Translations under genes and position numbers: made by a program
The notes under the pieces: model-generated
Seen by the model: the letters and a program-made list of their open reading frames with translations, nothing else
The model's database searches: none
Told to the model about the DNA's origin: nothing
Part shown: positions 1 to 64,000 of the stretch, one piece after another
Position numbering within the stretch: the first letter of the stretch is position 1
Layout: every line of letters starts with the position of its first letter
Source: Pseudomonas sp. Irchel s3f7
Lineage (GTDB): Bacteria > Pseudomonadota > Gammaproteobacteria > Pseudomonadales > Pseudomonadaceae
NCBI RefSeq assembly: GCF_900187615.1
Contig: NZ_FYDO01000004.1
Coordinates: forward strand, 62,001 to 126,000
Direction: 5' to 3'
Length of the DNA stretch: 64,000 nt

Positions 1-672
1 CAGCGCCGCACCGCCGAGCTCACCGCCATCCAGGATGTGACCATTCAGGCCATGACCTCGCTGGCCGAAACCCGCGACAATGAGACGGGTAACCACATTC
101 GACGAACTCAGCACTACGTCAGACTACTGGCCGAGATGCTTCGCGAACATCCGAGGTTCCAGCATTTTCTCAATGACGAGAGCATCCGCCTGCTGTTCAA
201 GTCGGCTCCGCTGCATGACATCGGCAAGATCGGCATACCCGATGACATACTGCTCAAGCCGGGGCGCCTCACGCCGGAAGAGTTCGAGACGATGAAGACC
301 CATACGGTACTGGGACGCGATGCCATCCGGCATGCCGAAGAGCAGTTGGGCATCTCGGTGGGATTTCTGTGCCTTGCCAAGGAGATCGCCTACAGCCACC
401 ACGAGAAGTGGGATGGTACCGGTTATCCCGACGGGCTGAGTGCCGATGACATCCCCATCAGCGCCAGGCTCATGGCGGTGGCGGATGTCTATGACGCGCT
501 GATTAGCCGACGCGTATACAAGAAGGGCATGTCACACGATCAGGCGCTGGAGATAATCCGCCAGGGATGTGCTACGCATTTCGACCCAGAAATCTGCGAG
601 GTTTTCCTGGCCAACCATGAGCAATTCCAGGCTATCGCGGTGCGTTTTGCTGATCGCGGTCAGGATGGTTAA
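1..672 (+). CDS. HD-GYP domain response regulator, C-terminal part (5' end outside window)
   Basis: The frame is open from base 1, so the start and any receiver domain lie outside the window. The visible part is an HD-GYP domain, a family that hydrolyses cyclic di-GMP to pGpG or GMP in the cytoplasm. The HDIGK motif (about bases 214-230), the HHEKWDG motif and the following GYP (about 396-430) are intact, so it is probably catalytic. It closely resembles the HD-GYP half of the regulator at 44322-45479; even the linker before the domain (TAIQDV) is shared, which suggests that the missing part is a CheY-like receiver. The next gene, a lipoprotein, begins 79 bp downstream and need not be related. 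Confidence 0.88.
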   Translation, partial: QRRTAELTAIQDVTIQAMTSLAETRDNETGNHIRRTQHYVRLLAEMLREHPRFQHFLNDESIRLLFKSAPLHDIGKIGIPDDILLKPGRLTPEEFETMKTHTVLGRDAIRHAEEQLGISVGFLCLAKEIAYSHHEKWDGTGYPDGLSADDIPISARLMAVADVYDALISRRVYKKGMSHDQALEIIRQGCATHFDPEICEVFLANHEQFQAIAVRFADRGQDG

Positions 673-751
673 TCAACGCGTCGCCGTGAAATCAATGCCC
701 AGGGCTTCACCGACAACAACGGAACACGACTTTTTCGTGGAGTGCCTCCCT

Positions 752-1429
752 ATGACCTTGGCCCGCAAACTGTTTATTGGCGTCGCACTGGCCGGCCTGC
801 TACTCGGCGGTTGCACCTCCCAAGTCACCGAACGCGAGCAGTACTCGGGCTTCCTGTCCAACTACGACAACCTGCAGGAAGTGACCACCACCACGGGCGA
901 GAAGGCCATGCGCTGGGTGAGTCCGTCGTGGAACCCGAATGCCTATGACACCATAGCGTTCCGAACGCTGGAGTTTTATCCCGCGCCCAAACCCAACGAG
1001 CAGGTCAATCAGCAGACGCTGGCCGAGTTGCAGGACTTCATGTCGAGGAAGGCCAAGCTCGTGCTGGGCCAGAAGTACCAGAGGGTGTCTAACGCGGCCG
1101 CTGCACCGGCCGGATCACGCACTCTGATCCTGCGTGCGGCCATCACTGGCGTCAGCGCTTCGAACGAAGGCATGAAGTGGTATGAAGTGATGCCGATTGC
1201 GGCGGTTGTCGGCGCGACACAAGCCGCCACCGGATACCGGGACCAAGACACTAATCTGTTCATCGAAGCCGAGTTCATTGACGCGAAAACCCATCAGACA
1301 ATCGCCAAAGTGGTGCGTAAGGTATTCGGCACGCAGCTGAAAAACGAGAGTCAGCGAATCACCACCAAGGACTTTAAAGACGCTATCGAAAATCTGAATA
1401 CCGACCTCTGGACGTTCATTCACCGTTGA
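752..1429 (+). CDS. DUF3313-type outer-membrane lipoprotein
   Basis: This is a 225-residue protein with a typical lipoprotein signal peptide: a hydrophobic stretch from about residue 7, then LLGGC with the modified cysteine at position 21. I chose the ATG at 752 because it places the lipobox directly after a short basic N-terminus; the frame stays open further upstream into the HD-GYP gene, but that start would bury the signal. The rest matches DUF3313, a periplasmic-facing lipoprotein family of unknown function common in Pseudomonas: an early segment with MRWVSP, a central hydrophobic segment and a C-terminal segment ending in DLWTFIHR. The family call is from pattern recognition. Confidence 0.75.
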   Translation: MTLARKLFIGVALAGLLLGGCTSQVTEREQYSGFLSNYDNLQEVTTTTGEKAMRWVSPSWNPNAYDTIAFRTLEFYPAPKPNEQVNQQTLAELQDFMSRKAKLVLGQKYQRVSNAAAAPAGSRTLILRAAITGVSASNEGMKWYEVMPIAAVVGATQAATGYRDQDTNLFIEAEFIDAKTHQTIAKVVRKVFGTQLKNESQRITTKDFKDAIENLNTDLWTFIHR

Positions 1430-1596
1430 CCATTACCTGGCTTCCACCGGATTACAAGGGTGACGTGCCTGCGGTCAACATGGAAAACGTCGGCGCCAAG
1501 TACCCGGCCACCTTCGTCGATGCCAAGGGTGAGTTCCTCTCGGGCAGCAATGCCTACGCAAACCTGGAGATTTGCAAAAGCAGTAAACATGAATGC
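1426..1596 (+). pseudogene. Remnant of a DUF1254/DUF1214-type protein
   Basis: A short frame starting directly at the stop of the preceding lipoprotein gene reads through PATFVDAKGEFLSGSNAY. This resembles the C-terminal DUF1214 region, where the strand YPATFVDxxGxxLxG is followed by a YxLxLP strand. Only about 50 residues survive. There is no start with a ribosome site, the N-terminal DUF1254 part is absent, and similarity stops at the hairpin at 1597-1634. I read it as a fragment left by a deletion or rearrangement. Confidence 0.5.
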
Positions 1597-1634
1597 CTCG
1601 GAGATATGAGCGTAGGAGCGCTCATATCTCCGAG
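1597..1634. repeat. Perfect 16-bp inverted repeat with 6-nt loop
   Basis: Arms 1597-1612 (ctcggagatatgagcg) and 1619-1634 are exact reverse complements separated by taggag. No T-run follows on the + strand, so it is a poor intrinsic terminator in that direction. It sits exactly where the DUF1214 remnant ends, between convergent genes, and could be a terminator, a recombination scar or a short mobile-element end. Confidence 0.7.
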
Positions 1635-1678
1635 TAAGTGGCTTGAAGTCATTAGGGGCGGTTTTTACCCACCGTTAC

Positions 1679-2509
1679 CTAACCTCGTACGAAAGCGAGC
1701 AAATCGGCGTTGATCGTATCGGCGTTCGTCGTAGGCATTCCGTGTGGGTAGCCCGAGTAGATTTTCAGCGTGCTGTTTTGCAACAGTTTGGCTGACAAGA
1801 GTCCAGAATTTTCATAAGGCACGATCTGATCATCATCACCATGCATCACCAGCACGGGGATCGTGATGCTTTTCAGGTCTTCGGTAAAATCGGTCTGAGA
1901 AAAGGCCACGATCCCATCATAATGTGCCTTTGCGCTGCCCATCATCCCTTGTCGCCACCAGTTCAAGATGATGCCCGCTGACGGTTTGGCACCAGGGCGG
2001 TTATACCCGTAGAAAGGTCCGGTCGGGATATCGTGGTAGAACTGCGCGCGGCTGGCCTTCAGCTGTGCCTGCAAGTCATCGAAAACCGATTTTGGCAGCC
2101 CGCCGGGGTTGTTGTCGGTCTTCACCATCAACGGCGGTACGGCGCTGATGATGGCGGCCTTCGACACTCGGTCTTCGCCGTGGCGAGCAATGTAGTGGAT
2201 GACTTCCCCACCGCCGGTGGAGTGTCCTACATGGACAGCACCTCGTACGCCAAGATGGTCGACTACGGCCGCAACGTCATCGGCATAGTGATCCATGTCG
2301 TGCCCGTCCCAGACCTGACTGGATCGCCCGTGGCCGCGTCGGTCATGTGCAACGACCCGGTAGCCGTTGGCCAGAAAAAAGAGCATCTGCGCATCCCAGT
2401 CGTCCGCACTGAGTGGCCAACCGTGATGAAAGAAGATCACTCGGGCATCGCGCGGCCCCCAGTCTTTGTAAAAGATCTCAACACCGTCCTGCGTAGTGAC
2501 ATACCCCAT
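1679..2509 (-). CDS. Alpha/beta hydrolase, cofactor-free haloperoxidase/esterase type
   Basis: This 276-residue protein is a full-length member of the non-heme chloroperoxidase/arylesterase branch of alpha/beta hydrolases, which hydrolyse esters and can form peracids. The oxyanion-hole segment HHGWP is at about residues 28-32, the nucleophile elbow GHSTGG places the catalytic serine at 97, the acid is probably in HGDDDQIVP (about 224-232), and the histidine is in YPHGMP near 255. No signal peptide is visible, so it should be cytoplasmic. It is divergent from the MerR gene at 2727, and a MerR-type promoter (2677-2707) points toward it. The physiological substrate cannot be read from the sequence. 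Confidence 0.88.
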
Positions 2510-2676
2510 GTTCGCATCTCCTGTATGAAATGGAGGCCATGATCAGAGTCGTGTTCTGATCGTGTCCCTTATTGAACAAAGTGCAGCCCACCCAACAGGC
2601 GGTCAGAGGAGCCGATCCTGGTCTGGCTCACTTGCCCCTGAGTTCCATTAAATCTGCGCCGCTTGGCCGCCAGATC

Positions 2677-2707
2677 ACTTAAGGTTTAAAGTCAGCTTTA
2701 AGGTCAA
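2677..2707 (-). promoter_or_regulatory. Candidate MerR-type promoter/operator with 19-bp spacer
   Basis: On the minus strand TTGACC (2702-2707) and TTAAGT (2677-2682) are separated by 19 bp. The spacer contains a dyad, TTAAAG-CTGA-CTTTAA. An over-long 19-bp spacer filled by a dyad is the known signature of promoters activated by MerR proteins through DNA distortion. It lies 20 bp before the MerR start codon and would fire toward the hydrolase at 2509. The -10 match is weak and the leader would be about 165 nt. Confidence 0.55.
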
Positions 2708-2726
2708 TGGCTTTTTTGGGTGGAAT

Positions 2727-3158
2727 ATGAGAATAGGCGAACTGGCGAAAATCAGCGGATTGGCGCCTTCACGCATCCGTTTCTACGAAGCGAGCGGCCT
2801 GATCATATCTGTCGAGCGCAAAGCCAACGGCTATCGGGACTATGCACCTGACACGGAGCGGGTTCTGGGAATCATTACCGGCGCACAGGCTGCGGGGTTT
2901 TCATTGGAAGAAATCCGCCAATTACTGCCGATGAATGCGAACGGTTGCCAGCATGACGCGTTGCTCAGTGGGCTCAGGCGCAAGGTTGAGGAAATCGAGA
3001 TCCTGCAGCAGCGGCTGGCCCTGAATAAAGCGCAACTGCTACTGGTCATCGAGGGCGTCGAGAGCAAGCCCGAAGGCATGGGTTGTGCGGACAATACGCA
3101 GATGCTGTTGCAACGTCTGCGCGAAGAAGGTGTGGCGGCAGTTTCAGGCAAGCCGTGA
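2727..3158 (+). CDS. MerR family transcriptional regulator
   Basis: The 143-residue protein starts with the classic MerR winged helix (MRIGELAKISGL, then RFYEASGLI), continues with a GFSLEEIRQLL helix to about residue 75, and ends in a coiled-coil dimerisation helix (about 85-118). Cysteines occur in NGCQHD and in GMGCAD, but no full metal-binding signature is visible, so the inducer is unknown. Proteins of this family twist promoters with 19-bp spacers. Such a site lies immediately upstream of its own start and faces the divergent hydrolase, so joint control of both genes is likely. Confidence 0.9.
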   Translation: MRIGELAKISGLAPSRIRFYEASGLIISVERKANGYRDYAPDTERVLGIITGAQAAGFSLEEIRQLLPMNANGCQHDALLSGLRRKVEEIEILQQRLALNKAQLLLVIEGVESKPEGMGCADNTQMLLQRLREEGVAAVSGKP

Positions 3159-3570
3159 TGTGCGTCTTCCAAGTGAAGGCAACCATGTCCGGAGTACATC
3201 CGATCGAGAAGCGGTTGTGAAGCAAAGTACCGCTTAGAATGTTTCTACTCCTTTGTCGGTCGCCGAAAGTGCAAATATATATAAGCTCGCCTGGTTTGCG
3301 TCAGCAAGCAGCTGGTAAGCCGTGTGAAGGTGCCCGCCTTTCTATTTATAGAGCGATTGTGTATTGGAATATGGGGAATGCTTATAGATTGGAAAGACGG
3401 GATGCTTACCATTCGCGGCAGCAGCGACAAGCTGAGGTGTAGAGCTTGCCGTGATGAGCCGGGGGCTTGCGAAGATGTGCAGAAAAAACCAGTCTTGTCT
3501 GATAGACACGCGCAAGTTGCTGAGGCACATTGGGCAAGGATATCTATTTAGTTAGAAATATGAGGGACTT
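3159..3570. other. Intergenic region without a recognisable gene
   Basis: This 412-bp stretch is clearly richer in A and T than its neighbours (for example atatatataag at about 3277). Short open frames exist on both strands but none has a ribosome site or a recognisable protein. It leads into the equally AT-rich gene at 3571 and probably carries its promoter. Confidence 0.5.
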
Positions 3571-4365
3571 GTGAAATCGCATAGCATTTTGAATTGCAAC
3601 TGGCAATATTCAGCAAGTGATTTTGCAGACTGCCGAAACATTGCCAAGGGCGCTGTTTTCATTATTGCGTCGGGGAGTTCCGCGAAGGACTTTCCTATTG
3701 AGCGATTTGCAGACATTCCGATGATTACCATGAATGGCGCAATCTCGATGTTTGCTAAAACAGATATCAGGCCATTTTTTTACGCGTGCACTGACTTAGG
3801 TTTCCCCCGTCAGCAACCAGAATTATTTACCGTGGCGCTGAAGCTCAGCCAGCATGTTGCTCTGTGGAAAGATCAGCTGGACGCATTGCCCGTAGTACCG
3901 GCCGGAAGAGTCTTTCCACTGAAAAAGGTGAGGGATCCATCCTTGCTGGAGGCACTGGTAACACGCGAAAAGGGCCTGATACGCAACCGTGCATTTTGGG
4001 GCAAGCGATCTAGGTCACTGGGGTTCAGCAAGGATCTATCACTCGGGTTTTTCGATGCCCGCACTGTAGCCTACCTGGCCTTGCAGATTGCTTATCATGT
4101 CGGTTTCACCAAAGTGTTCCTTGTAGGTGTCGACCTGAACCAATCTGTGGGTCGCTTCTATGAAACCGGCAAGGTCGCTGTATCGCCCTGCGGGTTGGAT
4201 CAGCACTTCCCTCGAAGAATTCTGCCTTCATTGCAGCTAATGGCCAACAAAGTGATGGGCGATCAGTTCGCCGTTTACAATCTTTCCCCCACGTCACGAA
4301 TTCCGAAGTCAGTGATTCCGAAAATTGGCCTTGATGACGTTGAGGCTCTGCTCAGGCATACATAA
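3571..4365 (+). CDS. MptE-like/DUF115-type protein, possible glycan or LPS-core enzyme
   Basis: The 264-residue protein starts at GTG 3571, with gaggg about 9 nt upstream. The N-terminal motif FIIASGSSAKDFPI (about residues 28-41) resembles the nucleotide-binding strand-loop of the MptE-like/DUF115 fold, also seen in sialyltransferase-like enzymes and in Pseudomonas proteins annotated as LPS core biosynthesis. A second conserved-looking stretch, KVFLVGVDLN, is typical of that fold. There is no signal peptide or membrane segment. The gene and the 400 bp before it are AT-richer than their surroundings and it has no functional neighbours, so recent transfer is plausible. The enzymatic role is a guess. 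Confidence 0.5.
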   Translation: MKSHSILNCNWQYSASDFADCRNIAKGAVFIIASGSSAKDFPIERFADIPMITMNGAISMFAKTDIRPFFYACTDLGFPRQQPELFTVALKLSQHVALWKDQLDALPVVPAGRVFPLKKVRDPSLLEALVTREKGLIRNRAFWGKRSRSLGFSKDLSLGFFDARTVAYLALQIAYHVGFTKVFLVGVDLNQSVGRFYETGKVAVSPCGLDQHFPRRILPSLQLMANKVMGDQFAVYNLSPTSRIPKSVIPKIGLDDVEALLRHT

Positions 4366-4470
4366 TGTGTCTTTAAATGCAGCACGTGACCAACGCAGCA
4401 CGGTACAACTGACCGAATTTTTCGCTTCAACAATAATAAATGCGCAGTTCCACCCAGGCAGAGCGCCCGA

Positions 4471-5400
4471 TTGAACATCGATACCCGAATCAAGTTCCGT
4501 CATCTGGTGTGTTTTCTCGAAGTGGCGCGCCAGGGCAGCCTGGCCCGTGCTTGCGACAAGTTGGCCATCAGCCAGCCCGCGCTTTCCAAAACGCTGAAAG
4601 AACTGGAATCCCTGCTGCAAGCCTCTCTGTTTGAACGCAGTAAAAAGGGCTCGACACTGACCGAGGCCGGGGTGGCCTTTTTGCGGTATGCGGGCCCGAG
4701 CGTGCAATCGCTGCGTGAAGGGGTCAACAGTTTGCGCTCCGGGGTACATGAACCCATTACCGTGCAGCTTGGTGCGCTGTCCACGGTCGAAAGCCTGTTG
4801 GTGCCTGAAGTGGTCGCCCGTCTACACGAGCGACATCCCGCGCTGGTGGTCAGTGTGGTGACCGGGCCCAGTGCCTACTTGCTGTCCCGACTGCGGGTCG
4901 GTGAACTGGATCTGGTGGTCGGCAGAATGACCGATAGCCCATTGATTCTCGGGCTGGCGTTCGAACACCTCTACAGCGAATCCATGACCCTAGTGGTCCG
5001 TAGCGGCCATCCATTACTCGCCGATTCACTGGGGCATAAAAATCTCGAAGACTATCCGCTGGTGTTGCCGTCGGCAGGGACGACGATCCGCAAGTTCGCC
5101 GACAGCCTGTTTGTGCAGCACGGGATAACGCCATCCCGACAACGCCTGGAAACCCTTTCGGTGGCCCTGAGCCGACGCTATGTGCAATGCAGTCAGGCCG
5201 TCTGGGTTGCGCCATTTGACGCCGTCAGGCAGGACTTGAGGCAAGGCGATTTGATGGAGCTGGACCTTGGGATGCGTGAACCTGGCGGTTCCGTGGGGCT
5301 CTGCACAAATCCGGTGTTGCCCGTGACACCCGCAGCCCAGTGGTGCGTGGAAGCGTTGCGCGAGGTCGGTGAGGAATACCGGGAGGGCAAATATCCATAA
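4471..5400 (+). CDS. pcaQ: LysR-type regulator PcaQ of protocatechuate degradation
   Basis: The 309-residue protein has an N-terminal winged helix (IKFRHLVCFLEVARQGSLARACDK, then QPALSKTLKELE) and a C-terminal LysR effector domain. The tract SKKGSTLTEAG and the position directly before pcaH and pcaG point to PcaQ, the activator that responds to beta-carboxymuconate or related pathway acids. The start is TTG at 4471; no good ATG lies at the right distance before the helix-turn-helix. The gene runs in the same direction as pcaHG, whereas it is divergent in many relatives. Its stop codon overlaps a dyad that resembles the PcaQ binding site. Confidence 0.85.
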   Translation: MNIDTRIKFRHLVCFLEVARQGSLARACDKLAISQPALSKTLKELESLLQASLFERSKKGSTLTEAGVAFLRYAGPSVQSLREGVNSLRSGVHEPITVQLGALSTVESLLVPEVVARLHERHPALVVSVVTGPSAYLLSRLRVGELDLVVGRMTDSPLILGLAFEHLYSESMTLVVRSGHPLLADSLGHKNLEDYPLVLPSAGTTIRKFADSLFVQHGITPSRQRLETLSVALSRRYVQCSQAVWVAPFDAVRQDLRQGDLMELDLGMREPGGSVGLCTNPVLPVTPAAQWCVEALREVGEEYREGKYP

Positions 5401-5412
5401 CCATATGGATAT
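5391..5412. promoter_or_regulatory. Candidate PcaQ operator overlapping the pcaQ stop codon
   Basis: ATATCCAT (5391-5398) and ATGGATAT (5405-5412) form a perfect 8-bp inverted repeat with a 6-nt spacer. Within it ATAACC-ATAT-GGATAT resembles the ATAACC-N4-GGTTAA site described for PcaQ in rhizobia. It lies about 115 bp before the pcaH start, a normal place for a LysR activator site. Confidence 0.55.
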
Positions 5413-5526
5413 GCTTCAAGTCGTTTTTTTCAATTTTTGGTTGGGTCGCACAAGCGGAAACTGGGTGTCACGTCGCTGCCAAGGCAGTGCCCGCCTCCGT
5501 CCAACCATAACAACAGGAAAAACGAC

Positions 5527-6246
5527 ATGTCTGATGCGCACGACAGCCGCTTCGTCATTCGTGACCGTAATTGGCATCCCAAAGCCCTGACTCCGGACTA
5601 CAAGACTTCCATCCTGCGGTCCCCTCGCCAGGCACTGGTGAGTATCCCCCAGTCTTTATCCGAAACCAGCGGCCCGGACTTTTCCCATCTGAAGATGGGT
5701 CAGCACGACAACGATCTGCTGTTGAATTTCAATCACGGTGGCCTGCCCGTTGGCGAACGCATCATCGTCGCCGGCCGTGTGTGTGATCAGTATGGCAAGC
5801 CGATCCCCCATACCTTGGTGGAGATGTGGCAGGCCAATGCCGGTGGTCGTTACCGGCACAAAAAAGACAGTTACCTGGCGCCCCTCGATCCGAATTTCGG
5901 CGGCGTCGGCCGTGCCTTGACCGACCGCGATGGCAACTACAGTTTCCGCACCGTCAAACCCGGCCCTTACCCATGGCGCAATGGTCCCAACGACTGGCGG
6001 CCGGCGCATATCCATGTCTCCATCAGCGGCCCGTCCATTGCCACGCGCCTGATTACCCAGCTGTATTTCGAAGGCGATCCTCTGATCCCCATGTGCCCGA
6101 TCGTCAAGTCGATCGCCAATCAGGAAGCGGTGCAAAGCCTGATCGCCAAACTGGATATGAGTATGGCCAATCCTATGGATTGCCTGGCTTATCGCTTTGA
6201 TATCGTTCTGCGCGGCCAGCGCAAGACCCACTTCGAAAACCGCTGA
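5527..6246 (+). CDS. pcaH: Protocatechuate 3,4-dioxygenase, beta subunit
   Basis: The 239-residue iron-bearing subunit of the enzyme that opens protocatechuate between carbons 3 and 4 to beta-carboxymuconate, the first step of the protocatechuate branch of the beta-ketoadipate pathway. All four Fe(III) ligands can be placed: Tyr109, Tyr148, His161 and His163, with exactly the spacing of the Pseudomonas putida ligands 408, 447, 460 and 462. The start at ATG 5527 (MSDAHDSRF) fits the family; the frame is open further upstream but without family similarity. pcaG follows 12 bp downstream, and the 126-bp gap before the gene carries the candidate PcaQ site. Confidence 0.97.
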
Positions 6247-6258
6247 GGAGGCCTGCAC

Positions 6259-6861
6259 ATGCCCGTTCAACTTCTGCCCGAGACGCCGTCGCAAACCGCA
6301 GGCCCCTATGTCCATATCGGACTGGCACTGGAAGCAGCCGGAAACCCGCCGCGCGATCAGGAAATCTGGAACCTGATGGCAAAACCTGGCGCGCCAGGTG
6401 AGCACATTCTATTGATGGGTCACGTTTATGACGGTAACGGCCACTTGATTCGTGACGCATTTCTGGAGTTCTGGCAGGCCAATCATGACGGCCTCTACGA
6501 CAACGGTTTCGACCTCGAAAAGCCCTTCAACTGCTTTGGCCGCACCGCCACGACCGATGTCGGTGAATGGACGATCAACACCGTGAAACCGGGCGTAGTG
6601 AAAAATGCCTCGGGTGTTCCCATGGCCGCGCACATCAACGTGGCGCTGTTTGCTCGGGGCATCAACATTCACTTGCAGACCCGACTGTATTTCGACGACG
6701 AACCCGAGGCGAATGCGGTAGATCCCGTGTTGAACCTGATCGAACAACCCCATCGGCGCGAATCCCTGGTAGCCAGGCGCTGCACGGTTGACGGGAAGCT
6801 GGCCTACCGTTTCGATATTCATGTTCAAGGCGAATCGGAAACCGTGTTCTTCGACTTCTAA
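6259..6861 (+). CDS. pcaG: Protocatechuate 3,4-dioxygenase, alpha subunit
   Basis: The 200-residue alpha subunit forms the alpha-beta protomer with PcaH. It has the intradiol dioxygenase fold (ETPSQTAGPYVHIG at the N-terminus, FLEFWQANHDGLYD in the middle, HINVALFARGINIHLQTR later) but lacks the iron ligands, as expected for alpha chains. A strong aggagg ribosome site precedes ATG 6259, and the 12-bp gap from pcaH shows one transcription unit. A hairpin at 6869-6905 closes it. Ring cleavage occurs in the cytoplasm and the product feeds the rest of the pca pathway, which is not in this window. Confidence 0.97.
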   Translation: MPVQLLPETPSQTAGPYVHIGLALEAAGNPPRDQEIWNLMAKPGAPGEHILLMGHVYDGNGHLIRDAFLEFWQANHDGLYDNGFDLEKPFNCFGRTATTDVGEWTINTVKPGVVKNASGVPMAAHINVALFARGINIHLQTRLYFDDEPEANAVDPVLNLIEQPHRRESLVARRCTVDGKLAYRFDIHVQGESETVFFDF

Positions 6862-6868
6862 CCACACT

Positions 6869-6905
6869 GAGCAGGTGTTGAGACGCCAGCGCTCAACACC
6901 CGCTC
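6869..6905. terminator. Hairpin between convergent pcaG and MFS gene
   Basis: GGTGTTGAG (6874-6882) pairs perfectly with CTCAACACC (6892-6900), and GAGC/GCTC extends the stem after one mismatch. There is no strong T-run, but the position 8 bp after the pcaG stop and 10 bp before the convergent gene end suggests a two-way terminator. Confidence 0.6.
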
Positions 6906-6914
6906 GGCGCCTTC

Positions 6915-8318
6915 TTATGCTCGCTGCAAGACCGACTCGCCCGCCTTCGGCGGCAATCGCAGGTTGTCCAGCAATGCAATCCCCCCAATCGCCGCGACAC
7001 AAAGGAACGCCAGCTGGAAGTCCACTGTCTGTGCCTGCCCGGTATTGCCGTGGATGGTCATGGCGAGTCGCAACAGCAACGCGCCCACGGCAACGCCCAT
7101 CGCCATGCTCAGTTGGAAAAACATACTGAACAGGGTTGAAGCATCGCTCATCTGCTCCTTGGGCACATCCGCAAACCCCAGCGTATTGAAAGCCGTGAAC
7201 TGCATGGAGCGTGACAAGCCCCCAACGAACAGAATCAACAAGACAAGCGCCCTGCTCATGTGCTCATCCAGCAAGGCACAAGCCGCGATCGCCAACACAC
7301 CGAGGACACCATTGACCATCAGCACCTGACGAAACCCCCAGCGTTGCATTACCGCCGAGGTGAACGGTTTCATGGCCAGATTGCCCGCAAACACGGCCAG
7401 CACCAACAGCCCCGCATCCAGCGCGGAAAGACCGAAGGCCAGTTGAAACATCAGCGGCAGGAGAAACGGTAAGGCGCTGATGGCGACCCGAAAAATCGAC
7501 CCGCCGCACAGGCAGACGCTGAAGGTACGGATGCCCAAAACACCCAGCCCCAACAATGGCTGAACATGACGACGCATATGTCGCCAGGCCAAGACCCCGA
7601 GCACCGCACCAGCACCACTGAGCAACAGTGCCTGAAGCATATTCGCCTGGCCTTGCCCCAGCATTTCGACGCCAAACAGCAGCGCAGCGCTGGCGCTGCC
7701 AGTCAGCAGAAAACCACTGAAATCGAAGGTTCGGGCAATGACGTGTTCTTGCTTGGGAATCAGGAACAGCGCGGCCACCATCGCCAGCACGCCCAACGGC
7801 AGATTGAGGTAGAAAATCCACGGCCAGGAAGCGTGGGTGACGATGAAACCGCCCAAGGGCGGCCCGAGCACCGGAGCGACCAGACCGGGCCAGGTAATAA
7901 AGGATATCGCCCGCACAAGGTCTTTCTTCTCGGTGGTGCGAAGCACGGCCAGGCGTCCGACCGGGACCATCATCGCTCCGCTGATGCCCTGCAACACACG
8001 CGCAGCGACAAAGGTTTCCAGGCTGGCACTCATTGCGCACATCAACGAGGACAGGCTGAACAGCACGATCGCCGAACTGAACACAAGCCGTGAACCAAAG
8101 CGATCGGCCAACCAGCCGCTGATGGGGATGAACACCGCCACCGCGAGCATGTAGACGCTCATCCCGATGTTCACATCCACCACCGGCACGCCAAACGTAC
8201 GGGCCATGTCAGGCAGTGCCGTCGCGATCACCGTGGCATCAAGGTTCTCCATGAAAAACGTGACGGCTACCAACAGGGCAATCCACATCGAACGGCGTTG
8301 AGACACAGTCACCCCCAT
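6915..8318 (-). CDS. MFS transporter, DHA2 (EmrB/QacA) type
   Basis: The 467-residue inner-membrane protein has about fourteen hydrophobic segments and the DHA2 hallmarks: the ENLDATVIATALPDMA helix near residue 25, the motif A-like loop GWLADRFGSR near 70, and ARVLQGISGAMMVPVGR near 110. Members are proton-driven exporters of drugs, dyes or aromatic compounds. Its start overlaps the last 10 bp of the upstream LysR gene, so the two are probably co-transcribed and coupled. Beside aromatic-acid genes, export of an aromatic or related acid is plausible but not shown. Confidence 0.88.
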   Translation of the reverse strand: MGVTVSQRRSMWIALLVAVTFFMENLDATVIATALPDMARTFGVPVVDVNIGMSVYMLAVAVFIPISGWLADRFGSRLVFSSAIVLFSLSSLMCAMSASLETFVAARVLQGISGAMMVPVGRLAVLRTTEKKDLVRAISFITWPGLVAPVLGPPLGGFIVTHASWPWIFYLNLPLGVLAMVAALFLIPKQEHVIARTFDFSGFLLTGSASAALLFGVEMLGQGQANMLQALLLSGAGAVLGVLAWRHMRRHVQPLLGLGVLGIRTFSVCLCGGSIFRVAISALPFLLPLMFQLAFGLSALDAGLLVLAVFAGNLAMKPFTSAVMQRWGFRQVLMVNGVLGVLAIAACALLDEHMSRALVLLILFVGGLSRSMQFTAFNTLGFADVPKEQMSDASTLFSMFFQLSMAMGVAVGALLLRLAMTIHGNTGQAQTVDFQLAFLCVAAIGGIALLDNLRLPPKAGESVLQRA

Positions 8319-9193
8319 CCATGAGCCTCCTCAATAAAGTGCAGCACCGCGCTGGAACGCTCATCGATGCGTGAAATCAGCGACAGTTCGCTGACCATTT
8401 CCGCTTGAACCAGCGGCACGATCCGAATGCCGGGCATGGTCAACCGGGTCATCGTTTCGGGCACGATACTCAAGCCGATACCGGCAGCCACCAACCCGGG
8501 GATGCTCATCAGTGACGGCACATACATGATGTTCTCGGGGTGCAGCTGGTTTTGCCGGCACGCCTGGAGGGTGTGCGAGGTCAGGCCGATGCCGGCACTG
8601 TCCTGCAAAAACACGAATTTCTCGTGGCGCAGCGTCGCCAGTTCACCCGTGAAGCTGTCCGCCAGTTCATGGTTGTCCGGGATCAGCAAAACCAGCCTGG
8701 ATTGACTGAAATGATGGGTGCGCAGACGATCCGGCAGGTGATCCTTGAACACCCGGGCAAAAGCCAGGTCGAGTTTGTGGTCCAGCAACATGTCGAACTG
8801 TGCGCGGATCCCCGCGTCCACCAGCGACACTTTGACTTCCGGGAAAGTACTGAAGTAATGGCGCAGCAATTGCGGCAGGTTGGCCTCGAACAACGCCGAG
8901 TGGTAGCCGATGTTGATCTCGCCAACCTCCCCGCGCCGGGCACGCCGTGCGGCGGCAATCGCCAGTTCGCTGGATTCGATGGACTGCCGCGCATGGGGCA
9001 AAAACGCCTCGCCCGCAGCGGTCAACGCCACTCCTCGATTCTCCCGGCGGAACAGGGCCAGCCCCAGCTCGGACTCAAGTGTGCGCATCAATTGACTCAG
9101 CGCCGGTTGCGCAATACACAGTTGTTCAGCCGCCCGGCTGAAGTGCTGCAAGTCGGCGGCGACAACAAAGGCTTTCAGATGACGCAGTTCCAT
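8309..9193 (-). CDS. LysR family transcriptional regulator
   Basis: The 294-residue protein has an N-terminal winged helix (MELRHLKAFVVAADLQHFSRAAEQL, then QPALSQLMRTLE) and a LysR substrate-binding half. I chose ATG 9193; an in-frame GTG at 9202 is the alternative. It overlaps the following MFS gene by 10 bp and is divergent from the MHS transporter-aroQ-OprD set, with 151 bp between. That spacer contains TTATC (9216-9220) and GATAA (9237-9241), a possible dyad. It could control both units. The inducer may be quinate, shikimate or protocatechuate, by context only. Confidence 0.88.
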   Translation of the reverse strand: MELRHLKAFVVAADLQHFSRAAEQLCIAQPALSQLMRTLESELGLALFRRENRGVALTAAGEAFLPHARQSIESSELAIAAARRARRGEVGEINIGYHSALFEANLPQLLRHYFSTFPEVKVSLVDAGIRAQFDMLLDHKLDLAFARVFKDHLPDRLRTHHFSQSRLVLLIPDNHELADSFTGELATLRHEKFVFLQDSAGIGLTSHTLQACRQNQLHPENIMYVPSLMSIPGLVAAGIGLSIVPETMTRLTMPGIRIVPLVQAEMVSELSLISRIDERSSAVLHFIEEAHGWG

Positions 9194-9344
9194 GAATCCC
9201 ACCCATAAGGCCAGCTTATCTATTTGTCTTGATTTCGATAATTATTCTGTAGAGGGGATGCGCTAATGTCTACTCACTTCGACGTTTCCTGCCCGTGCCT
9301 ATGCTCGAACGGAATCGTATGGGTATCCCGTAACCATAAAAACA

Positions 9345-10715
9345 ATGACGAGCACCTCAATGAGCACAACCAGTCACGAGACTCATGATTCGCGCATGCC
9401 TCGCAAAGCGGTGACCGCCGCGACCGTTGGTACCGCTTTGGAGTGGTTTGACTTCACGCTGTATGGCGCGGTGTCGGCGACCATTCTGCCCAAGCTGTTT
9501 TTCCCGGCCATGGAGCCGACCGCCGGCCTGCTCGCCTCGCTGGCAACGTTTGGCGTTGGCCTGGCCGCCCGTCCATTGGGCGCGATTACGTGTGGTTACC
9601 TCGGTGACAAATTGGGCCGCCGCAATCTGATGCTGGCTACCGTGACCCTGATGGGTCTGGCATCGGTACTCATGGGCCTGTTGCCTACTTATGCTCAGAT
9701 CGGCATTTGGGCACCGATCCTGCTCGTTCTGCTGCGGATCATTCAAGGCTTCGCGCTGGGCGGTGAGTCCACCGGGGCACAACTGATGGCGCTGGAGCAC
9801 GCATCTCCCGACCGACGCGGACGTTATTCCGGCTTGCTCGGCTTGTGTTCGCCCCTCAGTCAGATATTAGCCAACGGCGTATTGATGGGCCTGGCCGCGA
9901 CACTGTCCAGCGAACAATTCGAAAGCTTCGGCTGGCGAATCCCGTTCCTCATGAGTTTCGTACTGGTGGTGGTCGCGATTTTCATCCGCCTGAAAGTCGA
10001 TGAAACCCCAGCCTTCATCGCCTTGAAAAAGACCCCCATCAAGCAGGAAAAAAGTCCGCTCAAATCCGCCGTGGGCAGCCACTACAAAACCATCCTGCGT
10101 TTGATGTTTTTCTTCTGCTCGCCCGCTGCGCTGTTCTATCTGATCGTGATTTTCTCCCTCAGCTACCTGACCAAGCACCTGGGCTTTAGCCAGTCGACGG
10201 GCTTCATGTCGCTGATGGTGGCAAACATGTGTGCAATCTTCGGTGCGCTGGCCGGTGGTTATCTGTCCGACCGTTGGGGCCGCAAAAAGGCGCTGGCATT
10301 TGGTTCGTGCATGACCTTGCTGATCCTGTTCGTCTACTTCCCGATCCTCAACACGCTGAACGTTGCCGCCATCATGGCAATCATGGGGCTGTTCCTGGGC
10401 TTCACCCAGTTTCAAAGCGGTATCCAGCCGGTGGCATTCGCCGAAGCCTTCCCGACCCAGGTCCGCTATTCGGGTTCGGCACTGGCGTACACCGGCGCCA
10501 ACCTGGTGATCGGCGGTCCTATGCCAATGATCGCCGTGTATCTGATGAGCCAGTCGAACAACTCGCCGTGGCCTCTGGTGACGCTGTGCGCCGTGATCAA
10601 CCTGATCTCGCTGGCCATGATTCTTATCGGCCCTGAAACCCGCGGCATCGACCTGAACGCCGTAGCGGCACCTGATGCGGACACGACTGCCGCTCCAGCC
10701 CTTCTTTCCAAATAA
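9345..10715 (+). CDS. MHS family (MFS) symporter, probable aromatic/hydroaromatic acid uptake
   Basis: The 456-residue protein belongs to the metabolite:H+ symporter branch: VGTALEWFDFTLYGAVSATI near residue 28, FGVGLAARPLGAITCGYLGDKLGRR near 70-95 and RIIQGFALGGESTGAQ near 130, with twelve predicted membrane helices. Relatives carry shikimate, protocatechuate, dicarboxylates or osmolytes. The type II dehydroquinase gene follows 15 bp downstream and an OprD porin gene comes after that, so quinate or shikimate is the best substrate guess. The ATG at 9345 has no strong ribosome site; MSTTSHETH, five codons later, is a possible alternative start. Confidence 0.85.
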   Translation: MTSTSMSTTSHETHDSRMPRKAVTAATVGTALEWFDFTLYGAVSATILPKLFFPAMEPTAGLLASLATFGVGLAARPLGAITCGYLGDKLGRRNLMLATVTLMGLASVLMGLLPTYAQIGIWAPILLVLLRIIQGFALGGESTGAQLMALEHASPDRRGRYSGLLGLCSPLSQILANGVLMGLAATLSSEQFESFGWRIPFLMSFVLVVVAIFIRLKVDETPAFIALKKTPIKQEKSPLKSAVGSHYKTILRLMFFFCSPAALFYLIVIFSLSYLTKHLGFSQSTGFMSLMVANMCAIFGALAGGYLSDRWGRKKALAFGSCMTLLILFVYFPILNTLNVAAIMAIMGLFLGFTQFQSGIQPVAFAEAFPTQVRYSGSALAYTGANLVIGGPMPMIAVYLMSQSNNSPWPLVTLCAVINLISLAMILIGPETRGIDLNAVAAPDADTTAAPALLSK

Positions 10716-10730
10716 CGCAGCAGGACGACC

Positions 10731-11186
10731 ATGAACCGCACCGTCTTCATCCTTAACGGCCCTAACTTGAACCTGCTGGGTCGTCGTGAGCCGCACATCT
10801 ATGGCCACACCACACTCGATCAGATTCGTCAAAGCAGTGAACGGCTGGCCGAGGAACTTGACCTGGTCTGCGACTTTCGCCAGACCAACCACGAAGGCGT
10901 GATGGTCGACTGGATTCAAGAAGCCTTCGAGCAAGGCGCAGCCTTGATCATCAACCCGGCCGGCCTGTCGTTTCATTCGATTCCTGTGCTCGATGCCCTG
11001 AAGCTGCTCAGCGCACCGCTGATTGAACTGCATCTGTCGAACATCCATGCACGGGATGAACTGCACCGCCACTCCATCATGTCCGGCGCGGTCAATGCGG
11101 TGATCTGCGGTATGGGGGCCGACGGCTATCCGCTGGCAATCAGGGCCATTGACGACCTGCTGCGTCGTCAGGTGGCCAACAGCTAA
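10731..11186 (+). CDS. aroQ: Type II 3-dehydroquinate dehydratase (catabolic context)
   Basis: The 151-residue enzyme interconverts 3-dehydroquinate and 3-dehydroshikimate. The motif GPNLNLLGRREPHIYG carries the active-site arginine and tyrosine, IINPAG the asparagine, and ELHLSNIH the histidine; the C-terminal ICGMGADGY segment is also typical. The usual THTS after NPG/A is replaced by SFHS, so a substrate-contacting residue differs from most family members. Placement after an MHS transporter and near pcaHG suggests that it works in quinate/shikimate breakdown toward protocatechuate rather than in chorismate synthesis. A CAGGA ribosome site precedes ATG 10731. Confidence 0.9.
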   Translation: MNRTVFILNGPNLNLLGRREPHIYGHTTLDQIRQSSERLAEELDLVCDFRQTNHEGVMVDWIQEAFEQGAALIINPAGLSFHSIPVLDALKLLSAPLIELHLSNIHARDELHRHSIMSGAVNAVICGMGADGYPLAIRAIDDLLRRQVANS

Positions 11187-11212
11187 CACCCCTCTTCGCC
11201 AAACGCTTACAC

Positions 11213-11246
11213 GGCGGTCTCTCGGCAGATGGTTGCCAGAGCCGCC
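11213..11246. other. Stem-loop between aroQ and the OprD gene
   Basis: GGCGG, CTCT and GGCA (11213-11227, with single-base bulges) pair with TGCC, AGAG and CCGCC (11234-11246) around the loop gatggt, giving 13 pairs. It begins 27 bp after the aroQ stop and 70 bp before the porin start. No T-run follows, so an attenuator or RNA-processing site is as likely as a terminator. Confidence 0.5.
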
Positions 11247-11316
11247 TGCGCCTGAAATTCAGTCGCACGCTGCAAAAACCGCCAAAAAAATAATAATTCA
11301 CTGCGAGAGAATCCTC

Positions 11317-12612
11317 ATGCATCACTCTGTTTTTCGCCGTAACGTGCCCGCACATTACGCATTGATCGGCCTGACACTGGCACTCGGTGCAGGCGTGGCG
11401 ACTGCGGCTCATGCCGATGAAAATAGCGGTTTCATCGAGGGTGCAACCAGCACGCTCAACCTGCGCAACGCGTACATCAATCGCAACTTCGTCAACCCCG
11501 CCTATCCGCGTCCAGCCGCACCACAGAACAAAGCTGAGGAGTGGACGCAAAACTTTATTCTCGATGCCCGCTCCGGCTATACCCAAGGTCCGATAGGGTT
11601 CGGCGTGGACGTCCTGGGACTTTATTCGCAAAAACTCGACGGCGGTAAAGGCACCACGGGCACGCAACTGTTGCCTGTCCACGACGATGGACGCCCTGCT
11701 GACAATTTCGGACGCTTGGGTGTTGCGGCCAAAGCCAAGGTTTCAAAGACAGTGGTGAAAGTCGGCGAGTGGGTCAGTACCCTGCCAATCCTGCGTTCGG
11801 ATGACGGTCGGTCGCTGCCGCAGACCTTTCAAGGTGCGCAGATCACTTCCCAGGAGATCGGCGGGCTGACGCTGTATGGCGGTCAAATCCGACAAAACAG
11901 CCCGCGCAACGACGCCAGCATGGAAGACATGGCGATGAACGGCAAAGCGGCGTTCACTTCCGACCGATTCAACTTCGGTGGCGGTGAATACACGTTCAAC
12001 GAAAAGCGCACTACGGTTGGGCTCTGGTACGACGAACTTCAAGACATCTACCAACAACAGTACTTCAGCCTCAATCACAGCCAACCGGTGGGCGATTGGA
12101 CGCTAGGCGCCAACATGGGCTACTTCGTTGGCAAGGAAGACGGTGCCAGCCTGGCCGGCGATATGGACAACAAGACCGCTTTCGGCCTGTTCTCCGCAAA
12201 ACTGGGCGGCAACACGTTTTACGTCGGCTTGCAAAAGCTCACCGGCGATACCGCGTGGATGCGGGTCAACGGTGCCAGTGGCGGGACCTTGGCGAACGAC
12301 AGCTACAACTCCAGCTTCGATAACGCGCAGGAACGTTCCTGGCAGGTTCGTCACGACTTCAACTTCGCAACCGTCGGCGTTCCTGGCCTGACGCTGATGA
12401 ACCGTTACTTGAGCGGTGACAACGTGCACACCGGCGCTATCACTGATGGCAAGGAATGGGGCCGCGAATCTGAATTGGCTTATGTGATTCAGTCTGGCGT
12501 CCTGAAAAACCTGAGCGTCAAATGGCGCAACTCAAGCATTCGCAGAGACTACAGCACCAACGAATTTGACGAAAACCGGCTCTTTATCAACTACCCGATT
12601 TCGTTGCTGTAG
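11317..12612 (+). CDS. OprD family outer-membrane porin
   Basis: The 431-residue protein starts at ATG 11317, where a signal peptide ends in ATAAHA before DENSGFIEGATSTLNLRNAYINR, the typical OprD N-terminal strand. Next come RSGYTQGPIGFGVDVLG and the family C-terminal pattern, with an RDYSTNEFDENRLFINYPISLL ending that supplies the final beta-strand for outer-membrane insertion. OprD porins form 18-strand channels selective for amino acids or aromatic acids. Position after the MHS transporter and aroQ suggests that it brings the same substrate across the outer membrane. The frame is open further upstream, but only this start gives a signal peptide. Confidence 0.93.
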   Translation: MHHSVFRRNVPAHYALIGLTLALGAGVATAAHADENSGFIEGATSTLNLRNAYINRNFVNPAYPRPAAPQNKAEEWTQNFILDARSGYTQGPIGFGVDVLGLYSQKLDGGKGTTGTQLLPVHDDGRPADNFGRLGVAAKAKVSKTVVKVGEWVSTLPILRSDDGRSLPQTFQGAQITSQEIGGLTLYGGQIRQNSPRNDASMEDMAMNGKAAFTSDRFNFGGGEYTFNEKRTTVGLWYDELQDIYQQQYFSLNHSQPVGDWTLGANMGYFVGKEDGASLAGDMDNKTAFGLFSAKLGGNTFYVGLQKLTGDTAWMRVNGASGGTLANDSYNSSFDNAQERSWQVRHDFNFATVGVPGLTLMNRYLSGDNVHTGAITDGKEWGRESELAYVIQSGVLKNLSVKWRNSSIRRDYSTNEFDENRLFINYPISLL

Positions 12613-13037
12613 TGCGACTCGCATAAACACGCTGCGACCCTCCAAGTGGATGTGAATGAGACCAGGTTGATCTGAAAGCGGGGACTTAGACGATTTTCTT
12701 TGTCGAGTCCCCATTCACCGTCCGACTATCATCGGCCGAAAACGGCCTGCCACGTTCGCTATAGGCAGCAACTGCCAATAGCGGACGCTCCCCGCTCATG
12801 CGCCCGCCTATACACCGATTTACGGATGATCTGGAACAGGTGTGGTCGTGATGTCGAACGCTTTGTGAAGATCGAGTTCTGACAAACTTCGGCGAAATGT
12901 TCCCGAGTGCCAGTGACCGCCACCAGATACTTTGGGAAACCCCGAAACGCCTGTTCGGCTTTACCGCCTGACCTGAAAAATCACCGATCACTCAGAACGG
13001 CTCACGCTCTCGCGAGGCCACCACCGTTATCCCAACA
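12613..13037. other. Intergenic region with one hairpin, no gene
   Basis: This is 425 bp between the OprD stop and the porin remnant. It contains GGGGACT (12680-12686) pairing with AGTCCCC (12706-12712), a likely transcription stop for the OprD operon although without a T-run. The rest has short random frames only. The porin remnant begins abruptly near 13030, so this region probably includes a deletion junction. Confidence 0.5.
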
Positions 13038-13531
13038 GTGCGTGCTTTCATCCAGACACCCCGCGGCCGCCTGATCTCCACTGATGGTCAGTTCAAGCAG
13101 CAGCACTCGCTCAATGGCTGGCACAAATTCAATGAACAGTGGTCGATGGGCGGTGAAATGGTCTACGGCCATCAATCGGGCGACGGCAAGGCGTCGACCG
13201 TGGACATCGTCACCAGCCCTGGTTTTGACGGCGCGCACTGGTGGGGGCCAACGTCGCGTTGACTTACCAGCAACGCAAGGACTTGTCGTTTTCGGTGCGG
13301 GCCGAGCATTTCGACGACCCGGACGGCTACGTGCTGTTCCCCTCTTCCACCGCACGCGGCGCCTTCAATGCGCTGACCACGGGGCTGCGCTACGATTTCA
13401 ACAAGTACCTGACCCTGCGCCCGGAACTGCGCTACGACTGGTTCGATGGCCGCGATGACGCGCGTCCTTTCGGCCAGGGTGATGCACGAAATCAACTGAC
13501 CGGGACTGTGGAAGCACTGGTGTATTTTTGA
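13038..13531 (+). pseudogene. Truncated, frameshifted outer-membrane porin (BBP2/OmpL-like)
   Basis: Two frames together give the C-terminal third of a beta-barrel porin. The first reads RAFIQTPRGRLISTDGQFKQ to GFDGAHWWG; the second continues with ANVALTYQQRKDLSFSVRAE and ends in EALVYF at 13531. The switch between frames is near 13245, where one base has been lost or gained. The signal peptide and about two thirds of the barrel are missing upstream. The ending, with LRPELRYDW and a terminal aromatic residue, is typical of putative porin-2 (BBP2) proteins. A 14-bp hairpin follows at 13573-13608. Confidence 0.72.
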
Positions 13532-13572
13532 GGTCAGCAGCCTCGGAGAAAAGCTCAGCGGCAGAAAGGCTA

Positions 13573-13608
13573 CTCGAGGCCGACGGCGAACTCACCGTCG
13601 GCCTCGAG
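13573..13608. terminator. Strong 14-bp hairpin between convergent porin remnant and OprD gene
   Basis: CTCGAGGCCGACGG (13573-13586) and its exact reverse complement (13595-13608) enclose the 8-nt loop cgaactca. It lies 41 bp after the remnant stop and 65 bp before the end of the convergent OprD gene. The GC-rich stem without a T-run is common for Pseudomonas terminators. Confidence 0.65.
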
Positions 13609-13673
13609 CGGGGTAACTGCAGGTGTCATTGCAACTACCTGACGGAAAATCGACGATCCAAACTACGACCCGG

Positions 13674-15017
13674 TTACAGGATTTTAAAGGGAACGTTGAT
13701 AATCAAACGGAACTCTTCGATATTGTTTTCCAGTTGCAATGGGCTGGACCGGTGCCAGACATAACCGCTCATCACACTCGCCCCTTTGAAACTACCGGAC
13801 TGCAAGGTGTAGCTGGCCAGCGTGCCGACTTCATACTCGTTTTCGTCATCCTGTTTTTTAAAGTCGGCGTACATGCCGTTTGAGCCACCATTGTAGTGGG
13901 TGGCATCGATACCCCAGCCCTTGATGTACCACACCGAGGTCTTCAAGCCTGGCAGGCCGTAAGCGGCAAAGTCGGTCATGTAATTGATCTGGTACGACTT
14001 TTCGTTTGGCCCGTTATAGTTCGAGAGCGCGACGTTAGGCAGGTTGATTGCATTCGACTCACCGACAAAATCGAAGAATTCGTCGCCATCGATTTTCTGC
14101 AGGCCAAACTTCAGCGTATGGTTTTTCCAGGTCGGTGCCACGCTCAGGCCGTAGGCCTGCTGATCGATGTAGCCGCCCTTTTCGGCACCACTGGACTGGG
14201 TGTTATAGACATCCAGCTGCATGTCGGTACTGATCGGGCCCCACTGGTATTTCTTGCCCAGGCCAAAGTACTCACGGTCCCAGATATCGTCGAAGCGCGA
14301 CAGGTAGGCACTGGTGCGCCATCCGCTTTGGGTCACGAAATCTGCACCACCGTAGGCGATGAAGTCGCCGGTGACGTGCCGGTACGTATAGGTCGGCGTC
14401 AGATCCTGAGTGCCCGCGCCAGTCCTGGGGGATGCCCTGTCGAAGAACCCGGACTTGATCGTCAGGCCGTCGATATCACGGCTTTCCAGCGAAACACCGT
14501 CGAAGGAAGCGGGCAGAGTCCGGGTGTCTGCGTAACCCATGACCGGCGTTCTGGACATCTGCTGCCGACCCACTTTCAGCGTTGTCTGCGCGAGCTTTAC
14601 CTTCAACGCCGCCACGCCGATTTTGCTCCAGTCGTCGACCACATTGCCGTCCTTGTCCACCAGCACGCGATTGCTGCCGCCAGCCGTTGTCAGCTGGCTG
14701 CGCTCCAGCGCCACTGCCGAATAGGTTGAGACGTCGAGACCGAAACCCAGGGGGCCTTGAGTGAAACCGGATATGTAATCAAGCTTGAACCCCTGCACCC
14801 AGGCAGTACGGTCTCGCACCGCACGAGGGCCATCATTGGTCTGTGCGCGGAAGTGCACAGCCTTGCTGCCGATTTCATGGGAATACCACTGACGCGTATT
14901 GAGCGTCAGTGTGCTGTCTTCGACAAACCCATGTTCCTCTGCAAAAACCGGCGACGCTGAAATAGCGGCCGCGAGCATACCCGCCGACCATACTGGAAGC
15001 TTTTCTGTGCGGTACAT
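13674..15017 (-). CDS. OprD family outer-membrane porin
   Basis: The 447-residue protein has a signal peptide ending in ASPVFA, followed by EEHGFVEDSTLTLNTRQWY, the OprD entry strand. ISGFTQGPLGFGLDVSTYSAV and the final EEFRLIINVPFKIL strand are family hallmarks. It is related to but distinct from the OprD protein at 11317-12612. It is the last gene of a minus-strand set (amidotransferase-like hydrolase, M14-like hydrolase, MHS transporter), 141 bp after the transporter, and should admit that pathway's substrate through the outer membrane. Confidence 0.92.
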   Translation of the reverse strand: MYRTEKLPVWSAGMLAAAISASPVFAEEHGFVEDSTLTLNTRQWYSHEIGSKAVHFRAQTNDGPRAVRDRTAWVQGFKLDYISGFTQGPLGFGLDVSTYSAVALERSQLTTAGGSNRVLVDKDGNVVDDWSKIGVAALKVKLAQTTLKVGRQQMSRTPVMGYADTRTLPASFDGVSLESRDIDGLTIKSGFFDRASPRTGAGTQDLTPTYTYRHVTGDFIAYGGADFVTQSGWRTSAYLSRFDDIWDREYFGLGKKYQWGPISTDMQLDVYNTQSSGAEKGGYIDQQAYGLSVAPTWKNHTLKFGLQKIDGDEFFDFVGESNAINLPNVALSNYNGPNEKSYQINYMTDFAAYGLPGLKTSVWYIKGWGIDATHYNGGSNGMYADFKKQDDENEYEVGTLASYTLQSGSFKGASVMSGYVWHRSSPLQLENNIEEFRLIINVPFKIL

Positions 15018-15158
15018 TGACTTTGCCTATAGCGGAGTTATTGGCAGACGAACGTCTGAAATTATTGTTGTTGTTTTATCGCGAGGTCGAAGGCGCTTTA
15101 TCTGCGCACTCCAACCTTCTGCTTCGCATAAATGCAATATTGCACGGGGTGCCAGCGG

Positions 15159-16481
15159 TTATTCCTGAACGTTGGTGTCACGTGATTCAGGCAGCATCCG
15201 CATGGCAATAAGGCTAACGATGCTGATACCGACCAGGTACCAGGCGGGGGCCATGGGGCTGCCGGTTACAGCAATCAGCCAGGTGACGATGAACTGGGTA
15301 CTGCCACCAAAAATCGCGGCACCAAAGGCATAGGTAATTGACAGGCCGGTGCTGCGCACAGCGATCGGCAACAGCTCCGGTACCTGGACGATACCCGCCG
15401 CGCCAAACATGGCCGTCAGGGCTGCAAGTACCGCATTGACGGTCAGCAGCGTGACCAGACTGGGTGACCCCGTGAGCCACAGGAACAGTGGGACGATCAG
15501 CAAGGTCAGCGCGACCCGAGGTAAAATGTTGGTCAGGCGCCGTCCGTAACGATCACTCAGATGCCCGCCAATCAGGGAAAAGACAAAGGTGACGATCCCG
15601 CCGATCAGCACACTGCTTTGCGCGACCGCTGCCGGCAGCTTCAGCACCTGTACCGCGTAGCTCACCATGTAGTTGCCGATCTGCGATGCGACCGCGATCG
15701 AGGCGAACAACATCATGCCCAGGATCAGAATCTTTTTGTGGTTGCGCAGCACTTCGCCGACTATCGCGCTACCGCTGCGTTCATCGGTGCCCTCGTGGGT
15801 CTCGGGCAGGGACTTGCGCATGTACACCACCAGAGGAATCAGCACCAGGCTCAGCAGGAACGGAATCCGCCAGCCCCAACTGGCCAGTTGCTCAGTGCTC
15901 AGACTCAGGGACAGCACCACCCCGAGCATGCCGCCAACGGCAACGGCCAAGCCTTGGCTGGCGACTTGCCAACTGGCGTAGAAGCCACGGCGGCCGGGAG
16001 GTGCAGCTTCAATCAGCAACGAGGTGGCAGGACCCAGTTCACCGCCCAGGGCCAGGCCCTGCAGCAGGCGGCAAAAAACCACGAAGATGGGGGCCGCGAT
16101 ACCAATTGACTCGTAGCTCGGCGTGATGGCCACGCCCAGCGTGCCAAGGGTGATCAGGGCCGCGGTCAGGATCATTGCCGGTTTGCGCCCGGCCTTGTCG
16201 GCAAAGGTGCCGATCAACACACCGCCCAGTGGCCGCGCGAGAAAGCCGACGCCAAAGGTCGCTGCCGCGGCCATCAGGCTGCCGTACTCGCCTGATACCG
16301 GAAAAAAGGCTTTGCCGATGTAGATGGCGAAATACGCGTAGATGACAAAGTCATAGAACTCGAGCGCATTACCTGCCACCGCGGCGGCGACTGATTTCTT
16401 GCTGATGGTGGGGTGTGGAATTGCCCCTTCAGGGCTTTCCTCACTTGGGTTTTCAGTGATCGACATTGTCGAGTAGTTCAT
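15159..16481 (-). CDS. MHS family (MFS) symporter, citrate/tricarballylate-like
   Basis: The 440-residue inner-membrane protein has MHS hallmarks: AGNALEFYDFVIYAYFAIYI near residue 36, FGVGFLARPLGGVLIGTFADKAGRKP near 72-98 and RLLQGLALGGELGPAT near 137. It resembles citrate and tricarballylate proton symporters more than shikimate carriers. It lies 65 bp after the M14-like hydrolase gene in the same direction, and that gap carries a 12-bp sequence also found before the operon's first gene. A second possible start is the ATG five codons in (16466). The substrate is probably an organic acid or an acylated or gamma-glutamyl amino acid handled by the two hydrolases. Confidence 0.85.
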   Translation of the reverse strand: MNYSTMSITENPSEESPEGAIPHPTISKKSVAAAVAGNALEFYDFVIYAYFAIYIGKAFFPVSGEYGSLMAAAATFGVGFLARPLGGVLIGTFADKAGRKPAMILTAALITLGTLGVAITPSYESIGIAAPIFVVFCRLLQGLALGGELGPATSLLIEAAPPGRRGFYASWQVASQGLAVAVGGMLGVVLSLSLSTEQLASWGWRIPFLLSLVLIPLVVYMRKSLPETHEGTDERSGSAIVGEVLRNHKKILILGMMLFASIAVASQIGNYMVSYAVQVLKLPAAVAQSSVLIGGIVTFVFSLIGGHLSDRYGRRLTNILPRVALTLLIVPLFLWLTGSPSLVTLLTVNAVLAALTAMFGAAGIVQVPELLPIAVRSTGLSITYAFGAAIFGGSTQFIVTWLIAVTGSPMAPAWYLVGISIVSLIAMRMLPESRDTNVQE

Positions 16482-16493
16482 GGATCAAGATCT

Positions 16494-16522
16494 CTGTATT
16501 TATTAGAATTTATCTTAAACAG
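16494..16522. promoter_or_regulatory. Candidate operator shared with 18503-18528
   Basis: ATTAGAATTTAT (16502-16513) lies 21 bp before the MHS transporter start and is flanked by CTGT and ACAG. The exact reverse complement occurs at 18509-18520 in the divergent LysR/hydrolase promoter. Two copies in control regions of one operon suggest a regulator binding site, probably of the LysR protein at 18550. Confidence 0.45.
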
Positions 16523-16546
16523 GTCCCTGTTTTCCGAGGTATGCCC

Positions 16547-17620
16547 TTACCAGTTTTCCAGTCCTTGCAGTGCCTGAGCCACGACATGGCTGGCTTGCGT
16601 CCAAACGGGTGTTTTCCAGTCCGCGTGGTTGGGGTAGAACAAATCCTTGAGTCGCTGGGTGATCTCGCTGCTTTGCGCCGTGTTCTGCTTGCCGTGGCGG
16701 AAAACCCAGTGGTCGGCCCGCAGCGTCGTGATCACTTTCTCGATCGGGTACGTGCCGAACTCCAGGCAAATGCCAATGTGTTTGGCCGACGGGCATTCCT
16801 GCGAAATGGCCACCTGAATCGGGCCGCTCATCGGCACGCTGGTAGAGCTGCCGGCATGTACATCGGTGATCTCACCCCACCAATTCCTGGCTGTCTCCAG
16901 GGTGCAGATGTCACGGGTGGCGAAGATTTTTTCCCCGTAGCCGTAGGGGCCAAGTCCAGTATGGACGTCGACAGAAGCGATGACCGTAGCGTTTGCGGCA
17001 TAGGTACGCAGGATCTGCCGGAACGTGGTGTTGCTCCAGGTCGGCGTCTGTCCACCAAAGAACATGCCGTCCGGGTAGTGGTATTGGCCCAGGGAAATGG
17101 CGCACTGGAACTTCTTGTCACCATGGGTCATTCGGTATTGCTGCAATACCTGATCATCCTTGGGGGGCCATTGCGCAGGCAGCAGTGCCTCATGGATTTC
17201 GTGATAACCCTCGTTTTGAGGGAGCGGACCGTCGAACTGAATGAAGTTACGGTTCAGGTCGACGTTTTCCTGGGTCACTCGCCGCAGGTGGGAAAAGCCG
17301 TGCGGGTTGATCGCGTGAACATAGAGAATCGCCGTATCGTCCGGCTTCGGCGTATCGAGCCGCAGCGTGCCTGTCTGCACGGCCGAACCAGGAAAGCCTT
17401 CCACGCCATGCACGCCGCTGAGCACGATCAGCACTTTGGAAGCGTCCCTCGGACCGTCGAACACGACATCCGTTGCCAGCGTTTCGTCATTGGCACCTTT
17501 GAGATTCAGCTCATAGCTGTCGATCGACAGCCCTCGCTGGTGGGCAGCCGCAAAAAACTTTTCGCGTGCTTGTGCATACGAATCACTGAAAAGATCGTCG
17601 ATGTGTTCTGCGTTCATCAT
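16547..17620 (-). CDS. DUF2817 M14-like zinc hydrolase
   Basis: The 357-residue protein matches DUF2817, a branch of the M14/succinylglutamate-desuccinylase fold. Zinc ligands can be placed in GVHGVEGF (His71, Glu74), with a third probably in SVDVHTGLGPYG near 210; ENVDLNRNF carries the usual substrate-binding Asn-Arg. No signal peptide is present, so it should act in the cytoplasm. Relatives release acyl or aminoacyl groups from amino-acid conjugates. Its start overlaps the stop of the upstream amidotransferase-like gene by 4 bp, showing tight coupling. Two hydrolases of different amide types in one operon suggest stepwise breakdown of a conjugated amino compound. Confidence 0.82.
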   Translation of the reverse strand: MMNAEHIDDLFSDSYAQAREKFFAAAHQRGLSIDSYELNLKGANDETLATDVVFDGPRDASKVLIVLSGVHGVEGFPGSAVQTGTLRLDTPKPDDTAILYVHAINPHGFSHLRRVTQENVDLNRNFIQFDGPLPQNEGYHEIHEALLPAQWPPKDDQVLQQYRMTHGDKKFQCAISLGQYHYPDGMFFGGQTPTWSNTTFRQILRTYAANATVIASVDVHTGLGPYGYGEKIFATRDICTLETARNWWGEITDVHAGSSTSVPMSGPIQVAISQECPSAKHIGICLEFGTYPIEKVITTLRADHWVFRHGKQNTAQSSEITQRLKDLFYPNHADWKTPVWTQASHVVAQALQGLENW

Positions 17621-18441
17621 GAAATCGAGGTCTCGGCGTCTGCAGCTTGTACGATCGAACGCAGGCGCGTTTCGCGGCGTCGTCGGCAGGCATCACCAAA
17701 TGCCTTGAATATGTCGCGGGACAACGGGTCATCGTGCACGCGCATCTCCGGATGCCACTGCACCGCGAGGGCGAAGCTGCTGGCGCCCGTGACTGAAAAC
17801 GCCTCAATCAACCCGTCCGGTGCGGTGGCCTCGACCGTCAGGCCGGTCCCGAGCCTTGCGATGCCTTGATGGTGCAGGGAGTTGACTTGCGCATCATCCG
17901 TGCCTCGCAGCCGGGACAGCAGCCCACCCGCAGCAACCTTGATGCCGTGACTGTATTGGTACCACTCGACGATGGGGCGGGAATGGTCACCTTCGCGATG
18001 GTCAATGGCCCCGGGGCGCTGATGAACGGCACTGTCCAGCGTGCCACCCCAGGCAACGTTCATCTCCTGGAAACCTCGGCATATCCCCAATACCGGGACC
18101 CCCGCTTCGACCAGCCTTCTGACGAGCGGTAGAACCGTTGCGTCTCTGGCCAGATCCAGCGTCGAGACGTCCGGCGTGGCGGTGTCGCCGTAACGCAGCG
18201 GCGAAATATTTGACGGGCTGCCAGTGAGCACCAGCCCATCGATATTGGCCAGCAGGCTCTCGAAGTCAATGGCATCGGGATCAGCGGGCAGCGCCAGGGG
18301 CAGTGCGCAAGCCGTGCTCGCCACTGCGTCCACGTAACCGTGCAGCAAGGTATGCGCGGGATGTCCATAGCGATCCACGCGATCGGTGGCGATGGCAACA
18401 AGGGGTCTGGCGCCGTCCGCGAATAGTGGCGATCTGGTCAT
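17617..18441 (-). CDS. Gamma-glutamyl-GABA hydrolase-like class I amidotransferase (peptidase C26)
   Basis: The 274-residue protein has the PuuD-type glutamine-amidotransferase fold. The nucleophile elbow GICRGFQE puts the catalytic cysteine at 121, and QWHPE gives His230 and Glu232. PuuD cleaves gamma-glutamyl-GABA in putrescine use; relatives cleave other gamma-glutamyl amides. No puuA, puuB or puuC neighbour is present, so the substrate may differ. I chose ATG 18441 because CGGGAC precedes it; the frame stays open to 18525. It is the first gene of a four-gene minus-strand operon and is divergent from the LysR gene at 18550. Confidence 0.85.
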   Translation of the reverse strand: MTRSPLFADGARPLVAIATDRVDRYGHPAHTLLHGYVDAVASTACALPLALPADPDAIDFESLLANIDGLVLTGSPSNISPLRYGDTATPDVSTLDLARDATVLPLVRRLVEAGVPVLGICRGFQEMNVAWGGTLDSAVHQRPGAIDHREGDHSRPIVEWYQYSHGIKVAAGGLLSRLRGTDDAQVNSLHHQGIARLGTGLTVEATAPDGLIEAFSVTGASSFALAVQWHPEMRVHDDPLSRDIFKAFGDACRRRRETRLRSIVQAADAETSIS

Positions 18442-18502
18442 GATCAAGTCCCGTAGGGGTAAACGAAAACCCAGTCTATGAGATCGTTTAATCATGGTAA
18501 AT

Positions 18503-18528
18503 TGCATAATAAATTCTAATTTCATGCA
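18503..18528. promoter_or_regulatory. Candidate LysR operator in the divergent promoter
   Basis: TGCAT (18503-18507) and ATGCA (18524-18528) flank the near-palindrome AAATT-CT-AATTT (18511-18522). The included ATAAATTCTAAT is the reverse complement of the sequence at 16502-16513. The position between divergent LysR and hydrolase genes is typical of LysR binding sites. Confidence 0.5.
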
Positions 18529-18549
18529 TTAACTGCAAGTGAGAAACCC

Positions 18550-19479
18550 GTGAACACTCGACAGTTGCAGCACTTTCTCGCCCTGATGAACACCGGATCG
18601 CTCAGCGCTGCGGCCGATGCGGTGCACCTGAGTCAACCGGCGCTCTCCAGAAGTATCAAGGCGCTGGAGGACGAACTGCGGGTGTCGCTCTTTGACCGGA
18701 CTAATCGTCGATTGCACCCCACGCCATTCGCGATGGAATACCTCGAGCGGGCAAAGCGCATCGTTTTCGAGGAGCGTGAAGGGGCGCGAACGCTAAGCCT
18801 GATGAAGAATGGGGCTTATGGCCCGCTCGTGTTCGGCCTGGGCTCGTCGGTGGCCCATGACTTCCTGGCCTCGTTGATCCGGCAACTGCTTGCCACGGGC
18901 CCGGGCCTGAAGATCCAGGCTCAGGTGCACAGTACCGATGTGCTGCTCGATGCCCTGCAAAAGGAAAGGCTCGACTTCTTCATTGGTGACGTGGGTGCGG
19001 CCGCCCGCTACCCGGAGCTAATGGTCGAGCCTTTGTACACCTGCAGTTTTGGCTGGTTCGCCCGGGCCGGGCACCCGCTGGCCGGGCGCAAGGGCCTGAC
19101 CATGGATGACCTGAAAGAGCACCCGTTGATTGGCTCCGGATACATCAATGAGATGTTGGCAATGAAAATGGCCCATCTCTATGGCATGCAAATGCCCATC
19201 GAGACCAACTTTGCCGCGAGCATCAATAACATCGAGACGGCGCACGACCTCATTCTGAGTACCAACGCGCTTTTCCCCACCACCTTCCTCGCCATGATCA
19301 AACTGCTGAGGGAAAAGTCCGTCGCCATCCTTGATGTCCAGCCACCCTTTGAGTTGGACCTGACCCTGGGCATCGTGACGATCCGGCATCGAACACAGAC
19401 GCCCGCTGCGAAGCAGTCGTTCAACATCATCCGGTCGTATTTCCAGGAGGCGGAGCAGGAGATCGCGGCTTATCTATAG
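18550..19479 (+). CDS. LysR family transcriptional regulator
   Basis: The 309-residue protein has a clear winged helix (MNTRQLQHFLALMNTGSLSAAADAV, then QPALSRSIKALEDEL) and a LysR ligand-binding half. It starts at GTG 18550 with gtgag upstream. It is divergent from the four-gene hydrolase/transporter/porin operon, which it probably controls through the dyad at 18503-18528 and perhaps the related site before the transporter. The co-inducer would be the imported compound or its breakdown product. Confidence 0.9.
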   Translation: MNTRQLQHFLALMNTGSLSAAADAVHLSQPALSRSIKALEDELRVSLFDRTNRRLHPTPFAMEYLERAKRIVFEEREGARTLSLMKNGAYGPLVFGLGSSVAHDFLASLIRQLLATGPGLKIQAQVHSTDVLLDALQKERLDFFIGDVGAAARYPELMVEPLYTCSFGWFARAGHPLAGRKGLTMDDLKEHPLIGSGYINEMLAMKMAHLYGMQMPIETNFAASINNIETAHDLILSTNALFPTTFLAMIKLLREKSVAILDVQPPFELDLTLGIVTIRHRTQTPAAKQSFNIIRSYFQEAEQEIAAYL

Positions 19480-19614
19480 TCGTGCCTGACGGGGCGCATT
19501 ACCCACCACGGGTCCATACTGGTTGATTGCATCGACCCAAAAAGTGACTCAGACAGTCACTCGATCAACTGGACAGGGAATGGGAAGCGCTACAGAAATA
19601 CTGAGGAAACGAAA

Positions 19615-19863
19615 ATGAAAAAGCCATTGTGTTTCGTCATGCTGTTGCTGACGACAGGTCCCGTGCTGGCCGCCAGCGCGTCATCTGTCGCCGATACTCA
19701 GTACAAGTATGGGATGCACCTGGATATCGCCGAGGTGGTCTCGGTGACGGCAACGCCCGTTGAGGACGCAGTGTATCCGGCGACCATGGAGTACATCGAC
19801 CATCAAGGCCAGACGCAACGGCTTGCGTACATCCTGACGGACACCACTTGGGGCGGTCAGTAG
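19615..19863 (+). CDS. DUF2790 small secreted protein
   Basis: The 82-residue protein has a signal peptide (MKKPLCFVMLLLTTGPVLAA) and the DUF2790 core: YKYGMHLDIAEVVSV followed by a PATMEYIDHQGQ strand. This family is largely restricted to Pseudomonas, is periplasmic or secreted, and has no assigned function; members often respond to copper or stress. A gaggaaacgaaa ribosome site precedes the ATG. Nested dyads (AGTGACT 19543-19549 with AGTCACT 19555-19561, and outer TTGAT/ATCAA) lie 55-90 bp upstream and may terminate the LysR transcript or control this gene. Confidence 0.82.
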   Translation: MKKPLCFVMLLLTTGPVLAASASSVADTQYKYGMHLDIAEVVSVTATPVEDAVYPATMEYIDHQGQTQRLAYILTDTTWGGQ

Positions 19864-20192
19864 TTCTGGTCAGGTCGCGCGTCGCGATTGATGCGGGTGC
19901 ATGGAGTTGACCGGCAAGGTCGCGGCCGCCTTTGCTGCGTCGCCTGAATCAATGGGTAGTTGCGGTTACGCAACGCGACGTTGCGACCAGTATCAGAAAT
20001 GAGCATCGAGAAAGTGAGTTTCAAGAAGGGTCAACACTCAGACCTTTGGCTATTCAGGCACCGCCCTCCAGAACTTTTCTCTGTTTATCGGTCTATGTGG
20101 ATAGGCACATCCGCTCCGTCAGCACGCCCCCACAGGCTGACCTCTGTCAGATGGCCACATGCCCAATTGTCAATCAGAGGTTGTCTTCGCTC
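19864..20192. other. Intergenic region without a recognisable gene
   Basis: This is 329 bp between the DUF2790 gene and the next secreted protein. Short frames are present without ribosome sites or family resemblance. I see no repeat or convincing promoter in it. Confidence 0.4.
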
Positions 20193-20594
20193 ATGAAATT
20201 CCATGTCCCCCGGATGGTGCTCCTCGGCCTGTTCGCGTTCGCGGCAGTGGGCTCGGCATCAGCCACACAGTTGAAGACGTCAACCCCTGTTTTCGCCACT
20301 GAGGTCGCAGCCGTTCAGGCTCCGCTCCAGCCCGCCAGCAATCCTTGGCCGACCTTGGCCAGTATGGCTGGCACGCAACAAGCGCCTTTACTTGCCCATG
20401 ACGACCGCCGGTACTGGCATGACGGCCACTGGCATGATCGCAGAGACGATTGGCGCCGGGACGACTGGCGTAGAGATAAATGGCGTAGAGAACAAGCCCG
20501 CCGAGAAGCCGAACGCCATCGTGATTGGGAACGCCACCAGGATCGGGCCATGCGGCACCGTTACGAGGACGACCGCCGTTACTATCGCCGCTAG
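20193..20594 (+). CDS. Small secreted Arg/Asp/Trp/His-rich protein of unknown function
   Basis: The 133-residue protein starts at ATG 20193 with a signal peptide ending near GSASA. The middle is Pro/Ala-rich. From about residue 70 it is highly charged: HDDRRYWHDGHWHDRR, then the hexapeptide-like repeats RRDDW, RRDDW, RRDKW, and a basic helix to the C-terminus. It should be periplasmic or exported. The repeat may have grown by duplication of a gattggcgccgg-type unit. No function is known to me; similar His/Trp/Arg-rich proteins are frequent near stress or envelope genes. Confidence 0.6.
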   Translation: MKFHVPRMVLLGLFAFAAVGSASATQLKTSTPVFATEVAAVQAPLQPASNPWPTLASMAGTQQAPLLAHDDRRYWHDGHWHDRRDDWRRDDWRRDKWRREQARREAERHRDWERHQDRAMRHRYEDDRRYYRR

Positions 20595-20835
20595 TGCAAA
20601 GTGCCGCGCTCTTTCCAAGCCGATGCTCAACTGCGAAAGGCCTTATCTAAGCAGGGTCTATTGCTGCTCTTTATGCAGGACAGCAATCGGCCAAAATGGC
20701 CGGTGGTCGTTGCATGACGATTGTCGCCGGTGTTTGGCTAAGCTTAATAAATCAGGGTGAAATCAAAACTTAATCAATAGCGGCCATCAACGGATCTGGA
20801 TTGGCATCCAGGCGGCACTCCAAAGGGAGACGGCT

Positions 20836-21126
20836 ATGTATGCAGTGATAAGAACCTACTTGGGTACCGGAGCAAAAGAGCTTTTCCAGCGGTTGGAAGA
20901 GCGCCATGTCGACGTCGAAGCGACCCTGCGCACAGTGCCAGGCCTCGTCAGCTACACACTGTTGAATACGGGTGATGGCGGCACGTCGGTAACGGTTTGC
21001 ACGGACAAGGCCGGCAGTGATGCGAGCCTGAAAGTCGCGCGTGAATGGGTTCAGAAAAATGCATCGAACATCCACGCAAACCCGCCGATCGTAACGGAAG
21101 GTCCGGTCATTGTGCAGATCAGCTAG
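20836..21126 (+). CDS. Small ABM-like (dimeric alpha-beta barrel) protein
   Basis: The 96-residue protein starts at ATG 20836 after an aagggaga-type ribosome site. MYAVIRTYLGTGAKELFQRLEE, then VPGLVSYTLLNTGDGGTSVTVC and a REWVQKN helix, follow the pattern of the antibiotic-biosynthesis-monooxygenase-like ferredoxin fold. Such proteins range from heme-degrading enzymes to inert dimers. No catalytic signature can be named here. The next gene lies 136 bp downstream in the same direction. Confidence 0.6.
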   Translation: MYAVIRTYLGTGAKELFQRLEERHVDVEATLRTVPGLVSYTLLNTGDGGTSVTVCTDKAGSDASLKVAREWVQKNASNIHANPPIVTEGPVIVQIS

Positions 21127-21262
21127 CGGCCATTCCGCAGGGTGGTGAGTGCTATACTTTTTTCAGATTGCATGAGATGTGCAACAACGTTCCCCACAGT
21201 ACAGCTACCGACTGCTGCAGGACAGAGGAGGTCTACAGCAAACCCGAAACGGGAGGTGTGGC

Positions 21263-21823
21263 ATGAACCGACACTATTACATCAGTGACAATCTCAACGA
21301 TCTTGAAACCGTGGAATATGAACTGGAAGCCAGCGGCATCAATTCCGAACAGATCCATGTACTCAGTAAAAAAGTTGCTGATGTAGAAGACCATCACCTC
21401 CACGAGATCAGCTCGTTAATGGAACAGGATGCGGTTCACTCGGGTGAGATTGGTGCGGTGATCGGTGTGCCGCTCGCGGCGCTGGTCCTGGGTGGCGCCT
21501 ATTGGATGGGCTGGACCGAATCCGCCGCAGGCTGGATGCCCTTTATCTTCCTTGCCATTGTTGTATTGGGCTTCTGCGTCTGGGAAGGCGGTTTTTTTGG
21601 CTTCCAGGTGCCGAACACTCACTTCCGCAATTTCAAACAGGCCGTAAAAGACGGCAAACATATCTTCTTCGTGGATGTTGAACCGAGTCAGGAATCCGTA
21701 CTGGACCAAGTCATCAAACAGCATCCGAAGCTGAAGCTCGCCGGCACGGGAACGGCAGCCCCCCACTGGACAGTGGCCTGGCAGCACAAATGGCATCAGT
21801 TCAAGCGAGTGATATCGGGTTAG
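21263..21823 (+). CDS. Conserved inner-membrane protein with two membrane helices
   Basis: The 186-residue protein starts at ATG 21263 after the strong ribosome site gggaggtg. The N-terminal cytoplasmic part (MNRHYYISDNLNDLETVEYELEASGI) resembles the small alpha/beta domain of proteins annotated as magnesium-transporter-like or DUF1269-like in Pseudomonas. Two hydrophobic helices (about residues 70-90 and 93-110) follow, then a soluble tail. It ends 30 bp before the convergent oxidase operon. The function is unknown. Confidence 0.65.
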   Translation: MNRHYYISDNLNDLETVEYELEASGINSEQIHVLSKKVADVEDHHLHEISSLMEQDAVHSGEIGAVIGVPLAALVLGGAYWMGWTESAAGWMPFIFLAIVVLGFCVWEGGFFGFQVPNTHFRNFKQAVKDGKHIFFVDVEPSQESVLDQVIKQHPKLKLAGTGTAAPHWTVAWQHKWHQFKRVISG

Positions 21824-21853
21824 CATCTGGAGACAAGGTCATCCGAACGTTGC

Positions 21854-22171
21854 TCACTGGCCAAAGAAAATGCCCCGGCTGAGGAAAATATAGTCTGCCT
21901 CGGTGGCCATCAGCCCGATGAGCACCAGTAAACACAACGGTGGCACCAGTATGGCGTAGACCAAGGCCAGGCGCTCCCATGCCATGTGCATGAAGATGGA
22001 GACAATCAAACCCGCCTTCAACAACATGAAAGTGATAATCAGGGACCACCGAAGGTAGCCTTGGAAGTGGAAGTAATCGACCAGGTACGACAGCGTACTG
22101 AGGACGAATAACAGCCCCCAGATCTTGAGGTACAAACTGATTGGATGTTGCTGGCCCTGAGCAAGTGCCAT
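21854..22171 (-). CDS. Cytochrome c oxidase subunit IV family protein
   Basis: The 105-residue protein has three membrane helices (about 13-32, 38-60 and 70-92) and the prokaryotic subunit IV pattern, including LIITFMLLKAGLIVSIFMHM. It starts at ATG 22171 after GAGGAGC, 13 bp after the upstream subunit III gene. Subunit IV helps assembly and stability of heme-copper oxidases and carries no metal. It is the last gene of the minus-strand oxidase operon. Confidence 0.8.
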   Translation of the reverse strand: MALAQGQQHPISLYLKIWGLLFVLSTLSYLVDYFHFQGYLRWSLIITFMLLKAGLIVSIFMHMAWERLALVYAILVPPLCLLVLIGLMATEADYIFLSRGIFFGQ

Positions 22172-22184
22172 CACTCGTGCTCCT

Positions 22185-22889
22185 CTACCATAAATAGAAG
22201 AATGCAAAAATAAATACCCACACCAAATCCACGAAGTGCCAGTAAAGCCCGGCTATCTCGACGTTCTGATAGTTTCCGGAGCGCTCATAATCTCCACGCC
22301 ATACCTTCAGCGCCACAATGCTGAGGTAGAGAGCGCCGATTGACACATGCAGTCCGTGAAAACCGGTAATCATGAAAAAGCAGGCACCAAACTGCGCCGC
22401 GCCCATGGGGTTCCCCCAGGGACGCACCCCTTCTGCGATGAGCTTGGTCCATTCAAACGCCTGCATGCCGACGAAAGTCACCCCCAGGGCAGCGGTTGCC
22501 AGCATCAGCGCCGTGGTTTTCGCGCGATCACGCCGATAGGCGAAATTGACGGCCATGGCCATGGTGCCGCTGCTACTGATCAGCACAAAGGTCATGATGG
22601 CGATCAGAATAAGCGGGATTTCCTTGCCGCCGATCGTCAATGCGAACACTTCACTGGGGTTCGGCCAGGCGCTGGTGATGGTCATGCGTACCGACATGTA
22701 GCCGGTCAGGAAACAGGTGAAAATAAACGTGTCGCTGAGCAGGAATATCCACATCATCGCCTTGCCCCAAGGCACCTGCTTGAAGGCCTCTTTATCCGAG
22801 GACCAATCGCTGGCGATGCCCTGCCATCCCGGTGCAGGCGGCGTACCTGATGGACTGGACTCGGCTTGGGCTTGTGGGTGCAATGCCAT
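22185..22889 (-). CDS. coxC: Cytochrome c oxidase subunit III (second copy)
   Basis: The 234-residue protein has the CoxC fold: WGKAMMWIFLLSDTFIFTCFLTGY near residue 40, FVGMQAFEWTKLI in the middle, FFMITGFHGLHVSIGALYL near 168-188 and the terminal NVEIAGLYWHFVDLVWVFIF. Subunit III binds lipids, keeps the active site stable and carries no redox metal. It follows another subunit III-like gene by a 6-bp gap, so this operon encodes two such subunits. Confidence 0.88.
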   Translation of the reverse strand: MALHPQAQAESSPSGTPPAPGWQGIASDWSSDKEAFKQVPWGKAMMWIFLLSDTFIFTCFLTGYMSVRMTITSAWPNPSEVFALTIGGKEIPLILIAIMTFVLISSSGTMAMAVNFAYRRDRAKTTALMLATAALGVTFVGMQAFEWTKLIAEGVRPWGNPMGAAQFGACFFMITGFHGLHVSIGALYLSIVALKVWRGDYERSGNYQNVEIAGLYWHFVDLVWVFIFAFFYLW

Positions 22890-22895
22890 GGCTGT

Positions 22896-23588
22896 TCACC
22901 TCAGGCCGCAGAATCTGGCGATGGCTTCATAGGTTTGCGGCGTGCTGGCCAGCAGCGCGAAGAGCACGAACCAAAGGCCCAGCAAGTAATGCCAATAGAT
23001 GGCACAGAGCTCTACGCTGGCGCTGAGTTGTGCCAGTGGCACATGCCGCAAAAATTTAGCGACGGTCCAGCACCAGACGATCAGCCCGCCCAGCACATGG
23101 AGCCCATGCAGACTGGTCAAAAGGTAGAAGAAACTGTTGGCCGGATTGCTGGCGACAGCGTAGCCCCAGGCGACAAACTGCTGCCAGAGCCAGAGTTGCC
23201 CCGCCAGAAAGGCAATGGCAAACACGCCCCCCAATGTAAAACCAATGACCGTTGCGCCCCGCCTTGCCTGTCGGGCGGCCATGCGCGAGCACTGCAGTGC
23301 GATGCAACTCAATACCAGAAAAGCCGAATTCAACCAGAGCGGCCAGAGATCGCCTAACGGCGCCCAAGGCTCTGTCAGGGGGCGCCAGTCGGTCATTTGT
23401 GAACGGGCAATAAAGGCAATCAGAAAGAGGAAAAATAACGAACTCACCACCACCAGAAACAAGCGCAGGCCTACCTTCGCGGTTTGCCTTCTATCGGCAA
23501 CCTCGGCGCCCTGAACACCCTCAGGGTCGCGACTCCAACTGCCGCCGGGATCAGCGCCACCGATGTTTCTCAATAGCAGCCTGTTCAT
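22896..23588 (-). CDS. Subunit III-like protein of heme-copper oxidase (first copy)
   Basis: The 230-residue protein has five to six membrane helices. FYLLTSLHGLHVLGGLIVW near residue 145 and AIYWHYLLGLWFVLFALLA near 200 match the end of CoxC proteins, whereas the N-terminal 45 residues are soluble and diverged. It overlaps the CoxA stop by 4 bp and is followed 6 bp later by a second, more standard subunit III gene. Two subunit III genes in tandem also occur in some quinol and cytochrome c oxidase operons, where they may together form the seven-helix subunit. Confidence 0.78.
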   Translation of the reverse strand: MNRLLLRNIGGADPGGSWSRDPEGVQGAEVADRRQTAKVGLRLFLVVVSSLFFLFLIAFIARSQMTDWRPLTEPWAPLGDLWPLWLNSAFLVLSCIALQCSRMAARQARRGATVIGFTLGGVFAIAFLAGQLWLWQQFVAWGYAVASNPANSFFYLLTSLHGLHVLGGLIVWCWTVAKFLRHVPLAQLSASVELCAIYWHYLLGLWFVLFALLASTPQTYEAIARFCGLR

Positions 23589-25360
23589 GTCTTGATGTCC
23601 GCTATTTTAGGTCCGGCACTGAGTTGCCGCATGTGCTCCAGCGCCTCGGCGGAAACCGTTTGCGGCACAAAATCCTGCTCGATCCCCGGCACACTGTAGT
23701 CATAGGCCCAGCGATGCACGACCGGCAATTTCTCTCCCCAGTTACCGTGTTTCGGCGGGGTGTCCGGTGTTTGCCATTCCAGGCTGGCCGCGCCCCAGGG
23801 ATTACTGCCTGCGGGTTTGCCCTTGAATGCGCTCCAGGTCAGGTTGAACAGAAACAGCAGCTGAGAAACGCCGACCGTCAATGCGACCACCGTAATGAAA
23901 GCATTCAAGTCTTGCGCGGACTGCGGGATGAAGGCGTAGTTTTCATAGGCGTAATAGCGACGTGGCATGCCCTGGAATCCCAGGTAGTGCATGGGGAAGA
24001 AGATGGCGTAGGTGCCCAGAAAGGTAATCCAGAAATGCAGCTTGCCCAGGGTGTCATTCCACATGCGCCCGGTGACTTTCGGGAACCAGTGATAAATGGC
24101 ACCGAACACCACCAGGACCGGGGCGACCCCCATGACCATATGAAAATGGGCCACGACGAAATAGGTGTCCGAGAGCGGGATGTCCACGATCACATTGCCG
24201 AGAAACAACCCGGTCAGACCACCGACCAGGAAGGTGACGATAAAGGCCAGGGCAAACAGCATCGGCACGGTCAGATGGATGTCGCCGCGCCACAGGGTCA
24301 GTACCCAGTTATAGACTTTCAGCGCGGTCGGCACTGCGATGATCAACGTGGTGACGGCGAAGAAGAAGCCAAAGTACGGGTTCATTCCGCTGACATACAT
24401 ATGGTGCGCCCAGACCACAAAACTCAGTACGCCAATCGCAATAATGGCCCACACCATCATTCGGTAACCGAAGATGTTTTTACGCGCATGGGTACTGATC
24501 AAGTCGGAGACCAGACCAAACGCAGGGAGCGCAACGATGTAGACCTCCGGGTGGCCGAAGAACCAGAACAGGTGCTGGAACAATATCGGGCTGCCACCCT
24601 GGTGATCGAGCTGCTGCCCCAGCGAAATCATCGTCGGCATGAAGAAACTGGTGCCCAACAGCTTGTCGAACAGCATCATCACCGCACTGACAAACAACGC
24701 CGGGAACGCCAGCAAGGCCATGATCGAGGCCATGAAGATGCCCCATACCGAGAGCGGCATGCGAAACAAGGTCATGCCGTGCGTGCGCGCCTGCAACACC
24801 GTGGTGACGTAGTTCAACCCGCCCATGGTGGCCGCGACAATGAAAATCGCCAGTGAGACAAGCATCAGGACAATGCCCCACTCCACCCCCGGTGTGCCCT
24901 GGGTAATGGACTGTGGCGGATAGAGCGTCCAACCGGAACCGGTCGGGCCGCCAGGGACAAAAAAACTGCTGAGCAACACCACTACCGCCACCAGGTAAAA
25001 CCAGTAGCTGAGCATGTTGACGTAGGGGAAGACCATGTCGCGGGCGCCCACCATCAGCGGGATCAGATAGTTGCCGAAGCCACCCAGAAACAACGCCGTG
25101 AGCAAGTAAATGACCATGATCATGCCGTGCATGGTCATCGCCTGATAGTAAGTACTGGCATCCATGAACGCCAAACTGCCGGGGAAGCCAATCTGCATGC
25201 GCATCAAGCCGGACAACACCAGAGCGATGAGCCCCACGAAGATCGCCGTCAACGAATATTGAATGGCTATGACCTTGTGGTCCTGACTCCAGATGTACTT
25301 GGTCAGGAAACTCTTGGGCTCGTGCAGTGCTTCTGTTTCGGCTTGCTCCGCATAGGCCAT
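23585..25360 (-). CDS. coxA: Cytochrome c oxidase subunit I
   Basis: The 591-residue catalytic subunit carries heme a, heme a3 and CuB. MHGMIMVIYLLTALFLGGFGNYL holds a heme a ligand; HPEVYI has the His-Tyr cross-link; WAHHMYVSGM contains the CuB histidines; HFHMVMGV contains the heme a3 and heme a histidines. About twelve membrane helices are present. I chose ATG 25360 because AGGAGG lies 8 nt upstream, although the frame extends to 25450. It lies between the subunit II and subunit III genes. With the cytochrome c-fused subunit II, the enzyme is a caa3-type oxidase that reduces oxygen at the inner membrane. Confidence 0.96.
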   Translation of the reverse strand: MAYAEQAETEALHEPKSFLTKYIWSQDHKVIAIQYSLTAIFVGLIALVLSGLMRMQIGFPGSLAFMDASTYYQAMTMHGMIMVIYLLTALFLGGFGNYLIPLMVGARDMVFPYVNMLSYWFYLVAVVVLLSSFFVPGGPTGSGWTLYPPQSITQGTPGVEWGIVLMLVSLAIFIVAATMGGLNYVTTVLQARTHGMTLFRMPLSVWGIFMASIMALLAFPALFVSAVMMLFDKLLGTSFFMPTMISLGQQLDHQGGSPILFQHLFWFFGHPEVYIVALPAFGLVSDLISTHARKNIFGYRMMVWAIIAIGVLSFVVWAHHMYVSGMNPYFGFFFAVTTLIIAVPTALKVYNWVLTLWRGDIHLTVPMLFALAFIVTFLVGGLTGLFLGNVIVDIPLSDTYFVVAHFHMVMGVAPVLVVFGAIYHWFPKVTGRMWNDTLGKLHFWITFLGTYAIFFPMHYLGFQGMPRRYYAYENYAFIPQSAQDLNAFITVVALTVGVSQLLFLFNLTWSAFKGKPAGSNPWGAASLEWQTPDTPPKHGNWGEKLPVVHRWAYDYSVPGIEQDFVPQTVSAEALEHMRQLSAGPKIADIKT

Positions 25361-25490
25361 CACGTCATCCTCCTGCCGAAGTTTCAGTGTATTTCTGGCT
25401 GCTTTACGGCTACTTCCCTGGCTCCGCCTTGTTTGCGTCAGCGTCAGCATTCGCGTTGGATTTGATAGAAATTATTAGGGCTTTCAGCTC

Positions 25491-26606
25491 CTAGTCACTC
25501 GGAGCCGCCGCACCCAGTGATTTGATCAGGGCGATGACAGCACCCAGTTCATCGTCTTTGAGAGTATAGGCCACCATGACCGGCGGGTAGCCCTGTACCA
25601 GTCGGGCCTTCGGATCGAGAATCGACTCTTTCAGGTAGGCTTCATCGACCTGCACACTGCTGCCATCGGCAAGCTGCTCGGTGCGGCCGTACAGCCCCTT
25701 CCATCCCGGGCCGAGACTGGCACTGCCATCCTGGCTATGGCAGGCCTTGCAGCCGAGTTGTTCGGCTAGCTGGCGGCCTTTTTCCAGCACGCTGTCGCGA
25801 CCGGGTTTGGCCGCTGTCGTCAATGTCTGCGCAAAAGTCGGTTGGCCTTTGAGCCATTGATCGAAGTCGCCCTGCTCTTCCACGATCATATGGCCGCGCA
25901 TGTTGTAGTGACCTACGCCACAGTATTCAGCGCAAAGGACTTCGTACTTTCCGGTTTTAGTCGGCGTAAACCAAAAGTACGACACCATCCCTGGCACCAT
26001 ATCCATCTTGCTGCGAATTTGCGGCACATAGAAATCGTGCAGGACATCTTTAGCGCGCAGCAAGACTTTCACCGGCCGATCGAGCGGAAGGCGAACTTCA
26101 TTATTCATGACAAGCACATCGTCCTGCCCTGCAGGATCCTTGGGATCAAGGCCGAAGGGATTGGCGGAATCAATAAACCTGATATCCGATTTGCCCAGCT
26201 TTGCGTCCTGGCCGGGAAAGCGAAAAGCCCACTGCCACTGCTGGGCGACCACTTCAAGTTCGTAAGCTTCTTTCGGCACACGGATGAAATCGTTGTAGAC
26301 AACCAGGCCTGGCGCCAACATCCCGGCAATGCCGACCGAAGTAATGATAATCAACCATAATTCCAGCTTTTTACTTTCTGGCTGATAGGCCGCCCTGGCG
26401 CCCTCCTTGTGTCGATACCGCATCACCGCGACCGCCATGAATACCGTGATGGCAATGAAAAATATTCCGCTGATGATCAGGGTGATGAACAGGGTGGTGT
26501 CTATGGACCCCCAGTTGGAAGCGGCCGGCGTCGCTTGCCAAGGCGCTAGTAGATGGAATAGCACTGATGCAATAACGATTAGTATCAGGACAATTGCTAT
26601 TGCCAT
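25491..26606 (-). CDS. coxB: caa3-type cytochrome c oxidase subunit II with fused cytochrome c domain
   Basis: The 371-residue protein has two N-terminal membrane helices, a periplasmic CuA domain with CAEYCGVGHYNMRGHM near residue 228 (all CuA ligands present), and a C-terminal class I cytochrome c domain with CKACH near 289. The fusion lets the oxidase receive electrons directly in its own c domain. It is the first gene of the oxidase operon; coxA starts 130 bp downstream. No separate cytochrome c or CtaG assembly gene is in this stretch, so assembly factors must be elsewhere. Confidence 0.95.
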   Translation of the reverse strand: MAIAIVLILIVIASVLFHLLAPWQATPAASNWGSIDTTLFITLIISGIFFIAITVFMAVAVMRYRHKEGARAAYQPESKKLELWLIIITSVGIAGMLAPGLVVYNDFIRVPKEAYELEVVAQQWQWAFRFPGQDAKLGKSDIRFIDSANPFGLDPKDPAGQDDVLVMNNEVRLPLDRPVKVLLRAKDVLHDFYVPQIRSKMDMVPGMVSYFWFTPTKTGKYEVLCAEYCGVGHYNMRGHMIVEEQGDFDQWLKGQPTFAQTLTTAAKPGRDSVLEKGRQLAEQLGCKACHSQDGSASLGPGWKGLYGRTEQLADGSSVQVDEAYLKESILDPKARLVQGYPPVMVAYTLKDDELGAVIALIKSLGAAAPSD

Positions 26607-26922
26607 TTGCTCTTCATCCTATTCCTGTTGTTCATTGGTTATGCATAAGCATCGCCACTGACCTACAAGCAGGGCTGACAAACACCACCCATCCGGGCGG
26701 TAAAGTCAGTAAGAAGTATAGAGCCCATCGGGTTGTACCGTGGGGTTGGCAAGCGAGGCGCGGTGACCGGCTATACTGAAATTCTGATGACGGACAGCAG
26801 TGATCGGCCAGAAGCGGCGCAAAAAATCGAACCCTGCCCTTGTGCAGTCATCCAACATACGTGATGGCGTTGAGCAGGAACGATAACGACAGATTCCAGC
26901 AATCCACATGGGAGGTTTCGTC
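26607..26922. other. Divergent control region between coxB and a small conserved gene
   Basis: This is 316 bp between divergent genes. It should hold the oxidase promoter, but I see no site good enough to name. No convincing gene is present. Confidence 0.4.
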
Positions 26923-27261
26923 ATGAGTGCCCTGACGATCGAAGGCTGGTGTAAAACCAGCGGCGCCCAAAAGTCCACCCCGATGGGGGAAGTCCATTTC
27001 TATGTCGACGGACCGCTGCATGTTCGTCTGGAGCAGGCCGAAGAGCGCTTGCAGAAGTCCCACGAGCCGGAAGCCATGGTCGATGTCGACATGGACTCGA
27101 TGGATTTGATCATGCCCGAGGGATACGCACCCTTGTCCGACTGCCAGATGCGCGTCTATCTGCAACACGAACGCGGACAGTTCCATCTGGTTGGACACCG
27201 AGCGAGTGACGGCAGCTTGATCTACACCAATGCGGTGTTGATTGATCAACTGCTTGAGTAG
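26923..27261 (+). CDS. Conserved hypothetical protein, 112 residues
   Basis: I chose ATG 26923 because GGAGG ends 7 nt upstream; an ATG at 26908 is too close to any ribosome site. The protein is acidic and soluble, with an alternating strand pattern and a DVDMDSMDLIMPEGYAPL segment. The end, FHLVGHRASDGSLIYTNAVLIDQ, looks like a beta sheet followed by a helix. No signal peptide, membrane helix or metal motif is visible. It stands alone and ends in a good terminator at 27344-27378. I do not recognise the family. Confidence 0.6.
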   Translation: MSALTIEGWCKTSGAQKSTPMGEVHFYVDGPLHVRLEQAEERLQKSHEPEAMVDVDMDSMDLIMPEGYAPLSDCQMRVYLQHERGQFHLVGHRASDGSLIYTNAVLIDQLLE

Positions 27262-27619
27262 CGGCTACGTGAATTTGGTACCGAACAAACATCAATATCG
27301 GGTACTGCTTTTGATTCACCGGTATTAGCCACTGTAGCGGGTCGACGGCAGTGTTTTCGCGCACTGCCGTCTTCTTGTAACGGTGGTGTCGCTGAGTCAG
27401 CACCGTCGTGACCAGTAGAATATCGGCCGCGCACCTCGCTGCGGCGCCAGATATTTGCCCTGAGTGGGGGGCCGAGCATCCCGGATTAGCCAGAAATCAG
27501 GTTAGAGTGTTCATCAATCTCTGTTCATAGCACCCTCCTCTCGATTCGCGTCATTGCGCCAAGCAATTCCAGCGGACGAACCGGGCAAAAAAAACCGTAT
27601 ATCAATCGTTGTTTGAAGA
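27262..27619. other. Intergenic region containing a terminator, no gene
   Basis: This 358-bp stretch holds the terminator at 27344-27378 and no convincing gene. An AT-rich segment just before 27620 (tatatcaatcgttgtttgaag) probably contains the promoter of the kinase-like gene. Confidence 0.45.
27344..27378 (+). terminator. Intrinsic terminator
   Basis: GACGGCAGTG (27344-27353) and CACTGCCGTC (27362-27371) form a perfect 10-bp stem with the loop ttttcgcg, followed by ttcttgt. It is 83 bp after the gene at 26923-27261. Confidence 0.8.
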
Positions 27620-28237
27620 ATGAATCGTCCGCTGTTTGTTTCTCTAGATGGGCCCAAGGGAACCGGCAAAACCACACTGCTGGAGGCCATTACGAAAGTA
27701 CTGAGGGCAGACAACAAAAAGGTGATCCGCCTTTGCGAGCAAAAAAGCGATCCCGATAGGGGCGAAACAATGGCCCTCGTGAACAGGCTCGTCAGAAATC
27801 CCACCCGGGATCTGGAGTTGAGGGTTTGTGAGCGCTTTGCTGATAGCCGTACCTGGATTTCCCGGCACGTGCTGACTAAACAGCCACCAGGCAGCATCAT
27901 CCTGATCGATCGCTGGTACCCGTCTGACGCCGCGTTTCGCCGGATAGTCCCGTTTGCAGAGATTCTTCAGTTGAACATTGATCGAAACGTGCGAGTGCCA
28001 GACCTGCATGTCGGGGTTGTCACCGCCCCTGATATTTCATGGGCCAGGGCAACGGCACGACGGCGTGGGCTGAGCAGTACCGTGATCCATAAGCTGGAAG
28101 AACATGTCGCTTGTACCAAGGCATTCGAGCGAGCGATTGCAGATCACGGCTGGGTTTTATGCCGTAATGAAGGAACGATCGAAGACGCAACGATGCAGGT
28201 GACTTCTGAGATCTATAGAGTCCTCGATGCCCGTTAG
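27620..28237 (+). CDS. Thymidylate-kinase-like P-loop kinase
   Basis: The 205-residue protein has the thymidylate kinase layout: the P-loop GPKGTGKT at residues 11-18, the CEQKSDPDRGE region where the Glu/Arg of the DR(Y/F) neighbourhood begins, the ILIDRWYPSDAAFR motif near 95-108, and a TARRRG LID-like segment near 152. The housekeeping tmk gene normally lies beside holB, which is absent, so this is probably an accessory paralogue of unknown nucleotide preference. The ATG at 27620 has ttgaag upstream. The next gene is convergent. Confidence 0.75.
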   Translation: MNRPLFVSLDGPKGTGKTTLLEAITKVLRADNKKVIRLCEQKSDPDRGETMALVNRLVRNPTRDLELRVCERFADSRTWISRHVLTKQPPGSIILIDRWYPSDAAFRRIVPFAEILQLNIDRNVRVPDLHVGVVTAPDISWARATARRRGLSSTVIHKLEEHVACTKAFERAIADHGWVLCRNEGTIEDATMQVTSEIYRVLDAR

Positions 28238-28284
28238 GCGAAGTTCGCTGCGCCGGCCTGTTCCGGGTTATGCGCCCTACGGTA

Positions 28285-29106
28285 CTAGCGCTGGTTGCGA
28301 TAGCGCTCGGTCAAGGACTGCACGAGGGTGACGTAGGATTGCGTCTCGGCGTAGGGAGGCACCCCGTTGTACTCGGCCACGGACGCTTCGCCAGCGTTGT
28401 AGCCTGCCAACGCCAGCATCTGGTTGCCGTTGAAGCGCTTGAGCAGCCAGGCCAGGTAGCGCACGCCGCCACGAATGTTCTGTCGTGCGTCGAACGGATC
28501 GTCCACGGCAAAGCGCTGGGCGGTGGCGGGCATCAACTGCATCAACCCCTGGGCACCGGCCTCGGAAATGGCGTTGGGCCGAAACGCCGATTCGGCATGT
28601 ATCACTGCGCGGACCAGCGCCCTGTCGACACCATAATGACCCGAAGCAGCTTCGATCTCCCGCCGATAGGATTGGGTGTCCAGGCGCAGTGAGGCAACCT
28701 TGAAATTCTTCGGCGCCATGCACAGATAGCAGCCCTTGATGACATAGAGCTCAAGGGCATCGACCCGTGCGGAGATCCCGACGGGGCGCCGGCTCACATA
28801 TTGACGAACACCCCTGTGGATGAAGGTGAACACCCGAATCCGCACCGCGCCTGAGTCGTCGTCCCGCACAACCCGTGGCACGGCCATTGCCTTGGCACCG
28901 ACACCGGCGCCGGCGCCGGCGCCCGCCATGCCATTCAGGCGAGTGCAGCGGGCGCTGGCGATGGCTTGGCTGGTGTAGCTGATGGCGCCGTCCCTGGCTT
29001 GGCACTTGAACATGGCGCTGGCGCACAGTGGAACGACCAGCAAGGCCAGCTCGATGCAGCCAAGAAGGCTCTTGCGAGCCCATCGCCGTGCTCTGGAACT
29101 CATCAC
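28285..29106 (-). CDS. Secreted lytic transglycosylase (SLT domain) with DUF4124 N-terminus
   Basis: The 273-residue protein has a signal peptide (LALLVVPLCASA) and then a DUF4124-like strand pair (MFKCQARDGAISYTS). A glycine/alanine-rich linker from repeated gccggc triplets (GAGAGAGVGAK, about 62-72) precedes an SLT domain: AVIHAESAFRPNAISEAGAQGLMQLMP holds the catalytic Glu, with AGYNAGEASV and the YV motif after it. Such enzymes cut peptidoglycan in the periplasm to give 1,6-anhydro ends. A cluster of cysteines (GCYLC) lies before the catalytic domain. The gene stands alone. Confidence 0.88.
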   Translation of the reverse strand: MMSSRARRWARKSLLGCIELALLVVPLCASAMFKCQARDGAISYTSQAIASARCTRLNGMAGAGAGAGVGAKAMAVPRVVRDDDSGAVRIRVFTFIHRGVRQYVSRRPVGISARVDALELYVIKGCYLCMAPKNFKVASLRLDTQSYRREIEAASGHYGVDRALVRAVIHAESAFRPNAISEAGAQGLMQLMPATAQRFAVDDPFDARQNIRGGVRYLAWLLKRFNGNQMLALAGYNAGEASVAEYNGVPPYAETQSYVTLVQSLTERYRNQR

Positions 29107-29493
29107 ATCGCTCCGCGCCGAATGCGCCGATCAGGCCTGGGGCGCCTGGCCCGGGTGCTGCCTTTGCAGGGCTCATTCTGGGTGACCCGCCCTTTGTTCT
29201 GTTATACCCCTTGTAACCGGCCTTGGAACTTGCGTTGACGTACGGACTGCCGGCGTGGCCGTTATTTGCCCTTCACGACAGGCGGAAACCGACCAGTAGC
29301 CGACCTTGCAAACCTCCATCTGAAGTGGATAGCCGCATTAAGGTCGTTTCACTGTCGGTCGCAGATCTTGTTACACGATGCGAAGCAAATCTGATACGAA
29401 ATGCGTCAGTCAGCAGAGTGATCCATTATCGATTCCTGCTGACTGAGCTTTAATTGACTGACTCTGTGTTCAACGCTGAATACATTACTGGAC
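29107..29493. other. Intergenic region with one inverted repeat, no gene
   Basis: This 387-bp stretch between the transglycosylase start and the end of the ABC operon has no convincing gene. TCAGTCAGCAG (29406-29416) and CTGCTGACTGA (29436-29446) form a perfect 11-bp dyad around 19 nt, and a further tgactgactctg follows. It is 47 bp after the ATPase stop and may end that operon's transcript. Confidence 0.5.
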
Positions 29494-30285
29494 TTAGTGC
29501 CCCAGTATTTTCGACAGGAAGAGTTTTGCCCGCTCCGAAGATGTCCCGTTAAAGAATGCTTCAGAGGATGTGTCATCAATGATCATCCCCTCTTCCATGA
29601 ACACCACCCGATCTGCCACCCGTCGAGCAAAGCCCATCTCATGGGTGACCACCATCATCGTCATGCCGTCCTTGGCTAGCGACACCATTACGTCCAGCAC
29701 CTCGTTGATCATCTCAGGGTCCAGCGCCGAGGTTGGCTCATCGAAGAGCATGATGACCGGATCCATCGATAACGCCCGGGCGATGGCAACACGCTGCTGC
29801 TGACCTCCAGAGAGCTGTGCCGGATACTTGTGGGCATGCGCGCTGAGGCCCACACGTTCAAGCAATGCCAGACCTTTGGCTTTCGCATCGTTTGTCGCAC
29901 GATGGAGCACCTTCGTTTGTGGCAACGTCAGGTTCTCGATGATCGACATATGGGGGAACAGCTCGAAATGCTGAAACACCATACCCACTTGCTGGCGCAA
30001 CTTTGGCAGATCCGTTTTTGCACTGCCGATCGATTGCCCATTCACCAGGATTTCGCCTTTCTGAAAAGACTCAAGTCCGTTTACCGTCTTGATCAATGTC
30101 GACTTGCCTGAACCTGAAGGCCCGCACACCACTACAATTTCGCCTTTACTCACGTGCGTCGAGCAGTCTTTGAGGACTTGCAAATTTCCGTACCATTTAT
30201 TGATTCCGCGCATTCTGATGCAGTGTGGCTGAACATCTGCAGAGAAGCGGGAAACCGATGCCACAGCGGCGTTAGTCTGAATCAT
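29494..30285 (-). CDS. Amino-acid-type ABC transporter, ATP-binding protein
   Basis: The 263-residue ATPase has Walker A GPSGSGKST near residue 57, Q-loop QQVGMVFQHFELFPH, signature LSGGQQQR, Walker B VIMLFDEPTSALDP and switch histidine VVTHEMGFAR, typical of GlnQ/HisP-type polar amino acid importers. Its start overlaps the stop of the ureohydrolase gene by 4 bp (ATGA), so it belongs to the same operon as the two permeases and the binding protein upstream. Confidence 0.93.
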   Translation of the reverse strand: MIQTNAAVASVSRFSADVQPHCIRMRGINKWYGNLQVLKDCSTHVSKGEIVVVCGPSGSGKSTLIKTVNGLESFQKGEILVNGQSIGSAKTDLPKLRQQVGMVFQHFELFPHMSIIENLTLPQTKVLHRATNDAKAKGLALLERVGLSAHAHKYPAQLSGGQQQRVAIARALSMDPVIMLFDEPTSALDPEMINEVLDVMVSLAKDGMTMMVVTHEMGFARRVADRVVFMEEGMIIDDTSSEAFFNGTSSERAKLFLSKILGH

Positions 30286-31244
30286 TTGTCGAAGTACCCC
30301 GCGCGAATAGAGGCGCCGATCAGATTGACAATCAAGCGTCCCGCCGTCACGCAGGTGAGGTTGCTTGCGTTGTCTTTACCCGGCTGGATTTCAACGATAT
30401 CCATACCGACTACCCGTCCTTTTTTCACCAATCCGTGAATCAGTTTGCGTGCCTGTAAAAAAGTCACGCCACCTGGGGCCGGACCATCTACAGCGGGCAT
30501 GATGGTTGGATCGAGGCCGTCGGCATCAATGGTCAAGTAGTAGTTCCCACCATCGGGAATTCGCGAAAGTACTGCGTCCATGCCGATCTCATGCAGTTCA
30601 TAGGCACTGATTAACTCCGCACCATACTCGCGCGCGACCTCAAGATCTTCGGGGCGTGCGCTACCTTGGGCGCGCAGTCCGATCTGGAAGATTTGGCCGA
30701 CATGGGCCATTTCGGAGGCTCGACGTATTGGGCTGGACAACCCTTCCCGAATCCCGTTCACGTCGTCGCGCCAGTCAAGGTGCGCATCGATATGGATGAT
30801 GGTGATCGGGTCGAGACTGTCGTAGGCCCGTAAAACCGGCGTAGTAATTCCGTGGTCACCGCCAAGGATGACGGGTAGCGCTCCGGCTTTGAGAAGCTGG
30901 CGTACGGCCTGCTCGGCACGCTCATAGTGCTCACCCGGTTTGGCGACATCTGGCAAGACATCACCACAATCGATGAATCGGATATCGCTACGGCCTTGCA
31001 GCAACGGGCCATCGATATCGAAATCATAATGCCGTGGATCACGCACCATACGGTCAGTGAGCTGACGTATTGCTAGTGGTGCATTGGTCTGGTCGTTGGT
31101 ATATGAGCGCGGGCCGTAAGGCGAACCAAAAGGCATGCCAAGCACCGCAATATCCGCCTGTTGAAGGTTGTCCAGATCGGTCATCAGTTCTGAATAAAGC
31201 AGGGTCTGATGGCTGGTACGTGGGGCGACGGTCAGGTTCTTCAT
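30282..31244 (-). CDS. Arginase-family ureohydrolase (agmatinase/guanidino-acid hydrolase)
   Basis: The 320-residue enzyme hydrolyses a guanidino compound to urea and an amine. All six Mn ligands are visible: His131 in GGDHG, Asp153, His155 and Asp157 in DAHLD, and Asp240 and Asp242 in DADGLDP. Length and the SPIRRASE loop place it with agmatinases and guanidinobutyrases (SpeB/GbuA/GpuA) rather than arginases. I chose ATG 31244 after AGGAG. It is inside an ABC importer operon, between the permease and ATPase genes, so the imported solute is probably its substrate. Which guanidino compound it takes cannot be read. Confidence 0.9.
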   Translation of the reverse strand: MKNLTVAPRTSHQTLLYSELMTDLDNLQQADIAVLGMPFGSPYGPRSYTNDQTNAPLAIRQLTDRMVRDPRHYDFDIDGPLLQGRSDIRFIDCGDVLPDVAKPGEHYERAEQAVRQLLKAGALPVILGGDHGITTPVLRAYDSLDPITIIHIDAHLDWRDDVNGIREGLSSPIRRASEMAHVGQIFQIGLRAQGSARPEDLEVAREYGAELISAYELHEIGMDAVLSRIPDGGNYYLTIDADGLDPTIMPAVDGPAPGGVTFLQARKLIHGLVKKGRVVGMDIVEIQPGKDNASNLTCVTAGRLIVNLIGASIRAGYFDK

Positions 31245-31269
31245 AAAAACTCCTAAATGATGGGATTTT

Positions 31270-31932
31270 CTAGCGATGCCGCCAGTGTCTTTCACGGGCT
31301 TCCAGTGCTTGGCCAAGCGCATCGAGGACAATGCTCGACAGCCAATAGAGCAATGCAGCGGTGCCTAACACTTCGAGATAGGCGAAGGTGTCAGCGGTCA
31401 TCAGGTTGCTCTGATAGGTCAGCTCAGGAAGACTGGTTACCGAGAAGATCGCGGTGTCCTTGAACATCATGATGATCAGGCTGGTCGTAGGCGGGATCAG
31501 GTAGCCGAAGCTTTGCGGTACGACCACGTAGCGCTGAACCTGCCAGACGGAAAACCCCAGCGACCGCGCTGCACGCGCCTGGCCGGCAGGCACGCTCTTC
31601 AAGGCGGCACGCAGGATTTCACTGAAATATCCGGCCGTGTAGAACGCCGTGGCACCAATGGCGATCGCAAACGATGAGGCTTGCACTCCTAGCTGCGGCA
31701 GGCCGAAAAACAGCAGGTACACCACGATCAGGAATGGAACATTTCGGACAAGTTCGACATAACAACGGGCAAACAGCCTTGGCAACCAATGCTGGGCATC
31801 GGCCATGTAAGCGAACAAAGCACCGATCAACATCCCCAGCGGAATTCCTATGGCACTGACCGTCGCGGTGATTTTCAGCCCCTGCAGCAACGCCGGGATT
31901 GCGTGGCTGATCACTTCAATATCAATGGGCAT
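31270..31932 (-). CDS. Amino-acid-type ABC transporter permease
   Basis: The 220-residue permease has about five membrane helices and the HisMQ-type pattern: FARCYVELVRNVPFLIVVYLLFFGLP near residue 55, then AYFSEILRAALKSVPAGQARAARSLG, the EAA-loop region that contacts the ATPase, and VVPQSFGYLIPPTTS. It overlaps the preceding permease gene by 11 bp. The two permeases together form the membrane channel of the importer. Confidence 0.92.
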   Translation of the reverse strand: MPIDIEVISHAIPALLQGLKITATVSAIGIPLGMLIGALFAYMADAQHWLPRLFARCYVELVRNVPFLIVVYLLFFGLPQLGVQASSFAIAIGATAFYTAGYFSEILRAALKSVPAGQARAARSLGFSVWQVQRYVVVPQSFGYLIPPTTSLIIMMFKDTAIFSVTSLPELTYQSNLMTADTFAYLEVLGTAALLYWLSSIVLDALGQALEARERHWRHR

Positions 31933-32602
31933 TTGGCATTACCTTGGCAATGCGGCGCTCGATGAGTCGCGAGATCGACGAAGCGCACAGCAGAATAAGG
32001 AAGTAAACGATCGCTGTTGCACTGAACACTTGCAGTGGCAGATCGCTTTGCAGCGTCGCGTTACGAGCCACGGTCGCAAGCTCACTGACAGCGATGACCG
32101 ACAGCAGCGATGAGGCTTTGAGCAGTACGGTGTACTCGTTGGTCAGCGGCGGAATGGAACGATGGAACATCTGCGGCAACAGCACGTAACGCCACTTTTG
32201 ATGAGCGCGCATTCCCAGTGCCTGGGCTGCAGCCACCTGACCTCCAGGAATCGAAGTCAAAGCGCCTCGCAGGATTTCACTGATGTAAGCCGCCGTGTTC
32301 AAAGACAGGGCGAGGATCCCCGCTTCGAGTGGTGTCAGCTCAATACCGATCAGGCTCGGCAAAACGAAATACGCGATAAGCAACTGGATCAACAACGGTG
32401 TGCCGCGGATGGCACTGACGTAGACCATCACTGCGTATCGGAAAATTGGACCTGCGGCGACTCTAAGGAGAAGTAAAAGGACGCCGAGCCCGAGCCCTAT
32501 CAGAAAAGCCAGGCTACTTGCGATAAGTGTTGTCGCTGCTCCTTGTAGTAGCCCATCGAAAAAGGGTCCTAGTGCGGTGTGTGCACTCAACCAGCTCGTC
32601 AT
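31922..32602 (-). CDS. Amino-acid-type ABC transporter permease
   Basis: The 226-residue permease of the HisMQ family has YVSAIRGTPLLIQLLIAYFVLP near residue 60, AYISEILRGALTSIPGGQVAAAQALG as the EAA loop, and LLPQMFHRSIPPLTNEY afterwards. It lies 15 bp after the binding-protein gene and overlaps the second permease gene. It pairs with the product of 31270-31932. Confidence 0.92.
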   Translation of the reverse strand: MTSWLSAHTALGPFFDGLLQGAATTLIASSLAFLIGLGLGVLLLLLRVAAGPIFRYAVMVYVSAIRGTPLLIQLLIAYFVLPSLIGIELTPLEAGILALSLNTAAYISEILRGALTSIPGGQVAAAQALGMRAHQKWRYVLLPQMFHRSIPPLTNEYTVLLKASSLLSVIAVSELATVARNATLQSDLPLQVFSATAIVYFLILLCASSISRLIERRIAKVMPNAH

Positions 32603-32617
32603 TACCTGACCCTCCCT

Positions 32618-33469
32618 TTAGAGGGCCGCTTCAGGCAGATACCCTGAAGTCGGTAATGTCATCGTTTCGCCGAACCATTTTTTTTGCAGTTCCGCCAACT
32701 TGCCCGTCGCACGCATCTCATCAAGGGTTTCGTTGATAAAGGTGCGTACTTCAGGATTTTTAGCATTGACTACCCAAGCCAACAGCTTGGCATCGCCGAC
32801 CTCGCCAACCGTCTTATAAACGTCTGGCTGACGACGCATTTGCACAGCCAATACGTTGCTGGGTAGAACACCCACATCGATCGAGCCATTGGCAATCGCC
32901 AAGCCGACATCGGGATAGCCCTGGAACAGTTTGAGGTCAGCGTAGCCCTGCCCTTTGCCGGCCTTGAGTGCTCGCTCGTATTCCTGCAGTGCTTGTTGGG
33001 CTGAAGAACCCATCTGGGTTCCCACCACTTTGCCTGCTACATCCTCGGGCTTGCTGATAGTGGTGTTGTCCGCCTTGACGACGAACAATGAGCGGACAAT
33101 ACCGATGGGCTGACTGAATGCGAACCGTTTGGCACGCTCCGGTGTGATCCCGACGGAAGTGGCCACGAAATCAAATTTGTTGCTCATCAATCCGGGAAGC
33201 AAACCGTTGAACGGCAAGTTCAACTGCTCCAGCTCGACGCCGAGTTTGGCGGCCATCAGTTCCAGAATATCGTGGCCGTAACCCACCACCTTGCCGTTTT
33301 CAACGAACTCATAAGGTTCGTAAGCGGCTTCGGTGCCCACTGTCAGCTTGCCACGTTGCTTGATGTCGGCAAGCGTACCTGCCTGGGCTAATGCGAAGCT
33401 TGATGTGCAGATAACCAGCGAGGTCAAGAGCACGGTTTTGACGATGCTTCGGCGACTGAGTGTTGTCAT
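32618..33469 (-). CDS. Periplasmic solute-binding protein of amino-acid ABC transporter
   Basis: The 283-residue SBP family 3 protein has a Tat-like or Sec signal peptide (MTTLSRRSIVKTVLLTS to ALAQA) and the family pattern: GKLTVGTEAAYEPYEFVENGKVVGYGHDI, then LMSNKFDFVATSVGITPERAKRFAFSQP. It captures the solute in the periplasm for the two permeases downstream. I chose ATG 33469; the frame stays open 54 bp further upstream. It is the first gene of the importer-ureohydrolase operon and is divergent from the LysR gene. Confidence 0.92.
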   Translation of the reverse strand: MTTLSRRSIVKTVLLTSLVICTSSFALAQAGTLADIKQRGKLTVGTEAAYEPYEFVENGKVVGYGHDILELMAAKLGVELEQLNLPFNGLLPGLMSNKFDFVATSVGITPERAKRFAFSQPIGIVRSLFVVKADNTTISKPEDVAGKVVGTQMGSSAQQALQEYERALKAGKGQGYADLKLFQGYPDVGLAIANGSIDVGVLPSNVLAVQMRRQPDVYKTVGEVGDAKLLAWVVNAKNPEVRTFINETLDEMRATGKLAELQKKWFGETMTLPTSGYLPEAAL

Positions 33470-33597
33470 GATGCGGTCCCCCATTTCTTGGAGTGTTGTA
33501 TTTGTGAAGGTTGCTGGAACCAAATTAGCCAGCGCGAAAGCACAAGTAAAATCACTTTATTGGCAATATGGTCTTGGAATCTGATACCTTTTTTCCC

Positions 33598-34503
33598 ATG
33601 AACCGATTCGACCTGACCGAGCGTGACTTACGTTCTCTGCGTATTTTCTGTGCTGCCGCTGAAGCCGGTGGATTTGCTGCGGCTGAACGCCGGCTAAATA
33701 TGACCAAAGCCTCCATCAGCAGGCATATCAAGGAGGTAGAGGAGCGCTTGGGTGTGCGCCTCTGCGAGCGAGGTCCGGCAGGGTTCAAGCTGAGCGCGGC
33801 AGGGAGGGTGGCGCTGGAGTTGACGACTAATGCCCTCAACTCTCTTGAACGAATCAAGCCTGAAATTGATGCGGTACGTGCTGTGATATCCGGCACCGTC
33901 TCGATTGGTACTGTCGAGCACATGCTCGCCGATCCGAATTGCCGACTGACCGAAGCGCTGAAAGAACTGAGACGACGGGCACCTAATGTTCAGGCAGAAG
34001 TCGCCGTGATGACCTTTGCCAATTTGAACCAGGCACTGCGCGAACGCCGGGTGCAGGTGGCCATTCGTGGGATGTACAGAAAAGAGCGAGTCTTTCATTA
34101 CCAAAAGCTGTTCGTCGAAGAGCACCGCGTGTATGTGGCGAATCAAGCGCGGAGCGAGAAACAGCTTCGCCCTCAATTGGTTTATCGACCGCATCCCTTC
34201 GTCGAAGAAACGCTGGCTGCGCATGGTTTTGAACGTGGGCCCGAAGCCGCAGGACTGGAAGCGATCGCGATGCTTGTTGAAGGTGGAGGCTATGCCGGGC
34301 TGCTACCCGAGCATTATGTCGAACTCATTGCCCCGCGCTTCGACTTGCGGGAGTTACCGGACAGCCCCGTGTTCCATAACACCATCTGCGCAATAACCGA
34401 GGCTTCTCGCCCTCTGTCACGAAGCGCAGAGCTTTTTCTAGAGATCCTTGAAGAATTGCATGCAAGCGACTCCTCCATCTCGAATCGATATGGAGCCAGA
34501 TAG
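33598..34503 (+). CDS. LysR family transcriptional regulator
   Basis: The 301-residue protein has the winged helix LTERDLRSLRIFCAAAEAGGFAAAERRL followed by KASISRHIKEVEERL, then a shorter-than-usual effector half. ATG 33598 starts just before the conserved helix; ATG 33568 is possible. It is divergent from the ABC importer-ureohydrolase operon with 128 bp between, and probably senses the imported guanidino compound or its product. No clear T-N11-A dyad was found in the spacer. Confidence 0.87.
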   Translation: MNRFDLTERDLRSLRIFCAAAEAGGFAAAERRLNMTKASISRHIKEVEERLGVRLCERGPAGFKLSAAGRVALELTTNALNSLERIKPEIDAVRAVISGTVSIGTVEHMLADPNCRLTEALKELRRRAPNVQAEVAVMTFANLNQALRERRVQVAIRGMYRKERVFHYQKLFVEEHRVYVANQARSEKQLRPQLVYRPHPFVEETLAAHGFERGPEAAGLEAIAMLVEGGGYAGLLPEHYVELIAPRFDLRELPDSPVFHNTICAITEASRPLSRSAELFLEILEELHASDSSISNRYGAR

Positions 34504-34684
34504 AAAACGAATGGTTCAGTTAGTCGAGTTGTCACCCTTCGCGAAGAAGGTAGTGAACAGGTCAGTCAAGATCTCACCATGAGTCAGATCCTGCGGCGAT
34601 CTTGGGCCTGATATTTCAAGTGTTGCTCCGCGATTTTTTGCCCTTGCTATGCTCACAGCATCTGTTTCTACAGAGGCGAGCAGC

Positions 34685-35266
34685 ATGGCCGCACAAGGCA
34701 AGCATGTCCCATTCACATTCAAGGCTATGGCTAGCTCGGCGGGTGGGTTCCTTATCGTTTGGGCTGCCATGAAGCTGCTCGACACCTGGTTCGACCTGAC
34801 GTTGTTAGCCGAGACCAAGGGCTGGCTGCTACGTTTTCGGGATTGGCTTTTGCTGGAAACGCCAATGCCGAATTGGTCTGCGCTGATGCTTGTCGCGATT
34901 TTAATCAGCACGCTGTCTGTCGCGCTTTACTACGCCCGCTTCACTGACGGCGCTAACGGCGAGTTACATGAGATAGAACGAAAAGTTTACAAAATGAACA
35001 ACCCTCAGTTTCCGCAATTGACGGATAACCAAACGCTACTGATGGAGGCGTTGGCCTATCATGCAAACTTCAGAAAAGTTGCAAATTTAGACTCGGTTTG
35101 CAAACTTGTTTCGCTCAGTACGTTAGAAGTTGAAACCGGTTTAAATCAACTTCAGGTTAAACGTCTTGTCAGGCGAAAAGTGACACGAGGGACGTTCGGC
35201 TCCACCGTCTTTGAACTTACCCTGGAGGGTAAGGATTATGCATTAGAGCGACTTGAGCTAACGTAA
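34685..35266 (+). CDS. Membrane-anchored protein with winged-helix-like tail, unknown function
   Basis: The 193-residue protein starts at ATG 34685 after a gagg-type site; an in-frame ATG at 34649 is possible. Two hydrophobic helices (about residues 17-32 and 62-84) enclose a short loop with Trp and Phe. The cytoplasmic tail from about residue 105 (QTLLMEALAYHANFRKVANLDSVC, then LNQLQVKRLVRRKVTRGTFGSTVFELTLEG) has the helix-helix-wing look of a small winged helix. I do not recognise a family. Membrane-bound regulators of this layout exist, but the role here is unproven. Confidence 0.5.
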   Translation: MAAQGKHVPFTFKAMASSAGGFLIVWAAMKLLDTWFDLTLLAETKGWLLRFRDWLLLETPMPNWSALMLVAILISTLSVALYYARFTDGANGELHEIERKVYKMNNPQFPQLTDNQTLLMEALAYHANFRKVANLDSVCKLVSLSTLEVETGLNQLQVKRLVRRKVTRGTFGSTVFELTLEGKDYALERLELT

Positions 35267-35505
35267 TATCGACACATGGGTCGTGACCCAGGCTGCTTTT
35301 TTGAGTGGCATTGTTCACCCTATGGGCGACATGATTCGCCCGAACGTTCGGTGAGTCAGCCTATCTCTCGAGAAAAACCACAGGACGAGCTATCTACGAC
35401 CACTGGTCGCATTCGCCGATCACAGGTAGCAAAAAATCAGAAACCCGCTATTACGTTAATAATTGCAATTTCATTCATTGCACATCGCCACAGGAACGCC
35501 CCAGG

Positions 35506-35913
35506 ATGCGAAACGCACTCAAGCATTCGAGACTCCGTTTTGGCTTTTTACTTTCTGTTATCTCAATAGGGCTGATCGCTTGCAGCAGCAACGATAATAT
35601 TAATACACCCAATAAAGAAATGACTCGACCACCTATCGATGATAGCGAGACTTCCTCTGTGCGTGTCACGACCAGCTGGATACGACACTCGCTTAGCCAA
35701 ACTGACTGCCTGAAACACGCCCGAGCGGCACTTACAAAAGCGAGATACTTTGTTGATGCAGGAGAAAGATCAGTCTTTGGGTTTCGTGAAGGCATGACTT
35801 TTTCGATCCGCTGCGACTACGAAGGCGTTGCTTTTTTAGCAGTGGCTTATCGCCAAAGACCCAGTACTCAAATCCAGGATCGGATCTTGAATGAAATAAC
35901 CAGGTTATTTTAA
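35506..35913 (+). CDS. Putative lipoprotein, unknown function
   Basis: The 135-residue protein has a basic N-terminus, a hydrophobic core and the lipobox-like LIACSSN with Cys near residue 26. Asn/Asp/Thr-rich residues follow, then a small alpha/beta domain with two cysteines (TDCLKHARAAL and SIRCDYEG) that could form a disulfide. The 240 bp before it and the gene itself are AT-richer than the neighbours. I do not recognise the family. Confidence 0.55.
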   Translation: MRNALKHSRLRFGFLLSVISIGLIACSSNDNINTPNKEMTRPPIDDSETSSVRVTTSWIRHSLSQTDCLKHARAALTKARYFVDAGERSVFGFREGMTFSIRCDYEGVAFLAVAYRQRPSTQIQDRILNEITRLF

Positions 35914-36067
35914 GGACTAAGGACAGAGGTAAAGGGGCTCGTCCACAGAAAGATCGAATGCAGGTCTGGACGGTACAAATGGCTCTATTTGACTTTGCCG
36001 CCTCAAGGATGAGGGAGAATGAGATACCGTGTTGAGCTGTCGATCTGTTCAACACCCAGGGAAATCA

Positions 36068-36955
36068 ATGCTGAGCTCACTTGTATCGAATGGCCAGTCA
36101 CTCACGCCGGCCCCATCAGAACGCTCGGTCCCATGGTGGAGCTTTACCAAAACAGTCCTGGCCGTGACGGCACTGTCTCTGGTGCGTGATGGGCTGGTGG
36201 GACTGGACGATCCGATCCTCGATCAACCTTTCACGTTGCGCCAGTTACTGCGGCATGAGGCCGGTCTCGCCGATTATGGCGAACTGGCGGAGTATCACAC
36301 TGCCGTTGCGAACAATGAGCCAGCCTGGTCGGCAGATCAAATGATGCAGCGCCTTGAGGGTGCTCGACTTCGATACAGTCCCGGAACCGCTTGGCGCTAC
36401 TCGAATGTCGGTTACTGGCTGATTGGAAAACTGATCGAACGGGTGACTGATCTTGCGCTTGAAGAGGCCGTGAGTCGACGTGCACTAACGCCCTTAGGCT
36501 TGTCGAGCGTTCGCTTCGCTAAAACGCGAGCAGATTTACAAGAAACCTCTCCTGGAAACCCACCGAATTATGACCCCGCCTGGGTCTATCACGGCCTGCT
36601 GATCGGTCCTCTTTCACAAGCGGCGCTATTGCTGGATCGACTGCTCACCGGACACCTTCTCCCCACGGACTTGCTCCAGGCAATGCAGACCGCACGAACA
36701 TTGGGCGGTCCGATTCCCGGACGTCCATGGGTTACACCGGGATATGGCCTTGGTGTAATGCAGGGCACAACTGAAGGCGGCTTGATCCTGTGCGGACACA
36801 CAGGCTGCGGGCCTGGAAGTGTCATTGCTGTTTACCGCATCAGCGACGGCGACCCCTCGGCTTGTTGCGCAGCGTTTGGGACAAATGTCAGTGAAGGCGC
36901 CGTCGAAGCACACGTCGTCGACCAATTGAAACAAGCCTTGCGGAACTACGTTTGA
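36068..36955 (+). CDS. Serine hydrolase of the class C beta-lactamase/EstB fold
   Basis: The 295-residue protein has the three penicillin-recognising motifs: SFTK (nucleophile Ser near residue 25), YSN near 106 and HTG near 243. There is no signal peptide, and the part before the nucleophile is about 30-50 residues shorter than in most family members, so the enzyme is either a short cytoplasmic variant or has lost its N-terminus. cagggaaatc before ATG 36068 favours this start. Such proteins are usually esterases or peptidases rather than antibiotic-resistance enzymes. The substrate is unknown. Confidence 0.75.
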   Translation: MLSSLVSNGQSLTPAPSERSVPWWSFTKTVLAVTALSLVRDGLVGLDDPILDQPFTLRQLLRHEAGLADYGELAEYHTAVANNEPAWSADQMMQRLEGARLRYSPGTAWRYSNVGYWLIGKLIERVTDLALEEAVSRRALTPLGLSSVRFAKTRADLQETSPGNPPNYDPAWVYHGLLIGPLSQAALLLDRLLTGHLLPTDLLQAMQTARTLGGPIPGRPWVTPGYGLGVMQGTTEGGLILCGHTGCGPGSVIAVYRISDGDPSACCAAFGTNVSEGAVEAHVVDQLKQALRNYV

Positions 36956-37120
36956 GGCGTCCGCGCCCTCATCGACTCCGCTCCCTTGATTCTCTCGACG
37001 TCAGTTTTTTGGGCCGATTGCCGTCCTTCGTGAAAGGGTTGAAAAAGATATGGCCTCCAAGGAATCGAACCGTCGCCCAGCGGTCCAACGCGGGTCTGGA
37101 CAACGGCGCCACGCGCCCGA

Positions 37121-37780
37121 ATGATCACCTGCCGACCGTCATTGCCCTTGGAGAGCCTTTTGTCAGCTGTCTTTTCGCGCCAATTTTTCCGGTGGGCGTT
37201 ACTGCTCTTTTGCGGTGGCGCCACGTCGCCTGCTCTCGCCTGCCCGACCGGGCAGTATCAAGTCAGCGTGGTCGCCTGCTTTTGTGCGCCAGGTTCCGAA
37301 GAGGACTTTGGGACGATCTTCAAAGACATGAACCTATTGGCGGCCTCGGGATTAGAGAACTGGATCGTGATGTCGCGCAACAACGCGGCAACGGGCGATG
37401 TTCTACCCATCCCGCTGAACATCCGGGCCCAACTCGAACCCTACTACGACATTCAAGTGCTCGACACGGCTCGCTACAAGGTCGGGGATGAAACGGAGCT
37501 GAACGCTGCCAATACCCTGCTGCAGAATCCCGATATCAATGCCGTCACCCTGGTAGACATCATCGTCTTTCGCGACGCTGAAGATGCACTCAACAATGTC
37601 GCGCTCTGGGCACATGAGTTGAAGCACGTGCAGCAATACCAGCAATGGGGCGTTCGCGAGTTTGCCACTCGCTACACCCGTGATTACTCAGCCGTCGAGG
37701 CGCCCGCCTACGAGATTCAAACCCAGGTGGGCAAAGCCTCGAGAGCCGCCGTCGAGCCGCAGACACCTCGAACACCATGA
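37121..37780 (+). CDS. Secreted DUF4157-like protein with HExxH motif
   Basis: The 219-residue protein has an N-terminal export signal (WALLLFCGGATSPALA) followed by ACPTGQYQVSVVACFCAPG with three nearby cysteines. A long acidic alpha/beta part leads to WAHELKHVQQY, a clear HExxH zinc-protease motif of the DUF4157 type. A second conserved stretch, FATRYTRDYSAVEAPAYE, supplies the acidic residue found downstream of the motif in this family. DUF4157 is found in cores of secreted toxins and in stand-alone putative metallopeptidases. The exact start is uncertain; a TTG near 37160 after GGAGAG is an alternative. Confidence 0.65.
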   Translation: MITCRPSLPLESLLSAVFSRQFFRWALLLFCGGATSPALACPTGQYQVSVVACFCAPGSEEDFGTIFKDMNLLAASGLENWIVMSRNNAATGDVLPIPLNIRAQLEPYYDIQVLDTARYKVGDETELNAANTLLQNPDINAVTLVDIIVFRDAEDALNNVALWAHELKHVQQYQQWGVREFATRYTRDYSAVEAPAYEIQTQVGKASRAAVEPQTPRTP

Positions 37781-37786
37781 GTTCTG

Positions 37787-38011
37787 TCAGTGATCGTCAG
37801 AACCACCGAAGCGCAAATCAAAGGCTATGTAATCCGACTGGAAAATATCCTGATCGGGTTTGAAATGCGCTTTGTGCTGTTGCCTGCTCCCGTTGCACGG
37901 GCCGTCATCCTGGATGGCATCGAAGGCACTTACACCGGTCAGCTCGGCGTTAAGATCGCCTTTAAGTCGCTCTGCACTCATATTGTTATTTTCCTTACGA
38001 CTGAAGGTCAT
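37787..38011 (-). CDS. Possible small protein of 74 residues or less, low confidence
   Basis: An open frame on the minus strand encodes MTFSRKENNN then MSAERLKGDLNAELTG and a polar remainder. An internal ATG with AAGGA about 10 nt upstream is a possible start giving 64 residues. The region is otherwise an empty 390-bp spacer between convergent genes, so the frame may be accidental. I know no relative. Confidence 0.25.
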   Translation of the reverse strand: MTFSRKENNNMSAERLKGDLNAELTGVSAFDAIQDDGPCNGSRQQHKAHFKPDQDIFQSDYIAFDLRFGGSDDH

Positions 38012-38170
38012 TCGGCCGGGCAGCGCACGGCCGATCGAAGATCGAAATGGGGGATTGCCACGCAGTTCGTAGGGAGGAGTTTATCGACGCGCAGCATGTC
38101 AACCTTTCTATCGGCGACAACGCGTTAGCATTTCATGACAATTTGTTTCCGCTGATCCGGTCCGCACCGA

Positions 38171-39727
38171 TCAGAGCATTTTCTCCAGACCGATTTTGTC
38201 GCTGAGCCAGGCTTTGAAACTGCGCCATGTTCCGCCGGGTTCCTCGTACAAGGTATGCAGTTGATCGTCGTCCTCCGTGACCCAGACGATTTCGCCTTTT
38301 TCCAGTCGGGCCTGATAACTCATCGCAGGCGCCATGCCCTCAAGCGCCAGCTCGCGCACGTAGCCGGCCAACTCGGCGCTGTCGACCAGCACCCCGACTT
38401 CGGTGTTCCAAAACACAGAACGCGGGTCGAAATTGAACGAGCCGATGAACACTTTTTGCAGGTCCATAATCATGGCCTTGGTGTGCAGGCTAGAGTCCGA
38501 GCCACCACTGAAGCCAAACGATGAAGCGCGACCGGGGTCGTCCGGCTGGCGCCGCAGCTCATAGAGCTTCACGCCGTGTTCGAGCAGGGTCTTGCGGTAA
38601 GGCGCATAGCCGCCATGCACCGCTGGCACGTCGGTAGCTTCCAGCGAGTTGGTCAACAGGCGTACCTCCACACCGGCATCGGCACGACCGAGCAAATAGT
38701 GCATGCCCGGCTGCTGCGGGACGAAATACGCCGAGATCATGATCAGTTCTTTATCGACGCTATCTAGCTCAGGCCGCAGTTGCGTGGCCATCAATAGCGA
38801 GCGGGCCGGCTCGTCGTCGGCCAGTACCTTGCTCGGGGCGTCCCACATTGCCTTGCCGTGGGCCCAGATCAGTTGCTTGCGCCAGGTGGCGAGTTGCGGC
38901 TTGGACCGGTAGGTCATGAGATGGTCGTACAAAGCCTTGTTCTCGGTACGCGAAGTCAGGAGCGATTGATCCAGACGCTGGCGGCTCTTGGCCAGGTCTT
39001 CGGCGGTTGGCTTGTTGATCAGGAAGTCGCTGATCGGCTGGCTCAGGGTGCTGTTCCAGTACTGATCAAAGCTCACGCCCAACTGCCCGGCAACCGGGCC
39101 GATGCACAGCAGGTCCATGTCGGTGAAGTTTAGGTCGGGCTTGGCGTCAAAATACTCATCGCCCAGGTTACGACCGCCGACGATGGCGACACTGTTGTCG
39201 GCCAGCCACAGTTTGTTGTGCATGCGCCGGTGCTGTTGGGAAAGATCGAGCAGACGGCCCATGGCTCGGGTCACCATGGTGCTGCGTCCCAGATGCAGCG
39301 GGTTGAACACACGGATATGGATGTTCGGGTGCACGGCCAATGTAGCGATGACTTCTTCCCGGCCGTCACTGGCAGTGTCATCGAGCAGGATGCGTACGCG
39401 TACACCGCGATCGGCGGCCAGCAGCATTTCACGCACCAGTGCCCGGGTGCTGAGACCGTTGTGCACGATGTAGTACTGCAGATCGACGCTTTTTTGCGCA
39501 TTGCGGATCAACTCGGCGCGCGCCCGGAACGCTTCACTGCTGTTGGGCAGCAAGCGAAATCCGGAGCGCCCTTCCTGCGGTGCGGCTTGCGCCTGGATCG
39601 AGCGCCCGAAAGCCGATTCGCTGGCAGGCATCACCGAGCTGTAGTCATGGGGCAAACGCGTGGGAGTGGCACAGCCAGCGAGCACCAGTGCGACCAACAC
39701 GGCGGGAATGAACCGGAAGATGGGCAA
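38171..39727 (-). CDS. Phospholipase D/cardiolipin-synthase-like lipoprotein
   Basis: The 518-residue protein has a lipoprotein signal (LVLAGC, Cys near residue 19) and two PLD domains, each with a complete HKD motif: HNKLWLADN followed by IVGGRN near 160, and HTKAMIMD followed by IGSFNFD near 420. The superfamily transfers or hydrolyses phosphatidyl groups; this lipoprotein branch resembles ClsC-type cardiolipin synthases. It should sit on the periplasmic side of the envelope. It stands alone between the HExxH protein and the hybrid kinase, all separated by more than 130 bp. Confidence 0.9.
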   Translation of the reverse strand: MPIFRFIPAVLVALVLAGCATPTRLPHDYSSVMPASESAFGRSIQAQAAPQEGRSGFRLLPNSSEAFRARAELIRNAQKSVDLQYYIVHNGLSTRALVREMLLAADRGVRVRILLDDTASDGREEVIATLAVHPNIHIRVFNPLHLGRSTMVTRAMGRLLDLSQQHRRMHNKLWLADNSVAIVGGRNLGDEYFDAKPDLNFTDMDLLCIGPVAGQLGVSFDQYWNSTLSQPISDFLINKPTAEDLAKSRQRLDQSLLTSRTENKALYDHLMTYRSKPQLATWRKQLIWAHGKAMWDAPSKVLADDEPARSLLMATQLRPELDSVDKELIMISAYFVPQQPGMHYLLGRADAGVEVRLLTNSLEATDVPAVHGGYAPYRKTLLEHGVKLYELRRQPDDPGRASSFGFSGGSDSSLHTKAMIMDLQKVFIGSFNFDPRSVFWNTEVGVLVDSAELAGYVRELALEGMAPAMSYQARLEKGEIVWVTEDDDQLHTLYEEPGGTWRSFKAWLSDKIGLEKML

Positions 39728-39866
39728 AGGCTCGTCCTCGCTGGATGTGTTCTGACCTCAGGAACCCGCCTATGGTTACGACCCCACGGCAATCTGCACG
39801 CCTGATTTCAGTAAAGCCCGGTTCAGCCAGCGTGTCGAAGTTTCCGACCATTCCCCCCAGAATGGA

Positions 39867-42800
39867 TCAAGACAGGTTTTCGAGTAACTCCAGTGCCTGA
39901 TCGAAATCGAAGCTCTCCGCTTGCTGAACAACCCGGTGCAACTGCTCGACGACCCGAGGGCCTGACGCCAGCCCCTGCAGTTCGTGCAGGGCAGTCAGCG
40001 CCAGGGTGTCGCTCTCGGCCAGCAGATGCCGGACGTGGGCCAATTGCGCCTGCCATTCGCTATTGAAGGGTGCGGTGACGGCGTCTATGGGCGCTGTCGG
40101 TTCGGTCAGCACCGATAAGCCTTCCAGCACGATGGCCAGGCAGCGTTCGACCTCCACCAGCGAATCTGTCAGGTCCTGCCCTGCGCCACCGTTCAGGCAC
40201 GCCTGTTCCAGGACGCCGGCGTCGTTCGCCAGTTCAATCGCACCGATGTTACCGGCCGTCCCGCGCAAGGTGTGGGCCAATCGGATTGCCACCTTCGGAT
40301 CGCTATCAGCTCGGGCCGCCAGGAACTCGGCGCTAAAAGACTGCTGGCTGGCGCAAAACTTGCGCAGCAGGCGCAAGTAGAGCTCAACCTTGCCCATACA
40401 CGTGCTCAGGCCTGCACTCAAATCAATACCGGGAAGGCTGGCCGGCAGCACGTCTGTAGACTCCGTCGTCAGCGGCGAAATGACGGCAACAGGAGCGCCG
40501 CGACCCGCTCCCGGATGTATCCACCGGGCCAACGTGGCGAACATGTCTTCGACGTTCAAGGGTTTGGAGATGTGATCGTTCATGCCGCAGGCAAGCGCCC
40601 GTTCGCGGTCCCCCGCCATGGCGTCGGCGGTCATGGCGATCACCGGCAGATTCGCCCAACGAGGCTGCTCGCGTATTTTGCGGGTCGCGGTGTACCCGTC
40701 CATCACCGGCATCTGGCAGTCCATCAACACACCATCGAAGTCCGAGTCCCGCTCCAACTGGTCGAGCGCTTCCTTGCCATGATTGGCCAGCAACAACTCG
40801 ATACCGGCGCTCTCCAGCAGTTCACACGCCAGTTCGCGGTTCAGCTCATTGTCTTCCACCAGCAACAGTCGCGCGCCACGCAGGCTCGCCATGGCGCTGG
40901 TGCTCTGGTCGGTGCGCTTGTTGGCCCGGGTGTCGACGTGGGGGATTTTTCCCAGCACGGTGCCCAGCGCCTCCAGCAACGTCGACGGCGTCACCGGTTT
41001 CGTCAGTACCACCGGCAATTGAATGCCGTGCCGGCTGGCTTCTTCGCGAGCCTCTTCGCGACCAAAAGCAGTGACCATGATCACTGACGGCGTTTTCACC
41101 AGTTTGGCGGCCTGCATCTGCCGCACCGTCTCCACGCCATCCATGCCGGGCATGCGCCAATCCATCAGCACCAGGTCATAGGGCAGCCCCTTGGTTTCGG
41201 CTTCCACCAACATGGCCAGTGCGGCTCGACCACTTTGCGCGACGTCCACTTCGACACCAAAACCGCGCGCCATGGTGGACAGAATCTCGCGCGCCGTGGC
41301 GTTGTCGTCGACAACCAGCACACGGCTACCCACCAATTCGTCGGCGGTCAACATGCGGCGTAGATGGGCGTCGCGCTGCACGCCCACGCTTACCTCGAAA
41401 TGAAAAGTGGACCCTATGCCCGGCTCGCTCTCCACCCAGATGGTCCCGCCCATCAGCTCCACCAGATGCTTGGAGATGGCCAGGCCCAACCCGGTGCCGC
41501 CGTATTTACGCGTGGTGGAACTGTCGGCCTGGCTGAACGGTTGAAACATGCGCGAGCATTGCTCGGCGCTCATGCCGATCCCGCTGTCGCGCATCCAGAA
41601 ATGCAGTTGCGCCTGCTCACCTTCGGCGCTTCGCAGTTCTGCACCGAGCACAATCTCGCCCTGCTCGGTGAACTTCGTCGCATTGTTGCCCAGGTTGATC
41701 AGCACCTGGCCCAGGCGCAACGGATCGCCGACTAACGCGGTCGGCAGTTCAGGTGCCGTGTTGAACAGCAATTCCAGACCTTTGTCCTCGGCTTTCAGGC
41801 CAATCATGCTGGCGAACCCGTCGAGCACGTCCTCGAGATGGAAAGGAATGTGTTCGAGGTTCATCTTGCCGGCCTCGATTCTGGAGAAGTCGAGGATATC
41901 GTTGATGATGCCCAGCAGGCTTTCGGCCGAGCGATGGACCTTCTCGATGTAGTTACGCTGCCGGTGGTCGAGTTCGGTTCGCAACGCCAGGTGGCTCATG
42001 CCGATGATGGCATTCATCGGAGTGCGGATTTCGTGGCTCATGGTGGCCAGGAAGTCGCTTTTGGCCCGGGTCGCCTCCTCCGCGGCCTCGCGTGCGCGCT
42101 GCACCTCGGCCTCGGCGGTCTTGCGATCGGTGATGTCAAAGTACCAATTGGCATCCATGCCCCGCTCTCCCAGTGTCATCGAGACAGCCGACACCAGTAC
42201 GTCAAAGCGTTCACCACCGGCGCGCTGCATCGTGGTCTCGAAATTCAGCACCTGACCTTGCGAGGCCGCAGCGAGAAAGCGCTGGCGTGCCTGCGGGTCG
42301 ACCCAGAACTGCGCCGGATCCGTCCCCTCCAGTTCCGCCAGACGGGTTCCGAACAAACTGTTGAACTGCGGATTGCAGTAGCTCGGACGCCCATCGAAGT
42401 CTCTGATCACCATGGCCACCGGGCTGCTGTCGAGCACGGCGCGCAACTGGGACTCACTGGCTTTGAGCGCCGCTTGCAACTGACGGCGCTCACTGACATC
42501 ACGCACCGAAGCGCACACGCAGGTTTCACCCCCGTCCAGACTCGGCAGGTGCGACAGGCTGATCTCGGCCGAAAAGTGGCTACCGTCCTTGCGCACGCCT
42601 TGCAGGTCATCCAGATAGCTTCCCATCTGTCGAGTGTCGCCGTGGGCCACGAACTCCTTGCGCAGACCCACGTGGTGCTCTCGACTGGCAACGGGCACCA
42701 GACGTTCGATTTTCTCGCCAATCAACTCACCGGCCGCGTAACCGAACAGTTGATCCAGTTGGCGATTGGTTCGCAGGATCTTTCCGTCGGCATCCACCAC

Positions 42801-44264
42801 CAGCATGCCGTCCGGGGCCGCTTCGATGATCCCGCGATACCAGGCCTCGGTCGCACGCAAGGCCGACTGCTGGGTTTCGAGCGCCTTGGCCTGTTCTTCC
42901 AGTTGCAGCGCCTGTTCCGCCATTTCATTGGCCTGGCGACGGGTTTCTGCCAACAGCGTCTTGACCGCCTGGTTACGCTCCAGAATCGCCATCGCGGCAG
43001 CCAGGCGTGGCGTGGCCTCATGCAACAGCTGTAATTCGCGCTCGCCCAACGGCTCCAGACCGGCCAGTTCGAGTACGCCCAGCAGCCGCTCGCCGCGCAC
43101 GATGGGTTGCAGCAGCAAACAACTCGCTGTCATCTCGCCAAGCGGCGAGTGCAAACGCCATTGATGCTCCGGCAGCGCCTGAAACTGACGTGGCTGACGA
43201 TCCACCGCGCACTGCCCCAACAGACCATCGCCGAACAGGACTTGTGCCTCAGGCGGTCGCTCGGCATCGGTCGCATAACGGCCCATCAGCGAAAGCGTGC
43301 CGGCGTCCTCGTTCGCGCTGTAAAGCACCCCTTGGCAGATTCCGTGCAGGCCGGCCATGCATTGCAGAAACACCTGCGCCAACTCGGCGGGCGTTTCAGC
43401 CTGTTGCAGATCAACCTGCAACTGGGCGGTATGCGACTTGATCCAGCGCTGGTGCTCCAGCTGTTGGGACTCGCTCTGCAGTTTGGCGATGGCCCGTGCC
43501 AGGTCGCCCGTTTCGTTATTCATGTCGGTGTGAGGGATCGGCTGATCCAGCTGCCCGGCGGCCAATTGGTCCACGGCCACCCGCACCCGGTTGAGCGGAT
43601 TGCGTATCGATTGGCTGACCAGCCAGGCCAGCAGCAGCGCCAGCGACAGGCCTCCGAACAACAATATGTAGGTCAGCAGGGTGCTGCGTTCGGCATAGTC
43701 GGCAATGTCCTTGGCCGTGTCGCGAATCGAGGCTTCCTTGATCTGGGCGATCGCGTACAAAAGGGTGTCGGCCTGCTGAGCCAGTTGCTGGAACTCACTG
43801 CTATTGAGCAGCACCAACGCCTGACTCTGCTGGCCCTGATCGATCAATTGAAAGGCGTGATCGCCATGGCGCTGCAACTGTTGCAGCAACAGGTCGAACT
43901 CGGCGAGACGTGCCAGATTCTCCGCACGCCGCAGGGTCACTTTGGCCTGGGCCAGCGCGAGCTGCAGCCGATTCTGGATGTCACGCAACTGCTGCAGGGA
44001 TTCGACGCGGATCGATGCGCTGTCGGTGCCTACCGCACGCTGCAGTGCTTGCATCATATGGGGCAGTTGAACCCGCGCTTCATGCAAGTACTCCATGCCC
44101 ACCAGTTCCTGCAGGTAGAGTTTCTGCATGTCCTGCTCCAGCGAATGCTGGGTCCGCAGGCTTTGTACACCGAGCACCAGCACCAACAGCAGTAGCGCGG
44201 AAAACCCCAGAATCAGTTTGTGCAGAAGCGCAAGGCGCTCAAGCAGGGTGCGCAATCCGGCCAT
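39867..44264 (-). CDS. Hybrid sensor histidine kinase (HAMP-GAF-PAS-PAS-HK-REC-REC-HPt)
   Basis: The 1465-residue inner-membrane protein starts with a membrane helix (about 15-36), a periplasmic four-helix bundle, a second helix (about 190-212) and a HAMP domain. A GAF domain (about 290-430), a coiled coil, and two PAS domains (about 465-590 and 595-720) follow. The kinase H-box SHEIRTPMN has its His near 742. REC1 has [10 protein letters not shown] (Asp near 1034), REC2 has VLMDCQMPV (Asp near 1181), and the HPt domain has [11 protein letters not shown] (His near 1330). It is a complete internal phosphorelay. An HD-GYP response regulator gene lies 57 bp upstream in the same direction and is the likely partner. 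Confidence 0.93.
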
Positions 44265-44321
44265 GGCCTGTCCTCGTGATCCTGATAAAAATACGGGTGA
44301 AGGGAGTGGAAAGTACCGGGT

Positions 44322-45479
44322 TCAAGGCGTCTGGCCGCTACGTTCCAGGGCGGCCTGTTTGGCTGCCATGTCCTGATTGGTGTCGGCGAAACGCTCGGCA
44401 ATGGCCTGGAACTGTTCAACGCAGGCCAGGAAAGCGTCGCAGATGTCCGGATCAAAGTGGCTGCCTCGCCCCTGCCGAATAATCTCGACGGCCTGCTCGT
44501 GGGGCATTCCGGATTTATAGACCCGACGGCTGATCAGCGCGTCATAGACATCGGCCACCGCCATCAACCGGGCGCTGATGGGAATATCGTCAGCCGCCAG
44601 CCCCTGCGGGTACCCGCTGCCGTCCCATTTCTCCTGGTGACTGTAGGCAATCTCCTTGGCCAGAACGAGGAAGTCGACGCGAATGCCGAGCGCATCCTCG
44701 GCATGCTGGATGGCGTCACGCCCCAACGTTGTATGAGTCTTCATGATCTCGAACTCTTCCTCGGTGAAGCGTCCTGGCTTGAGGAGGATATGGTCGGGAA
44801 TGCCGATCTTGCCGATGTCGTGCAGCGGCGCCGACTTGAAGAGCAGCTCGATGGTCTCCTCGCTGAGGAAGGGACTGAAACGCGGATGATCGCGCAGATG
44901 CTCGGCCAGCACCTTGATGTAATGCTGAGTCCGGCGGATATGGTTGCCGGTTTCGTTATCGCGCGTCTCGGCCAGTGAAGCCATGGCCTGGATCGCCACG
45001 TCCTGGATCGCAGTCACTTCACGGGTCCGGCGCTCGACTTCTTTTTCCAGATAGTCGTTGTGATCGCGCAGGAAGTCCTTCGCCGCCTTGAGTTTGAGTT
45101 GGGTATCCACCCGCGCCAGAACCAGCGCCGGTCTGATGGGTTTGGTGATGTAGTCGACGGCCCCGAGCTCCAGGCCATGGATCTCATCTTCGGTTCCGGC
45201 CATGGCCGTCAGAAAGATGATCGGAATATCACAGGTGCGCGGGTCGCGCTTGAGCCGCTCTGCCACTTCATGGCCGGACATTCCGGGCATCATGATGTCG
45301 AGCAGGATCAGGTCCGGTAGCGTATCGCCTTGCAATACCCGCAAAGCCTTTTCGCCACTATTGGCGGCCTTGACCCGGTATTTATCCTTGAGCAGATCGG
45401 TCATCAGCATCAGGTTATCGGGCGTGTCATCGACCACCAGGAGGGTAGGCGCACTGTAACGACTCTGTTCGACACTCAT
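44322..45479 (-). CDS. HD-GYP response regulator (c-di-GMP phosphodiesterase type)
   Basis: The 385-residue protein has an N-terminal receiver with phospho-acceptor Asp61 (LLDIMMPGMSG) and a C-terminal HD-GYP domain with His220-Asp221 (LHDIGK), His249 and GYP at 289-291. The paired histidines before the GYP segment read His281-Gln282 instead of His-His, so one expected metal ligand is replaced. It precedes the hybrid kinase gene by 57 bp on the same strand, forming a two-component pair. ATG 45479 is chosen; 45509 is also possible. The C-terminal half is a close paralogue of the gene at the left edge. Control of c-di-GMP would affect Alg44, but that link is inference. Confidence 0.9.
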   Translation of the reverse strand: MSVEQSRYSAPTLLVVDDTPDNLMLMTDLLKDKYRVKAANSGEKALRVLQGDTLPDLILLDIMMPGMSGHEVAERLKRDPRTCDIPIIFLTAMAGTEDEIHGLELGAVDYITKPIRPALVLARVDTQLKLKAAKDFLRDHNDYLEKEVERRTREVTAIQDVAIQAMASLAETRDNETGNHIRRTQHYIKVLAEHLRDHPRFSPFLSEETIELLFKSAPLHDIGKIGIPDHILLKPGRFTEEEFEIMKTHTTLGRDAIQHAEDALGIRVDFLVLAKEIAYSHQEKWDGSGYPQGLAADDIPISARLMAVADVYDALISRRVYKSGMPHEQAVEIIRQGRGSHFDPDICDAFLACVEQFQAIAERFADTNQDMAAKQAALERSGQTP

Positions 45480-45611
45480 GGCCGGCGGCTCCCTGTCAGA
45501 TATCGGCATCCCAAGGCGACATTTTCACCCCGGCGAAACAGAGTTTAGCTGCCATACTTGCGTATCGCCTACCCGCGTAGCACATGATTCAGGCAATCAA
45601 TCGCTTGACGA

Positions 45612-45878
45612 TCAGTATTTGATGTCCCGCGCTGTGCGACGTGTGTCCTGCTTGGTGCTGCGCTTTTCCTGACGACAATCGGCGTTGGTCTTGTCACTGC
45701 TCTTTCTGCAATCATCCTTGGTTTGTCGTGCCGTAGAGCGCCCGTCCTGACGGGTATCCCGTGCTTCACGCCGTTGCTCACCCTGCTCGGTCGCGTACGC
45801 CGGCAGTGACACCGACTGCACACCCGCGGCGACCAGGAACAGCGCCGCCAGAGTTTTCAAACATTGCTTGCGAATCAT
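45612..45878 (-). CDS. Small secreted basic protein, unknown function
   Basis: The 88-residue protein has a signal peptide ending near LPAYA and a very polar remainder rich in Arg, Asp, Lys and Thr (REARDTRQDGRSTARQTKDD, then KSTKQDTRRTARD-type repeats) with two cysteines. It is periplasmic by prediction. Similar short proteins are common in Pseudomonas but have no assigned function. Confidence 0.6.
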   Translation of the reverse strand: MIRKQCLKTLAALFLVAAGVQSVSLPAYATEQGEQRREARDTRQDGRSTARQTKDDCRKSSDKTNADCRQEKRSTKQDTRRTARDIKY

Positions 45879-46102
45879 GATTCTTTCTCCAATTCGAAAT
45901 CGCCCGGTTGCGTCTCAGGCCCACCGAGGATATTCAGGGAAATGTGTCTGACGTTACCCACAAAATTGCTTCGTGGCACATGAGATCTGACGATAGGACC
46001 CCAAAGGCAGTCCCGCAAGGAGCGAATTCTGCAAAGATCGCAAAATGGCCATCGACAGCGACTAAACTTTTGCAATGAAACATCGCCGCCGAGGAGATCT
46101 CC

Positions 46103-47377
46103 ATGAGCGTCTCGCTGCCCGAACTCGATGCCGCCCTGCCCGGCCTGGCCTGCAAGATCCGCGTGCTGGACGCCCTGGCCTGGCCGGTTGGGGTCGAGGA
46201 AGACTTCCTGGAACATTGGCGCGGCGGCAAGGCACGATTACCCCGCGTCGAGCTGCGCCCGCGCGATCACAGTGCCGGGATCGTCGCCCTGGAAGATTTC
46301 GCTGGCCGTTGCGATGTGCAGCACCCCGCCGGGCATCACCTGGCCATGACGGCGCGCAGCTATGCCACGGCCGGACGGATGCTGGGCGCCATTGGCACCC
46401 CCGCGTTCACAGAATATTCGTCAGCGTTGTATCGGCGCCCGGATTTTGAGTATCCGCGCCTGAAACTGACCATGGTGGACGCGGCCCGATTTTTCCTCGA
46501 TACCACCGATGCGTTGCTCGGCGGCACCCGAATTCCGCCGAGCGAAGCGGATATCCCGGCCGAGGCCTTCGCCGCCTGGATGCAACCGGAACTGGACCAG
46601 TTCTTTGGTCCGGGTCGAATTACCGTCGCACTCGATCCCACCCTGGCGGCCAAGGCGATCGCCGGTTCAAGCCGCATCCGCCTGCGCGCCAGCGCGATGT
46701 TCTCGGAACTGGACAAGAACCAGTTATTGCAACACGAAGCCTTCGTGCATGTGGCAACGGCACAAAATGGTGCACGCCAACCCAACCTCAAAAGCCTGGG
46801 CCTGGGGGCGCCCCGCACGACCCAGACTCAAGAGGGCATCGCGACCCTCGCCGAACTGTTCACCGGCAGCATGGACATCAACCGCCTGCGGCGCCTGGCC
46901 CTGCGCGTACTTGGGGTTCAGCAGGCGCTGGACGGCGCCGATTTCATTCAGGTGTTCGAAGGATTTGTCGCGGCCGGTCAGTCGCAAGAGGAGTCCTTTC
47001 GCTCGACCCAGCGGATTTTCCGCGGCGCCGACCTGCGTGGTGGATCGGCGTTTACCAAGGATGCCGCGTACCTGACCGGTTTGCTCGGCGTCCACACCCT
47101 GCTGCGCATTGCGATCCGTGATAATCGACCGGAACTGGTCAGCCATCTGTTTGCGGGACGCATCAGCCTGGGGGACACCTTGCGACTGGCGCCACTGTTC
47201 GACTCCGGCTGGCTCCAGGGACCGATTCACGTTCCGGCCTGGGCCAGCGATTTACGTCGGCTCGCCGCCAACCTGGCGTTCTCTGCCTTTATTACCCGGA
47301 TCCAGCTGGATGTACTCGATCTGGACGTGTTCATGGCCTTCGCCGACGAACACGAAGACGACGCCAGTGCCCTGTGA
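46103..47377 (+). CDS. DUF1704/MATCAP-type metallopeptidase
   Basis: The 424-residue protein belongs to DUF1704, the family also annotated flavohemoglobin expression-modulating QEGLA motif protein. The unusual zinc motif HExxxH is His211-Glu212-x3-His216 (HEAFVH), and TQEG near Glu244 gives the third ligand; the family name QEGLA reads QEGIA here. The eukaryotic relatives MATCAP1 and MATCAP2 remove the C-terminal tyrosine of tubulin, but the bacterial substrate is unknown. There is no signal peptide. The ATG at 46103 follows GAGGAGATCTCC. Neighbours on both sides are on separate units. Confidence 0.85.
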   Translation: MSVSLPELDAALPGLACKIRVLDALAWPVGVEEDFLEHWRGGKARLPRVELRPRDHSAGIVALEDFAGRCDVQHPAGHHLAMTARSYATAGRMLGAIGTPAFTEYSSALYRRPDFEYPRLKLTMVDAARFFLDTTDALLGGTRIPPSEADIPAEAFAAWMQPELDQFFGPGRITVALDPTLAAKAIAGSSRIRLRASAMFSELDKNQLLQHEAFVHVATAQNGARQPNLKSLGLGAPRTTQTQEGIATLAELFTGSMDINRLRRLALRVLGVQQALDGADFIQVFEGFVAAGQSQEESFRSTQRIFRGADLRGGSAFTKDAAYLTGLLGVHTLLRIAIRDNRPELVSHLFAGRISLGDTLRLAPLFDSGWLQGPIHVPAWASDLRRLAANLAFSAFITRIQLDVLDLDVFMAFADEHEDDASAL

Positions 47378-47559
47378 TCAGGGCAGCATGAAGTCCGAAA
47401 CTGTCCCAATTTGCGAAGAAACTGTCCTGCTACGCCAATAGCGTCCCATCCGGCCTACCTACTATAGGCCCCGGCACCTCTGCCCATCAGCGGGGGCCCG
47501 CTACCTATACCGGATGCTCAATATTGCGCACCGCCGTACAGCACGGATTGGAGAAAACA

Positions 47560-48522
47560 ATGACAACAGTCGCCGCAACCCAAGACGCTCCTTCACCCCT
47601 CACCCCCTCGGCACCCGCGATAATTCGGTCGTCAGTGCGCCAGCATTCGATCAAGGTGGAAATCTGCTCCCCTGCCATCGGCGCTGAACTCAGCAACATC
47701 AACCTGGCCGATGCAACCCGGGACCCTGAGCTGATCGCACAAATCAGGGCGCTGTGGTTGAAGCACAAAGTGTTGTTCTTTCGCGATCAGGACCTCACCC
47801 CTCTGGAGCAACAGCAGTTCGCCGCGCAATTCGGTGAGCTGGAAGGTCACCCATTGGCGCCGAGCCACCCAGAGGCGGACAAGCTGTTGATGCTGTATCG
47901 CAACCTTGACCCAAGCAAGCCCAAGACCTATGTCGAAAAGGCCAGTCGCGAAAACCTCTGGCATGCCGATGTCACCTACAAGAAGGCACCGCCGCGTGGA
48001 GCGGTATTGCGCTGCGAAATGGGTCCGGAGTCGGGTGGCGACACGCTGTGGTCAAACATGGTGATGGCTTACGAAAACTTGCCACAGGCCATCAAGCAAC
48101 GAATCGACGGTCTGTACGCCAAACACAGTGCCGAGCACACCTTTGGCGCCCAGTTGCCACGCGACGACCGCCATGCGATGGCCGCGAAGAACCCGGCTGC
48201 TGAACACCCGGTGGTGCTTACCCATCCGGAAACGGGCGAAAAGGTCTTGTTCGTCAACTCCGCGTTCACCACCCATTTCTCGAATTTTTTCAACTTCGAG
48301 GACATCCGCTACGGCCAGGACTTCATGCCCGAGGCTCATCACCTGATGAACTACCTGACGTCTCAGGCCGCGATTCCGGAATATCAGGTACGTCTGAAGT
48401 GGCGTACCAATACGATTGCCATGTGGGACAACCTGCAAGTCCAGCACTACGCGGTGGCTGACTACGGCAATGCGCCAAGAAAAATGCTGCGCGCCACCCT
48501 CGCGGGCACCCCGCTCAGCTGA
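47560..48522 (+). CDS. TauD/TfdA family Fe(II)/2-oxoglutarate dioxygenase
   Basis: The 320-residue enzyme is of the taurine dioxygenase family, which oxidises a C-H bond next to sulfonate, sulfate or aryloxy groups. LWHADVTY gives the iron ligands His and Asp, LQVQHYAV the distal His, and RKMLRATL the Arg that binds 2-oxoglutarate. GGAG lies 7 nt before ATG 47560. The substrate (taurine, alkylsulfate or another) cannot be read. A short broken-looking frame follows and then a convergent alpha/beta hydrolase. Confidence 0.88.
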   Translation: MTTVAATQDAPSPLTPSAPAIIRSSVRQHSIKVEICSPAIGAELSNINLADATRDPELIAQIRALWLKHKVLFFRDQDLTPLEQQQFAAQFGELEGHPLAPSHPEADKLLMLYRNLDPSKPKTYVEKASRENLWHADVTYKKAPPRGAVLRCEMGPESGGDTLWSNMVMAYENLPQAIKQRIDGLYAKHSAEHTFGAQLPRDDRHAMAAKNPAAEHPVVLTHPETGEKVLFVNSAFTTHFSNFFNFEDIRYGQDFMPEAHHLMNYLTSQAAIPEYQVRLKWRTNTIAMWDNLQVQHYAVADYGNAPRKMLRATLAGTPLS

Positions 48523-48629
48523 TTCGAACTGCTTCCAGAGATATCCAGGGCACCCGACCATCAGAGATGGGTCGGGCGGCCGTGGCTGCCGACGAATACT
48601 CGATCTGATACGCCGTAATGGAGATAAAC

Positions 48630-48722
48630 ATGTTCTACGAACACGTCGACACCGCCGTCATCGATGGCGAATCACTGCCGAGAAAAAACGCGAATGGGGG
48701 CGCCAGAGCACCCCATCGTTAG
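48630..48722 (+). pseudogene. Short 30-codon frame, possibly the start of a lost gene
   Basis: ATG 48630 has ggagataaac directly before it, and reads MFYEHVDTAVIDGESLPRKN before a stop at 48722 that coincides with the stop of the convergent hydrolase. A good ribosome site with a very short product after the dioxygenase gene suggests the 5' end of a gene cut by a rearrangement. It could also be a real small protein. No family is recognised. Confidence 0.3.
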
Positions 48723-49756
48723 AACTGCCCGAGAAACGTCAGGAGCAGTTCGTTGACTTGATCGGCGCTTTCTTCCGCGGCGCTATGGCCCACGCCGGAC
48801 AGCAGAACCTTCATCTGTAATCCGGGTAGATAGCTGTCGAGCCGGTCATAAAGGCTGCGTATTTCGATCGGCTCTAGCGAAGGGTCGGCAGCACCACCGA
48901 TGAACAGGCTCGGCTGGCGCACCACCGCACCGTCAAGAAACGCTGTGATTTCCCAGTTCCGGTCACGACAACGGTAGTAGTTCAGGGCGCCGGTGAACCC
49001 TGTACGTGTGTATTCAGCGACGTAGTAGTCGAGCGCCCGCGCGCTCAACCATGACGGGAACTCGCCCTTCGGCTCAGTGAACGCGTTGAGGATAGGCTCA
49101 CCGGGCTCGACGAACAGACGCCAGCGTTCAGCCCCGACAGCGCTGCCGGAGATTGAGTAGAAAACGCTACGCAATGTTTTTCTCGGATCGCAGGCCAACT
49201 CGCGATCCGGCTTTTCGAGTTGCTGGAAATACAGGTGGTGATACACCCTGCCCTTTGCCATTGCCTGTAAACCTGCGGTCGGTTTGACCTTGCCGCGTGG
49301 AGGCACCGGCGTATTGAGCATCACGAGACCGCAGAACAGATCCGGCCTCATCATCGCCGCGGCTTGGGCCACCCAGGCACCCAAGTCGTGTCCAATGATC
49401 ACCGCGGACGTTTCGCCCAGAGCCGTCATCAAACCCACCATGTCGCCGACGGCCTGGCTCATGTCATAGGCTTCAATCGCATCGGGCCGATCGGTCTGGC
49501 CAAAACCCCGTTGATCGGGGACCACGACGCGATATCCCGACTCGGCCAATGCCACGATCTGTCGCCGCCACATGTACCAGAGATAGGGAAAACCGTGCAG
49601 CAGGATGACCAGCGGGCCCTGCCCCTCGTCGATGTAATGCAGGCGAATGCCATTGAGTTCAGCAAAGCAGTGGTTGAATGCATCAGGATCGTCGGCGTCC
49701 ACTTGCGCGATCGCCGCGAGCGGCTGGCCGATTCGTTTTGCTGTGCGTGTGTCCAT
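48719..49756 (-). CDS. Epoxide hydrolase/haloacid dehalogenase-type alpha/beta hydrolase
   Basis: The 345-residue protein has HGFP at the oxyanion hole (about residue 54), the nucleophile elbow GHDLGAW (Asp nucleophile, about 122), and SGVGHSAAEES with the catalytic His near 328; GGAADPSLEP probably holds the acid. An aspartate nucleophile excludes esterases and fits epoxide hydrolases or fluoroacetate-type dehalogenases. I chose ATG 49756 because AAGGT lies upstream; ATG 49768 is possible. It is divergent from the AraC gene at 49864, which probably controls it. Confidence 0.85.
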   Translation of the reverse strand: MDTRTAKRIGQPLAAIAQVDADDPDAFNHCFAELNGIRLHYIDEGQGPLVILLHGFPYLWYMWRRQIVALAESGYRVVVPDQRGFGQTDRPDAIEAYDMSQAVGDMVGLMTALGETSAVIIGHDLGAWVAQAAAMMRPDLFCGLVMLNTPVPPRGKVKPTAGLQAMAKGRVYHHLYFQQLEKPDRELACDPRKTLRSVFYSISGSAVGAERWRLFVEPGEPILNAFTEPKGEFPSWLSARALDYYVAEYTRTGFTGALNYYRCRDRNWEITAFLDGAVVRQPSLFIGGAADPSLEPIEIRSLYDRLDSYLPGLQMKVLLSGVGHSAAEESADQVNELLLTFLGQF

Positions 49757-49863
49757 GTCTACCTTCATCTTTTTGTCGTTATTGGCTTGAAGGTAGCCGT
49801 GACAGGACATCCTGCACTAAGCTCCTCAGGACACAATCTTGTGAATTTGGGACATGTAGATCT

Positions 49864-50889
49864 ATGTTCACCCTGACGCGAAGTGCCAGCCTTACCAACT
49901 ATGAGCAGGTCTCGCGCTCAGTGGGGCTCGATCCATTTCGCATGCTGCGCCTGGCCAGGTTGCCGGCCAGTGTCCTCGACGATCCGAATATCATGATCAG
50001 CACCGACTCGGTGGGGTGGTTGCTGGAGGAGTCGGCCCGTCTGTCCGGCCAAGAGGCTTTCGGATTGTTGCTCGCGCAGACGCGACAACTGTCCAACTTC
50101 GGCATGCTGGCGCTGCTCATTCGCGAAGAGCCGACATTGCGCGCAGCCCTGCAATCGTGCGCACGCTACATGCGGCTGCATAACGCCGGAGTGGAGTTGC
50201 GACTTGAAGACATGGGCGACCTGGTGCTGCTGCATGTGGGTGTGAAGATGCAGGGTCATCACGGGGTCTGGCGCCAGGCTATCGAGCAGTCGACAGGTAT
50301 CGGACTGCGCACGTTGAGCGTGCTGACACGCAATACGTTCCGCCCTGTGCGGGTCAGTTTTACGCACGAGCGACCTGCCAGCCTTGACGTGCACCATCGC
50401 GTGCTGGGAACAGCCATCGAATTTTCACAGGAATTCAATGCCATCGTTTGCCGCGCGCGTGACCTGGACATGCCCATTCCCGCAGCTGACCCCGCGTTGC
50501 ACCGCGAGGTGAAGCGCTCGCTGGACCTGCAGTTGGCCAACCAGCGCGACGAGCCATCGCAGCGGGTACGCCAGATCGTCAAGATGCTGCTGCCCAGCGG
50601 ACTGTGCTCTGTCGATGGGGTTGCCCAGCACCTTGGCATGCATCGACGCACCCTTAATCGACACCTGGCGACCGAAGGCCAAAGTGTCACAACGATCATC
50701 AATGCGGTGCGCGCTGAACTCGCCGAAGAGTACCTGGCCAACAGCAAACGTCGATTGTATGAGGTCGCCGAACTCCTCGGCTTTTCCTCGGCCGGAGACT
50801 TTTCACGCTGGTTCCGCAGCCAGTTTGGCAAGACCCCCTCGGATTGGGCTGCCTGCTACAGAGCGAGCAAGGCGACGCGGTCGGTTTAG
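49864..50889 (+). CDS. AraC family transcriptional regulator
   Basis: The 341-residue protein has an N-terminal arabinose-binding-like regulatory domain (PF12625 type, about 20-200) and a C-terminal AraC double helix-turn-helix (about 240-335): SVDGVAQHLGMHRRTLNRHL and LYEVAELLGFSSAGDFSRWFRSQFGKTPSDW. OruR and related regulators have this layout. It is divergent from the epoxide-hydrolase-like gene, with 107 bp between. The alginate-type operon starts 567 bp downstream, but nothing in the sequence ties the two together. Confidence 0.9.
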   Translation: MFTLTRSASLTNYEQVSRSVGLDPFRMLRLARLPASVLDDPNIMISTDSVGWLLEESARLSGQEAFGLLLAQTRQLSNFGMLALLIREEPTLRAALQSCARYMRLHNAGVELRLEDMGDLVLLHVGVKMQGHHGVWRQAIEQSTGIGLRTLSVLTRNTFRPVRVSFTHERPASLDVHHRVLGTAIEFSQEFNAIVCRARDLDMPIPAADPALHREVKRSLDLQLANQRDEPSQRVRQIVKMLLPSGLCSVDGVAQHLGMHRRTLNRHLATEGQSVTTIINAVRAELAEEYLANSKRRLYEVAELLGFSSAGDFSRWFRSQFGKTPSDWAACYRASKATRSV

Positions 50890-51456
50890 CCTTTTCGATC
50901 CTTTCGACGGTGTGCAAATTCTGCGTTTTCGGTCTTTCTGACTCGCTTCAATGCTTTTTTAATGTGAACTGAGCCTGACTGCCATGCGAACCTGTCCAGC
51001 ACTTCTGTGACCCTCTGCTGGCCCCCGCGAAGCCCCCTAATTGTGCGGCGCGCGCAGTTTTGAGGCGTTTAGCCCGTACGGTCCGACTCATCCAGCTGTC
51101 AAAACTTTGTCTGTATTATTTTTTTCTTCAGAAAAAGTCATGAAACTGACGCTTTTCAATCCGTTGTTTCTATTTGACTTTTTATTCTGCTGACGGAAAT
51201 TCAGTGTTTTTTTGCAGCGGCACTTTGCCACTTTTTCGGGTACCTCTTACTAATCTGGTCTGCTCCTTGCTTTGGAAGAGTCGTCGGTGCCGCCAAGGCA
51301 TCGCCAAGATAGGGCGCTTCGAGAGAGACCTCTGTTGTACCTCCACGGACTGGGTATCTCCTCGACAGTGAAGCGCTTTTCCATCGGCTGACCACAGCCG
51401 TTTTCGATGTACCTGCCAAAAATCATTCTTCGACTTTCATAGACGAGTGTCAGGTT
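50890..51456. other. Long AT-rich leader/control region before alg8, no algD
   Basis: This 567-bp region contains no gene. algD, which normally precedes alg8, is absent and no fragment of it was recognised. The segment 51080-51250 is strikingly AT-rich, with a palindrome TTTTTCT-TC-AGAAAAA (51121-51136) and several T-runs. TTGACT at about 51175 could be a -35 box. A terminator-like hairpin follows at 51385-51404. A long AT-rich regulated leader is also known before algD, so control by DNA-bending or silencing proteins is plausible. Confidence 0.55.
51385..51404 (+). promoter_or_regulatory. Terminator-like hairpin in the alg8 leader
   Basis: CGGCTG (51385-51390) and CAGCCG (51395-51400) pair around acca and are followed by TTTT. 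This is a compact intrinsic-terminator shape 53 bp before the alg8 start codon, so it may attenuate the operon. The stem is short. Confidence 0.45.
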
Positions 51457-53034
51457 ATGGCGGGCATCGATAAGGAACCATTGAACCCAGAATGGCCGCA
51501 TCAGAAGAGGAAGAGTTCTTCGTTTGCGGCCCGCCTGTTCGATCGAACCAGTGCAGCCAAGTTTTTCGGTTGGATGCTCCTGTTCTGCACCCTGGCGTTG
51601 ATCTGCGACAGCCTCGACCCCGAGCTCCTCGACCCAACCAATCAGAAGTTCATCCTGCTGGTCGGCGGGCTCGGTGCCTGGCGCTACGCCAATGCAGTGA
51701 TGCACTACGTGCGCGGCATGTATTTCCTGCACTGGAAGTTTCCACTCATGCGACGGGCCGTGGAGCGAATGGGCGACTCCGCCCTGCCCTCACACCTGTT
51801 CATGGTGGTGACCAGCTTCCGTATACCGACCCATACCACTTACCGGGTCTATCAAGCGTTGTTTCAGGAGGTGCAACGCCTGCCGGTGCCCTGCACGGTG
51901 ATCGCTTCAATCGTCGAGAAGGCCGACGAGGACTTCATCAAGCAGATTTTGCGCCGTGAAGTGCGAGACCTCAGTAGCATCCGTCTGGTGGTGGTGCGCG
52001 CCCGCGGTACTGGCAAGCGCCATGGCCTGGCCCACGCCTTCCGTGCCCTCTCGCGACAAATGCCGCTGGACGATGCCGTCGTCGGAGTGGTCGATGGGGA
52101 CACGATGATGCTGCCCGGTTGCGTGGGGAACGCGGTGAAGTTCTTCGCCTACCTGCCCAGCGTCGGTGGCATCACCACCAACGAATTCTGCGAAGTGGAA
52201 GGCGGCAAACTGGTACGCGAATGGCATTCGCTGCGCTTCGTCCAGCGACACATCAACATGTGCTCGATGTCACTGTCGCGGCGAGTGCTGACCATGACCG
52301 GACGGCTATCGTTTTTCCGCGCCCGCGTGATGATCGATCCGGGCTTTATCCGTGACGTCGAATCCGACTTCCTCGACCACTGGCGGCTCGGCCGCTTCCA
52401 GTTCCTCACCGGCGATGACAAATCCTCCTGGTTCAGCCTGATGCGCGCGGGCTGGGACACCTTCTATGTACCCGACAGCAACACCGTGACGGTGGAGCAT
52501 CCGCCAGACAGCAACTTCTTCCGCGCGTCGCGCCAGCTGATGTTCCGATGGTACGGCAATTCGCTGCGACAAAACTTTCGTACCACCAAGCTGTTGGGCT
52601 TGCGTCAGTTGGGAGTGTTCACCATGTATGTGCTCTACGACCAACGCATTGCCATGTGGACATCGCTACTCGGGCTGGCTGCCTCAGTCATCGCCGGGCT
52701 GGTACTCGGTATGCAGTTTTTTATCGCCTACCTGTTCTGGGTACTGCTGACCCGTACCCTGGCGACGCTGCTGTTCAGCTTCACACAGCACCCGGTCGAT
52801 CCGCTCTATCCGCTGGTGCTCTATTACAACCAGATCGTCGGCTCGCTGATGAAGGTCTATTCGCTGTTCCATCTCGACCAGCAAAGCTGGACGCGGCAAA
52901 AGACCACCCTCAGCTCCACCGGTTCGTCCTTTGATGTCGCCCTTAACCGCTGGTCCTCGAAAACCATGCTGGTTTCTGCGGTTTCGCTGTTCCTTGGCAC
53001 AGTCGTTCTCCTGCTTGAGATTACTCAACGTTAG
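51457..53034 (+). CDS. alg8: Alginate-type polymerase glycosyltransferase Alg8
   Basis: The 525-residue inner-membrane GT2 enzyme polymerises GDP-mannuronate to polymannuronate at the cytoplasmic face. Two N-terminal helices (about 37-55 and 65-82) precede the catalytic domain: DGD at residues 213-215, TGDD at 318-321 and QLMFRWYGN from 360, the processive-GT region. TTNEFCEVEGG and QRHINMCSM match Pseudomonas Alg8 closely. Three to four C-terminal helices follow. The protein carries about 25 extra N-terminal residues compared with P. aeruginosa Alg8. It starts the operon and needs Alg44 for activity. The start codon has no strong ribosome site. Confidence 0.93.
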   Translation: MAGIDKEPLNPEWPHQKRKSSSFAARLFDRTSAAKFFGWMLLFCTLALICDSLDPELLDPTNQKFILLVGGLGAWRYANAVMHYVRGMYFLHWKFPLMRRAVERMGDSALPSHLFMVVTSFRIPTHTTYRVYQALFQEVQRLPVPCTVIASIVEKADEDFIKQILRREVRDLSSIRLVVVRARGTGKRHGLAHAFRALSRQMPLDDAVVGVVDGDTMMLPGCVGNAVKFFAYLPSVGGITTNEFCEVEGGKLVREWHSLRFVQRHINMCSMSLSRRVLTMTGRLSFFRARVMIDPGFIRDVESDFLDHWRLGRFQFLTGDDKSSWFSLMRAGWDTFYVPDSNTVTVEHPPDSNFFRASRQLMFRWYGNSLRQNFRTTKLLGLRQLGVFTMYVLYDQRIAMWTSLLGLAASVIAGLVLGMQFFIAYLFWVLLTRTLATLLFSFTQHPVDPLYPLVLYYNQIVGSLMKVYSLFHLDQQSWTRQKTTLSSTGSSFDVALNRWSSKTMLVSAVSLFLGTVVLLLEITQR

Positions 53035-53052
53035 CCCCGAGGCCATCGTCCT

Positions 53053-54195
53053 ATGAGCATCGCCACCAGTCTGTCTGCGAACGTAGTCCATGAAGCCACC
53101 GACGAACGCCAGTTCGTGCGAATCAAGATCCCGGCCACGGTAATCTTGCAGAGCTGGGAGGGGCCGCTCGAATGCGAAATCCAGGATATCTCGCTGGGTG
53201 GCATCAGCCTGCTCTGCGGCAAAGAGCTGAAGATTGGCTCAATGTACTCCGCCAGCATTCGTCTGAATCTTTCGACGATCAATATCAACATTGACGCCAG
53301 GATTCGCGTGGTCTCCCAGCGCGCTGATGAAGTCGGCGCCGAGTTCATCGAGCTCGACGCGCAGAAGCGGGACATCCTGCGCTACATGATCGCCGCCTAT
53401 ATGTCAGGCGAGGTCGCCGACTTCAACGGTCTGTTCAACGTGATGCAACGGGAAAACTACATCAAGGAGAGAAAGAAGGTCACCAGCAGCTCGCGCACCG
53501 TCTTCGAACGCCTGCAGGCCATGCTCGGCAGCCTGCTGTTCCTTGCCCTCGGCCTGCTGGTGATGAGCCTGCTGGCATACAAAACCTACCTGTTCTTCTT
53601 CCGTGTCTCGGCCGCCCACGCACAGGTCAGCGCCGAAGCCTATCAGGTGAACATGCCGGAAAACGGCTACGTGAAGTTCATGGTCGGAGGCGATGCCGGT
53701 GAAGTGAAGGCTGGCGAACCAATCGCCACGGTGTCGACCCAACTGCTCACCAACTTCAACAGCCCTGCGGACCTGCAGGCGTTGGCCAGCTTGTCGCAGA
53801 GCGATCTGCAGACGCTGCTCGGACGTTCACTGATCGAGACGGTAATCGCCAGCCCCTGCGACTGCTACGTTTATTTTCCAGGACGCAAGCTGGATAGTTA
53901 CGCCTACAAGACTGACCCGCTGCTGCACCTGATACCCAAGGATCAACCCCTGGTAGTCAAGGCCAGCTTCCCCTTTGACAAGCTCAAAGACATCAACCGC
54001 ATCCAGCGCGTCAGCCTGCGCGTGTCCGGTATGCCCGGGGCGTTCGGTGGCAAGGTGGTGGGCTCCGCGGTGGATAGCGTCAACCAGATGCTGGTGCTGA
54101 GCATCCTGCCAGAGACCACGCTGCCACTGTCGGCGTACCAGCATCCGGTGGCGGTCGATGTGTACCTTGACCTGCCCTTCGACCCAGGTTTCTAG
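53053..54195 (+). CDS. alg44: c-di-GMP receptor Alg44
   Basis: The 380-residue protein has an N-terminal cytoplasmic PilZ domain with both c-di-GMP motifs intact: RxxxR at 19-23 and DxSxGG at 45-50. One membrane helix (about 160-185) follows, then a periplasmic membrane-fusion-like domain (MPENGYVKF, SPCDCYV). In P. aeruginosa Alg44 binds c-di-GMP and activates Alg8. The gene lies 18 bp after alg8 and 10 bp before algK. Retention of both PilZ motifs shows that polymerisation should still be controlled by c-di-GMP. Confidence 0.93.
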   Translation: MSIATSLSANVVHEATDERQFVRIKIPATVILQSWEGPLECEIQDISLGGISLLCGKELKIGSMYSASIRLNLSTININIDARIRVVSQRADEVGAEFIELDAQKRDILRYMIAAYMSGEVADFNGLFNVMQRENYIKERKKVTSSSRTVFERLQAMLGSLLFLALGLLVMSLLAYKTYLFFFRVSAAHAQVSAEAYQVNMPENGYVKFMVGGDAGEVKAGEPIATVSTQLLTNFNSPADLQALASLSQSDLQTLLGRSLIETVIASPCDCYVYFPGRKLDSYAYKTDPLLHLIPKDQPLVVKASFPFDKLKDINRIQRVSLRVSGMPGAFGGKVVGSAVDSVNQMLVLSILPETTLPLSAYQHPVAVDVYLDLPFDPGF

Positions 54196-54205
54196 GAGGC
54201 TGGTC

Positions 54206-55543
54206 ATGCGCTTGAAGAACGCCTCTGCCTCCCTGATCTACTTGACCCTGGCGCTATTGCCGGGGCTGCCGGTGGACGCCGCGAGTCTGCCGGAGATCCG
54301 CTACCGTCTGTTCAAGGACAGCCAGGCCGACGTCGAGGCCGATCTTCGTGAACTGGCGACCCGTGGCGACTCGGCATCGCAAATGCTGCTGGCAGACCGT
54401 CTCGCTGCTTCACCGGACGCAGGCCGCGTGCAAGAGGCCGTCGAACTGTATAAGCGTTCATTCGACGATGGCCTCGGGCAGCTCAACGCGCTGACGGGGC
54501 TGGCCCGATTGAGCGAACGCAACCCGCGGTACCGCAACCAGAACCAGGCGTTCTTCAAGCATGCCATCGGCCTCTATTCGCACGAGCGAGACTTCAACAC
54601 GCTGTCTTCGACACTGGAGGTCTTCCTGGCCTACCCGCAGGAGTTCCAGGGCGAGGAAGTGACGCGGCTGATCAACCTCTACGACCAGGCTTGCGTGGAG
54701 AACTGTTTCAGCTTGAGCTACCGTGCCGCGCTGGCGGAACTGCGCGGGCAGTACGCGCAGGCCGAAAGCTACTATCGCCGCGCCATGCTCGACGATGCCC
54801 GCGCGGTGGACCGTTACTATCGCTTCCTCGGCGAACGCCAGGAGGAAGTGTTCAGGGCCTATGCCAAGACTCTCGAAACCCGAATCCCGAACCTGCCTGT
54901 GGACGTGGTGCAGTCCATCGGCAACCACCTGAGCAGCCTCTCCGGCGAAAACGATCCCTCGGTGCTGCTCTGGCTCGACAACGCCATAGCCCGCGGTTCG
55001 GAGTCGGCATTGGTCACCAAGGCCAGCTACATGATGTCCTTCGCCGACAGCTACGGCTATGAGGACACCCTGGCCCTGATTGACCGCATCGAGGCCAGTC
55101 AGTCGCAGCAGGGCCGCGCTCTGCGCGCCTCCGCCTACATGGTGCGTAACTGGCGCATCCTCGATCCCCACAAAGCCTACGACATCATCCGCGGCCTGCT
55201 CGCCGAGGGGTACCAGAACGCCAACCTGAACCTCGGCGAACTCTACAGCATGGGCGGGCTCGATGAGGTCGACCAGCTCAAGGCCATCGAGACCTACGAA
55301 CGCCTCGCCGATCAAGGCTCGGCCTCAGCCTTCTATCGCATCGCCACCATCTACGGACGCGGGCGCGGCATATGCAACGACAAGATTCGCGCCTATGCCT
55401 ACGCAAAAATCGCCGTGGACTACGGCGAGCTCGGCGCGATCAAGTACCTGAATGAACTGCAAGCAGAGATCAGTCCGGCAGACATCAGCGCGGCCTTGCA
55501 GGCGCGGGTGAACATCATGAAACAGGTCAAGGTACAGCTATGA
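54206..55543 (+). CDS. algK: Periplasmic TPR/Sel1-repeat export protein AlgK-like, no lipobox
   Basis: The 445-residue protein has repeated Sel1/TPR helices along its length (for example GDSASQMLLADRLAASPDAG, and the C-terminal QGSASAFYRIATIYGRGRG). AlgK in P. aeruginosa is an outer-membrane lipoprotein that helps place AlgE and scaffolds export. Here the signal peptide ends in LPGLPVDAAS with no cysteine; the first cysteines are far inside (ACVENC). This would make it a soluble periplasmic protein. ATG 54206 follows AGGAGGC. It overlaps algE by 4 bp. Confidence 0.85.
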   Translation: MRLKNASASLIYLTLALLPGLPVDAASLPEIRYRLFKDSQADVEADLRELATRGDSASQMLLADRLAASPDAGRVQEAVELYKRSFDDGLGQLNALTGLARLSERNPRYRNQNQAFFKHAIGLYSHERDFNTLSSTLEVFLAYPQEFQGEEVTRLINLYDQACVENCFSLSYRAALAELRGQYAQAESYYRRAMLDDARAVDRYYRFLGERQEEVFRAYAKTLETRIPNLPVDVVQSIGNHLSSLSGENDPSVLLWLDNAIARGSESALVTKASYMMSFADSYGYEDTLALIDRIEASQSQQGRALRASAYMVRNWRILDPHKAYDIIRGLLAEGYQNANLNLGELYSMGGLDEVDQLKAIETYERLADQGSASAFYRIATIYGRGRGICNDKIRAYAYAKIAVDYGELGAIKYLNELQAEISPADISAALQARVNIMKQVKVQL

Positions 55544-56958
55544 CGAATGGACTCTCCAGCATCCTGTTTCTGTCGCTGCTGACTGGCAGTCTGAGTTCGG
55601 TACACGCCGCCGCCGAGGCGGACAACTCAGGCGCTGCGACTGGCGAATCCACTCGGGACGCCACCCAAATACCTCCCGCAGCGGGCACGGAAAACCTCGT
55701 CGTGCAGCAGAAACTCACCGTACAGGGTGGCTACGGACCGGATAACTCGACCCTCGGCGAGGATCGCAAGGGCTTCTACAGTCTGCGCTACGAGCCCTCG
55801 CTCACCTGGTACTCGCCGGATCGCCAGTTCCCCACATGGCAGGGTTTCGCACGCGCCTGGCTGAACTACGCCTCGGCGCAGACCACCTCGCCCCTCCAGG
55901 AGCCGAACGAGCAACAGCCCGAGTATTTCAGTTCCGAAATGCGCGAGTTCTACCTCAAGCGCAACCTGCTGGGCGGCGACCCGCGCTATTCGCTGAGCGT
56001 CGGCCGGCAGAAGTTCGCCGACCACTACGGCATTTGGTGGGACGATAGCATCGAAGCCCTGCGACTGGACTTCGTCGACACCTTCGCCACTGGCTTCGTA
56101 GCCGTGGCGCGCAAGTTCCATAACTACAACACCGACAACAACAGCCTGCGCGATAACGACCGTGACATCACCTACGGGATGGGCGAATACGCCCTGCGTT
56201 GGAGTGAAAGAAACTGGATCGGCACGCGACTGATGATCGAGCAGGACAGCTCGGGGGACGACCCGGACGATCGCAGTGATTTTCGCGGAGGCCGCCTCGG
56301 TCTGTTCGCCTACGGAGACAACTTGCGCGTCTCGCCGCTGTTCAGCGATTACCGCCTCGAACTGGCGGCGCTCAAGGGTCGTCTCGACCTCACCGACAGC
56401 GCTGGCGCAACCAGCAATGAACACACCCATGGCTGGGCGCTGATCGGCAACATCGGCAAACGATTCGATGAAACGCCCTGGAAGCCACGGCTTTCCCTGC
56501 GTGTCGGACTGACCGACAAGCCGTCCAACGAGAACGAAGGCTTCTACCTCAATAACATCCAGTCAGACCGCGTCACCAACAAGGAGACCTACACCAACGG
56601 CTTGCTCAGCTCTTTTCTCAGCGTCGACCTGCACAACCTGGCGTTCTACAGCGTCGCAGTGGAAACCCAGCCCAAGCCGCGAAACAGCTTCGACGTGCGA
56701 CTTTCCGACCTTTATCTGCGCGATGCCGACGGCGGCATCCCGATCAACGTCGCCGATGACCTGACCGCCACCGGCAGCAAGTCTCTCGGACAGATCCTCG
56801 ACACCAATTACTACTGGCAGATGCTCCCGATAAACCTGCACGGCCAACAGCTGCATCTCAACCTGCTGGCCAGTGCGGGGTATTTCTGGAGCGGGAATGC
56901 CGTCAAGGGCCTGGACGATGACTTCCAGGTCAGTCTGGGCGTGGTGCTGCGCTACTAA
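55540..56958 (+). CDS. algE: Alginate export porin AlgE
   Basis: The 472-residue protein has a signal peptide ending near SVHA and a beta-barrel of the alginate-export family: LRYEPSLTWYSPDR, then REFYLKRNLLGGDPRYSLSVGRQKF and a final FQVSLGVVLRY strand with a C-terminal aromatic residue for outer-membrane insertion. It forms the 18-strand outer-membrane channel for the polymer. The size is close to P. aeruginosa AlgE (about 490). The gene overlaps algK by 4 bp and is followed after 22 bp by algI, not algG as usual. Confidence 0.92.
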   Translation: MTNGLSSILFLSLLTGSLSSVHAAAEADNSGAATGESTRDATQIPPAAGTENLVVQQKLTVQGGYGPDNSTLGEDRKGFYSLRYEPSLTWYSPDRQFPTWQGFARAWLNYASAQTTSPLQEPNEQQPEYFSSEMREFYLKRNLLGGDPRYSLSVGRQKFADHYGIWWDDSIEALRLDFVDTFATGFVAVARKFHNYNTDNNSLRDNDRDITYGMGEYALRWSERNWIGTRLMIEQDSSGDDPDDRSDFRGGRLGLFAYGDNLRVSPLFSDYRLELAALKGRLDLTDSAGATSNEHTHGWALIGNIGKRFDETPWKPRLSLRVGLTDKPSNENEGFYLNNIQSDRVTNKETYTNGLLSSFLSVDLHNLAFYSVAVETQPKPRNSFDVRLSDLYLRDADGGIPINVADDLTATGSKSLGQILDTNYYWQMLPINLHGQQLHLNLLASAGYFWSGNAVKGLDDDFQVSLGVVLRY

Positions 56959-56980
56959 ACATCATGAGAGGAACACCAAC

Positions 56981-58408
56981 ATGGTCTTTACCTCGAACAT
57001 CTTCCTGTACCTGTTCCTGCCACTGTTTTTGCTGGTCTATTACCTGGCCAGAAACTCCTGGCGCAACTACGTGATAGTCGTCGCAAGCTACTGCTTCTAC
57101 GCGTGGTGGCGACCGGATTTCCTCCTGCTGTTCGTCGGCATCTCCTATTGGAATTATTGGTTCGGCCTGCGCATCAAGGCGCGGCTGGATGCCGACGACA
57201 AGTCCGGCGCCGAACGCCTGCTGTGGCTGGGTATCATCGGCAACCTGTGCACCCTGGGCTACTTCAAGTACGCCAACTTCGGCGTCGAAGTGATAGCTGC
57301 AGCCCTGGCGCCGCTGGGGATCAATACCTTCACGCTGGAAACCATCATCCTGCCGCTGGGTATCTCTTTCTACGTGTTCCACGCACTGAGCTACATCGTC
57401 GATATCTATCGCAAGGATGCCGAACCGACCAACCGCTTCGTTGACTTCGCTGCCTTCGTCGCTTTGTTTCCGCATCTGGTTGCCGGTCCGATCCTGCGTT
57501 ACAGCCTGCTGGCCCCGCAGTTGCGAGAACGCACCCACTCGCTGGAGCTGTTTTCCCTCGGTGTTTGCCGCTTCATGCTCGGTTTCGTCAAGAAGGTACT
57601 GATCGCTGACTCGCTGGCGCCGATGAACACCCTGTTCATGGCCGAGGGTTCGCCGCAGTTCATTGACGCCTGGTTTGGCGTGTTCGTTTCGCTGGTTCAA
57701 CTGTACTTTGACTTCTCCGGCTACAGCGACATGGCCATCGGCCTGGCGCTGATGATGGGCTTTCGCTTCGCCGAAAACTTCAACCAGCCGTTCCTGTGCA
57801 AAAGCCTCACCGAATTCTGGCGGCGTTGGCACCTGACCCTGGCCGACTTTCTACGCGACTACGTCTACCTGCCGCTTGTACGCTCGCGCAAGGTCGGCGG
57901 TGATACCGCACTGTTCATCACCATGCTGCTCTCCGGTTTCTGGCACGGCGCCAGCTTCGCCTTCATCTTCTTCGGCCTGTACTTCGCCGTGATCATGGTG
58001 CTGGAACGCCGCCTGGGCATCGCCACCAAGGTCAACACACCGTACAACTTCTGGCACAACATGCGCGCGCTGCTCTTGTTGCTGCTGTGCATGCCTCTGT
58101 TCATCACCGGCAATCTGAGGCACTCGCTGGAGATCTTCTCCGGCCTGTTTGGCCTCAACGGTCTGGGCAGCCTGGACATGTACTTCCTCGGCACCTCCAG
58201 CCTGAGCATGTCCTTCGTGCTGCTGGCGGTTGTCTGGCTGGTGGTTGCCGGGATGATCAACAACCGCTTCTACCTGCGCAACCAGGAGCCCTACTTCATG
58301 CAGAGCGTCAGCGGGTTGACTGCACTGATGCTCTGGGCCGGCTTCGGCATCTCGGTCACGCGGCTCGCCGCGAATTCCTTTTCCCCCTTCCTGTACTTCC
58401 AGTTCTGA
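56981..58408 (+). CDS. algI: Alginate O-acetyltransferase AlgI (MBOAT)
   Basis: The 475-residue inner-membrane MBOAT protein passes acetyl groups across the membrane for alginate O-acetylation. His322 in SGFWHGASF is at the same residue number as the essential histidine of P. aeruginosa AlgI, and a second conserved His is in EFWRRWHLTL (284). About eleven membrane helices occur. The block algI-algJ-algF follows algE directly, whereas in the usual operon it comes after algL. ATG 56981 follows AGAGGAAC. Confidence 0.95.
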   Translation: MVFTSNIFLYLFLPLFLLVYYLARNSWRNYVIVVASYCFYAWWRPDFLLLFVGISYWNYWFGLRIKARLDADDKSGAERLLWLGIIGNLCTLGYFKYANFGVEVIAAALAPLGINTFTLETIILPLGISFYVFHALSYIVDIYRKDAEPTNRFVDFAAFVALFPHLVAGPILRYSLLAPQLRERTHSLELFSLGVCRFMLGFVKKVLIADSLAPMNTLFMAEGSPQFIDAWFGVFVSLVQLYFDFSGYSDMAIGLALMMGFRFAENFNQPFLCKSLTEFWRRWHLTLADFLRDYVYLPLVRSRKVGGDTALFITMLLSGFWHGASFAFIFFGLYFAVIMVLERRLGIATKVNTPYNFWHNMRALLLLLLCMPLFITGNLRHSLEIFSGLFGLNGLGSLDMYFLGTSSLSMSFVLLAVVWLVVAGMINNRFYLRNQEPYFMQSVSGLTALMLWAGFGISVTRLAANSFSPFLYFQF

Positions 58409-58418
58409 GGAGATCGCC

Positions 58419-59522
58419 ATGTTCCCCGTCATGAAGAGCGCAAGCAAAGTCAATGGCATCGCTTTCTGCATCCTGCTCGCAGTGATGCTGGTGTACTCCA
58501 TTCCCAAGGTGGTGAGCTTCCTCAGGACGCAGCCCGATGCCCTCGCGCTGTTCCTTGACGGCCGCCTGCTGCGACAGCTGGAGATGACCTACGACCGCGA
58601 GTTCGTCCTTCGTGATACCGCCATCCGCACCTGGGCCGACCTTCAATACCTGGTCTTCGGCGAAGGCAGCAAGGGCGTGGTAATTGGCCGTAACGGTTGG
58701 CTGTTCACCAACGAGGAGTACATGATCCCCAATGACTATTCGCACGCAGTCGCCCAACATGTGCGGAACATCGCCGAGATCGAGGAGCAGCTACGCCAGC
58801 ACAACAAACGGCTGATCCTGATGCCGGTGCCGATGAAGCTCGACATCTATGCCGAGTACGCACAGCGGCGCTTCGATGCGCGCACCGCGGGTATCTATGA
58901 TGACTTCGTGGCGCGCCTCGCCGAGCAGAAAATCGAGACGGCACCGGTTCGTAGCGCGTTCCTCAGTGCCAAGGACAGCACGCAGCTGTTCCTGAAAACC
59001 GATACCCACTGGTCGCCCTATGGTGCCAACCTGGCGGCGCACGAAGTGGCGCGCCAGCATCCCGAACTGATTGGCAAGGCGCCCTACGCCACACAGCATG
59101 TGGCGCAAAAGGGCTATCACGGCGACCTCCTCAACTTCATCCAGGTCAGCGACTGGCTGGTCCCCTGGCCGTTGCTTGGCGACAACATCCCGGTGTTCGA
59201 AACCATAAGCCGCAACCAGTCGCTGGATGATGCCTTTCTGTTCGACGACCAGTCAGAGTCGATCATGCTGGTCGGCTCCAGCTACACCAAGATCGACGAC
59301 TGGAACTTCCCCGGTTTCCTCAAGGAGTCGCTACAGAATGACCTGCTTACCACCGCCGTGGAGGCTCGCGGGCCCTTCCAGGCGATGGACGACTTCCTTG
59401 CTGGAAAGCAACTGAGGAACGACAGCATCAAGACCGTTATCTGGGAGTTCCCTGTGCGCACCCTGCTGGCGCAGAAGCCCAGTTCCAATAGTTGGCAGGC
59501 CACCATGAACCAGTTTTTCTAG
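58419..59522 (+). CDS. algJ: Alginate O-acetyltransferase AlgJ
   Basis: The 367-residue periplasmic SGNH-like protein has an N-terminal anchor helix (about 11-30). The catalytic Asp195-Thr-His197 is in TDTHWSPYG, and the nucleophile serine in VGSSYT (287-288) is intact. AlgJ has acetylesterase activity and is needed for O-acetylation with AlgI and AlgF. It is 10 bp after algI. The homopolymer of 11 C lies in the gap to algF. Confidence 0.93.
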   Translation: MFPVMKSASKVNGIAFCILLAVMLVYSIPKVVSFLRTQPDALALFLDGRLLRQLEMTYDREFVLRDTAIRTWADLQYLVFGEGSKGVVIGRNGWLFTNEEYMIPNDYSHAVAQHVRNIAEIEEQLRQHNKRLILMPVPMKLDIYAEYAQRRFDARTAGIYDDFVARLAEQKIETAPVRSAFLSAKDSTQLFLKTDTHWSPYGANLAAHEVARQHPELIGKAPYATQHVAQKGYHGDLLNFIQVSDWLVPWPLLGDNIPVFETISRNQSLDDAFLFDDQSESIMLVGSSYTKIDDWNFPGFLKESLQNDLLTTAVEARGPFQAMDDFLAGKQLRNDSIKTVIWEFPVRTLLAQKPSSNSWQATMNQFF

Positions 59523-59536
59523 GCACGGCCTTTTCG

Positions 59537-59547
59537 CCCCCCCCCCC
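59537..59547 (+). repeat. Run of 11 cytosines before algF
   Basis: Eleven consecutive C lie between the algJ stop (59522) and the algF ribosome site. Long C-runs are prone to slipped-strand length change and to sequencing error. A change of length would alter only the spacing in the untranslated gap, not a reading frame. Confidence 0.9.
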
Positions 59548-59567
59548 GAAACATGGAGATGACGACG

Positions 59568-60209
59568 ATGAAAACCACGTTCCTTGGTAGCCTGCTCAGT
59601 TTGGTGCTGCTCGTCCCAAGCCCCGCCCATGCCGCCGACGGTAACGGTGGCCTCTATGCCAGCCCACCGCCGCCCGGTTCGGCCTTCGTGCGCGTGCTCA
59701 ACCTGGCCGGCGCCCCAGTGGACGTTCATCTGAAGGGCAAGAGCAAGGCCCAGAAAGTCAGCGGCGGCCACCTGGGCGGCTACCTCTACATCACCCCCGG
59801 CAGCCAACAGTTGACGGTGGACAAGACCAGTCTGGACCTTGGCCTGAAATCCGATTCGGCAACCACTGTGATCTACGACGGCAAGGCGCTGAAGCCCATC
59901 GTCGACACCTATAGCATGGACCCGACAAAAGCTTTGGTGGCGTTCTACAACCTTACCGAGAAGCCATTGGCGCTCAAGACCCTCGATGGCAAGCATGCCA
60001 TTGTCGACAACATCGCGCAGAACCAGATGGGTACGCGCCTGGTGAACGAGATCAAGATTGGCTTCGCCGCCTATAGCGGCGAGCAGAATGTAGCGAAGTT
60101 CGACGAGCAGTTTCTCAAGAAAGGCGGGTCCTACAGTTACGTGGCCATCGCTCAGGGCGGTCAGGTACGGACCCTGAGCCTGGCCAATTCGTTCGACTCT
60201 TTGCAGTGA
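59568..60209 (+). CDS. algF: Alginate O-acetylation protein AlgF
   Basis: The 213-residue periplasmic protein has a signal peptide (MKTTFLGSLLSLVLLVPSPAHA) and the AlgF pattern: GGLYASPPPPGSAFVRVLNLAGAPVDV, then a repeated beta domain with LVAFYNLTEKPLALKT. AlgF is an accessory protein that links AlgJ and AlgX in acetylation. ATG 59568 fits with GGAG at spacing 9; ATG 59553 is also in frame. In the usual operon it is the second last gene before algA, whereas here it is followed by algX. Confidence 0.93.
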   Translation: MKTTFLGSLLSLVLLVPSPAHAADGNGGLYASPPPPGSAFVRVLNLAGAPVDVHLKGKSKAQKVSGGHLGGYLYITPGSQQLTVDKTSLDLGLKSDSATTVIYDGKALKPIVDTYSMDPTKALVAFYNLTEKPLALKTLDGKHAIVDNIAQNQMGTRLVNEIKIGFAAYSGEQNVAKFDEQFLKKGGSYSYVAIAQGGQVRTLSLANSFDSLQ

Positions 60210-60250
60210 AGCGACATGCCCGCCCGCCAACCCGAAGCCTGCGGTGACCT

Positions 60251-61645
60251 ATGAAGCACACCTTCCGTACAGTCTGCACCTTACTGCTCGCCTGGATTGC
60301 CGTTGGCCTGCCGGCGAGCGCGCAGGAGAACTGCGACCTGCAGTGTCTGATTTGCCCCGAGCTACACGATCCGCAGCAGTACGCCGAAGGAATCATGAAG
60401 TCGATGAAGGAAGTGACTCCGGGCAAAGACAAGTGGCTGTTCCGCTCGGAAGTCGACCTCTCCAACGACTTTTTCATCCCCAAGGAAATGCAGCCCGAAT
60501 ATGCCCGGCTGATGGCGACCTTCGCCGCCAGGCAGATCAAGGTTGTGTTCGCCGTGCAGCCGACCCGCGGGCTGATGCACCGCGACAAGATTCTGCCAGA
60601 GCGCAGCTTCGGCTTTTCCTACCCCACCGCCTCGCGCAACCTGGAAAACTTCCTCGGCCAACTACGTGCTCCAGGTGCCCTGGTGCCGGACGCCATGGTG
60701 CTGGTGCGCAACCCGCCCAAGGAAGAGTATTTCTTTCGCCGCGATCACCACTGGACACCCTCCGGTGCCCAGGCCACGGCAAAGATCGTCGCCGCAGAAA
60801 TCAAGCGACAGCCCTTCTACGCCGGACTGGCCAAGAAGAGCTACCGCACCGAGGCCGGGATGATACTGCCCAAGGACGGTACCATGAGCCGGGCGCTGAA
60901 GAAGATCTGCGGCAACAACTACGGCTTCCAGTATGTCCGCGGCTTCCAGACCGTCCCCGCGGCCGACGATGCCAGCGCACTGTTCGAACAAGCCGCCGCC
61001 CCCGAAGTGATACTGGTCGGCACCAGCAATTCGGCAGCGCGCGACGACGAAATGAAGAACTACAACTTCGATGGCTACCTGAAAGAATTCCTCAACGTCG
61101 ACATCCTCAACTTCGCCCTGGCCGGTGCCGGCCAGGACGGTTCGCTGCTGCAATACCTGCAGTCCGACAGCTACAAGCCGGATGCGCCACCCAAGATGAT
61201 CATCTGGGAGCTGCCGGCCAGCTTCCACCTGGAGACGCCGCTGATGTACCGCCAACTGATCCCGGCGATCAACGGCGGCTGCGCCAAATCGCCGCAAGTG
61301 CTCACCAGTAACAAGCTCGAGCGTGCATCGCTGGTGCCCGGCCAGCGCATCGAACTGTTGAGTAATAGCGGCACACGGCGCCTGGCAATGACCGGAAAGT
61401 ACGGCTTCCTGGACATCAAGCTGTCGGACAAGAGCGTCAAGGACTTCTACATCATCACCTACTACGACAACGGCGCCCGCGATAAAGCCTGGTTCCGTCG
61501 CGAGGCTATTGTCGACGGTGGTCAGTTCTACCTGGAACTGAGCTCCGCCGCAGAGTTCAGCAACGCAAACCTGCTGTCGGTGTTCCTCGAACCGGTGCAG
61601 CCCCTGGACACGCCGATCTCGATGGATGTGAAACTATGTCTCTGA
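60251..61645 (+). CDS. algX: Alginate O-acetyltransferase AlgX
   Basis: The 464-residue periplasmic protein has a signal peptide, an SGNH hydrolase-like domain with the triad Asp165/His167 (DHHWTPSG) and Ser259 (VGTSNSA), and a C-terminal carbohydrate-binding module after about residue 345. AlgX transfers acetyl groups to the polymer and takes part in the export complex. Cysteines CDLQCLIC at the start probably form the usual disulfide. Its end overlaps algL by 10 bp. Confidence 0.93.
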   Translation: MKHTFRTVCTLLLAWIAVGLPASAQENCDLQCLICPELHDPQQYAEGIMKSMKEVTPGKDKWLFRSEVDLSNDFFIPKEMQPEYARLMATFAARQIKVVFAVQPTRGLMHRDKILPERSFGFSYPTASRNLENFLGQLRAPGALVPDAMVLVRNPPKEEYFFRRDHHWTPSGAQATAKIVAAEIKRQPFYAGLAKKSYRTEAGMILPKDGTMSRALKKICGNNYGFQYVRGFQTVPAADDASALFEQAAAPEVILVGTSNSAARDDEMKNYNFDGYLKEFLNVDILNFALAGAGQDGSLLQYLQSDSYKPDAPPKMIIWELPASFHLETPLMYRQLIPAINGGCAKSPQVLTSNKLERASLVPGQRIELLSNSGTRRLAMTGKYGFLDIKLSDKSVKDFYIITYYDNGARDKAWFRREAIVDGGQFYLELSSAAEFSNANLLSVFLEPVQPLDTPISMDVKLCL

Positions 61646-62763
61646 GATGCCTCCCCCTGCTCCTGCTCGCAGCGCTGCTACCAGTGACCCAACCCTCCAA
61701 CGCAACCGCAGGCGGCACCCGGTCGATCTGGAGCCTGCCGACGAGTGTCACGGCGCCCTCCGTGCTGCCCGACTATCACTCGCTGGTATGCCCCAAGCCG
61801 GTGATAGAGCCCTTCACTGGCGCCCTGCTGGTGGACAGCAAATACGACCAGAGCGACCCGACCAAGTCCACACTGGGCAAGGGCCAATCCCAGGAGTCCC
61901 AGCGTATCCACGACAGCGTGGCCAGCTATGGCAAGATGCTCAGCCTGTTCGCCGACTATTACGCCAAGGCGCAAGACCCGCCGCACGCCGCTATGGCTCT
62001 GGCGTGCATGGACCAATGGCTGGAGGCCTGGGCCGCCGCCGGAGCCCTGGAAAACCGCGAAGCGAACAAGACGGGTATCGCGGTGCGCAACTGGGCACTG
62101 GCGGCAATCGCCTCCAGCGTTCTCAAATTGCAAGCCCTTAGCGGCAACCAACTGCAACTCAGCGAGCGGCAGAAGCAGTGGCTGGACCGCCTGGCCGGCA
62201 TCATCATCGAAGAGTACGATCCGCGCCTCGCCCCGTCCTTCGGCTATTTCAACAACCACGACTACTGGGCCGCCTGGTCCATCGGCTCCACCGGCATGCT
62301 GCTCGGCAAGCAGAGCCGCATCGACTGGAGCGCCAAGGTGTTTCGCCGCGCCATGCAGCAGATCACCCCGTCGGTCGGTGGCGACTATGCCTATCTGCCC
62401 AATGAACTGGCGCGCGGGACGCTCGCCGCCAACTACACCCACTACGCTCTGGTACCGCTGACCCTCGTCGCCGAAACCCTGCGGCTCAATGGCGCCAGCG
62501 TCACCGCCGAAGACAGCCGCAAGCTCGACCTGCTCGCCAACTTCGCTGCCCGGATCGTGCTCGCCCCCAATGGCCTTCCGGAGTTGCAAGGGCAAAAGCA
62601 GCAGAAGGTGCCGCCGTACAAGATGGCATGGCTGGTCCCCTTCCTGAGCCACAACCCGCAGCACGTTTTGGCACGCCAGTTGTACGGCGCCGAACACGGC
62701 GATGTGGACGGCTACCGGCAGATCGGCGGACACATCAAGCCTTTCTACCCTAATGTCGAATAA
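61636..62763 (+). CDS. algL: Poly-mannuronate alginate lyase AlgL
   Basis: The 375-residue periplasmic PL5 lyase has a signal peptide (LLLLAALLPVTQPSNA) and the catalytic segment NNHDYWAAWS with His208, where relatives have NNHSYWAAWS. Further conserved residues are Arg260 in ELARGTLAANY and Tyr267/Tyr270 in NYTHYALVPL. AlgL clears polymer that is trapped in the periplasm. The overlap with algX shows co-translation. In the usual operon algL precedes algI; here it precedes algG. Confidence 0.93.
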   Translation: MSLRCLPLLLLAALLPVTQPSNATAGGTRSIWSLPTSVTAPSVLPDYHSLVCPKPVIEPFTGALLVDSKYDQSDPTKSTLGKGQSQESQRIHDSVASYGKMLSLFADYYAKAQDPPHAAMALACMDQWLEAWAAAGALENREANKTGIAVRNWALAAIASSVLKLQALSGNQLQLSERQKQWLDRLAGIIIEEYDPRLAPSFGYFNNHDYWAAWSIGSTGMLLGKQSRIDWSAKVFRRAMQQITPSVGGDYAYLPNELARGTLAANYTHYALVPLTLVAETLRLNGASVTAEDSRKLDLLANFAARIVLAPNGLPELQGQKQQKVPPYKMAWLVPFLSHNPQHVLARQLYGAEHGDVDGYRQIGGHIKPFYPNVE

Positions 62764-62783
62764 CCCAGGCCCAGGTGAAGCCC

Positions 62784-64000
62784 ATGCCCAGATCGCTCCC
62801 CCCATCCGCTGCCCATGCCCTGCTCTGCTTCCTGTGCTGCACACTGCTACCACTGGCACAGGCGCAGAGTCTTCTGCGCCACCAGCTCAGCGACGTACCG
62901 GCCACCGAGCAACAGCAGGAAATCGAGCGCGTGCTGCAGGCCGCCGACCAGGGCGTGGACGCTAATCAGGTGCGCGAGTCGCGCCCCGTCGGGCGCGCCT
63001 CGGTGAGCCTGAGCAGTCTGTTCTCCTCGCAGGAGGGCAGCTGGCCCTTCGAACCCTTCGTGCACAACGGTCTGTTTCGCGTCATCGCCAGCTACCAGAC
63101 AAATCACCCGCTGGTGGTGGTGGTACGCGGCGGCGGCATCGGTCTGGCGCAGTTGCACCAGGCACTCGGCGACGAGCGCGTGATGAGCCGGCACAACGAC
63201 GGCTACTTGCTCAGCTACCCACTGCTGATCGCCCCCGGTGCAGCACTCAACATCGTGGAGAGCACCCTCTACCTTCGCACCCAGTCCGGCACTGCACTGA
63301 TCAACCAAGGCGATCTGACCCTAAAGCACGCCACCCTGACCAGCTGGAGCGACGGCCAGCCTGCCGAAATCAAGCAGCCGTTCCGTCCCTTCGTCATGGC
63401 CTGGGCCGGCAGCCGCACCCGCATCATCGACTCCAGTCTCAGCCGCCTCGGCTACAACGCCCACCTTTCCCGCGGCCTGACGCTCGCGCGCAGCACCGAG
63501 CAAGCTCTCGGCCTGGCGCCGGCAATCCTGTTGATGAGCGGCAGTCGGATCAGCGAGCTGTCCAGCGGTGTCGAATTGCAGAAGGCCGAGGCGCGCATCG
63601 AAAACAATCGTTTCGACGACCTGCAACAATACGCCCTCGACCTGTTGGACAGTCGCGCCAGCCTGGTTGGCAATCATATCGCCACCGTGAAAAACCAGAG
63701 CGCCATTCGACTGCGCGGCACCAGCAGCGGCGTGGTGGAACGCAACGTGATACTCGGCGCTGGCAAAGCTGGTATTGAGGTGCTGGACCAGCATGGCGAA
63801 CTGGTGCTGCGACAAAACATGATCGGCGCTACGCAAAACGGCATCTTTCTTCGCCAGCTTGTCGATAAAAAGGACACCCCTCTACTGCTCGCGCAGAACT
63901 ACATCGCCAACACCGCCAGCAGCGGCATCGACGGCGAAGCGATCGGCACCGTCTATGTCATCGACAACCGCATCAGCACCACGCCGGAATACGCCATCAG
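62784..64000 (+). CDS. algG: AlgG-like mannuronan C5-epimerase homologue, 3' end outside window
   Basis: 405 codons are visible with no stop. The signal peptide (LLCFLCCTLLPLAQA) and the AlgG layout are clear: LLSYPLLIAPGAALNIV, then RPFVMAWAGSRTRIIDSSLSRLGY, then right-handed beta-helix repeats (SGVVERNVILGAGKAGIEV). In known AlgG enzymes the motif DPHD provides the catalytic His. Here the aligned site reads Asp286-Leu-Leu-Asp289, so the His is replaced by Leu. AlgG also has a structural role in export that does not need catalysis, so the protein may be a non-epimerising scaffold. ATG 62784 is 20 bp after algL. Confidence 0.82.
   Translation, partial: MPRSLPPSAAHALLCFLCCTLLPLAQAQSLLRHQLSDVPATEQQQEIERVLQAADQGVDANQVRESRPVGRASVSLSSLFSSQEGSWPFEPFVHNGLFRVIASYQTNHPLVVVVRGGGIGLAQLHQALGDERVMSRHNDGYLLSYPLLIAPGAALNIVESTLYLRTQSGTALINQGDLTLKHATLTSWSDGQPAEIKQPFRPFVMAWAGSRTRIIDSSLSRLGYNAHLSRGLTLARSTEQALGLAPAILLMSGSRISELSSGVELQKAEARIENNRFDDLQQYALDLLDSRASLVGNHIATVKNQSAIRLRGTSSGVVERNVILGAGKAGIEVLDQHGELVLRQNMIGATQNGIFLRQLVDKKDTPLLLAQNYIANTASSGIDGEAIGTVYVIDNRISTTPEYAI

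Follow-up and report, generated by a model that had tools for sequence, protein, structure and literature searches.

A second alginate-type locus in Pseudomonas sp. Irchel s3f7

The genome of Pseudomonas sp. Irchel s3f7 (GCF_900187615.1, contig NZ_FYDO01000004.1) carries a locus that is best explained as an epm-family member and an ancient paralogue of the alginate genes, and that, judging from its sequence, most likely makes a c-di-GMP-controlled, O-acetylated polymannuronate with an AlgG resembling a pseudo-epimerase. The stretch analyzed (64,000 nt; hereafter the window) contains ten alginate-type genes in the order alg8-44-K-E-I-J-F-X-L-G, starting at position 51457 and running beyond the window end, which cuts algG (true end, L003:13346, equivalent to window 64346; Table 1). 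All ten open reading frames, which the initial annotation had named in this order, are on the + strand and have Pfam or NCBIfam support, with weak NCBIfam matches for AlgK (70 bits against a cut-off of 700) and for AlgG (57 bits against a cut-off of 700, scanned to the window end only). Convergent algA-like and then algD-like genes lie 3' of algG, and the locus encodes a complete set of components for synthase-dependent polymer export along with its own supply of GDP-mannuronate.

Table 1. Predicted genes of the locus, in window positions; L003 is the fetched locus that extends past the window end.
Feature	Position	Strand	Basis
alg8-type polymerase (GT2), epm branch	51457..53034	+	Pfam Glyco_tranf_2_3, identities, tree
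alg44-type c-di-GMP receptor	53053..54195	+	Pfam PilZ, match to solved Alg44 PilZ 4xrn
algK-type TPR protein	54158..55543	+	NCBIfam AlgK 70 bits
algE-type outer-membrane exporter	55540..56958	+	Pfam Alginate_exp
algI-type MBOAT protein of acetyl transfer	56981..58408 (ATG start chosen)	+	Pfam MBOAT, motifs, tree
algJ-type SGNH protein	58419..59522	+	Pfam ALGX; 4o8v AlgJ E 1.5e-37
algF-type periplasmic acetylation protein	59553..60209	+	Pfam AlgF
algX-type terminal O-acetyltransferase, C-terminal CBM	60251..61645	+	Pfam ALGX + CBM_26; 4knc AlgX E 3.2e-71
algL-type PL5 mannuronate lyase	61636..62763	+	Pfam Alginate_lyase; 4ozv AlgL E 4.9e-35
algG-type beta-helix protein without DPHD	62775..64346 (64000 = window end)	+	beta-helix (Pfam), weak NCBIfam AlgG
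algA-type gene, outside window	L003:13463-14962 (window-equivalent 64463-65962)	-	Pfam, identities, tree
algD-type gene, outside window	L003:15095-16405 (window-equivalent 66095-67405)	-	Pfam, identities, tree

Based on a signal-like stretch, the start of algK is more likely to lie nearer 54206. Measured in 1-kb steps, GC content is 54-65% across the locus and shows no contrast with the adjacent upstream sequence (57-63%), and a promoter and terminator scan 5' of alg8 had a yield about equal to that from shuffled sequence. The left neighbor of the locus, an AraC gene, is 83-84% identical in genome G021, in which the search for window sequence after the AraC gene was negative, and the right-hand neighbors are matched in two genomes (G005 and G007).

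Divergence from the canonical alginate operon

A canonical alginate operon is present elsewhere in the same genome (contig C47; order D-8-44-K-E-G-X-L-I-J-F-A), in agreement with the suggestion of the initial annotation that the window holds a second alginate-like locus. The two loci have the same components and the same site residues in Alg44, AlgI, AlgJ, AlgX, and AlgL, but differ in gene order. The proteins had also been described as divergent from canonical alginate proteins and, by tblastn of the window proteins against the genome's own canonical set, identities of the core proteins are 23-53% (Alg8, 53%; AlgI, 42%; AlgX, 33%; AlgE, 33% over a short stretch only; AlgL, 32%; Alg44, AlgJ, and AlgF, 28% each; AlgG, 23%), with no match for AlgK, while AlgA and AlgD are 71% and 74% identical, respectively. 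The N-terminal extension that had been proposed for Alg8 is weak, as the protein is longer (525 aa) than the genome's own canonical copy (504 aa) and most of the sequences collected (~510 aa) by only a small stretch.

Distribution, gene order, and phylogeny

Alg8 of this type (70-100% identity) occurs in 22 of 149 genomes sampled from the genus, including that of s3f7 itself, and the identities are bimodal, with 21 other Pseudomonas genomes at 70-79% and the rest at 55% or less among the matches listed. The complete core order (8-44-K-E-I-J-F-X-L-G) was found in 19 of the 20 other Pseudomonas loci fetched, the 20th being interrupted by a contig end; one of the 22 genomes (G076) was left out of the gene-order set due to a partial Alg8 match. 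The same core order is complete in 67 of 79 distinct named loci, sampled as the best 80 of 89 stretches encoding a relative, and occurs in organisms named as several families. What had been read as a new rearrangement is instead the standing order of epm-type loci, including that of P. alkylphenolica.

Quick trees of Alg8, Alg44, AlgI, AlgX, and AlgG, in which P. alkylphenolica (L067) was included, all recover the epm-type proteins as a single branch, separate from the canonical copies tested, with a support of 100 (long-branch warnings for AlgX and AlgG), and in the Alg8 tree the two copies from the same genomes fall on the two separate branches. Both expectations of the initial annotation, that the order would be kept in other species and that a genome would contribute to two separate branches, are borne out by these results. 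The same results make it highly improbable that the locus is a rearranged recent duplicate of the ordinary alginate operon that makes the same alginate. Such a duplicate would explain the equal gene content and the similarity of AlgA and AlgD to the canonical ones, but not the low identities of the remaining proteins, the unmatched AlgK, the shared order in several named families, or the separate epm-type branch, and the tree topologies are incompatible with a duplication of recent date. With a second system in 22 of 149 genomes, counts of 'alginate' genes and the phenotypes ascribed to them may be confused between two polymers.

Conserved sites and the AlgG-type protein

Outside of AlgG, the functional sites of the epm-type proteins are conserved. 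The PilZ motif of Alg44 (RQFVR...DISLGG) is present in all 96 copies, the FW.RWH motif and WHG histidine of AlgI are kept in all 96, and the D, H, and S of both AlgJ and AlgX and the N, H, R, Y, and K of AlgL are kept in all 97 sequences of each. The window AlgL retains N, H, R, and Y, the catalytic residues of a PL5 lyase, as does the canonical operon; a by-eye reading in which AlgL had lost its neutralizing arginine was rejected, as R and Y are retained in the alignment in 97 of 97. For AlgK, a strict lipobox pattern is found in six of 97 epm-type sequences, all Alcanivorax-like and the window copy not among them, and a loose pattern in 27 of 97. These patterns also miss canonical-type AlgK (three of six and two of six, respectively), and it is therefore only suggested that the epm-type AlgK may be a non-lipoprotein.

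The AlgG-type proteins lack the DPHD motif in 97 of 97 epm-type sequences (84 distinct), and the motif is present in all seven other AlgG compared; where the canonical AlgG has YGIDPHD, the window copy has YALDLLD. The histidine of DPHD is the proposed base of AlgG (PMC4444821), and its column holds another residue in 91 of 97 epm-type sequences, including those of P. alkylphenolica and the window. The remaining six (four distinct sequences from four genomes) have a histidine in this column and include G118 and G069, whose Alg8 and AlgX sequences lie closest to those of the window. The homologue from P. alkylphenolica retains the AlgG fold (Z of 38 and rmsd of 2.7-2.9 Å to 4ozy/4nk6). With the beta-helix scaffold kept and the motif bearing the proposed base gone, the most probable role of the AlgG-type protein is to guide or shield the chain, and C5-epimerization is predicted to be slight or absent. 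Some epimerase activity may still be present, since the tyrosine (86 of 97), first aspartate (90 of 97), and arginine at +28 (63 of 97) are mostly kept. These residues, together with the fold and the six histidine-bearing sequences, could be reconciled with a working C5-epimerase in which the catalytic residue was relocated or replaced and the product was ordinary M/G alginate, though the substitution of the proposed base in most sequences, including the window copy, makes this unlikely. An AlgG that naturally lacks this histidine would allow the part it plays in export to be investigated independently of epimerization.

Sugar-supply genes

Of the 75 named loci in which alg8-44 is visible (from the best 80 of 89 stretches), 71 have a D- or A-type gene immediately upstream. 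The position of these genes varies within the epm branch, as neither is directly upstream in four of the 75 (L113, L115, L117, and L136) nor in two of the 20 other fetched loci, a set that overlaps with the named loci. Many of the D and A sequences were cut by the flank limit and the trees were limited to rows of at least 400 and at least 440 aa, respectively (27 epm-type D and 16 epm-type A). In the A tree, which carries long-branch warnings, the algA of this locus clusters with a third alginate lineage lacking acetylation genes, and the gene appears to derive from a different alginate lineage. The D tree offers no clear place for the algD of this locus. The unusual features here are where the algA/algD pair is located and, perhaps, where it came from.

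The strong divergence of AlgG, AlgK, AlgE, and Alg44 and the four named loci without an adjacent D or A would also be compatible with a polymer of another sugar, such as glucuronate or a neutral sugar, in place of mannuronate. The prevalence of an upstream D/A-type gene, the lyase residues kept in every sequence, and the identity of Alg8 to its canonical counterpart argue against another sugar, which we regard as improbable.

Predicted product and comparison with known systems

In the proposed mechanism for mannuronate, AlgA and AlgD would make GDP-mannuronate, which the Alg8-type enzyme would polymerize once c-di-GMP binds the PilZ domain of the Alg44-type protein. The chain would cross the periplasm along AlgK, AlgX, and AlgG, the last guiding or protecting it with little or no epimerization, and exit through the AlgE-type barrel, with AlgI, AlgJ, AlgF, and AlgX adding O-acetyl groups and the AlgL-type lyase removing chains that escape into the periplasmic space. 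The predicted product is an O-acetylated polymannuronate distinct from the ordinary alginate of the cell; this locus might offer a natural route to acetylated polymannuronate. In a broader proposal, for which we consider the chances to be even, the whole epm family would secrete non-epimerized O-acetylated polymannuronate, with AlgG as a pseudo-epimerase serving only in export, cells with both loci would make two polymers, and the window locus would be a mosaic with supply genes re-acquired from the third alginate lineage lacking acetylation.

The epm cluster of Pseudomonas alkylphenolia (Lee et al. 2014, Appl Microbiol Biotechnol 98:4137) reportedly consists of 11 ORFs in a single orientation, with counterparts in a small number of Pseudomonas, Alcanivorax, and Marinobacter, and is said to make an alginate-like slime in biofilms, the polymer reportedly being a substituted polymannuronate. 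PMC5890197 cites epm as the cluster of P. alkylphenolia for an alginate-like EPS. When the literature was searched for a second cluster of alginate genes, no paper contained at least three of the four terms. Two strains of P. alkylphenolica (L067 and L068) possess a D-8-44-K-E-I-J-F-X-L-G locus with its genes in one direction and otherwise carry one canonical-type Alg8. The window locus shares this core order, and its proteins branch together with their P. alkylphenolica counterparts, with identities of 43-78% to the proteins of P. alkylphenolica xwS2 (where D is partial). In P. alkylphenolica, algD is first and co-directional, whereas in the present locus both D and A follow the core genes in convergent orientation.

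Pseudomonas also has Pap (Pseudomonas acidic polysaccharide; F113), another locus for an acidic polymer, which PMC7716237 describes as similar to a Wzy-dependent system and lacking c-di-GMP parts; on these grounds it was rejected as the identity of the window locus. Wzy-type polymerase, flippase, and tyrosine-kinase families were absent among the ten proteins scanned. The window locus fits the published epm cluster, based on citations of that cluster and on the loci of two other P. alkylphenolica strains. The second-locus type and its order were known already; an AlgG without the catalytic histidine and displaced, perhaps borrowed, supply genes are the new details.

Canonical and second alginate-type loci

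The genome of Pseudomonas sp. Irchel s3f7 (6.06 Mb, 68 contigs; the window is C52:62001–126000) contains two MBOAT genes by PF03062 search, one in the window locus and the other on contig C47, where tblastn with the window-locus proteins recovers a canonical alginate operon (D-8-44-E-G-X-L-I-J-F-A). The canonical algK is too divergent for a tblastn match and is partly visible as an ORF adjoining algE. The genome does carry the second, alginate-like locus proposed in the initial annotation in addition to a canonical one. By tblastn, the two sets share 53% (Alg8), 28% (Alg44), 42% (AlgI), 28% (AlgJ), 28% (AlgF), 33% (AlgX), 32% (AlgL) and 23% (AlgG) identity, and 71% and 74% for AlgA and AlgD. 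Judged from these sequences, the predicted GDP-mannuronate-making enzymes are conserved between the sets, while the putative export and modification parts have diverged. The algG-type gene of the window locus runs past the border to window-equivalent position 64346; after it, beyond the window, come an algA-like and an algD-like gene in the reverse orientation.

Features located in the window
Feature	Position	Strand	Basis
alg8-, alg44-, algK-, algE-, algI-, algJ-, algF-, algX-, algL- and algG-type genes, in this order	51457 to window end	+	ORFs, family profiles
1465-aa protein, reads like a hybrid sensor kinase, and response regulator with HD domain (HD-GYP type judged by eye)	39867–45509	minus	
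MATCAP-family (microtubule-associated tyrosine carboxypeptidase) match, 363 bits, bacterial host	46103–47377		

The genes for the sensor kinase-like protein and the response regulator lie ~6 kb upstream of the alginate-type locus, and the MATCAP-family gene adjoins a gene for a TauD-family dioxygenase.

Phylogeny and distribution

Quick IQ-TREE trees (SH-aLRT support) separated the type of the window locus (epm type, after the cluster named in 2014) from the canonical type. In the Alg8 tree, with both copies from Irchel s3f7 and 18 other genomes, a branch with support 100 divided 29 epm-type proteins from 22 canonical and three further proteins, bearing out the expectation of two separate branches per genome. 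The same split (support 100) was obtained for Alg44 (29 vs 7), AlgI (28 vs 4), AlgX (28 vs 7) and AlgG (28 vs 7), the AlgX and AlgG trees carrying long-branch and letter make-up warnings. By path, the copies closest to that of the window came from genomes G118, G148 and G069 in the Alg8 and AlgX trees and from other Pseudomonas epm-type loci in the Alg44 and AlgI trees, where G118 had the highest identity.

Within the genus, 138 of 149 genomes had an Alg8 match at E ≤ 1e-20 and 22 a copy at 70–100% identity (both counts including Irchel s3f7); remaining identities were ≤55% among the matches listed, and no genome of the 149 had its best E-value between 3e-238 and about 1e-178. Two genomes (G118, G001) had epm-type Alg8 alone, with no canonical type among the matches listed. 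With an AlgX alignment (E ≤ 1e-60), the only match among 274 genomes of a class sample was Irchel s3f7 itself. An order sample gave 17 of 293, seven (Irchel s3f7 included) at the epm-type level of ≥430 bits and ten at 289–322 bits, near the canonical AlgX of Irchel s3f7 (317). Searching species genomes with this alignment yielded at least 79 loci, most from Pseudomonas, including two P. alkylphenolica strains, and others from Marinobacter, Marinobacterium, Gilvimarinus, Shewanella, Porticoccus, Alcanivorax and MAGs; a single record bears the title Pantoea. The genomes of loci L129 and L133 have epm-type as their sole Alg8 type, with no canonical type found. Pseudomonas mangrovi (G711) has two epm-type Alg8 (76% and 72% to that of the window) and no canonical one; its locus, L131, reads J-F-X-L-G, then D-A-8, and this epm-type cluster seems duplicated.

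Gene order

Loci were fetched from 20 of the 21 other genus genomes with the epm type (G076 was left out); these overlap with the 79 named loci (L035 and L113, for example, are one genome). The full order 8-44-K-E-I-J-F-X-L-G was present in 19 of the 20, the remaining one ending at a contig end, and on a single strand in 67 of the 79, with algG inverted in six and six partial. The order is D-8-44-K-E-I-J-F-X-L-G in P. alkylphenolica, of which two genomes each have one epm-type and one canonical-type Alg8 (E ≤ 1e-50). The order is thus characteristic of the family rather than the outcome of a rearrangement in Irchel s3f7; it is kept in many species, which the initial annotation had named as support for its claim, while the view in that annotation that the order is new is not supported. 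Upstream of the cluster, D or D-A occurred in 18 of the 20 genus loci (absent in L035 and L036), and D or A directly upstream in 71 of the 75 named loci showing alg8-44 (neither in four). The oddity of the Irchel s3f7 locus is that D and A are downstream and convergent.

In the six loci from Alcanivorax and kin (L133–L135, L137–L139), the inverted algG-type gene stands at the cluster end and is followed on the same inverted strand by an algA-type gene; its product is without the Tyr and the Asp of the AlgG site.

The algA of the Irchel s3f7 epm locus joins those of three loci without I-J-F (support 95), apart from epm algA, in a tree with long-branch warnings elsewhere. For its algD, two of the same loci are nearest by path, and the tree does not resolve its fork. 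These three (L059, L060 and L061, from G058, G027 and G046) represent a third alginate-type locus, D-8-44-K-E-G-X-L-A, in 3 of the 149 genus genomes. Their AlgX has the His of the D-x-H site replaced (N, Y and N, respectively), and the Ser is gone in L060 and kept in L059 and L061. Together, missing I-J-F and the AlgX site losses are a coherent predicted loss of acetylation.

Active sites and proposed function

What we take to be the catalytic lyase residues (N, H, R, Y, K) were kept in 97 of 97 epm-type copies. The presumed Alg44 PilZ motif pattern and the MBOAT histidines were each intact in 96 of 96. The catalytic D, H and S of AlgX and of AlgJ, named in PMC4148444, were kept in all 97 copies of each. 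In AlgG, the DPHD His is the likely base and Tyr314 coordinates water, according to PMC4444821. DPHD was found in 7 of 7 canonical-type AlgG vs 0 of 97 epm-type proteins (84 distinct sequences). At the His position the latter have R (35), Q (22), S (12), G (11), H (6) or others; 86 of them retain the Tyr, 90 the first Asp and 63 an Arg at +28. A profile comparison aligned 407 columns with AlgG (probability 99.8), DLLD facing DPHD. The predicted structure of the P. alkylphenolica homologue (mean pLDDT 86.6) had AlgG as its closest solved structures (4ozy, Z 38.4, rmsd 2.7 Å over 384 residues; 4nk8, Foldseek E 8e-17). The likeness is one of fold, and a common fold is no proof of common function.

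Based on these locus features and alginate export as described in PMC4444821, the favoured interpretation is a c-di-GMP-controlled synthase complex that would export O-acetylated polymannuronate, with the AlgG-type protein probably a scaffold of little or no epimerisation. Six epm-type proteins with His in the column (four distinct sequences, four genomes) call for caution on a non-epimerising AlgG; two of their genomes are nearest the window copy by Alg8.

Relation to the epm cluster

The 2014 study reportedly describes 11 ORFs homologous to alginate genes, lists relatives among Pseudomonas, Alcanivorax and Marinobacter, and considers the product probably a substituted polymannuronic acid. 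PMC5890197 cites that paper (Lee et al. 2014) for the epm cluster of P. alkylphenolia, to which it assigns an alginate-like exopolysaccharide, and PMC8745256 includes it in its reference list. The window locus is filed as a putative new member of the epm kind with its supply module displaced. In gene number, host and spread, epm as reported agrees with the loci found here.
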